From a virus: a DNA stretch of 26,306 bases. This document shows, one piece after another, positions 1 to 26,306 of the stretch. The stretch lies in IMG/VR virus record IMGVR_UViG_3300035703_002194, positions 1-26,306 of that record; one strand, 5' to 3'. A model generated the notes under the pieces. It worked only from the letters and a program-made list of their open reading frames with translations, searched no databases and had not been told where the DNA came from. Position numbers and translations under genes: made by a program. Position 1 is the stretch's first letter. Each line of letters starts with the position of its first letter.

Positions 1-252
1 AAGGCCGGGTACTGGCCGTCGTCCTCGAGTGTGCCCGGGGCCGAACCAACGGGCTTGCTGGTGGATGAGCAGGGGTTCGCGTGGGATCTGACGAACACGG
101 ACGTGAACGTGAATGTGCAGGAGCCACCGGAGACGAACCTGTTGTATCCGGAGCGAGCGGACATTTACATCATGATTTATTGCGATGCCCAGCAGTATCA
201 GGACGTGTACTTCCTGGGCCGTATCTATCGGCGTGAGCCGGGGACAGCGTAG
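1..252 (+). CDS. Phage structural protein, left-truncated
   Basis: The reading frame is open from the first base of the window, so the gene begins outside it. A GTG at 31 is an internal candidate start but has no clear ribosome site. The visible 83 residues are acidic, end in LGRIYRREPGTA, and show no domain I recognise. The stop is followed 9 bases later by the ATG of a Gp80-like tail gene, with GGAGG between them, so the two genes are one rightward operon. By position this is a late structural protein, probably tail or head-tail. The function is inferred from context only. Confidence 0.6.
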   Translation, partial: KAGYWPSSSSVPGAEPTGLLVDEQGFAWDLTNTDVNVNVQEPPETNLLYPERADIYIMIYCDAQQYQDVYFLGRIYRREPGTA

Positions 253-261
253 GAGGCTGGG

Positions 262-624
262 ATGAGCACGTATGTGACGGACGCGTTGGCGACGGCCTGG
301 CTGTCGCTACTGCTGGATACGCCGGCGTATGCGTCGCTGCATTTTGAGGTGCCGGGTACGGATAACCCGGTGGCGAGCGAGGTGAACGGGGCGTCGTACG
401 CGCGGGTGCCGGTGGTGTGGTCGCAGGTGGGGTCACGGACGCTGGTGAACCGCGACCCGCTGGAGTGGCTGAACCTGGAGCAGACGGCGATTAGTGCCTT
501 GGGGCTGTTCACGGGTCCGTTCACGGGTGGGCTGTTGCTGTTCACGACGTTGGCGTCTCCGGTGCCGGTGCCGTCTCGGGGGTCGTATCGAGTGGCGGCC
601 GAGGAGCTGGTGGTGGCGTTCTGA
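262..624 (+). CDS. Gp80-like phage tail protein
   Basis: A 120-residue protein with ATG start and GGAGGCTGGG upstream. The segment LHFEVPGTDNPVASEVNGASYARVPV (residues about 27-52) followed by a hydrophobic stretch with GLFTGPFTGGLLLF resembles the small actinophage tail or fibre-associated proteins of the Gp80 type, which typically read ASEVSGGSYARQ and then a glycine-rich strand. These are found near minor tail genes. This is the last normal-sized gene of the rightward structural operon. Its stop overlaps a very short ORF (TGATG). Family assignment is from memory of the motif, with no search. Confidence 0.6.
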   Translation: MSTYVTDALATAWLSLLLDTPAYASLHFEVPGTDNPVASEVNGASYARVPVVWSQVGSRTLVNRDPLEWLNLEQTAISALGLFTGPFTGGLLLFTTLASPVPVPSRGSYRVAAEELVVAF

Positions 625-671
625 TGGACTTTGAGCAGCTGTTGGACGATATGGATTTCATCAGTGACTAA
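624..671 (+). CDS. Tiny acidic ORF after the tail gene (15 residues)
   Basis: ATG at 624 overlaps the stop of the preceding gene as TGATG, which allows translational coupling. It encodes MDFEQLLDDMDFISD and stops at TAA 669-671. It is very acidic and short. It may be a genuine micropeptide, the remnant of a deleted larger gene, or chance. Nothing downstream on this strand is coding before the leftward terminator at 731-792. Confidence 0.25.
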   Translation: MDFEQLLDDMDFISD

Positions 672-692
672 CCACCCCAAATCGGACATAGC

Positions 693-721
693 GTTTTACG
701 GCGTTCTGAGCCATTCTGAGG
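693..721 (-). promoter_or_regulatory. Operator-like repeat, degenerate member of the promoter family
   Basis: On the plus strand CGTTCTG (702-708) is followed after 3 bases by CATTCTG (712-718), the same 10-bp-spaced direct repeat found in the promoters at 4116-4144, 5252-5280 and 7738-7766. TTCTGAGCCATT is identical to part of the 7738-7766 copy. Read leftward, the aligned -10 position is TAAAAC and the -35 position CCTCAG, which is poor. It therefore looks more like a repressor-binding (stoperator-like) site than an active promoter. It lies between the end of the structural genes and the leftward terminator. Confidence 0.4.
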
Positions 722-730
722 CCCATACGC

Positions 731-792
731 AAAAAAGAGCCCCAGGGGGCTGCCCCCAGCCGCAAACGCGGCCAGGGACAGCCCCAGGGCTC
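731..792 (-). terminator. Intrinsic terminator of the leftward switch-side operon
   Basis: The outer stem GAGCCC (737-742) pairs with GGGCTC (787-792). GGGGCTG (746-752) pairs with CAGCCCC (779-785), and an inner hairpin GCCGC/GCGGC caps it. Read on the minus strand the hairpin is followed by TTTTTT (736-731). It starts 2 bases after the stop codon of the last leftward gene (795), so it ends that operon. It also stands between convergent transcripts. Confidence 0.85.
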
Positions 793-794
793 AT

Positions 795-1115
795 CTAGGC
801 GGGTGTGTCCTCGAGCACCGTCATGTCGGTGATGCTCACCCCGGTGGAATGCCGGGCAAGGGCTGGGTTGCCTCCAGGGCGCGGAGCCGGGGCTTCCCTG
901 ACACCTGCCAGGGGGCCACGGCCGGCGCCGCCGGAGAACATGGGGGACAGCCACACGGCAAGATCCCTGACGCCGTCTACGACACGCACGATCCTGTTCA
1001 GCAGGCCTGCTGCGTTACTGAACCGGTCGAGAGCGGCAACTGCCCCTGGACCAGCGGAGCGGGCCCAGGACGTTGCGAGAACGGCGAGCGTTGATACCAC
1101 AAGGAGGAGAACCAT
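795..1115 (-). CDS. Small protein with N-terminal membrane segment
   Basis: A 106-residue protein. Residues 1-16 (MVLLLVVSTLAVLATS) form a membrane segment or signal anchor. The rest is Ala/Gly/Pro-rich with no domain I recognise. The ATG start has a good ribosome site (GAAAGGA, 7 bases upstream), and a TAG immediately precedes it in frame. It overlaps the 3' end of the upstream Cys/Trp-rich gene by 118 bases in another frame. Last gene of the leftward operon, directly before its terminator. It could be an exported or membrane-bound accessory protein; function unknown. Confidence 0.6.
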   Translation of the reverse strand: MVLLLVVSTLAVLATSWARSAGPGAVAALDRFSNAAGLLNRIVRVVDGVRDLAVWLSPMFSGGAGRGPLAGVREAPAPRPGGNPALARHSTGVSITDMTVLEDTPA

Positions 1116-2002
1116 CTAGGTCCTTTCTTTTGGTGAGCTTCGTAGCAGGCGTTCCAGCCCCGGTAGTAGGACTCCAGGGCGTAGCGCCAGGTGTCTACGA
1201 AGATGTCGGAATAGGTAGCGATGGAGTTGAGACAGTTCGATGTTTGTTCGACGACATTTACAAGTTTCCACTCGTATTCGTTGAGTCCGCAGTCGCATTT
1301 GGCGTGATCCATGTCGCCGTAATCGCAATTGCTGAGGCAGTCATCGCCGATGGGCTGATCGAACTTCTTCCCACAGGCGTGCTCGAACTCATACGCGGCA
1401 CAGATGTTACGTCCCGACGCATGTCTGCATGAGCACGAGTTGTCCCAGTGCGCTTCCTCGGATCCGGTGTTGCAGCAGTACCACGTTGCGGCTTCGTCAT
1501 ACGTGTCTTTCATGGCGTCGTGGTTCCATGTTTCCGCCGCCTCATCAATCCATACGTGAGCGTACTGAGGATCTATGGGAGTGACCGCCCACACTGGTGC
1601 ATACCAGGCGTGAGCGTTCCAGTTCATCTCGTTGCGTGGGACAAGGTTGATGATGTGTGAACGGGACTCCCACATATCCATGTCTTCTCCGTAACTGGGT
1701 GTGCGGTCGTAGCACCACCAGTCGTGGATTTCGACAAACAGTCCGTGGCTGGTGGTTTTCCAGTGCACGAACGACGGTACGAGTTCGTCGTTGTTGACGT
1801 TCGGGATGTTGCCACCCATGTCGACGTAGTTGAGTTCGGCAAGGGTGAGCGGTGTGCTGATCCACGGGATGATGCCGTAGCCCTGAGCTGCAGTGTCGTT
1901 GAGCATCCACAGCCAGGTTCCGTCGTCGAACGGATGGATCCACGGGTACAGGCGACGGACGGGATCGTCAGGATCCACGTCCGCCGCCTGGCCCTCGGTC
2001 AC
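998..2002 (-). CDS. Unknown Cys/Trp/His-rich acidic protein
   Basis: A 334-residue protein with GTG start overlapping the previous stop (GTGA), so translation is probably coupled to the upstream membrane protein. It is unusually rich in Trp (about 20), Cys (more than a dozen, mostly at residues about 170-285, including CC, CSC, and CDCG), His, Asp and Asn. The Cys-rich part could bind metal or form disulphides if exported, but there is no signal peptide. The last 40 residues, overlapping the next gene, are basic and Pro/Gln-rich, unlike the rest. I recognise no family. The close link to a multi-pass membrane protein suggests a joint role, perhaps at the cell envelope; that is inference. Confidence 0.7.
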   Translation of the reverse strand: MTEGQAADVDPDDPVRRLYPWIHPFDDGTWLWMLNDTAAQGYGIIPWISTPLTLAELNYVDMGGNIPNVNNDELVPSFVHWKTTSHGLFVEIHDWWCYDRTPSYGEDMDMWESRSHIINLVPRNEMNWNAHAWYAPVWAVTPIDPQYAHVWIDEAAETWNHDAMKDTYDEAATWYCCNTGSEEAHWDNSCSCRHASGRNICAAYEFEHACGKKFDQPIGDDCLSNCDYGDMDHAKCDCGLNEYEWKLVNVVEQTSNCLNSIATYSDIFVDTWRYALESYYRGWNACYEAHQKKGPRWFSSLWYQRSPFSQRPGPAPLVQGQLPLSTGSVTQQAC

Positions 2003-2946
2003 TTGCGGTTGTGGTGGTGCTTCTTGCCGGGCTTGGCCTGGCGCACCACGGCCTCGGCAACAGCAGCGGCCTCGAGGTCCTGGCGGGCCTCGCGCATGAG
2101 CTGGTCGACCTCAGCAGTGACGACGGTCTCGTCCACGACCACCGCGTCATCCTGAACGGCGGGGGAAAGGTCAGCGTCGAGAATGTCGCTCACCTCGTCC
2201 TTGTGGAAGATCATCGCGGCGATGCCGCCGGCGAGGACCAGAACACCGATGCTGATCGCGACGACACCGGTTGAGGTGAGGATGGCGGGCAGTAGCGGGA
2301 GCCCGGCGAGCATCGGGGTGCCGAGGACGAATCCGGACACGGTGGTGGGGATGAGGCCGGCGCTTGCAGCGGCGATGGAGACGCCCTCAGCGGCGACGAG
2401 GCCGGTGATGACTGTGGCGCCGGTGGTGACGGTGCGGACAGCGGTCTTGTGTCCGAGGATGGCGAACGCCGCCTCAATGCCCTTGTTGATGAGTTCAAAA
2501 GCCACGCCAAGTCCAGTGACAACCGCGGCCCCGACCGTGTCAACGATGGTCATGTTGATACGGCCTCGCGTGATTTTGCTGATGAGCTGCTCAACGTAGT
2601 TGAGCGGCAGGGCTATGGCCGCAACTCCCCAGAACAAGGTGACGCCGACGGCGTTGACACCGAACTTCAGGGTCTTGCGTGCGGTTTCGCGGACCCACTC
2701 GTAGCTGCGGGTTGTGGAGAACGGAGCGGCGATAGCGGTGGACTTCACCACGGTCGGCACGACGCTGAGGGCGTTGCCGATCATTTTCAGGGCAGCCTTC
2801 CAACCGCCAGCTGCAGCGGCCAGGAGCTTCTTCGCCAGGGCCATAGGCTTGGCGAGGGTGGATGCGGCCGCGGACCGGATGGCCTTGGCCTGGGTGAGTG
2901 TGTAGGTGGCACCGTCGATTCGCGGTGCCGCTGTTGCTGTTGACAT
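1999..2946 (-). CDS. Multi-pass membrane protein of unknown function
   Basis: A 315-residue protein. The start at 2946 is chosen because AAGGAG lies 6 bases before the ATG, while the longer reading frame runs through a structured leader. It has an Ala-rich N-terminal region with short amphipathic stretches, then hydrophobic segments at about 98-117, 136-155, 176-209 and 216-247. A charged tail follows (acidic 250-295, then basic, ending KKHHHNRK). About four to six membrane passes are likely. The stop overlaps the start of the Cys/Trp-rich gene. It is not a recognisable holin, transporter or tape measure. A role in superinfection exclusion or lysogenic conversion is possible but only guessed from its position. 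Confidence 0.7.
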   Translation of the reverse strand: MSTATAAPRIDGATYTLTQAKAIRSAAASTLAKPMALAKKLLAAAAGGWKAALKMIGNALSVVPTVVKSTAIAAPFSTTRSYEWVRETARKTLKFGVNAVGVTLFWGVAAIALPLNYVEQLISKITRGRINMTIVDTVGAAVVTGLGVAFELINKGIEAAFAILGHKTAVRTVTTGATVITGLVAAEGVSIAAASAGLIPTTVSGFVLGTPMLAGLPLLPAILTSTGVVAISIGVLVLAGGIAAMIFHKDEVSDILDADLSPAVQDDAVVVDETVVTAEVDQLMREARQDLEAAAVAEAVVRQAKPGKKHHHNRK

Positions 2947-2984
2947 TCCGTTCTCCTTAGTGAACGTGTTGTTTGTTGTGTGAT

Positions 2985-3126
2985 GGGGCGTCGAGCCCAC
3001 ATATCCCCGGCGGGGCTTGCATAAAGAGCGGTAGAGCAAACTGGCAGGTCTCGACGCCCCCCACCCACCACATGCAAAAGCCCCCAGAGGGAATCAACGA
3101 AAACTCTGAGGGTTTGATGTGGTGGG
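2985..3126 (-). promoter_or_regulatory. Complex structured leader with interleaved inverted repeats
   Basis: The intergenic stretch before the membrane gene holds four pairings. (a) GGGGCGTCGAG 2985-2995 with CTCGACGCCCC 3050-3060, 11 perfect pairs. (b) GGGGCTTGCAT 3012-3022 with ATGCAA..GCCCC 3072-3084, with a 2-base bulge. (c) CCCACCACAT 3064-3073 with ATGTGGTGGG 3117-3126, 10 perfect pairs. (d) CCCCCAGAG 3081-3089 with CTCTGAGGG 3104-3112; on the minus strand this hairpin is followed by CTTTTG, so it is terminator-like. Pairings a and b interleave like a pseudoknot, and b overlaps both c and d, so they exclude one another. Function unknown. Confidence 0.55.
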
Positions 3127-3155
3127 CAGGCAACGCGGAGGCACTACGCGTTACA

Positions 3156-3180
3156 CCTAGCCGGATTGGCGACGGCTAGG
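3156..3180. repeat. Hairpin at the stop codon of the small membrane gene
   Basis: CCTAGCCG (3156-3163) and CGGCTAGG (3173-3180) form a perfect 8-bp stem with a 9-base loop. It overlaps the TAG stop (3176-3178) of the 37-residue gene. No T tract follows, so it is more likely an RNA-end or stability element than an intrinsic terminator. Confidence 0.5.
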
Positions 3181-3289
3181 AGTTGATGAGGCTTGCCGGT
3201 GAGTCCGGGACCTTGGGGTGGTCGTCAAGCCAGTGCTGGATGATTTTTGCGGCGCCTACGAGTAGGGCGACGATGAACAGGAACTGCAT
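3176..3289 (-). CDS. Very small membrane protein (37 residues)
   Basis: MQFLFIVALLVGAAKIIQHW begins the protein: one membrane segment (residues 2-16), then a short charged tail with WLDDHPKVPDSP. The ATG at 3289 follows AAAGGCACCACC, a good ribosome site, so the longer upstream frame is not needed. It sits just downstream of three tightly packed Cys-containing small genes. Small single-pass proteins are common in phage lysis or membrane-modifying modules, but nothing here fixes the role. Confidence 0.55.
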   Translation of the reverse strand: MQFLFIVALLVGAAKIIQHWLDDHPKVPDSPASLINS

Positions 3290-3311
3290 GGTGGTGCCTT
3301 TCTGTTGGGGG

Positions 3312-3497
3312 TTACACGGCGACGGGAGTGTCGGATCGTGTGTGGCACTCGCACTCACACGGGTGAGTCAGTTCGTACTCGGCGAGTACCAGGTGGTCAC
3401 CGTCCACTTTGGGGGGTGTAGTGACGACGACCGAGATCTTGTGCGGACACCGATCGTGTTCTGAGATGCAGCAGAAGCCGCTACGGAAGGCGCTCAT
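3312..3497 (-). CDS. Small Cys-rich, possibly zinc-binding protein
   Basis: A 61-residue protein starting MSAFRSGFCCISEHDRCPH. It has Cys/His groups near both ends (CC..H..CPH at about 9-18 and HPCECECH at about 45-52), enough for one or two metal sites. The ATG at 3497 overlaps the upstream stop as ATGA, the usual coupling in this operon. No family recognised. Confidence 0.55.
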   Translation of the reverse strand: MSAFRSGFCCISEHDRCPHKISVVVTTPPKVDGDHLVLAEYELTHPCECECHTRSDTPVAV

Positions 3498-3745
3498 GAA
3501 GATTCCCGGTGCTTCCACTTACGGTTGACCGGGTCAAACACCCAATCGCCTAAGTAGACGGGGTGACGCACACCGCGAAGCCACGCGTCAGGGTGTTGGC
3601 TGCGGTAGGACGGATGCCGGAGCTTGTCCAGCTCGCGTTGCAGTCTGCGCTCTGCGAAGTGGTCGTAGATGCGCAGGCCGATGTAGCAGACGTTGAGCAC
3701 GATGCTGAATGCCAGGAGCATGACGAGGTACTCGTAGCCCGTCAT
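3494..3745 (-). CDS. Small protein with N-terminal membrane segment
   Basis: An 83-residue protein beginning MTGYEYLVMLLAFSIVLNVC. Residues 5-24 are a membrane segment. The following helix is highly charged (AERRLQRELDKLR), and the tail ends YLGDWVFDPVNRKWKHRESS, which could be a small beta element. ATGA overlaps on both sides show it is translated with its neighbours. Function unknown; an anchored cytoplasmic helix is what can be seen. Confidence 0.6.
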   Translation of the reverse strand: MTGYEYLVMLLAFSIVLNVCYIGLRIYDHFAERRLQRELDKLRHPSYRSQHPDAWLRGVRHPVYLGDWVFDPVNRKWKHRESS

Positions 3746-3957
3746 GACTGGTCCTTGAACAGGAACATGCTGTCGAAGGCGTCTGCGGTGCGCGGATCGC
3801 ACGTGACGTGCCGCCACCGGTACTGGCCCTTCTGATCGAGGTAAAGCGTGTCTTCTTTATCGGGGATGAGGGTGTTGCAGATGGTGCAGAGGGCAGGTTC
3901 GGCCCACTGCTCGGCTTTGACGTCTACATCGACGTCGATGGTGATCGTGAACTTCAC
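3742..3957 (-). CDS. Small zinc-ribbon-like protein
   Basis: A 71-residue protein with GTG start at 3957 chosen for the strong GGAGG 6 bases upstream; the longer frame would begin inside the terminator hairpin. The N-terminus is a beta strand of alternating residues (VKFTITIDVDVDVKAEQW). It is followed by CTIC (about residues 24-27) and HVTCD (about 50-54), a likely zinc site of three Cys and one His. It is the first gene after the terminator at 3973-4002, so its expression depends on read-through or another promoter. Confidence 0.6.
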   Translation of the reverse strand: MKFTITIDVDVDVKAEQWAEPALCTICNTLIPDKEDTLYLDQKGQYRWRHVTCDPRTADAFDSMFLFKDQS

Positions 3958-3971
3958 GGTGCCTCCAAATA

Positions 3972-4109
3972 GGAAAAGCCCCACACCCGAAGGTGTAGGG
4001 CTGATTTGCGTGTTGTTGGTTGTGAGCTTCAGGGAGTGTGAGGCGGTGCCTCGCGTGAGGCTTCCTCGTAGAACCGCCTATTTGCTAGGCAGACTGCTCC
4101 CGTCGGAAC
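3972..4109 (-). ncRNA. Candidate small RNA or attenuated leader
   Basis: A good promoter (4116-4144) and a UUCG-loop terminator (3973-4002) enclose about 138 bases with no convincing ORF. The leftward RNA has a GCCTA-GCAAA-TAGGC hairpin. It also has three alternating blocks GCCTC, GAGGC, GCCTC (about 4039-4061 on the plus strand), so the middle block can pair with either neighbour. This is what one expects from a structured regulatory RNA. Whether it is a stable RNA or the 5' leader of the 3957 gene cannot be decided from sequence. Confidence 0.45.
3973..4002 (-). terminator. Intrinsic terminator with UUCG tetraloop
   Basis: Read leftward, AGCCCTACACC, loop TTCG, then GGTGTGGGGCT: an 11-pair stem with one mismatch, closed by the stable C(UUCG)G loop and followed by TTTTCC. 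It lies between the promoter at 4116-4144 and the GTG start at 3957. It would either end a short RNA or attenuate the downstream small-gene cluster. Confidence 0.75.
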
Positions 4110-4115
4110 ATCACT

Positions 4116-4144
4116 ATTATGACACATTCTGGGACACCGTGCAA
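4116..4144 (-). promoter_or_regulatory. Leftward promoter with embedded operator (P4)
   Basis: Minus strand: -35 TTGCAC (4144-4139), 17-bp spacer, -10 CATAAT (4121-4116), predicted start near 4109. The spacer carries CAGAATGTGT, shared exactly with the promoter at 5252-5280. On the plus strand CATTCTG is followed 10 bp later by CACCGTG. The position between -35 and -10 is ideal for repression. Confidence 0.7.
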
Positions 4145-4146
4145 CA

Positions 4147-4530
4147 TCATGATTTGGGAAGTTGCTCCAAAATGCGATGCCACGGCACATGATTGTCGTT
4201 CAGGCTCTGCACCTCGCACAGAAATATGACCGCGGCATCGTCAATCGGCAGATGAACGCGATCTGCCAGCTCGACGAGCCCCATGCTGTTGTACTGGTGA
4301 GCGATCTCGGACATCAACGAGTCATCGACACCGATGTGCACCAGGATCTGCCCCACAAGACAGGCCGGCTTGATACCAGAAACCGTATCGCCCTCACGTT
4401 CAATGCTGTAGTACGTATTCTCCAGGAACGTCTCTGCCGTGAAGTCCTCCGGAACGGCCTCGATCGCCTTCTCGACGCAGGTACGCACGTACTCGAGGTC
4501 ATACAGGAGCGTGTTCTTGCAATCGGTCAT
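4147..4530 (-). CDS. Hypothetical phage protein (127 residues)
   Basis: An acidic, mostly helical soluble protein starting MTDCKNTLLYDLEYVRTCVEKAIEAVPEDF, with no membrane segment and no motif I recognise. ATG start with AAAGGTAGGA upstream, and a 4-base ATGA overlap with the stop of the membrane-anchored muralytic gene, so the two are co-translated. The stop is 2 bases from the -35 region of promoter P4. Function unknown; the pairing with a cell-wall enzyme is the only hint. Confidence 0.6.
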   Translation of the reverse strand: MTDCKNTLLYDLEYVRTCVEKAIEAVPEDFTAETFLENTYYSIEREGDTVSGIKPACLVGQILVHIGVDDSLMSEIAHQYNSMGLVELADRVHLPIDDAAVIFLCEVQSLNDNHVPWHRILEQLPKS

Positions 4531-5174
4531 ACAGTCCTACCTTTCTTCGGTGGTGTGGTCTTGCACGGGTAGAGCGATAGGCCCGTGCGGAAGGGGGCCA
4601 TGATCCAGTTCTCCCACTGCCACGAGCTCCACATTTGATAGTGGGAGGTGTCGAGTTGGCCGTCAGCGGTTAGCCCCCAGGGCCGCCAATAGGTGCCCTT
4701 CTTCGACAGGATCCGGTACACAATTCGTGACTGTTGAGCGGGATCGCTCATGTTGGCTTCGGTCCACCAGCGCTGCCCGCCCCAGGCACCGCGGTTGATT
4801 TGCCACACTCCCCAGTCCCCGCCATTGAACTGCGGGTGGCCGGGGATGAGGTTCTGGTGCCTGGATTCTCGGTAGGTGATGGCCCAGGCTTGCTTGTGTG
4901 TGTAGCCGGTGAATCCGGCCTCGAACAGGATCGTCGCGGCCTTGTCCTTGCACTTCCAGGTTTTCTTCGGTTGGGACTGGTGTGAGTCGCGCACGATGTA
5001 GACGGCCGGTGCGGCGGCGTGTGTCACGGGTATCGGAGCTGGTGCCGTGACCTCGGTGCTGCGTTCGCCGGGGCATTGCCCGCCGAGGCAGGCGTCTCCG
5101 AGTGCGATTCCGCCGAAGATGGCGAGGATGCCGAGTGTGGCGATGATGATGGCGTTGACGAGTCTGTCGTTCAT
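4527..5174 (-). CDS. Membrane-anchored lysozyme/transglycosylase-like protein
   Basis: A 215-residue protein. Residues about 6-27 form a membrane segment or uncleaved signal, followed by a Pro/Ala/Thr linker to about 65. The lysozyme-like domain (about 74-180) has the candidate catalytic Glu in YRESRH (E103) and the GVWQIN motif (122-127) of soluble lytic transglycosylase/goose-type lysozyme folds, then YRILSKKGTYWRPW. It should cut peptidoglycan glycan strands from the outer face of the membrane. It is well away from the amidase/holin cassette at 10244-11892 and is driven by promoter P5 near the switch, so its role may differ from host lysis. ATG start with GGAGG upstream. Confidence 0.75.
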   Translation of the reverse strand: MNDRLVNAIIIATLGILAIFGGIALGDACLGGQCPGERSTEVTAPAPIPVTHAAAPAVYIVRDSHQSQPKKTWKCKDKAATILFEAGFTGYTHKQAWAITYRESRHQNLIPGHPQFNGGDWGVWQINRGAWGGQRWWTEANMSDPAQQSRIVYRILSKKGTYWRPWGLTADGQLDTSHYQMWSSWQWENWIMAPFRTGLSLYPCKTTPPKKGRTV

Positions 5175-5199
5175 GTTGTGTACCTCCGAGTGAATGCGT

Positions 5200-5244
5200 C
5201 GAGGCCCCTGCTGATCCCGGGGGAGAGGTCAGGCAGGGGCCTCG
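5200..5244 (-). promoter_or_regulatory. 5' stem-loop in the leader of the muralytic gene
   Basis: CGAGGCCCCTGC (5200-5211) and GCAGGGGCCTCG (5233-5244) are a perfect 12-bp inverted repeat with a 21-base loop. The predicted start of promoter P5 is near 5245, so the RNA would begin with this hairpin. No T tract follows. A 5'-terminal stem commonly protects mRNA, so stabilisation is the likely role (inference). Confidence 0.55.
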
Positions 5245-5251
5245 ATGCACC

Positions 5252-5280
5252 ATTATGACACATTCTGCATCATTTCGGAA
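5252..5280 (-). promoter_or_regulatory. Leftward promoter with embedded operator (P5)
   Basis: Minus strand: -35 TTCCGA (5280-5275, weak), 17-bp spacer, -10 CATAAT (5257-5252). The last 16 bases of the element, CAGAATGTGTCATAAT, are identical to promoter P4. The plus-strand repeat is CATTCTG then CATTTCG at 10-bp spacing. It would drive the muralytic gene and the gene after it. Confidence 0.6.
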
Positions 5281-5340
5281 GGTTCAAACGTGGCACGCGA
5301 CGGATGCGGCCGTCGATGTCACCATTTTGGGTGAAGGTTC

Positions 5341-5350
5341 TGGTCTCCTT
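5341..5350 (-). other. Orphan start-associated sequence
   Basis: AAGGAGACCA, identical to the sequence 1-3 bases before several start codons in this genome, but here followed by GAACC with no start codon at the expected place. The nearest ATG (5325) is 15 bases on and opens only 13 codons. This may mark a lost small gene. Confidence 0.35.
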
Positions 5351-5354
5351 CTCC

Positions 5355-5395
5355 TAGCCGTCAGGTGAGGGCGTGCTGGCCCTCCCTGCCGGCTA
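5355..5395. repeat. Strong hairpin after the 51-residue gene
   Basis: TAGCCG, CAGG and GAGGGC (5355-5372) pair with GCCCTC, CCTG and CCGGCTA (5379-5395), giving a long stem with small bulges and a 6-base loop. It includes the stop codon of the 51-residue gene. No T tract on either strand. Confidence 0.5.
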
Positions 5396-5548
5396 CGGAG
5401 CCTCCGTGGAGCCGCTTCTGACGTAGATCTGGCCCCAATCGAAAGCGTCCTCAGCGAGGCGCATCTCGACTTCTTCGATGGCTTTGGCTGAACTGTCGGC
5501 TTCGACGATGACGGTGACTTCCCTAGCCACGACAGAGAAGTAGGTCAT
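5393..5548 (-). CDS. Small hypothetical protein (51 residues)
   Basis: ATG at 5548 overlaps the stop of the DUF932 gene as ATGA. The protein begins MTYFSVVAREVTVIVEADSS, continues with a charged helix (AKAIEEVEMRLAEDAF) and ends in IYVRSGSTEAP. The beta-alpha-beta pattern suggests a small folded protein, not noise, and the overlap is typical for this operon. No family recognised. It probably works with, or is dosed with, the DUF932 protein. Confidence 0.6.
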   Translation of the reverse strand: MTYFSVVAREVTVIVEADSSAKAIEEVEMRLAEDAFDWGQIYVRSGSTEAP

Positions 5549-6504
5549 AGCTTGCCCACTATGGCGACGGCCTTGTCCTTGCGCTTGTCCCCGTCAAGGA
5601 GAACGCGCCGGATTTCGGTGTCGAGGCTGTGGGACCGGGAGTAGTGGTCGCACATCTCGATTGCGGTCTGCAACAGTCCCCACTTAGTGCCGCGGATCCC
5701 GTCGGTGGTGACGGACTCGCTGTAGATGGTGCGGAATGTGTCCCGGTCAGCGTTGCGCCGGTCGAGCTGCAGAGTGCTCATGTCAGTGGACAACGGCAGC
5801 CACTTGTCGATGAACCGGTTGAGATCGGCGACGGAGACGTTGGCGGCTGCTAGGTCCTTGGCCATGAGGATCCATTCCTCGCTCGTGCGCAGGGCGGCCT
5901 GGACGGCCTCACGGGCCTCATTCACTCGATCAGCCCAAGTGGAGGTGTGGCGAATGGTCCAGGCGAATCCGTGCCTGTCCATGTTTCGGTCGGCCGCGGC
6001 CTGGGTGTTGGCACACACGACACGAACGTCAGTAGCACCAATCTTGACCCCGCCGACGTCGTGGGATGTCCAGGCGGCGACGTACCGGACGAACGGGCTG
6101 GGATCACCAGGGATCTCAATAGGGTCATCGAGGTACATGGTGCAAGCCACGATGCGGCCACCCTTGAGTGAGATCAGCGTCTCGTACTTGAGCTGCCTGC
6201 CAAGGTCGGAGCCCATGACGTACTCAATGAGGCCACCGAACTCCGTGTTAGAGATGGAAACGCGGGAGTCTTTGCTGACGGTGAGGACTTCGCCGGTGTC
6301 GTTGCGTCGCACTTGGTAGAACCCGGGGATCTGGGTCCACTCTTCACCGGCGCGATTAAAGACAGGGGCGGTTTCAATGTCCCATTTCAGGCCGGCCGCG
6401 TCGGCGGCTTCGGTCCAGGTGCCGGGCCAATGGTCGAGAACGTTACCCATTTTGTGCCAGGCGGGTGTGTGGGCGAACATGCCGTGATCAAAGGACGCGG
6501 GCAT
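5545..6504 (-). CDS. DUF932 / TIGR03299 phage-plasmid protein
   Basis: A 319-residue protein. The N-terminus (MFAHTPAWHKMGNVL), the central GYxQVRRNDTGEVLTVSKDSR-like segment and SHDVGGVKIGATDVRVVCANT (about 144-164) match the DUF932 family (phage/plasmid-like protein TIGR03299), and the roughly 320-residue length is normal for it. Family members occur widely in phages and plasmids; their biochemical activity is not known to me. It overlaps the upstream 120-residue gene by 17 bases and the downstream 51-residue gene by 4. ATG start with AAGGAG upstream. Confidence 0.8.
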   Translation of the reverse strand: MPASFDHGMFAHTPAWHKMGNVLDHWPGTWTEAADAAGLKWDIETAPVFNRAGEEWTQIPGFYQVRRNDTGEVLTVSKDSRVSISNTEFGGLIEYVMGSDLGRQLKYETLISLKGGRIVACTMYLDDPIEIPGDPSPFVRYVAAWTSHDVGGVKIGATDVRVVCANTQAAADRNMDRHGFAWTIRHTSTWADRVNEAREAVQAALRTSEEWILMAKDLAAANVSVADLNRFIDKWLPLSTDMSTLQLDRRNADRDTFRTIYSESVTTDGIRGTKWGLLQTAIEMCDHYSRSHSLDTEIRRVLLDGDKRKDKAVAIVGKL

Positions 6505-6850
6505 CGTCTTTCTCCTTATCTGTGGTGTAGGTGATGTTGTCGTTCAGGTACTGCTCGAGGTCTTCCCACGTCGGGATGTACACCTTGTACATCTCGGAGC
6601 GGGTCTTGAGGGCGGTGAAGGATCCGCGGGCGTTGGGGTACATGCCTGCGTCGTCGGGGTCGTGGTAGTTGGTGATGTACATGGCGTTGTCGGCGTGCGT
6701 GTAGGAGTCGAAGGTGACTCCACCGAGCTCGCGGATACGGGCACCAATTACTTTGGAGACCCAGACGGCCTCCACGGCTTGAGCCCACATCGTGGACTGG
6801 CCGACGCTAAATTTGCTGTGTTGAGTGAGTGCGTAGATTCCTTCGGGCAT
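6488..6850 (-). CDS. Hypothetical phage protein (120 residues)
   Basis: Starts MPEGIYALTQHSKFSVGQSTMWAQAVEAVWVS. It is soluble and mixed alpha/beta, with a Tyr-rich centre (FDSYTHADNAMYITNYHDPDD) and an acidic tail. ATG with GGAAGGGG upstream. It overlaps the DUF932 gene by 17 bases, so the two are expressed together. No motif recognised. Confidence 0.6.
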   Translation of the reverse strand: MPEGIYALTQHSKFSVGQSTMWAQAVEAVWVSKVIGARIRELGGVTFDSYTHADNAMYITNYHDPDDAGMYPNARGSFTALKTRSEMYKVYIPTWEDLEQYLNDNITYTTDKEKDDARVL

Positions 6851-6901
6851 GGCAAAGCCACCCCTTCCATGGTGTGTTGGGGTTATCGGTGTGTGGTGCT
6901 G

Positions 6902-7192
6902 CTAGGCGGGGTCAGGCGCGGGTTCCGCCCGACCGAGGGCAATGTCCTTGAGGAGATCCTCACGAGCCACACCGATGCTGTCGGCCCAGCACGACAACGC
7001 TGTCGCGCACAAGAGCGATAGCTCCACGGCGATGGTGCGCAGGTGCGTGTACTCCTGCTTAAGGGCACTATCGCTCGGGAGAGCGGTGTGATACTGCTCG
7101 CCCGGCATCGCGGCCGGCATGAGATGCGGTGAAGCGGTCATCCAGGCCGTAATCATGGCCATGGAATCACCCGTTGGTGTTCGCGTTTCCAT
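6902..7192 (-). CDS. Hypothetical phage protein (up to 96 residues)
   Basis: The longest start is ATG 7192, just after a GGGGGG run; MAMITAW at 7162 is an alternative. A helical central part (EYTHLRTIAVELSLLCATALSCWADSIGV) is followed by REDLLKDIALGRAEPAPDPA. The pattern resembles small helical phage proteins whose role is unknown. It lies in the leftward operon between the Cys-containing 95-residue gene and the 120-residue gene. Confidence 0.5.
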   Translation of the reverse strand: METRTPTGDSMAMITAWMTASPHLMPAAMPGEQYHTALPSDSALKQEYTHLRTIAVELSLLCATALSCWADSIGVAREDLLKDIALGRAEPAPDPA

Positions 7193-7215
7193 GAAGCCCC
7201 CCCCGAGGCGTTGTG

Positions 7216-7503
7216 CTAGATGGGCAAGATCAGGATGCTGCTGTCAGTGCGTGGACATTCACATTCGGTGCGGTCCACAGTGATGGCTGCAGTGATGAGT
7301 GACTGCACATCATTGGCGCTGAAGATAGGGATACTCCCGACGGCCTCGTGCAGGGGCGTTTCTTGTGGGTCCATGAGGGCCGTGGTGAGGAACGTTGAGA
7401 TGCAGCCAGCGCACAGGAACTGACGCTCTCCGGTGCACTCAGGATATTCGGGCGTGCGATCAATAAGGTCACGGATTGCGACAACCAGCTCCCGAGCGCT
7501 CAT
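7216..7503 (-). CDS. Small Cys-containing phage protein (95 residues)
   Basis: Starts MSARELVVAIRDLIDRTPEYPEC, continues with FLCAGCIS (a CxxC) and ends with ECECPRTD. The spaced Cys pairs suggest a metal site (Cys about 23, 31, 34, and 80-84). The ATG overlaps the stop of the HTH gene as ATGA, so it is the second gene of the leftward switch operon. No named family. Confidence 0.55.
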   Translation of the reverse strand: MSARELVVAIRDLIDRTPEYPECTGERQFLCAGCISTFLTTALMDPQETPLHEAVGSIPIFSANDVQSLITAAITVDRTECECPRTDSSILILPI

Positions 7504-7730
7504 GCGGGCTCCGCGCTGGCGCGGTTGCCGGCCAGGAACGCGGCAAGGTCGTCAAGGCGGACGCGAGTCTTGGTGCGCTTGGAGTCCGGTGGAGCGATAT
7601 CGACAGCGGGCAGGGCGCCGGAGTTGATGAGGCGGTAGACGTGGGGCTTGGAGCACTCAAGGCGCTCGGCGACTTCGCGGATGGAGAGGACGGTGACGCC
7701 AGTGAGGGCGGTTTCTGTGGTCGAGGTCAT
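7500..7730 (-). CDS. Excisionase/Cro-like HTH DNA-binding protein
   Basis: A 76-residue protein. VTVLSIREVAERLECSKPHVYRLINSGALPAVDI is the winged-HTH signature of the MerR/excisionase (HTH_17) group, and RVRLDDLAAFLAG ends the domain. It should act as recombination directionality factor for the adjacent integrase and/or as Cro-like regulator of the divergent repressor. The start at 7730 is chosen because the promoter at 7738-7766 places the transcript start at or next to this ATG (leaderless); ATG 7739 is in frame but would lie inside the -10 region. Confidence 0.7.
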   Translation of the reverse strand: MTSTTETALTGVTVLSIREVAERLECSKPHVYRLINSGALPAVDIAPPDSKRTKTRVRLDDLAAFLAGNRASAEPA

Positions 7731-7737
7731 AGTCAGC

Positions 7738-7766
7738 ATTGAAGGACATTCTGAGCCATTGTGCAA
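7738..7766 (-). promoter_or_regulatory. Leftward switch promoter with operator (P7)
   Basis: Minus strand: -35 TTGCAC (7766-7761), 17-bp spacer, -10 TTCAAT (7743-7738), predicted start near 7731. On the plus strand CATTCTG (7747-7753) is followed after 3 bases by CATTGTG, the 10-bp repeat also present at 4126 and 5261. The -35 hexamer equals that of P4. It is the probable early promoter controlled by the divergent repressor. Confidence 0.65.
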
Positions 7767-7796
7767 CCCCCTGTTCGGCGTGTCGCCCTCTTGAAT

Positions 7797-7898
7797 CGTA
7801 CAGACGTACGAATCTCGAATGGGACATTTCAAAAATGCCCGTGTGTTTGCTAGTTTGTAGTAGCAGTGTGTGTCAGTATGAGTCAGACAGCCAATAAT
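7797..7898 (+). promoter_or_regulatory. Repressor promoter and inverted repeats in the switch region
   Basis: A rightward promoter candidate has -35 GTGTCA (7870-7875), a 17-bp spacer and -10 AATAAT (7893-7898), about 30 bases before the repressor start. Two inverted repeats lie upstream: TCGTAC-AGAC-GTACGA (7797-7812) and GGGACATTT-CAA-AAATGCCC (about 7821-7840). They are candidate sites for the repressor or the divergent HTH protein. Confidence 0.45.
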
Positions 7899-7929
7899 GT
7901 TGAGGAATGATCACAATAAGGAGCATTCT

Positions 7930-8352
7930 GTGAACGTCAATGAGAACGTCGAAAATGGCGGGAAAGACCTAACACTTGTGAAGGTCGAAGCCATACGATT
8001 GTCAGATGCTCTGGTCCGCCGGCGCATCGAACTCGGATATCGCTCCGCACGGGCCTTGGCCGCGGCTATCGGCATGGACGCGCGAACCATCACCGCGCTA
8101 GAAGCCGCAAGACGCACCCAGGTTTCACGGAACACATTGGCGGCTTTGGAAATTGCCCTGCAGTGGGAGCCTGGCCACATCCGCAACCTTCTCGACGCTA
8201 GCTACGGTAGCCGCACTTTCGTTCACGAGCAGAGGGTGTATCTCACTTCTGTTGAAGCCAGTGAAGACGAAATCCGAGTTGCCAGGGCAGTAGCTCAAGC
8301 TGCATTTGAGTCCACGCTTGCTTCTCTGCGCGCAACAGGAACCGGCCAGTAG
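7930..8352 (+). CDS. XRE-type HTH immunity repressor
   Basis: A 140-residue protein. The GTG at 7930 is chosen because AAGGAG lies 6 bases upstream; the ATG at 7897 overlaps the -10 region. The HTH domain at about residues 22-75 (LSDALVRRRIELGYRSARALAAAIGMDARTITALEAA) fits the Cro/CI-XRE fold. The C-terminal half is helical, with no LexA-like protease motif, so induction would not be by RecA-stimulated self-cleavage. It is divergent from the excisionase-like gene and 9 bases before the integrase, a normal lysogeny module. A CATTCTG half-site between its ribosome site and start codon may allow autoregulation. Confidence 0.75.
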   Translation: MNVNENVENGGKDLTLVKVEAIRLSDALVRRRIELGYRSARALAAAIGMDARTITALEAARRTQVSRNTLAALEIALQWEPGHIRNLLDASYGSRTFVHEQRVYLTSVEASEDEIRVARAVAQAAFESTLASLRATGTGQ

Positions 8353-8361
8353 TCTGCCCGT

Positions 8362-9513
8362 GTGAGGGCAAAGGGCGAGGGGACCTACTGGCAACGCCCC
8401 AACGGCACATGGCGTTACCGGATCCTGGTCGACAAACGACGCATCGATGGAACCGGACCTACCCGTAAAGACGCAAAGGCAAACGCCCTGTCAAAACTTA
8501 GGCGACAGGGAACCCGGGCTAAACCCGGAACGGTCACTGACCTGTACGAGAAATGGGCCGCCGCTGGCCCTCAGGCCGCAGGCATTCGTCCAACGACTTT
8601 CGACCAGTACGTCAGCCTGCTGCGCGTGTGGGTACTTCCCACAGTGGGTAATACCCACGTACGGAACCTGACGAAATCTGACGTAGCAACGTGCGCAGCA
8701 ACCTGGACGGGTTCGGCAAGCAGCAAACGCTCTATTTACGCAGCGTTCGTCAAGCTGATCGACTATGCATTGTCCCTCGACATCCTCGGCACGAACATCG
8801 TTCGTGAGGTGCCGCGGCCGGTCGCTCCCACACCAACCCACCGCGATGTACCGGATGATGCGTTTGTACGGCTCATTGCCGTAAGCGAAGGCCACCGGTG
8901 GCAAATTGCCGTGTGGCTAGCGTTCGCCGCCGGGCTACGCCGTGGTGAGATTCTCGGGCTGCAATGGTCGGACATCGACGAAGACACCCTCACCATTGGT
9001 CAGCGGGGAAACATCACCCGCTCTAGCCGGGGGCTCACGCAAGGCCCCCCTAAGACTCGTGCAGGCATACGTCGCATACATGTCTCAGGCGCACTCGCCG
9101 AAGCTCTGGCTCAGCACCGTGTCGCCCAGGCGCAGATGCAGTTGTCGGCCCCGATATGGACCGACTCTGACTTCGTTCTCACAACGCACCTGGGTGGCCC
9201 CGTGGAGCCAAGAGCGCTGTCGCGTGCGTGGCGTGGCTGGGCCCGTGAAGCACGTCTGCCCGACAAGGGCATACACGTGGGTCGGCACTACGCCAGCACA
9301 CACATGCTTGCCAGCGGCGAAGCGTCCGTGGCAGACGTAGCAGCCACGATGGGACATGATCCTGCGGTTCTTCTTCATACCTACGCGGCAGCTGTCGCTT
9401 CGAGTCAGCGCCGGGCAACGGATGCTCTTGGTGAGACTTTAACTCGGCAGGCTGGGGTCACATTTGGGGTCACATCCCCAAAACAACGCAAAATGCGCAA
9501 AGGGTCACAGTGA
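8362..9513 (+). CDS. int: Tyrosine-type phage integrase
   Basis: A 383-residue protein. The N-terminal arm-binding part (GTYWQRPNGTWRYRILV) is followed by a core-binding domain (about 55-150) and the catalytic domain. Catalytic residues visible are R193 (AAGLRRGE), K231 (GPPKTR), H305 and R308 (HVGRH), H332 (MGHDP) and Y341 (HTYAA). It recombines attP (9602-9644, 88 bases downstream) with a host tRNA gene. The GTG start follows the repressor stop by 9 bases with only a weak ribosome site, so it is likely co-translated. The last codons contain two GGGGTCAC arm-type repeats. Confidence 0.95.
   Translation: MRAKGEGTYWQRPNGTWRYRILVDKRRIDGTGPTRKDAKANALSKLRRQGTRAKPGTVTDLYEKWAAAGPQAAGIRPTTFDQYVSLLRVWVLPTVGNTHVRNLTKSDVATCAATWTGSASSKRSIYAAFVKLIDYALSLDILGTNIVREVPRPVAPTPTHRDVPDDAFVRLIAVSEGHRWQIAVWLAFAAGLRRGEILGLQWSDIDEDTLTIGQRGNITRSSRGLTQGPPKTRAGIRRIHVSGALAEALAQHRVAQAQMQLSAPIWTDSDFVLTTHLGGPVEPRALSRAWRGWAREARLPDKGIHVGRHYASTHMLASGEASVADVAATMGHDPAVLLHTYAAAVASSQRRATDALGETLTRQAGVTFGVTSPKQRKMRKGSQ
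9454..9473 (+). repeat. Left arm-type integrase-binding sites
   Basis: GGGGTCAC at 9454-9461 and 9466-9473, 12 bp apart, inside the end of the integrase gene; AGGGTCAC at 9501-9508 is a third near copy. The same octamer pair with the same 12-bp spacing occurs on the other side of the att core, which is what arm-type sites look like. Binding is inferred. Confidence 0.55.
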
Positions 9514-9601
9514 TCCGCAATGAGACGAAAAGTGATAGAAACCTCAACTGAATAGCTGCAAAACGTACTTCCTGAGAATTGCTGATCCCTCATGGCTAGA
9601 T

Positions 9602-9644
9602 CTGGGGGTCAAGGGGTCGCAGGTTCAAATCCTGTCAGCCCGAC
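9602..9644 (+). other. attP: attP core matching the 3' half of tRNA-Pro(GGG)
   Basis: The 43 bases from CTGGGGG to CCCGAC have the layout of the 3' half of a tRNA: anticodon loop CTGGGGG, stem TCAAG, variable AGGTC-like bases, T arm GCAGG-TTCAAAT-CCTGT, acceptor CAGCCCG, discriminator A. The 5' half is absent, so this is not a tRNA gene but the identity block a phage uses to restore the tRNA after integration. GGG at anticodon positions gives tRNA-Pro. It lies next to the integrase. Confidence 0.8.
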
Positions 9645-9705
9645 GGGTATTTATCCACGTCAGACCGGGTAACCGGGTAATCCGGAATAACCGGATGCTT
9701 GTTCC

Positions 9706-9725
9706 GGGGTCACTCCCGGGGTCAC
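9706..9725 (+). repeat. Right arm-type integrase-binding sites
   Basis: GGGGTCAC at 9706-9713 and 9718-9725, again 12 bp apart, matching the left pair at 9454-9473. The second runs into the palindrome GTCACGTGAC (9721-9730). Between the core and this pair are CCGGGTAA direct repeats and an ATCCGG/CCGGAT hairpin (9680-9696), which could be excisionase or host-factor sites. Confidence 0.5.
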
Positions 9726-9738
9726 GTGACGCATGTGA

Positions 9739-9963
9739 CTAGAGAGTCCCCACATGGCCTTCGCGGACGTGGGCGCCCTCCTGAATGTGCCCAGCGGCCT
9801 CCCAGAGCTCCTCAGAGCCCGTAGCGGTGGCAAGGGCCACCAAGTAGACCAAGACATCAGACCTTTCGGCCTTGCGTCCTGTATCGGTCGCCACAGCCAT
9901 CGGTGTCGGCGCAGGCTTGATCTTCACGAAATTGGTCAACCAGTGATTGATGGCGTTGGCCAT
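9739..9963 (-). CDS. Small hypothetical protein (74 residues)
   Basis: Starts MANAINHWLTNFVKIKPAPT. It is soluble, with a helical central part (RSDVLVYLVALATATGSEELWEAAGHIQEG) and no recognised domain. ATG 3 bases after the stop of the 47-residue gene, so co-translated. Last gene of the long leftward operon before attP; transcription continuing past it would run antisense to the integrase. Confidence 0.5.
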   Translation of the reverse strand: MANAINHWLTNFVKIKPAPTPMAVATDTGRKAERSDVLVYLVALATATGSEELWEAAGHIQEGAHVREGHVGTL

Positions 9964-9965
9964 GG

Positions 9966-10109
9966 CTACGTGGCGTCAGAGTTGTCAAGGATCTCGTACT
10001 CGGTACTGGGGGCGCGCTCGAGGACGCGCTTAATCCAGGCCAGGGCGGCGTCACGGTCCCGGAAGCCCTGGGTGAGGTTCTGCTCAGGGAGGTGTACACG
10101 TACAGTCAT
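9966..10109 (-). CDS. Small hypothetical protein (47 residues)
   Basis: MTVRVHLPEQNLTQGFRDRD begins the protein; DAALAWIKRVLERAP follows as a helix. It looks like a small beta-alpha protein. The ATG at 10109 has an excellent ribosome site inside the recurrent AAGGAGACCA sequence 3 bases upstream. It follows the endolysin gene after a 134-base spacer holding a 13-bp hairpin. Function unknown. Confidence 0.6.
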   Translation of the reverse strand: MTVRVHLPEQNLTQGFRDRDAALAWIKRVLERAPSTEYEILDNSDAT

Positions 10110-10133
10110 TGCTGGTCTCCTTACTTGGTGGGT

Positions 10134-10184
10134 GGGGGTCCTCCTGGGAGGTGAAAGGAGAAAAGCCCTCGCAGGAGGACCCCC
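10134..10184 (-). promoter_or_regulatory. Perfect 13-bp hairpin in the leader of the 47-residue gene
   Basis: GGGGGTCCTCCTG (10134-10146) and CAGGAGGACCCCC (10172-10184) form a perfect stem with a 25-base loop. On the minus strand the loop contains CTTTTCTCC. No T tract follows the stem, so it is a leader or processing hairpin, not a clear terminator. It lies between the endolysin stop and the two small genes next to attP. Confidence 0.5.
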
Positions 10185-10243
10185 TGACTCCCTCGACCAG
10201 GACAGACGGCGGGTGGCACCTGGGAGGGAGGGTCTGTGGCGAT

Positions 10244-11176
10244 CTAGTCGCGAACCTCCCCGAACAGGGCCTTCTGGGTGCGCTTGGAGAAGTTGCCGTG
10301 CGGCGTCCAGCCGCGGTCAGCCTGGAACTTCTTGACAGCGCCCTTCGGGTACACCGGGCTGGCGTCCGGTGCTGTCGGACGGGTCTTAGTGGCGCCCAGG
10401 TCGAACAGGCGGCTCTGCAGCCTCCAGATGGCCTTGGGCTGGCCGTCGATCACGTTCTGCCGTGAGGGAACCTTGCCGTCCCACGTGGCCGTGGAGTTGG
10501 CGTACTGGGCGGCCTGCTGGCGCCAGAAGATCGGGTTGTAGGCCTCCGCGACCTTCGAGCCCGGCCACTCACGCCACGCCTTGTGCATGGTGTCGCCCTT
10601 GCGCCCCAGGTCAGGGCTCGGCCCCGTCGGGTTGACCCCATAAGAGCCGTCCGTCCAGGCCTGGTGGGTCACGATGCGTGAACCGTCCGCAGGCCAGCCG
10701 CACAGGTCGCTCAGGGCCGCCAGGGTGCGAGCCGTGTTAGCGATTTGCTCCTGGGTGATGGACCCGTACTTCTTACCGGCGTCATCGATCTCGATGCCGA
10801 ACATCCGGCAGGCGCCGGTGTAGCCCTCGGAGCAGTAGTTGTTGATGCCGATGGCCGGGAAGGGGCCGCCGGTGCCGCAGTGCCAGCAGCTCCCGGCGCT
10901 GGCAAGCCACACGTCCTGGTTGCCGCGCCCGATGAGCATGTTGGCTGCGGGCTTGTCGTAGGCGTTGAGTAGCCACCACAGGGACGGTGCCCCGCTAGAT
11001 CCGGTGGCTGACGCTGTGGCGGTGTGGTGAACAATCGCCGCCTCGAGGCCAGGGGATCCGCCGGGACCCTGCCATGGTCGGCCGATCGTGTCCCAGCCGT
11101 CAGCCAGCCGCACGGGCACGCCGTGATCGCGGAGCGCGGCCACGAGTTCCTGGGGTGAGGGGTTGCGGTTTGCCAT
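10244..11176 (-). CDS. Endolysin: N-acetylmuramoyl-L-alanine amidase
   Basis: A 310-residue protein. The N-terminal Amidase_2/PGRP-type domain (about 15-200) has zinc and catalytic residues in AAIVHHTAT (H50, H51), FGIEIDD (E129), VTHQAW (H171) and GRKGDT (D195), and should cut the bond between MurNAc and L-Ala. The C-terminal peptidoglycan-binding-like repeat (about 250-306) is recognised by VKKFQADRGWTPHGNFSKRTQKALFG. No signal peptide, so it needs a holin; holin-like genes lie directly upstream in the operon. The ATG overlaps the previous stop as TGATG. Confidence 0.9.
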   Translation of the reverse strand: MANRNPSPQELVAALRDHGVPVRLADGWDTIGRPWQGPGGSPGLEAAIVHHTATASATGSSGAPSLWWLLNAYDKPAANMLIGRGNQDVWLASAGSCWHCGTGGPFPAIGINNYCSEGYTGACRMFGIEIDDAGKKYGSITQEQIANTARTLAALSDLCGWPADGSRIVTHQAWTDGSYGVNPTGPSPDLGRKGDTMHKAWREWPGSKVAEAYNPIFWRQQAAQYANSTATWDGKVPSRQNVIDGQPKAIWRLQSRLFDLGATKTRPTAPDASPVYPKGAVKKFQADRGWTPHGNFSKRTQKALFGEVRD

Positions 11177-11421
11177 CAGTGCTCCTCATCTGCGAGGTCG
11201 TCGTAGACCTCGGTGGCGTACCAGCCGTCGGGCGTGATGCACACCGCATCGGCGGCATCGAGCAGCCCGTCGCTCTCCTGGGGAGCGTCCTGGGCATCTG
11301 CCTCTGCGGGCTTAGGCGCAGGGTCCTTTGGCGCGGGCGCAGGCTTAGACACAGGGACGGTCGGGGTGGGAACGCCGGCGTCCTCAGAGGCCTTCTTGAG
11401 TGCGTCGAAGAAGTTGCTCAT
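11176..11421 (-). CDS. Small linker-like protein between holin and endolysin
   Basis: 81 residues. A short helical N-terminus (MSNFFDALKKASEDAG) is followed by a Pro/Ala/Lys-rich disordered region (PTPTVPVSKPAPAPKDPAPKPAE, about 18-40) and an acidic end. ATGA overlap with the holin and TGATG overlap with the endolysin. Too simple for a family call; it may be a lysis accessory protein. Confidence 0.55.
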   Translation of the reverse strand: MSNFFDALKKASEDAGVPTPTVPVSKPAPAPKDPAPKPAEADAQDAPQESDGLLDAADAVCITPDGWYATEVYDDLADEEH

Positions 11422-11648
11422 GACTGCTCCGGATCCACAAGGCTTGGGGACTTCTTCTTGTTGATCTCGGCGCTGAGAATTGAAGTCGCGTAGGACAGCA
11501 ACATGCCGCCGAGGCCCAGGCCGATGGTGGTGCGCAGATCGACGTCGAGGACGTTGAACGCACCCGCGGTGCCCAGGGTGATGATGAACTGGGCGAGTGT
11601 CTTCAAGGCGCGCTCGGTCGCCTCTTTCCAGAACACGCTATTGAACAC
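11418..11648 (-). CDS. Holin, r1t-like
   Basis: A 76-residue protein. GTG at 11648 with GGAAGGAACC upstream; the longer frame overlaps the preceding gene deeply. The start (M/V)FNSVFWKEATERALKTLAQFIITLGTAG and the second segment TIGLGLGGMLLSYATSILSAEINKKKSP match the r1t-type holin of actinophages: two membrane helices, a short turn with VDLRTT and a basic tail. It would form the membrane lesion that releases the amidase. It overlaps the upstream membrane gene by 11 bases. Confidence 0.85.
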   Translation of the reverse strand: MFNSVFWKEATERALKTLAQFIITLGTAGAFNVLDVDLRTTIGLGLGGMLLSYATSILSAEINKKKSPSLVDPEQS

Positions 11649-11892
11649 TGCTGGTTCCTTCCGTTGTGGTGCTTGTGTGCGAGTCGGTTTGGTAGGTGCG
11701 GACGTCCTCGTAGGCGGCGCCGCCGATGTAGGCGGCGATGACAGTGCCGATGAGTGCAAATGAGGACAGAACGAGCGTCTGGGCGAGACTTGTGTCGTCC
11801 CAGCGAATGGCCACGTAGACGATGACGGCCATGGCGAAGAGCATGGATCCGAATATGGCTCGTCGACGCAACTTCCAGGATGGCTTAGTCAT
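11638..11892 (-). CDS. Two-helix membrane protein, possible second holin
   Basis: 84 residues: basic N-terminus (MTKPSWKLRRR), hydrophobic segments at about 12-29 and 40-60, then a Thr/Ser-rich tail (TYQTDSHTSTTTEG). The topology and the place directly before the holin fit a second holin or holin regulator, as many actinophages carry membrane-protein pairs in lysis cassettes. It overlaps the S74 fibre gene by ATGA. Confidence 0.65.
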   Translation of the reverse strand: MTKPSWKLRRRAIFGSMLFAMAVIVYVAIRWDDTSLAQTLVLSSFALIGTVIAAYIGGAAYEDVRTYQTDSHTSTTTEGTSSVQ

Positions 11893-13040
11893 GCCAACCT
11901 AGCCTCAAGTGCTTCGATGCGTGACTGCTGGTCACGAATCACGTGTAGCAGAGCGGCAAGAATTGCCGTGTCTAGTACGCCTGCGGCTGTGGTGGAGTCT
12001 GTGTAAAACGTCGCAGCGATGGGCATTTTGGCGGCCACGTCGTCGGCGATGAATCCTAGATGACGTCGCTCCGTTGCCTTGCCTTCATCGATGATGGAGA
12101 ACTCGGCGACAGCGAGCGAAAGCACGTCTTCTGGGCTGGTAGTCACTACGTCGCAGGTGCGGGCTGGGTGTACTGCGGGGGACATGACCCCGCTGACTGT
12201 TGCGATGTCATATTTGAAGAGCTGGCTAGATGAGAGGCGGCGTAGTCGACCGGCTGCTGTGATTCCGACGTTGTCTAGCCCGGTCGTGTTGTTTCCGTAT
12301 ACACCGGGCAAGTCAACGGCTGCGCCTGACACTGAGAGGCTCGCGAGCGCTAGCCCTTGGTTTGCGTGGTTGTGTGAGGTGGCCGCGTATTCATGGTTGT
12401 GGGATGCCCCCGCGTAGGCAGTGTCGTGGTTATGTGCCGTGGCGGCGTACTCGGAGTGCGTGTGGCCTTCGGTTGAGTAGGTTCCGGTGTGCAGGTGTGT
12501 TGAGACGCTGTAGCCCTCATGTGTGTGAGTTGACGGCGCATAGCCAGAGTGAGTGTGGTTACCCGCGGCTGCCTGATTAGCACCTGTTCCCAAGGTGTGG
12601 TGCAGAGACCCTGGGGCGACGTCCGTGTCGGGACTGGTGTGCGATTGGGCTTGAGTGTGCGTGTGGGCCGTGACGGAATATTCCGTGTGCGTGTGCGCCG
12701 CGATTTCCTGCGCCGTGTGCTGATGGGTGGCGGTTGCATAGTTTGAGTGCGTGTGATCGGTGCCGGACTTACTGGCAAGTGAGGCAGTCAGTCCGGTTAC
12801 GGCCGCGATGGCGATGTTTGCGCTGGTTGCCCCGTCGTGTGTGTGGGCTGTGACAGCGCTTGACGCAGCTACTGCTTTGGAGTCCGCGGTAGTAGCGGCC
12901 GTCTGGGCTCCGGAAGCCTTGACGTCGACAGCAGTGACTAGATCATCTACGGTTTCGGCAAGGTTCTCCAAGGCGGCCGGTATATCGGCAGCCTGGGTGT
13001 AGTCATCGGGGTAAGGGATGCCCCTGGTCGTTGTCGCCAT
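11889..13040 (-). CDS. Tail fibre with His-rich repeats and S74 chaperone domain
   Basis: A 383-residue protein. The N-terminus (MATTTRGIPYPDDYTQAADIPAAL) and a coiled region lead to about 170 residues (65-228) of HTH/HNH motifs spaced 8-12 residues apart, typical of trimeric phage fibre shafts. The C-terminal 110 residues (SSSQLFKYDIA, HLGFIADDVA, ending in a coiled coil QQSRIEALEARLA) look like the intramolecular chaperone/S74 peptidase domain that assembles and then leaves the fibre. Host-binding role. ATG start after GGGAGACAC. It shares a module with the upstream fibre gene. Confidence 0.8.
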   Translation of the reverse strand: MATTTRGIPYPDDYTQAADIPAALENLAETVDDLVTAVDVKASGAQTAATTADSKAVAASSAVTAHTHDGATSANIAIAAVTGLTASLASKSGTDHTHSNYATATHQHTAQEIAAHTHTEYSVTAHTHTQAQSHTSPDTDVAPGSLHHTLGTGANQAAAGNHTHSGYAPSTHTHEGYSVSTHLHTGTYSTEGHTHSEYAATAHNHDTAYAGASHNHEYAATSHNHANQGLALASLSVSGAAVDLPGVYGNNTTGLDNVGITAAGRLRRLSSSQLFKYDIATVSGVMSPAVHPARTCDVVTTSPEDVLSLAVAEFSIIDEGKATERRHLGFIADDVAAKMPIAATFYTDSTTAAGVLDTAILAALLHVIRDQQSRIEALEARLA

Positions 13041-13143
13041 CTGTGTCTCCCGCGCCAGTCACTAGCATGACTAGAGTGGAGTAGAACGTAGCAAAATGCT
13101 ACCCGCGACACGCCCATGTGACGTCCAGACACATCGTGAAACG

Positions 13144-14322
13144 TTACGCGGCCTTGATGATGAATTGAAGCGTCATGTAAGGGTTCATGACAGGAACTGC
13201 GGTTCCGCTCCCCGTCGACCCCGAGACCGTGGCGTCACTCACGTTGACCGTGACGCTTGCCTGTTCTGGGCTAATGGTTGCCGCATTGCTTGTGAGACTC
13301 GTGTATCCGGAGTCTCCCGAGCCAGAGCTCGTCACAGAGACGCTGTGCGTGTGGTCTCCCGTTGACGTTTGACTCACCGTGAGCGTGTGGCTGTGACCAC
13401 TTGATGCTGTCGAATTTCCCGTATTCGTAGACAATCGGTTTGCCAGCTGTCCCGAAGATGATCCTCTGACACCAGTTACGTCCGTGATTCTAGTGTCATG
13501 TTGATGTGTTCCATCACCGCTCAAAGTGACGCCAACACTGTGTCCGTGATCGCCAGTTGTTGTTTCGCTTAGGTCATGCGAGTGATTCGGTGTGGTGTGC
13601 CGATGCTGCTCTATGGAGTGCTGGTGATTGGCGATCGTGTGCGTGTGTTGCGCCGTCGTGTGACCATGAGAGGGAATCGTGTGATCGTGGGATGGAAGAT
13701 GTTCCTTCAACAAAGCAAAGGTCGCGGACCCGCCTGTTTTGCCCATGCTATTGAACGACGAATCCTGGGATAGCCCTACGGGCAGGCGCCCTTTGAGGTC
13801 CGGGAGGCGAAACATCCCGGCAGGTGCGGTGCCATATGTCGCGCCACATATCGCTGCGAGTAGCGGATACTGCGTTTCGGCAACGACGGACCCGTCACAA
13901 ATTAGCCAACCGCTCGGAGCAGAGATCCCTGCGAAGGGAATAATCCCGCCGACGGGGAAGATGTCGGTGTGCGTGTGATTGCCAGCAGCGGCCTGGAACT
14001 CACCGTCCCCAAGGGTGTGATGTAGGGCTAGTGCGGAAGCATCGGTGTCGGGGCTGTTGTGTGATTCATTTTGAGTGTGATCGTGCTCAAGCGCCGCGAC
14101 AGGTGCATAAGCAAGACCAGCGTCAGCAGTGCTGTCAGCCACGATGGCGTATCCGTCCGGTCCCGGTGAAACGGGCGCGTAAGTCCCTTGGCCCGTCCCG
14201 GCAAGGATCTGTCCCTGCGCGGTGATTGCTGAGGCGGCGAGGGCGTCGACGTCGCTCGCAGGATGCGTGTGCCCGGATCGAGCTCCTATGCTAGTGATCG
14301 TTCCGCCGCTACTCATGTCCAT
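13144..14322 (-). CDS. Tail collar-domain fibre protein
   Basis: A 392-residue protein. A short N-terminus and an HNSPDTD..LHHTLG module (87-118) are followed by a phage tail collar domain at about 124-185 (GGIIPFAGISAPSGWLICDG, then FRLPDLKGRLPVG). A His-rich region of HDH, HGH, HTH, HQH and HRH motifs (about 208-270) and a Ser/Thr/Gly-rich end (MNPYMTLQFIIKAA) complete it. Such proteins form the receptor-binding tip of short fibres. The ATG comes just after the stop of the FnIII tail gene. A noncoding gap of 103 bases separates it from the next fibre gene. Confidence 0.85.
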   Translation of the reverse strand: MDMSSGGTITSIGARSGHTHPASDVDALAASAITAQGQILAGTGQGTYAPVSPGPDGYAIVADSTADAGLAYAPVAALEHDHTQNESHNSPDTDASALALHHTLGDGEFQAAAGNHTHTDIFPVGGIIPFAGISAPSGWLICDGSVVAETQYPLLAAICGATYGTAPAGMFRLPDLKGRLPVGLSQDSSFNSMGKTGGSATFALLKEHLPSHDHTIPSHGHTTAQHTHTIANHQHSIEQHRHTTPNHSHDLSETTTGDHGHSVGVTLSGDGTHQHDTRITDVTGVRGSSSGQLANRLSTNTGNSTASSGHSHTLTVSQTSTGDHTHSVSVTSSGSGDSGYTSLTSNAATISPEQASVTVNVSDATVSGSTGSGTAVPVMNPYMTLQFIIKAA

Positions 14323-14323
14323 G

Positions 14324-15370
14324 TCAGGCCACCGTAATTCTCAGCGCACCCAGCCGATTGTCCGGTGGATCGGCCTGATAGGTGGACACCTGGAATCTGG
14401 ACGGCACCCCACCCCACCCCAGGCCTTTATGGGCTCCGTTCGTGACGAGCGAGTAACCCCACTCGACAGGAAGTTCAACCCATCCACTTCCACCACGCGG
14501 CAGCAGGCCGATGTCATACACACTGTCATTAGGGGTCGGCTCACCCGTGGGCTTGCTGGAGTACCCGTGGAGGAACCAATGTGACAGCACCTCTCCAGGG
14601 TCACCCTGGTCGTTACTACGGTCCAAGTACACCTCGACCTTGCTGATCGTGCCGCCGAGGATAGGCAGGAACGGGTTGGGAGATCCATAGAAGAGATAGG
14701 TGGACTGGATGCCGGATGCATCCCCCCACACCCAGCCGTCTCCGTGGAACCGGTCGTCGGTTGTGGGTCTCCAACCGGGGTTACTACTCCCTGGCCGGCC
14801 AGTTGTCCATGTTGCGGCAGAGGCAGGCAGGAATGTGTAGATGCCTGCCTGAACGGTGGAGGACGAGGCCGTGGTGAGAGTGACGGGTGAAGCCCACCGC
14901 GAGCGAGCTGTTCCCAGCACGGACCTGACACTGTACGAGTTGCGGGTGTTTGCGGTCAGCCCACTGATGGTGTGCGTCGTTCCCGTAACTGAAGCGATGA
15001 CGCTGTAGGCATCAGCTACGTCCGCCACCTCATACGTCGCTCCCTCGACGGCCTGCCACGTCAAGGACGCCGTGCTTGAGGTACTGCTGGCCACGGCTAA
15101 TCCGGACGGAGGGGGTAGCGGGGCGGTGTAGGCGGCCAGTGTCACGGATCTTGACCCCAGAAGGGTGTTGGCCCGAAGTATGAAGTCGTAACGTGTGTCA
15201 GGCTGACCCACGAATGTGTACGACTTGTACTCCCCGTTGACGAGGGAGATGTCGGTTCCTACACGAAAGAGCGTGTATTCCGTGTTTGTCCCGTCCCAAG
15301 CGATCTCAAGCGTTGTCCACGGTGGTGTGCCGTATACGGCGGTGATGTAGTCGATGGGTTCAGTCGCCAC
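14324..15370 (-). CDS. Minor tail protein with fibronectin type III-like domain
   Basis: A 348-residue protein. One clear FnIII-like domain (about 84-168) has PPSGLAVASSTSSTASLTWQAVEGATYEV and SGLTANTRNSYSVRSV. The N-terminal 80 residues may be a second, more divergent beta domain, and the C-terminal 180 residues are Gly/Trp-rich (FHGDGWVWGD). FnIII domains are common in tail-tip proteins that touch the cell surface. GTG start at 15370 with AAGGAG 7 bases upstream, overlapping the HTH gene by 11 bases. First gene of the fibre-lysis block. Confidence 0.75.
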   Translation of the reverse strand: MATEPIDYITAVYGTPPWTTLEIAWDGTNTEYTLFRVGTDISLVNGEYKSYTFVGQPDTRYDFILRANTLLGSRSVTLAAYTAPLPPPSGLAVASSTSSTASLTWQAVEGATYEVADVADAYSVIASVTGTTHTISGLTANTRNSYSVRSVLGTARSRWASPVTLTTASSSTVQAGIYTFLPASAATWTTGRPGSSNPGWRPTTDDRFHGDGWVWGDASGIQSTYLFYGSPNPFLPILGGTISKVEVYLDRSNDQGDPGEVLSHWFLHGYSSKPTGEPTPNDSVYDIGLLPRGGSGWVELPVEWGYSLVTNGAHKGLGWGGVPSRFQVSTYQADPPDNRLGALRITVA

Positions 15371-15839
15371 GGGTGATCTCCTTCTTTGTTGCGCGCTGCA
15401 GGGCCGCTATGTATTCCTCGCTATTTCCCGCGACGACGACGGTGTTGTTGGTGACGTTGTTTGTTGTGGCATGTTCGAGGCCGAGAATCTTGGCGCGGGT
15501 GGTGATGATGCGCAGGATCTGATCCACCGCCCTAAGTTCTCCACCCAAGGCCCGGTCCCACAAGGTTTGCTGGAGCCGATCGAGGCGTTCAATCTCCATG
15601 GCAAGGAGGGTTCGCTTGTAGCCCTCGTCCACTAGGCGCGCTGCGGCGGCGATTTTGTGGGCGACTAGGTTGGCGGCCTGGTTCTCGCTCACACCGAGGT
15701 CCTCGGCGATGTCCCACCAGGACGCCCCCGAGGCGCGCATCTCGTATGCGCGTACGGCTCGCTCGTTGTCCAGCTCCATGGCTTCGGCTTCGGACCTGGC
15801 TCGCTGCGCTAACTGGAATGAGTTCTCGGCCTTGCTCAT
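15360..15839 (-). CDS. HTH protein, possible small terminase subunit
   Basis: A 159-residue protein starting MSKAENSFQLAQRARSEAEAM at an ATGA overlap with whiB. The HTH is at about residues 33-60 (RASGASWWDIAEDLGVSENQAANLV), followed by a long helical region and RAVDQILRIITTRAKILGLEHA. That combination is seen in phage small terminase subunits (DNA recognition plus oligomerising helices). No large terminase lies nearby: the next genes are tail genes. It could instead be a late regulator, so the call is tentative. Confidence 0.5.
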   Translation of the reverse strand: MSKAENSFQLAQRARSEAEAMELDNERAVRAYEMRASGASWWDIAEDLGVSENQAANLVAHKIAAAARLVDEGYKRTLLAMEIERLDRLQQTLWDRALGGELRAVDQILRIITTRAKILGLEHATTNNVTNNTVVVAGNSEEYIAALQRATKKEITRGD

Positions 15840-16264
15840 GGTGTTCCTATCGGGAGCACTTGGATGAAAACGCCGGCGTCGTGAGCCGCCAGTGCTCTCT
15901 GGGGGTTTCCGCGGTGACGTTTGAGGGCTCTCACGCGTTCTACGCGGGTGTAACCGCCCCACACCCCGTAGGGCTCATGGCAGTTCAGCGCCGTGATCAG
16001 GCAGTCGCGGCGTACTGGACAAAGCCCGCAAATCTCCTTGGCTTTGTCCAGTAGCCGCGCTGACTGCGGTCTGCCGTCGGGGCCTCCGTACCACCACTCC
16101 TGTGGGTGGTCACGGCACAGCGCTCGTTCCTGCCAGTACTGTTTCGCCGTGTAGCGCAAGGCAGGTGGCGTCAATGACGTCTTGGGATCCGTGGCAAGCG
16201 TCCCACCAGTCCGGGTATCGCCTTCGGAGCCAGTCTGAGACGTCTGCCTTGCCGGCGTTGCCAT
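15836..16264 (-). CDS. whiB: Phage WhiB-family iron-sulphur regulator
   Basis: 142 residues if the ATG at 16264 is used; the true start may be further in, as the first 150 bases overlap the resolvase gene in another frame. The WhiB domain has four cluster ligands, C50 (RALCRDHP), C79 and C82 (ICGLC) and C88 (RRDC), then GVWGGYTRVERVRALKR, the turn and basic region typical of the family. WhiB proteins bind a [4Fe-4S] cluster and the sigma factor of RNA polymerase. Phage copies can redirect host transcription. They are confined to actinobacteria and their phages, which supports the host call. Confidence 0.85.
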   Translation of the reverse strand: MATPARQTSQTGSEGDTRTGGTLATDPKTSLTPPALRYTAKQYWQERALCRDHPQEWWYGGPDGRPQSARLLDKAKEICGLCPVRRDCLITALNCHEPYGVWGGYTRVERVRALKRHRGNPQRALAAHDAGVFIQVLPIGTP

Positions 16265-16586
16265 GCCCAACGGTGGTGGCCTTCCATGACGATGGAGGGG
16301 CCAAGATGACCTGAGCTCCCGCCTGTCGCGCACTCGATGCGAGTGCGCCTGCCACCATGCCTAGGCGAATCCCGGTCCTTATGTTGCGGCTGATTCCCAC
16401 GATCGGTGCCTCAACCACGACCAATGATGCACGTGTATCACAGACAAGGTCAAACAGATACGCCGACAACGTGTCGAGGTCATCTAACTCGTCACCACCC
16501 TTGAGGAGCAGTTCGTGAAACGCGTTGATACGTGGTGCGCTGTAGGCGATCCTGTGGGAGCCGTAGTCAACTCCAGCGATTGTCAT
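16110..16586 (-). CDS. RuvC-like Holliday junction resolvase
   Basis: A 158-residue protein with an RNase H-like fold. GVDYGSHRIAYS (D7) is the first acidic strand, LVVVEAP (E59) the second, and SQDVIDATCLALHG (D136, D139) the last acidic pair, the arrangement of RuvC resolvases. It should cut branched DNA made during replication or recombination, for example before packaging. The ATG overlaps the stop of the DUF7694-like gene (ATGA). The 3' end overlaps whiB. Confidence 0.8.
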   Translation of the reverse strand: MTIAGVDYGSHRIAYSAPRINAFHELLLKGGDELDDLDTLSAYLFDLVCDTRASLVVVEAPIVGISRNIRTGIRLGMVAGALASSARQAGAQVILAPPSSWKATTVGHGNAGKADVSDWLRRRYPDWWDACHGSQDVIDATCLALHGETVLAGTSAVP

Positions 16587-17041
16587 GACGTCATCTGCCG
16601 ATTCAGCGTGCTGAGCAGGCCTTCGTGCCCCAGATACGCATCTGGTGGCATGTCGAACGCGCGCTGACCCACATCGGGTCCGATGGTGTTAGCGACAGCC
16701 CGATAGGTCACACCGATATCGACATATTGCCCTTCCGGTAGCACCCACAGGTGGTACTGGTTGGCGGCGTCAAGGAGCCTAGATTCGGCCGGGAAGATCT
16801 CCACCGCCTCTCGTTCAGCCCCACATACCTCGTTTTTGATCCATTGAAAGTGCCGCCAATCTCGGCACGCGGCCTTGTCGAATCGTTTGATCGACAAGTG
16901 ATGAGCCTCTTGGGGAAGCTCATAGACCCACACGGTGTAGAGCTGGTTGACGGCGACTCCGACCAGCGTTTCACCATCGAGGAGCCCGATCGGGGCAGGG
17001 TCGGGGACGATGCCCCACTGCAGCGGTTCCCAGTAGCTCAT
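16583..17041 (-). CDS. DUF7694-like phage protein
   Basis: 152 residues from the ATG at 17041 (ATGA overlap, AAAGGGG upstream). VYELPQEAHHLSIKRFDKAACRDWRHFQWIKNEVCG, AVEIFPAESRLLDAANQYHLWV and LGHEGLLSTLNRQM are features of a small conserved protein found in many actinophages (DUF7694). Its activity is unknown. Its position between nuclease and resolvase suggests a DNA-metabolism role. Confidence 0.65.
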   Translation of the reverse strand: MSYWEPLQWGIVPDPAPIGLLDGETLVGVAVNQLYTVWVYELPQEAHHLSIKRFDKAACRDWRHFQWIKNEVCGAEREAVEIFPAESRLLDAANQYHLWVLPEGQYVDIGVTYRAVANTIGPDVGQRAFDMPPDAYLGHEGLLSTLNRQMTS

Positions 17042-17868
17042 GCGAACCCCTTTACTTTGGGGCAGCTCACGCGAAACTGGCAACCTTCATATGTGGGTCC
17101 CTTCTGCATCTGGCAGTCCTCCAGCATCGGCGGAAGGACACCCCCGTTGATGTGCTCAACGAGTGCTGTCAGGGCCTGGTCGACGTCAGCCATGATGGCC
17201 TCGTCCCGGGGAACCCGAAGCTCGGTGAATCGGCTGGGATAACCACGGTCGATGTACACGATAGAGAACTTGTCGAGATCAGCTGCTTCCATGTACATGT
17301 GGACTTGCCAGAGGTGGGCTAGCGATGCGGCACGCCACTCTTCACGGTCTTGGGCGACCAGGGTTTTCCGTCGTTGTTCCATTTTTGAGTAGATGTGGCT
17401 GCCGGTTGTCTTGATTTCCAGGCCTGTTCCGTCGGACAGTAGCCCGTCCATGGATCCGCGAAGCATCCAACGCTCGTGGGAGATCGGGACCTCGGCCTCG
17501 GCCAGCCAACCAGCGGATAGCCCTGCCATTTGGTAGTAGTAGTGCAGCTGCGTTCCGGTGTTCATCATCTCTCGTGAACCGGAATCAAAGTCCTCGCCGG
17601 TGATGCCGAGAAAGGACAGGATGTGCCGTCGTTCGCAGTACTGCAGTTTGGGGTATCCGATGGTGGAGAACCCTGACGCTCGTAGTCGTCCAGAGCCGTC
17701 ACTTCGATCGACCTTGAAGTAGTCGTCGATCTGGATATCCATCATGGTCTTGAAGGCTTCGGTGGTGACTTTTGCACCCTCTTCAAGCCATTTGCGGTGG
17801 CCGATGGTGAACGGCAGATCCATGTTCGCGAAGAACGCGTCCCTGAGTTCGTGGGCTGTCGTGCTCAT
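17038..17868 (-). CDS. Cas4/RecB-like PD-(D/E)XK exonuclease with Fe-S cysteines
   Basis: 276 residues from the ATG at 17868 (AAGGAGACCA one base upstream). The PD-(D/E)XK core comprises H109 (GTQLHYY), D141 (RGSMDGLL), E151 and K153 (LEIKTT), and Q188 (LWQVHMYM). C78 (YCERRH) with C252, C263 and C269 near the C-terminus fits the four cysteines of the Cas4/AddB-type [4Fe-4S] cluster. It should resect DNA ends for recombination or replication. No CRISPR array or cas genes lie in the window, so it is a phage recombination nuclease. It overlaps the polymerase gene by ATGA. Confidence 0.85.
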   Translation of the reverse strand: MSTTAHELRDAFFANMDLPFTIGHRKWLEEGAKVTTEAFKTMMDIQIDDYFKVDRSDGSGRLRASGFSTIGYPKLQYCERRHILSFLGITGEDFDSGSREMMNTGTQLHYYYQMAGLSAGWLAEAEVPISHERWMLRGSMDGLLSDGTGLEIKTTGSHIYSKMEQRRKTLVAQDREEWRAASLAHLWQVHMYMEAADLDKFSIVYIDRGYPSRFTELRVPRDEAIMADVDQALTALVEHINGGVLPPMLEDCQMQKGPTYEGCQFRVSCPKVKGFA

Positions 17869-20474
17869 GTGGTCTCCTTTCTCGGAATGTCGACGAGTGC
17901 GCCTCCGGCCTCGAGCGCGGCGATAATGCCGCCGCATGCGGCTGGGGAGTGGCCTTCGAGGAGGGCTTTTGTTCCGGTGACTTTTCGGGCGTTTACCTTG
18001 GTGGCCAAGTCGTCTAGTGACGTGAATGGCGCGTGCTTGACGAGTTCTTCAGCGGCTCCGTGGCCGACGCCCTTGATGGAGGTGAGGGATTTCCGCAACG
18101 ATTTCCCGTCCGGGTCTACGGCGTAGTTCATTCCTGACTTGTTCACGTGGGCTGAGCGCACAGTGATGCCGCTTGCGCGTATCTCTTTGAGATACTTCCT
18201 TTCGTGTGCGTCGCCGGTGTAGACGGTGAGAAACGCCGCCCAGTACTGCAGTGGGTGGTGGATTTTGTACCACCCGGTCATGAAGGCGATGTGGGCGTAG
18301 GAGACGGCGTGGGCCTTGTTGAACCCGTAGTTGGCGTAGGCCTGCATGACGTCCTTCAGCCACGCGAGGTCGCCCACGCTCATACCGTGGGCGAGCCCGC
18401 GCTGGTTCACGCTTTCCATGAGGGTTTTCATTCGGACCTCAGCGGCAGCTACTGCTGAGTTCGAGGCTTTAATGGCCTGCCTGACGTCCTCGATTTCCTC
18501 GCTGGTGAGTCCGAGGTCGCGCATGATGCCGATCGCCTGCTCCTGGTAGAGCACAACGCCGTACGTCTCGGCCACATGCTTTTCGATGATGGGGTGGCGC
18601 GTAGGTATGGGCTTGTTTCTGGTGCGCCGGTCCATGTACATGTCGGTTTCGCCGTTGTCCATGAGGGCTGGGCGGAACAGGGCCATGGCTGCGACCAGTT
18701 CACTGAATTTCTTTGGCTTGAGCCGTTTGACGCCGATCGTGGATGACCGGCCTTCAATCTGGAACAGTCCTCCCGTCTCACCTTTCGTCATGGCCGTGTA
18801 CACGGCTTTGTCGGTGTAGTCGACCTCGTCGAAGTCGACGCCCGTCTCGTCACGGATCATCCGTAGTGCGGTGAGTGTCTTCACCCCGAGGACATCGAGC
18901 TTGACGTAACCGAGCGCCTCCGCCTCCTTCTTGTCAAAGGCCGAGACGACCGTGTTGGATGAGGCCACTCTGAGTACGGGAATCGTGTTGATGGTTGCTT
19001 CGTCTGGGGCGACGATGAACCCGGCAGCACCGACACCGACGCTCATGTATGGCTCATACTTCGCTAGATGGATGAGTTGTGCTTCTTCCTCGGCACTCAG
19101 GGTCTCGGGGCTGCCTTCCTTGCTCCTTCTCAGCATCGCCTTGTACTGAACGACCAAGGAGCCCTGCAATGGACGTGTCTCTGAGACACGACCGGTACTG
19201 AACGTTGCGATCCTGAGTGTGGGAAAAGCGTCCGATAGCCAGTCAACGATTTCGCCTCGCCGTTCGGGGTCTACGTCAATGTCGACGTCCGGTGGCTTGG
19301 CCCGATCGCTGGACAGGAACCTGTCGAATCGCAGATCCCAGGCGAGTGGGTCGATGCTGGAGATGTCGAGAAGCCAGCACAAGAGGCTTGCTGATGCTGA
19401 TCCTCGAATGTTGTATACGATGCGGTTGTCGCGGATCCAGTCCGTTACGGTGGCCGTGAACAGCAGGTATCCTGCGAATCCGGCCCGAAAGACCACGTCG
19501 AGCTCTTCATTCATTCGCTCGTAGTACGTGGCCTCATCCTTCGCTTTGATGCGACCACTGGTGAGTCTTTCGGCCATGGCCGAGTTAACCCGCTCAAAGA
19601 GGTCCTTGTCCGGATCCAGTGGCATGGATACATCGGGAACAGCGATAGTGAACGTGTCCAGTTCGGGAATGTTCACGTCCACGCGGCCAAGAAGAGCGCT
19701 CATGTCTCGTGTCCCTCGGGACCAGGCGTCGCTCGCGTACCACTTGCGCACGTCGTCTTGGTAAGGGAAGTGCAGTGGATGTGTGTGTGGGATATGTTCG
19801 CTGGTGTAGGCGTTCATGTCGTTGAGTGTCTGCCACGCTGGCGCATCATCGGGGTGCAGATATCGGGGTCCTGTGGTGATGACTGTGCCGATGGATAGGT
19901 CGTCAGCTAGGGCGATCAAGTCGCGAACGACTTCTTGTGAGTTTTCGCCGGCCATGGGGAAGAGGTCGATCCAGGCGCCGGCACCGAACCACCCATTGAG
20001 GGCGGCGATGACATTGGGCGCGCTGTCTGGGTCACCCCTAAGTAGTTGCCGGGCAAGTAGTCCGTCCCCAGGGCCGCCTGTAAGGCAGGCGAGGTCATCG
20101 AGCAAGCCAGTTTCAGCCGCTTCGGCCAGATCGCTGAGGTCGACAACTCCGTCTTTGTTGGTCACGTGGGCTGTACGTGTGAGGCTTGTGAGATTGCGGT
20201 AGCCGCGCAGGCTCGTAGCAAGCACGGTGAGGTATCCGGTGATCGGCCTGGTACTGGCTCCGTTGATGCAGATGAGGAGGTCGATGCCGGGTATGGGTTG
20301 GATGTTGTGTTTGCGTGCGTAGGTGTAGAGCTCGGTTACGCCGGAGAGGGAGCCCCGGTCGGTGATGGCGATGGCCGGGTGCCCCCTCTCCGCTGCGAGT
20401 GTGACGTAGTCACGTACGGCGGGGAGGGCGACCCGGATGCTGTTCTTGCTGTAGGTGCGGGCCGACCAGTACAC
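17865..20474 (-). CDS. dnaE: Phage DNA polymerase III alpha subunit (DnaE-like)
   Basis: 869 residues, shorter than cellular DnaE (about 1,160). The polymerase core is intact: RGSASASLL (358-364), the catalytic PDVDID (D398, D400) and VKLDVLGVKTLT (D527), and YGFNKAHAVSYAHIAFMTGWYKIHHP. A helix-hairpin-helix (IKGVGHGAAEEL) follows, and the OB and tau-binding ends are missing. The N-terminal PHP domain is degenerate: TDRG (38-41) where TDHG is usual, GID for GCE, and no HxH at the start, so PHP exonuclease proofreading is probably lost. GTG start, AAAGGA upstream. It works with the helicase and primase of the same operon. Confidence 0.9.
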   Translation of the reverse strand: MYWSARTYSKNSIRVALPAVRDYVTLAAERGHPAIAITDRGSLSGVTELYTYARKHNIQPIPGIDLLICINGASTRPITGYLTVLATSLRGYRNLTSLTRTAHVTNKDGVVDLSDLAEAAETGLLDDLACLTGGPGDGLLARQLLRGDPDSAPNVIAALNGWFGAGAWIDLFPMAGENSQEVVRDLIALADDLSIGTVITTGPRYLHPDDAPAWQTLNDMNAYTSEHIPHTHPLHFPYQDDVRKWYASDAWSRGTRDMSALLGRVDVNIPELDTFTIAVPDVSMPLDPDKDLFERVNSAMAERLTSGRIKAKDEATYYERMNEELDVVFRAGFAGYLLFTATVTDWIRDNRIVYNIRGSASASLLCWLLDISSIDPLAWDLRFDRFLSSDRAKPPDVDIDVDPERRGEIVDWLSDAFPTLRIATFSTGRVSETRPLQGSLVVQYKAMLRRSKEGSPETLSAEEEAQLIHLAKYEPYMSVGVGAAGFIVAPDEATINTIPVLRVASSNTVVSAFDKKEAEALGYVKLDVLGVKTLTALRMIRDETGVDFDEVDYTDKAVYTAMTKGETGGLFQIEGRSSTIGVKRLKPKKFSELVAAMALFRPALMDNGETDMYMDRRTRNKPIPTRHPIIEKHVAETYGVVLYQEQAIGIMRDLGLTSEEIEDVRQAIKASNSAVAAAEVRMKTLMESVNQRGLAHGMSVGDLAWLKDVMQAYANYGFNKAHAVSYAHIAFMTGWYKIHHPLQYWAAFLTVYTGDAHERKYLKEIRASGITVRSAHVNKSGMNYAVDPDGKSLRKSLTSIKGVGHGAAEELVKHAPFTSLDDLATKVNARKVTGTKALLEGHSPAACGGIIAALEAGGALVDIPRKETT

Positions 20475-20501
20475 GGTGGGGTCCTTTCTGATGCTGCGTC
20501 A

Positions 20502-20774
20502 TCAGCACACGTGGGGGATGAGTAGGTTGATGTTGGTTTGTCCTGGGGTGAGGTGGACGGCGGAGATGCGCCGGCCCCAGGAGAAGTTCGGGATGGTGGC
20601 GTGCTCGCGCCCGTAGGTGTCTACGGGCTGTGCGAACTCCAAGGGGGCCACTTCCTCGAAGGGTCTCCACACGGGTTTTCGCCCTGTTGTGGGTGGGTCG
20701 TGGAGGAGGACGATGATGCGGGAGCATGTGCGGCATTGGCGGGCGCCGGAATCGGCGCTGACGGTTGCGGCCAT
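20502..20774 (-). CDS. Small hypothetical protein with CxxC
   Basis: 90 residues starting MAATVSADSGARQCRTCSRI. CRTC at 14-17 and a final Cys could bind metal, and the rest is beta-rich (PNFSWGRRISAVHLTPGQTNINLLIPHVC). The ATG overlaps the previous stop as TAATG. It lies just before the polymerase gene, so a replication accessory role is plausible but unproven. Confidence 0.55.
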   Translation of the reverse strand: MAATVSADSGARQCRTCSRIIVLLHDPPTTGRKPVWRPFEEVAPLEFAQPVDTYGREHATIPNFSWGRRISAVHLTPGQTNINLLIPHVC

Positions 20775-21016
20775 TAGTTTGGCTCCACCTGGGTGCTCTC
20801 AGCTACTGCCTCGCCGTCGGCACAGAACTCGGCTGCGTAAGCGTCCGCGCAAGCACTCCCTCGAACCAGCATTAGTTGTCCGCATGCCATGGCATCAAGA
20901 AGGTCTATGGCCTTAGGTCCATTGTCCCAACCACAGCAATGCAGTTCAGCAGCCAGTTCGCGTGCAAGTATTCTCTGGTCGTCCGACGCGAGCTCTTGCC
21001 TCTTACCGCCGGTCAT
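20774..21016 (-). CDS. Small hypothetical protein (80 residues)
   Basis: Starts MTGGKRQELASDDQRILARELAAELHCCGWDNGPKAIDLLDAM; acidic and helical, with four scattered Cys. Stop-start overlaps on both sides (TGATG and TAATG). No family recognised. Confidence 0.5.
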   Translation of the reverse strand: MTGGKRQELASDDQRILARELAAELHCCGWDNGPKAIDLLDAMACGQLMLVRGSACADAYAAEFCADGEAVAESTQVEPN

Positions 21017-21306
21017 CAGAATGGCTCCGAGAAGCGTGATTCATCGGCCCGAAACTCAGCATCCATTTGAGCTAAAGAGTCGTAAGTACGGGACCAAGGC
21101 GCGACGGACGCATCGAGGAACTTGGTGAGGCACTGGTGGCTGCAGAAGTGACGGGCGTGGGCGGGGGAGCCCTGGTACCACTCGCCACTGGTGTCGGCAA
21201 TATTCGCTGTTATCCATTGTGGTGCGATGACAGCTGAGTCCCGCAGAAGCGTGGTGTGGTTGTGGCACCCTGGCGCTTCGCAATAGGCTCTGGTATTGAT
21301 AGTCAC
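21016..21306 (-). CDS. Small zinc-finger-like protein
   Basis: 96 residues from the GTG at 21306, chosen for AAGGAG 6 bases upstream; the longer frame would read through a 15-bp hairpin. CEAPGCHNH (about 9-17) and HFCSHQC (about 54-60) give two Cys/His pairs about 40 residues apart, a zinc-ribbon arrangement as in short phage treble-clef proteins. It is first after the hairpin that follows the 321-residue gene. A DNA- or RNA-binding role is possible. Confidence 0.6.
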   Translation of the reverse strand: MTINTRAYCEAPGCHNHTTLLRDSAVIAPQWITANIADTSGEWYQGSPAHARHFCSHQCLTKFLDASVAPWSRTYDSLAQMDAEFRADESRFSEPF

Positions 21307-21344
21307 GTGGATCTCCTTATCCGCGTTGTTGGTGTTGTCCATTG

Positions 21345-21380
21345 CCTGTAGGGGGCGGCAGGGGGGCCGCCCCCTACAGG
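21345..21380. repeat. Perfect 15-bp GC-rich hairpin between genes
   Basis: CCTGTAGGGGGCGGC (21345-21359) and GCCGCCCCCTACAGG (21366-21380) are a perfect 15-bp inverted repeat with a 6-base loop. It lies between the 321-residue gene and the zinc-finger-like gene. Without a T tract it may attenuate partly, block 3' exonucleases or set relative expression in the operon. Confidence 0.6.
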
Positions 21381-21394
21381 TGAAGCCGTGATGG

Positions 21395-22360
21395 CTACTT
21401 GGTGGGAAGATCGGCGGCGCTGGTCCAGCCGATCGAGTTCGCCAGGTTGATGAGGACCTCGCGAGACGCGCCACGAGGCGCAGCGACACCAGCGTCCACC
21501 AGCAGCTTCTTCAGCCGGGTGTCCGCGATGCCGTCGAACGGATCAACAGCGGTGGCGTCGGTACCGAACGCCGCAACAGCCTTCTCCAACTCCTCGACGG
21601 CCATGTCGTCATCCGTGAAGGGATCCTCAACAGAGACGGGCTCGGAGATGATGTTGCGTGACGCCATGGAGGCGTTGATCTCACGAACAGCATCTTCCAC
21701 GCGCGCACGCATGTCCCCAAGGATCTCGTCGATGGCGTACGGCTCCGTGGGGTCAACCGGCGTGACCTCGCTGTTCTTGGTCAGACGCACGGTGGAGTTG
21801 ATGTACGCGGGCTTGCCGCCGTCGCCCTTGGGCACGTCCACCCGCAGATTCCATGCGAACAGCGTGCAGTCGAAGTTGGGGTCTTCGTCCCTGCGCTCCA
21901 TGAGCTTGCTCTCGACCTGCTGAGCGAGCATGTTCGAGAACTTCAGGATGATGTGCTGCCCGGGCTGGGGCTCGTAGTCGGCGTTCTTCTCACCCATGAC
22001 GCCACCGAGGAAGATGGCGTTAACGGCGACAACCTTCTTCGGGTACACGTTGCCGCCCTCGTCAAACTTTCCCGGCTCGATCATGTCGATGAGCGGGTCC
22101 CGGGCAATAGCAGGGAACACGGCCAGACCGGGCGGGAGCTGGTGGCCTGACTTCAGCCCACCGAAAGCGCGAAGCTCCTTGTAGTCGAACCAGTCGTGGT
22201 CGGGGTCGTCCCACGGGTTGTTGAGGAACTGCACGATGGCGTCGGTGTTGGACTTGACGTTGTACATGCGGATGCGCGGTGTGCGGTCTTCGTTGTCGTT
22301 GTCGGTGCGGATGGTGTCGTTGCGGTGCCTGAGAATGGGTGCTGCGGTCACTGGTCTCAC
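21395..22360 (-). CDS. Conserved phage protein of the replication operon, possible ssDNA-binding role
   Basis: 321 residues from GTG 22360 (GTGA overlap); a GTG at 22351 is an alternative. A beta-rich first 170 residues (VVAVNAIFLGGVMGEKNADYEPQPGQHIILKFSNMLAQQVE) is followed by a helical linker, a very acidic segment (about 240-265, DPFTDDDMAVEELEKAV) and a small helical end (RLKKLLVDAGVAAPRGASREVLINLANSIGW) like a SAP-type or three-helix domain. A beta domain plus acidic tail, between primase and polymerase genes, recalls ssDNA-binding proteins; this is inference, with no motif to prove it. Confidence 0.55.
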   Translation of the reverse strand: MRPVTAAPILRHRNDTIRTDNDNEDRTPRIRMYNVKSNTDAIVQFLNNPWDDPDHDWFDYKELRAFGGLKSGHQLPPGLAVFPAIARDPLIDMIEPGKFDEGGNVYPKKVVAVNAIFLGGVMGEKNADYEPQPGQHIILKFSNMLAQQVESKLMERRDEDPNFDCTLFAWNLRVDVPKGDGGKPAYINSTVRLTKNSEVTPVDPTEPYAIDEILGDMRARVEDAVREINASMASRNIISEPVSVEDPFTDDDMAVEELEKAVAAFGTDATAVDPFDGIADTRLKKLLVDAGVAAPRGASREVLINLANSIGWTSAADLPTK

Positions 22361-22623
22361 TTATCCTTCGTTGTTTTTTGGACGATTGCCCTGCTGTGGG
22401 CTGAGTGGTTGAGGTAGGTGTTGATGAGGATTTCTTGCACGCGGCCGACGTGCTCGATGTCGGTTTCTCCGGGGAAGGCGTTGTCGCCGTACTTGATGTA
22501 GATGCGTACGGGCCGGCCGTTGACGATGATGTCGTGCCCGATGTGCAGTTCGCACATGGCGTTTTCGGTGATGGGGATGCCCTCGTCCTCGGGGGCCTCG
22601 GTGTCGTCAGCTGGCGTAGTCAT
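22357..22623 (-). CDS. Small hypothetical protein (88 residues)
   Basis: Starts MTTPADDTEAPEDEGIPITENAMCELHIGHDIIVNGRPVRIYIKYG: an acidic leader, then a compact beta-rich domain, then helical VGRVQEILINTYLNHSAHSRAIVQ. It overlaps the upstream gene by 17 bases and the downstream gene by 4. Unknown function; possibly a partner of the 321-residue protein. Confidence 0.55.
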   Translation of the reverse strand: MTTPADDTEAPEDEGIPITENAMCELHIGHDIIVNGRPVRIYIKYGDNAFPGETDIEHVGRVQEILINTYLNHSAHSRAIVQKTTKDK

Positions 22624-23050
22624 GGGCGTCCTCGGTGATAGCGGAGAACGTGACGTACGCGGCTCGCGGCTTGACCGACAAGGTTGACGCGGTCTGTTCG
22701 GTGAAGTGGCCCATGTTCATGGCCTTCTTCAACGCGGTGCTGTCAACGACCCGCTTCGTCACCCTCTCGAACAAATACGGGTCCATCTCCTGCAAGCGCA
22801 CGAGGTTGACGTCGTGTGTGACGGACTGCACCAGGCTGGCGCGCATGCGCTGCCCGTCCGGTGCCACGACAGCGCACTTGAGCAGGCCGTCAGCGTTCAT
22901 CTGCTTAGTGACTCGGTCGCTGATCTCCTTGCGTTCAGCATCGAGCATGTCGATGGTGCGCTTGAGGTCGGCAAGTCGGAGCAGTTCGCGAGACAGCTGC
23001 GAGTCTTCCAGTTCGGGGACGTAGTCGTACTCGTCCTGTTCGTAGTTCAT
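22607..23050 (-). CDS. Hypothetical phage protein with coiled coil (147 residues)
   Basis: An acidic N-terminus (MNYEQDEYDYVPELEDSQL) leads to a coiled coil at about 18-50 (LLRLADLKRTIDMLDAERKEISDRV) and a beta/alpha part with VAPDGQRMRASLVQSVTHDVNLVRLQEMDPYLFERVTKRVVDSTALKKAM. The layout resembles phage proteins that accompany recombination nucleases, but I cannot name the family. ATG one base after AAGGAGACCA. Confidence 0.55.
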   Translation of the reverse strand: MNYEQDEYDYVPELEDSQLSRELLRLADLKRTIDMLDAERKEISDRVTKQMNADGLLKCAVVAPDGQRMRASLVQSVTHDVNLVRLQEMDPYLFERVTKRVVDSTALKKAMNMGHFTEQTASTLSVKPRAAYVTFSAITEDAHDYAS

Positions 23051-23059
23051 CTGGTCTCC

Positions 23060-23884
23060 TTATGCGTATTTGGCGTATGTGCTGCTGGTGAGTGTGTTTC
23101 TGATTGAGTTGATGCGGGCCTCGGCAATGGGGACATCGCCGGGGTCTTTGGCGTTCATCGTTGACCAGTGGTGTGACAGCACCGGTGCAACATCGTGCAG
23201 TTGTGATTCAGTGCGTAACGTGGCGTTTCTGCCCGCAACGTCGTCGTCGAATGCGGCGACCACAGCACGTGGTCCGCAGTCCACGACGATTTGCTTTTGA
23301 GGCATGTGCAGACCCGCCCCGTAGCAGCCCAAGACGGTCCAGTGCTGAGGAACGCCTCCTTGCTGCAGCGCCATCACGTCCGAAGCGCCCTCAACGAGGA
23401 CGACGACGGGCGCTGGTTTGATCTGTCCGAACAGGGTGCTGGCTGCCGACACCCCTGTCGGGTATCGGTATTTGAGGGCTGTTTCCGATCGGGTAACAAC
23501 ACCCCACACGGCTCCTTCCTTGTTTCTCATCGGATACGTGGGCTGCCCACCGACGGGGTCAGTCCCACACCTGTTCATCGACGCCACGTCCTCCCCGTAT
23601 CTGCGTGACCAGTAGGGGGATGGCTGGTGTGCGTCGAAGGTGTCGAGCCAGGCCTCCGGGTAGGTGCGGGCGACAGAGCTGCCCTGGAGGATGGCAATGA
23701 TCTGATCGATCTCAGGAACCTTGACGTCACTGAGGACGCCGTGAGCTCCGCACGCGTAACACACCCACACGCCTTTGATCGTGTTGACGCTGGCGGATGC
23801 ATGCGTGTCGTTATGGGCTGGGCACTGGAACGAGCGCTCGATTCCGCGCCCGGTAGCCATGACCTGCTCGAGAGTCTGCGCCAC
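23060..23884 (-). CDS. DnaG-like DNA primase (CHC2 zinc finger plus TOPRIM)
   Basis: 274 residues. The CHC2-type zinc finger has C21, H24, C42 and C45 (FQCPAHND ... VWVCYACGAHG). The TOPRIM domain has VVLVEGASDVMAL (E165) and VVAAFDDDVAGRNA (D213-D215), then KDPGD (246-250). It is compact compared with bacterial DnaG and lacks the helicase-interaction domain, normal for phage primases. It should make RNA primers for the DnaE-like polymerase. GTG start overlapping the previous stop as TAGTG. Confidence 0.85.
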   Translation of the reverse strand: MAQTLEQVMATGRGIERSFQCPAHNDTHASASVNTIKGVWVCYACGAHGVLSDVKVPEIDQIIAILQGSSVARTYPEAWLDTFDAHQPSPYWSRRYGEDVASMNRCGTDPVGGQPTYPMRNKEGAVWGVVTRSETALKYRYPTGVSAASTLFGQIKPAPVVVLVEGASDVMALQQGGVPQHWTVLGCYGAGLHMPQKQIVVDCGPRAVVAAFDDDVAGRNATLRTESQLHDVAPVLSHHWSTMNAKDPGDVPIAEARINSIRNTLTSSTYAKYA

Positions 23885-24159
23885 TATGACGCCGGCTCGA
23901 TCACGAACTGATCCACGTCATGCGACTGGATCAGCAGCGAGCGCTCGTCACGGCTGAAAGTGACGTTAAGTGTCCACCCGTCGGCATCCTGGAAGTGAAC
24001 GACGACATCCCTTTCCGTGAACGTCGCCGTCAGCACATGCTGGTCCCCGCGCTCAACGGTGACATCGCGGATGTACATCCTGGTTGGCAGGGCCTGCTCA
24101 CCGATGACGATTGGCTCAAGGTCGGTGACATTGTCAAGATCCGTCCTGATTTCGAACAT
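23884..24159 (-). CDS. Small beta-rich hypothetical protein (91 residues)
   Basis: MFEIRTDLDNVTDLEPIVIG begins the protein from the ATG at 24159, one base after AGGAGACCA. It consists mainly of alternating strands (VTVERGDQHVLTATFTERDVVVHFQDADGWTLNVTFSRDERSLLIQSHD), like a small beta barrel. The tight link to primase suggests a replication accessory. No family recognised. Confidence 0.6.
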   Translation of the reverse strand: MFEIRTDLDNVTDLEPIVIGEQALPTRMYIRDVTVERGDQHVLTATFTERDVVVHFQDADGWTLNVTFSRDERSLLIQSHDVDQFVIEPAS

Positions 24160-24167
24160 CTGGTCTC

Positions 24168-24293
24168 CTAACTGAATGCGTCTCTCAGTGCGTGAAAGAT
24201 CGCCACCCCCATCCACGCGACAGCCCACAGGCAAAACGCTGTGGCGCTCATCATGAAAATGAGGGAAAGCTTTGTTGCTGCGCTGAGATACAT
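24168..24293 (-). CDS. Very small membrane protein (41 residues)
   Basis: MYLSAATKLSLIFMMSATAF begins the protein; the hydrophobic stretch at about 9-34 is one membrane segment, followed by HALRDAFS. The ATG at 24293 has TAGGAACC upstream and lies 10 bases after the helicase stop. The stop overlaps the ribosome site of the next gene, so coupling is likely. Function unknown. Confidence 0.5.
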   Translation of the reverse strand: MYLSAATKLSLIFMMSATAFCLWAVAWMGVAIFHALRDAFS

Positions 24294-24302
24294 GGATGGT
24301 TC

Positions 24303-25610
24303 CTATTCGGTTTGTGCTGCGTTGAGTTCGTCGTCCTCGGCCTTGAGGTCGTGCGCCACGTCGGCGGTGATGTCGCTGAATCGGCCCAAGGCGGGCTGGA
24401 ATCGGGTGAACCAGCGCACCCCCGCCTCACCGTTGCGGTTCTTGGCCACGTAGTTGACGAGCACGCGGCGGCTGAACGGCTTGAGGGTGAGCACGAGGTC
24501 GGCGTCCTGGCCTAGAGCATCTGACTGTGCGAGATGCACGGTGGACGGTTCCGCTGCGGAGTCACCGGATCGGTTGACTTGGGCTGCAGAGATCACGGGC
24601 ACGTTGTGCTCGAGGGCCGCTGCCTTGAGTTCGTTGGAGATGATGGCTGCTGCGCGCCAGTCCTCCATGGAGCGTTGCCCGGTGGTGGTGTGCATGAGGC
24701 CGACGTAGTCGATGACTACGAGGGCTTTGGTATCCGCCGCTGCAGCCACCACGGTGGCGTCGCAGCGGCCTCTTGATGGGTCGTAGATGGTGACGGGCGC
24801 GGCCTTCTCAGCCCATTTGGACACGAGGTCGCTTCGCGTGGTCATGTCGAGGTCGTCCCAGTGACCCGTGTAGGAATCACGTAGGGCGATGCGGTGCATG
24901 CGATCCATGACGGTGCGTACGGGCATTTCCAGGCTGTAGAACATGACAGGCCAGCCGTGCTCAGCTGCCGCGACAGCCATCTGGAGTAGGCGCCAGGACT
25001 TGCCCACGCCCATACGGGCAGCCACGTACCACAGGTCACCAGGGGCGATACCGCCAGTGAGCTGCTGTAGGTGGCCAGCCCCACCACCGATGCCGCTTCC
25101 GGGCAGTTCGATGGGGCAACGTTCGACGTTGTCGACGTCGCTGAGGTAGGACATGTCTGTCACCTCGGACCCTCTGCCCAGCAGGGGATGCAGGCTGGAC
25201 AGTGTGGCTCGTAGTTCGGCTAAGGCCCGGTCGACGTTGTCGTCGGCGAGGGCGATGCCGGCCTGTGCGAGAGCCATGTGCATGACCCGTGTCTTCCACT
25301 GCTGATACAGCTCCGACGCGGCCCAAGCGGGGTTGCAGTCGGGGATGTACTTGAATGACGGGTACTTGCTAGTGACGAGGTGAACGGCTGGCGCATAGCC
25401 GGCCTGGGCTTGGTATCTCTTGCAGAACTCGTGGACTTGCTTGTGGGCGGCGATCTGGTGATCGCGTATGCCGTAGGTGGCGGGGGAGTAGTTCCCGGTA
25501 GCCAGGAGTGCGGAGATGAAGTGGGTTTCCTGGGTAGTGGAGTTCACACGGGAACCTGTCTCCTCCGGGTCCACCACGTGCAGGTAAGGGGTGGTTTGGG
25601 GTGTGCTCAT
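24303..25610 (-). CDS. dnaB: DnaB-like replicative helicase
   Basis: 435 residues from the ATG at 25610 (GGAGACC upstream). The RecA-like domain (about 180-420) has Walker A at 199-206 (ARMGVGKS), FYSLEMP (224-230), Walker B at 297-303 (LVVIDYV) and VISAAQVNRSG (339-349). AKNRNGEAG (389-397) near the end is the usual arginine-containing loop of DnaB. The N-terminal 140 residues are a divergent DnaB N-domain. It should unwind the fork 5' to 3' as a hexamer, with the primase and polymerase encoded downstream. First gene of the long leftward operon. Confidence 0.9.
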   Translation of the reverse strand: MSTPQTTPYLHVVDPEETGSRVNSTTQETHFISALLATGNYSPATYGIRDHQIAAHKQVHEFCKRYQAQAGYAPAVHLVTSKYPSFKYIPDCNPAWAASELYQQWKTRVMHMALAQAGIALADDNVDRALAELRATLSSLHPLLGRGSEVTDMSYLSDVDNVERCPIELPGSGIGGGAGHLQQLTGGIAPGDLWYVAARMGVGKSWRLLQMAVAAAEHGWPVMFYSLEMPVRTVMDRMHRIALRDSYTGHWDDLDMTTRSDLVSKWAEKAAPVTIYDPSRGRCDATVVAAAADTKALVVIDYVGLMHTTTGQRSMEDWRAAAIISNELKAAALEHNVPVISAAQVNRSGDSAAEPSTVHLAQSDALGQDADLVLTLKPFSRRVLVNYVAKNRNGEAGVRWFTRFQPALGRFSDITADVAHDLKAEDDELNAAQTE

Positions 25611-25736
25611 ACAGGTCTCCAATCCACCGGTGAGGTGGGTCAAGGCAGTAGCCTGCAGGGAATGTACCGGAATGCAGGTGAATGCGTGAGAAGGACTGGG
25701 ATAGTCAGAACATCACAAAGGGAGGGTGGCGTCTAC

Positions 25737-25751
25737 TACCTCATTGAGGTA
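25737..25751. promoter_or_regulatory. Palindromic operator candidate before the helicase operon
   Basis: TACCTCA-T-TGAGGTA, a perfect 7-bp inverted repeat around one base, about 20-35 bases downstream of the predicted leftward transcript start (near 25773). The size and position fit a dimeric repressor site. It does not resemble the CATTCTG operators, so a different regulator would be involved. Confidence 0.4.
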
Positions 25752-25779
25752 AGACTGCCCCCTCCCCAGATAACGACGT

Positions 25780-25808
25780 ATCGTAGTCGAAAAACCCAAG
25801 TAAATCAA
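25780..25808 (-). promoter_or_regulatory. Leftward promoter of the replication operon
   Basis: Minus strand: -35 TTGATT (25808-25803), 17-bp spacer, -10 TACGAT (25785-25780), predicted start near 25773. It leaves a leader of about 160 bases before the helicase ATG. Good spacing and -10, moderate -35. It lacks the CAGAATG spacer element of the switch-side promoters. Confidence 0.5.
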
Positions 25809-25903
25809 CACTATATTCACCAGCAGGTACATGCACATACCAGCACGTCAACTAGAGCCGAGAAGGCAACACCCCACCACCATCCACACAACCACCCACA
25901 ATG

Positions 25904-25933
25904 TGGACAAATGCTTGACAATGCCACTACTAT
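25904..25933 (+). promoter_or_regulatory. Rightward promoter candidate
   Basis: -35 TGGACA (25904-25909), 18-bp spacer, -10 TACTAT (25928-25933). The spacer repeats the -35-like sequence (TTGACA at 25915), giving a GACAA-ATGC/GACAA-TGCC direct repeat. It would transcribe toward the gene at 26116 with a leader of about 175 bases. That leader contains GGTGCAC/GTGCACC (25948-25954 with 25968-25974), GCCGCC/GGCGGC and GTCGG/CCGAC hairpins, and no ORF I can support. Confidence 0.45.
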
Positions 25934-26115
25934 CGGGTCGCAGCGAAGGTGCACCAAGGAATTACAAGTGCACCGCCTACGCCGCCAATAGGAGGCGGCT
26001 CCGGCGCAAGTCGGGGCAGCCGACCAACCACCAGCTGCCTCCAGCACCGCAGCGAAGACCCACCAACACCAGTGGGCACCCATGTCAAAAACCCAACAAC
26101 CCAAGGAGACCAGAC

Positions 26116-26306
26116 ATGGACCAACAGCAACAAACCACCAGCGGCCTACCAGCCCTCGTCGACGCCATAGGCCACGAATTCGACTTCACCACCACCCAAT
26201 CACTCCTCGTCATGGTCCTCGCAGAACTCGAAAAGATCACCCAGCACCTCCACCAGGTCGAACACCACACCGGCCTACTCGGGCACATCTCAGAGGACAC
26301 CTGCAA
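26116..26306 (+). CDS. Start of a rightward operon gene, cut by the window end
   Basis: The ATG at 26116 has AAGGAGACCA 3 bases upstream, the same start-associated sequence used in the leftward genes. The 63 visible residues begin MDQQQQTTSGLPALVDAIGHEFDF, with an acidic helix ELEKITQHLHQVEHHTG toward the end. C-ending codons dominate, as in the rest of the genome. It is divergent from the helicase operon and is likely the first gene of a rightward transcription unit. No family recognised. Confidence 0.7.
   Translation, partial: MDQQQQTTSGLPALVDAIGHEFDFTTTQSLLVMVLAELEKITQHLHQVEHHTGLLGHISEDTC

What the first reader, a model, noticed from the sequence alone, without database searches (positions are those of the whole stretch)
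7738..7766. Promoter/operator family with a 10-bp-spaced CATTCTG repeat
Sequences at 4116-4144, 5252-5280 and 7738-7766 share a leftward -35/17-bp/-10 layout with CAGAATGT in the spacer; the first two share 16 identical bases, and the first and third share TTGCAC. On the plus strand each is CATTCTG followed one helical turn later by a second, more variable copy (CACCGTG, CATTTCG, CATTGTG). A fourth copy (702-718, CGTTCTG then CATTCTG) has no good promoter, like the stoperators of other actinophages. A partial reverse copy occurs at 21017-21033. This looks like the phage repressor regulon.
Basis: partly seen in the sequence, partly recalled or inferred. Interest (0 to 1): 0.65.

Follow-up and report, generated by a model that had tools for sequence, protein, structure and literature searches.

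The report
Phage excisionase boxes that regulate genes
The short repeats are real and belong to at least nine rows of 10-bp boxes in the gene gaps of an uncultured actinobacterial phage, also found beside its chromosome-attachment site, so most likely the phage's small excision protein (not the lysogeny repressor) coats them to switch genes and help the prophage leave.

Summary
The 21017 copy is a lone heptamer next to a start codon and is not supported. The repressor/stoperator reading fits less well. Runs of direct repeats one helical turn apart are the known signature of excisionase-type winged-helix proteins (lambda Xis, P2 Cox, 186 Apl, RdfS, BldC). The window encodes such a protein (HTH_17, 7500-7730 -) directly downstream of site 3. 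An array also lies at attP (tRNA-Pro 3' end), between one arm-site pair and the core, never on the other side. This one-sided placement recurs in three relatives (44-52% identical xis/rep) that share the int/rep/xis module. Two relatives without that module have no arrays. The xis promoter is conserved, apparently leaderless, and overlapped by the array. Most likely this is a Cox/Apl-type dual-purpose excisionase regulon, unusually dispersed over the genome. No binding was tested, and the HTH_3 repressor remains a live rival for the promoter arrays.

The parts
692..718 (+).
4115..4151 (+). 10-bp array, 4 units TATTATG.CATTCTG.CACCGTG.CATCATG overlapping leftward promoter 4144-4116 (TTGCAC-17-CATAAT)
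5251..5277 (+). 10-bp array, 3 units CATTATG.CATTCTG.CATTTCG overlapping leftward promoter 5280-5252 (-10 CATAAT)
7737..7763 (+). 10-bp array, 3 units CATTGAA.CATTCTG.CATTGTG over the whole xis promoter
   Evidence: promoter alignable in three relatives; best array of the gap, 0/300 shuffles (contains a training site)
7738..7766 (-). P_xis: TTGCAC (7766-7761), 17 bp, TTCAAT (7743-7738), 7 nt to ATG 7730: predicted leaderless
   Evidence: sequence; TTGNNN-17-TNNNAT-6/7-ATG conserved in G399, G400, G401
7864..7890 (-). 10-bp array CTGTCTG.CATACTG.CACACTG over a candidate rightward repressor promoter (-10 CAGTAT 7874-7879), same strand relation as sites 1-3
   Evidence: held out from the matrix; TRF 10-bp repeat; arrays also near rep in G399 and G400, weaker in G401
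7793..7814 (.). single palindrome GAATCGTAC-AGAC-GTACGAATC in the rep-xis gap; candidate operator of the HTH_3 repressor
   Evidence: expected 0.01; not conserved in relatives
7500..7730 (-). xis: 76-aa HTH_17 / excisionase-family winged-helix protein; proposed binder
   Evidence: PF12728 E 1.5e-12 (longer ORF), TIGR01764 38.1 vs cut-off 28.8, PHROG 66 excisionase/regulator, fold neighbours Pukovnik Xis, BldC, RdfS, orthologues 45-49%
7930..8352 (+). HTH_3-type probable immunity repressor, divergent from xis
   Evidence: PF01381 E 3.8e-4, below cut-off; immunity-repressor relatives; orthologues 44-52%
8362..9513 (+). tyrosine integrase
   Evidence: PF00589 9.8e-12, PHROG 1
9454..9473 (+). integrase arm-type pair GGGGTCACATTTGGGGTCAC (third copy AGGGTCACA at 9501)
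9496..9532 (-). 10-bp array in attP, 4 units CTTTTCG.CATTGCG.CACTGTG.CTTTGCG, between arm pair and core: proposed Xis sites
   Evidence: held out; 0/400 shuffled genomes reach its score; conserved position in three relatives
9602..9646 (+). attP core: 3' part of tRNA-Pro(GGG)
   Evidence: identical to chromosomal tRNA sequences of Clavibacter and Pseudoclavibacter; no complete tRNA in the window
9706..9725 (+). second integrase arm-type pair GGGGTCACTCCCGGGGTCAC
13072..13098 (-). 10-bp array CATTTTG.CGTTCTA.CACTCTA in the gap before tail gene 11889-13040
   Evidence: held out (7/400 shuffles reach it); array at the same place in L224 and L225
25658..25694 (-). 10-bp array CCTTCTC.CATTCAC.CATTCCG.CATTCCC in the dnaB leader
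   Evidence: held out, 0/400 shuffles; weaker array at the same place in L003 3855-3881
25887..25923 (-). 10-bp array CATTGTC.CATTTGT.CATTGTG.GGTTGTG over a rightward promoter (TGGACA 25904-25909, 18 bp, TACTAT 25928-25933) facing the gene at 26117
   Evidence: held out, 0/400 shuffles; homologous array in L003 3642-3678 (29 of 40 nt identical); arrays in the same divergent gap in G399-G401

Best explanation
The sites are binding arrays of the phage's own excisionase-type recombination directionality factor (Xis, 7500-7730 -). Inferred mechanism: Xis monomers, each on a CATTCTG-like 10-bp unit, bind cooperatively head-to-tail on one face of the DNA and bend it. At attP (or attR in the prophage) the array next to the integrase arm sites sets the excision geometry. 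At promoters the same filament covers the -10, spacer and -35, so it would repress xis itself (autoregulation), the divergent repressor gene, two downstream leftward promoters and a rightward promoter beyond dnaB; at the dnaB leader and tail-gene gap it may repress or activate. The result would be a Cox/Apl/XisF4-like switch protein with an unusually dispersed set of boxes. Shown: arrays, their statistics, their positions, their conservation and the protein family. Inferred: binding, and the sign of regulation.
For: (1) Three to four direct-repeat units at 10-bp pitch; direct identity exceeds inverted identity in most adjacent pairs. (2) RDF sites are direct repeats one helix turn apart, in 186 Apl, lambda Xis, Gifsy-1 Xis and Pukovnik Xis (PMC7498355); BldC binds direct repeats head-to-tail (PMC5859096); RdfS binds attP and its own promoter (PMC11963761). 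(3) A PF12728/TIGR01764 protein is encoded right after site 3; its moderate-confidence model resembles RacA, Pukovnik Xis, BldC and RdfS. (4) Held-out arrays fall in gene gaps; three, including the one at attP, beat all 400 shuffled genomes. (5) In 4 of 4 phages with xis the array lies between one arm-site pair and the tRNA core: mean score 15.4 at 10-bp pitch against 5.2 or less at other pitches, and negative on the other side of the core (only the window supplied training sites, and not from attP). (6) Conserved xis promoter. (7) CANNNTG doubles at 10-bp pitch: 5 each in window, G399, G400 and G401; 0 in relatives G402 and G403, which lack int, rep and xis, and 0 in three published actinophages.
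Against: No binding data. xis, rep and int are gained or lost together, so co-occurrence does not single out xis, and rep is as conserved as xis. No conserved alternative operator for rep was found: the palindrome at 7793-7814 is not shared by relatives. Arrays at late and structural gaps are not typical of known RDFs. The model is of moderate confidence (pLDDT 65) and its Foldseek E-values are weak (0.05-0.2). In G401 the gap array at 10-bp pitch is weak (14/300 shuffles reach it; pitches 7 and 12 score higher).
Confidence: 0.68

Rival explanations
1. The arrays at promoters are operators of the HTH_3 immunity repressor (7930-8352), which keeps the prophage silent from dispersed sites as in mycobacteriophages BPs and L5; only the attP array belongs to Xis.
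For: Promoter-overlapping arrays dispersed over the genome resemble the BPs repressor layout (operator between -10 and -35, extra sites in intergenic promoters; PMC4557955). rep is conserved (44-52%) in every array-bearing relative with a conserved HTH. CANNNTG is itself palindromic in its outer bases.
Against: Direct repeats in runs of 3-4 do not suit a dimeric HTH_3 protein. BPs operators are 12-bp palindromes. Rep-cro gaps of three published phages with related repressors carry inverted repeats and no 10-bp arrays. The same unit and pitch occur at attP in 4 of 4 phages.
Confidence: 0.2
2. The arrays are sites of a host BldC-like winged-helix regulator, and the phage promoters are wired to the host developmental or nucleoid network.
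For: BldC binds direct repeats as filaments; reported smeA-sffA repeats include CATTTGCAC, GATTTCCCC and CTTTTATCG (PMC5859096), similar to CATTTGT, CATTCCC and CTTTTCG here.
Against: Relatives without the phage xis/rep/int module lack arrays. Arrays hug attP. BldC's consensus is AATTNNNN(C) with 9-bp repeats in the whiI complex.
Confidence: 0.06
3. The arrays are merely duplicated promoter sequence or chance repeats in A+T-rich gaps.
For: Sites 1 and 2 share 16 identical bases and may be a duplicated promoter; promoters are A+T-rich.
Against: Dinucleotide shuffles of the genome and of the gaps themselves do not give them, 10 bp is singled out among pitches, and they recur at homologous places in relatives that have diverged to 44-66% protein identity.
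Confidence: 0.03

Closest known systems
Apl of coliphage 186 and Cox of P2 (dual-purpose RDFs)
   Same: HTH protein encoded at the start of the lytic operon, opposite the repressor; tandem direct repeats 10-11 bp apart at att and over the lytic/lysogenic promoters (PMC7498355).
   Different: Unrelated or distant sequence, divergent rather than face-to-face promoters, and further arrays kilobases away at other promoters and gene gaps.
XisF4 of Pseudomonas phage Pf4
   Same: Excisionase transcribed divergently from the repressor gene, represses it, regulates itself and activates the replication gene (PMC7379572); compare the array upstream of dnaB here.
   Different: Filamentous phage; no multi-site array regulon described in the passages read.
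BldC of Streptomyces
   Same: Small MerR-like winged helix, head-to-tail filament on direct repeats with one turn per protomer; a chromosome-wide regulon (PMC5859096). Structural neighbour of the model.
   Different: Host developmental regulator, AATTNNNN(C) repeats, no known role in recombination.
Pukovnik Xis (mycobacteriophage RDF)
   Same: Structural neighbour at 31% identity; cooperative tandem binding at att (PMC7498355).
   Different: No promoter regulon reported in the papers read.
BPs repressor gp33 operators / L5 stoperators
   Same: Actinophage regulatory sites dispersed in intergenic regions; the BPs operator lies between -10 and -35 (PMC4557955).
   Different: 12-bp palindromic half-sites or single asymmetric sites, not runs of direct repeats at 10-bp pitch.

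Membership tests
Excisionase-type RDF with a second role as transcription regulator (Cox/Apl/XisF4 kind) | Small winged-helix protein of an excisionase family, encoded by the same element as a tyrosine integrase | tested here: met
   PF12728 1.5e-12, TIGR01764 above cut-off, integrase PF00589
Excisionase-type RDF with a second role as transcription regulator (Cox/Apl/XisF4 kind) | Tandem direct repeats about one helical turn apart at attP, near arm-type sites | tested here: met
   9496-9532 in the window; same one-sided position in G399, G400, G401
Excisionase-type RDF with a second role as transcription regulator (Cox/Apl/XisF4 kind) | Same repeats over its own promoter and the repressor promoter | tested here: met
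   7737-7763 and 7864-7890; arrays in the xis-rep gaps of relatives, weak in G401
Excisionase-type RDF with a second role as transcription regulator (Cox/Apl/XisF4 kind) | The protein binds the repeats, promotes excision and changes transcription | not testable with these tools
   needs gel shift, excision assay, reporter
Cluster A (L5-type) stoperator system | Single asymmetric sites bound by a monomeric repressor that block elongation | tested here: not met
   sites are runs of 3-4 direct repeats at 10-bp pitch, most of them over promoters
BPs-type repressor operators | 12-bp palindromic half-sites in dispersed intergenic promoters | tested here: not met
   direct identity exceeds inverted identity in most pairs; sequence unlike CGACATATGTCG
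BldC regulon sites | AATTNNNN(C) direct repeats | tested here: inconclusive
   pitch and A+T core similar, consensus different

The most novel reading that the evidence does not exclude
An excisionase serves as a genome-wide, nucleoid-like regulator of a temperate actinophage: the RDF that drives prophage excision also coats arrays at early, replication and structural promoters, tying excision directly to the whole lytic programme and doing with an RDF what other actinophages do with stoperators.
Probability: 0.35. Interest if true: 0.65.

Novelty: new variant of a known kind. Interest (0 to 1): 0.5.

Why it matters
Excisionases are usually discussed at att sites and at most one switch region. 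Here the boxes can be read from sequence at attP, at the xis promoter and at dispersed promoters across several uncultured phages, so the question of how excision is coupled to the lytic programme becomes directly testable. It also gives a sequence rule (CANNNTG at 10-bp pitch, between an arm pair and the core) for finding RDF sites and poorly characterised xis genes in actinophages, and warns that helically phased direct repeats in phage gaps should not be read automatically as repressor operators.

Tried and rejected
No close DNA relative among 50,697 phage records for window 1-8000. Single-protein scans of IMG/VR with rep, DUF932 and integrase found nothing, nor did the 17-mer CATTATGACACATTCTG; relatives came through DnaB, DnaE and the terminase of L003. 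dnaB alignment in bacterial genomes: nothing. xis and rep homologues in 395 Actinobacteria genomes were few and distant and carried no comparable arrays; the best rep homologue locus looked like an isolated remnant. Phage MinS1 has a 55%-identical, unannotated xis but no array scoring like those here in its 16-kb locus. The array-like hit at the integrase 3' end of ThulaThula and dwieneke lies in coding sequence and was not used. Rejected: 21017-21033 and 7924 as family members (lone heptamers); the generic sigma-70 scan as a promoter test (3 found, 2.8 expected). PDB sequence search gave nothing useful for xis or rep. No Rfam match.

Full report
What the window is. The window is a whole IMG/VR virus record of 26,306 bases and seems to be a fragment of a temperate actinophage genome. 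It carries a leftward run of genes including dnaB-like helicase, primase, DnaE-like polymerase, a WhiB-like factor, tail and lysis genes; a rightward repressor-integrase pair at 7930-9513; and a leftward lytic operon starting with an excisionase-family gene at 7730. No close DNA relative of window 1-8000 exists among 50,697 phage records.

Observation. The element is larger than described: each site is a run of three or four CATTCTG-like heptamers at exactly 10-bp pitch. Pairs of good heptamers are common at 10 bp (14, with 7 at 20 bp) and scarce at other spacings (0-3); shuffles give about 1.8. With the IUPAC pattern CATTCTGnnnCATTnTG at up to three mismatches, 23 matches are seen against 4.8 +/- 2.4. 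The copy at 21017 is a lone heptamer beside a start codon, as is one at 7924.

Held-out test. Gene gaps make up 10% of the window, yet 9 of the 10 best remaining 3-unit arrays at 10-bp pitch lie mainly or wholly in them; other pitches from 7 to 13 give lower scores and 0-3 such hits. Three new arrays, 25887-25923 (-), 9496-9532 (-) and 25658-25694 (-), score above the maximum of all 400 dinucleotide-shuffled genomes; 13072-13098 (-) is reached by 7 of 400. I had seen some of these by eye before making the matrix, but no letters from them entered it.

attP. Downstream of the integrase lies a copy of the 3' part of tRNA-Pro(GGG), 9602-9646, identical to chromosomal tRNA sequences of several Actinobacteria, flanked by pairs of GGGGTCAC repeats at 9454/9466 and 9706/9718 that look like integrase arm sites. 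The array 9496-9532 sits between the left arm pair and the core, overlapping a third arm-like copy at 9501.

Relatives. DnaB and DnaE led to L003, L224 and L225, and the terminase of L003 to a wider family. L003 has an array homologous to 25887-25923 in the same divergent gap, 29 of 40 nt identical. L224 and L225 have an array in the gap that holds 13072-13098 in the window. Three longer relatives, G399, G400 and G401, carry arrays in the gap between the dnaB and terminase regions, and each encodes xis (45-49% identical), rep (44-52%) and a tyrosine integrase. Two others, G402 and G403, have none of these three genes and no arrays. G402 and G403 may be incomplete records. Counting only the bare pattern CANNNTG twice at 10-bp pitch gives 5, 5, 5 and 5 for window, G399, G400 and G401, 0 and 0 for G402 and G403, and 0 for Juicebox, ThulaThula and dwieneke.

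Position at attP in relatives. G399-G401 use a tRNA-Asn 3' end as core, with their own arm-type pairs. In all four phages the array lies between one arm pair and the core and never on the other side: mean best score 15.4 at 10-bp pitch against 5.2 or less at pitches 7-9 and 11-14, and -3.0 on the other side; region shuffles reach the attP score in 0-1 of 300. This is where an excisionase is expected to bind and where a lytic repressor has no known role.

Promoters. The xis promoter aligns in all four phages as TTGNNN-17-TNNNAT followed after 6-7 nt by ATG, so the mRNA is probably leaderless (inference). In the window the array covers -10, spacer and -35. Arrays at leftward promoters are read on the + strand and those at rightward promoters (candidate P_rep at 7864-7890, P26k at 25904-25933) on the - strand: the same relation to transcription. 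The arrays at 692, 13072 and 25658 are not tied to a clear promoter.

Which protein. The xis product is a 76-aa HTH_17/excisionase-family protein. A single-sequence model of moderate confidence (pLDDT 65) finds RacA, Pukovnik Xis, BldC and RdfS among its nearest solved structures, with weak E-values of 0.05-0.2. Published RDFs bind direct repeats one turn apart and some also regulate transcription (PMC7498355; PMC11963761; PMC7379572); BldC does so as a host regulator (PMC5859096). The HTH_3 repressor is the main rival. A strong palindrome unique to the rep-xis gap (7793-7814) could be its operator, but relatives do not share it. Published phages with related repressors have inverted repeats in that gap. 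Because xis, rep and int come and go together, the phylogenetic pattern cannot separate them; the attP position and the direct-repeat architecture do the separating.

Verdict. A real, conserved regulatory element. Most likely boxes for a dual-purpose excisionase of the Cox/Apl/XisF4 kind, with an unusually dispersed set of sites. Binding and the sign of regulation are untested.

Noticed in passing
25712-25768 (-) and L003 3784-3836: Strong hairpin in the dnaB leader (GGGGAGGGGG...CCCTCCC) kept in L003 with a changed inner stem; z about -5.4 and -6.0, suggesting a conserved RNA element.
   Followed up: partly
5190-5255 (-): Leader downstream of the 5252 promoter holds a near-perfect long hairpin CGAGGCCCCTGC/GCAGGGGCCTCG (z -5.9).
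   Followed up: partly
3965-4110 (-): The 4116 promoter is followed by a structured stretch of about 130 nt ending in a terminator-like hairpin (4002-3977) before the next gene: a possible small RNA or attenuator.
   Followed up: partly
9602-9646: attP core is the 3' part of tRNA-Pro(GGG), with GGGGTCAC arm-type pairs at 9454/9466 and 9706/9718.
   Followed up: yes
15836-16333 (-): Phage-encoded WhiB-like transcription factor (PF02467, 2.3e-16), also present in L224 and L225.
   Followed up: no
L005 7959-8198 (MZ923504.1): 'Microcystis phage MinS1' has an unannotated excisionase-family ORF, 55% identical to the window xis, beside its integrase; with a DUF3263 gene nearby its assigned host may deserve a check.
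   Followed up: partly
7924 (+) and 21023-21017 (-): Lone CATTCTG between a Shine-Dalgarno-like GGAG and the start codon at two genes (the repressor GTG and the gene at 21016).
   Followed up: no
L241 3923-3949 and L242 5713-5739: G400 and G401 share an almost identical array CATAGTGACGCATACTGATACAATTTG left of the switch region, about 1.8-2.1 kb from xis.
   Followed up: no
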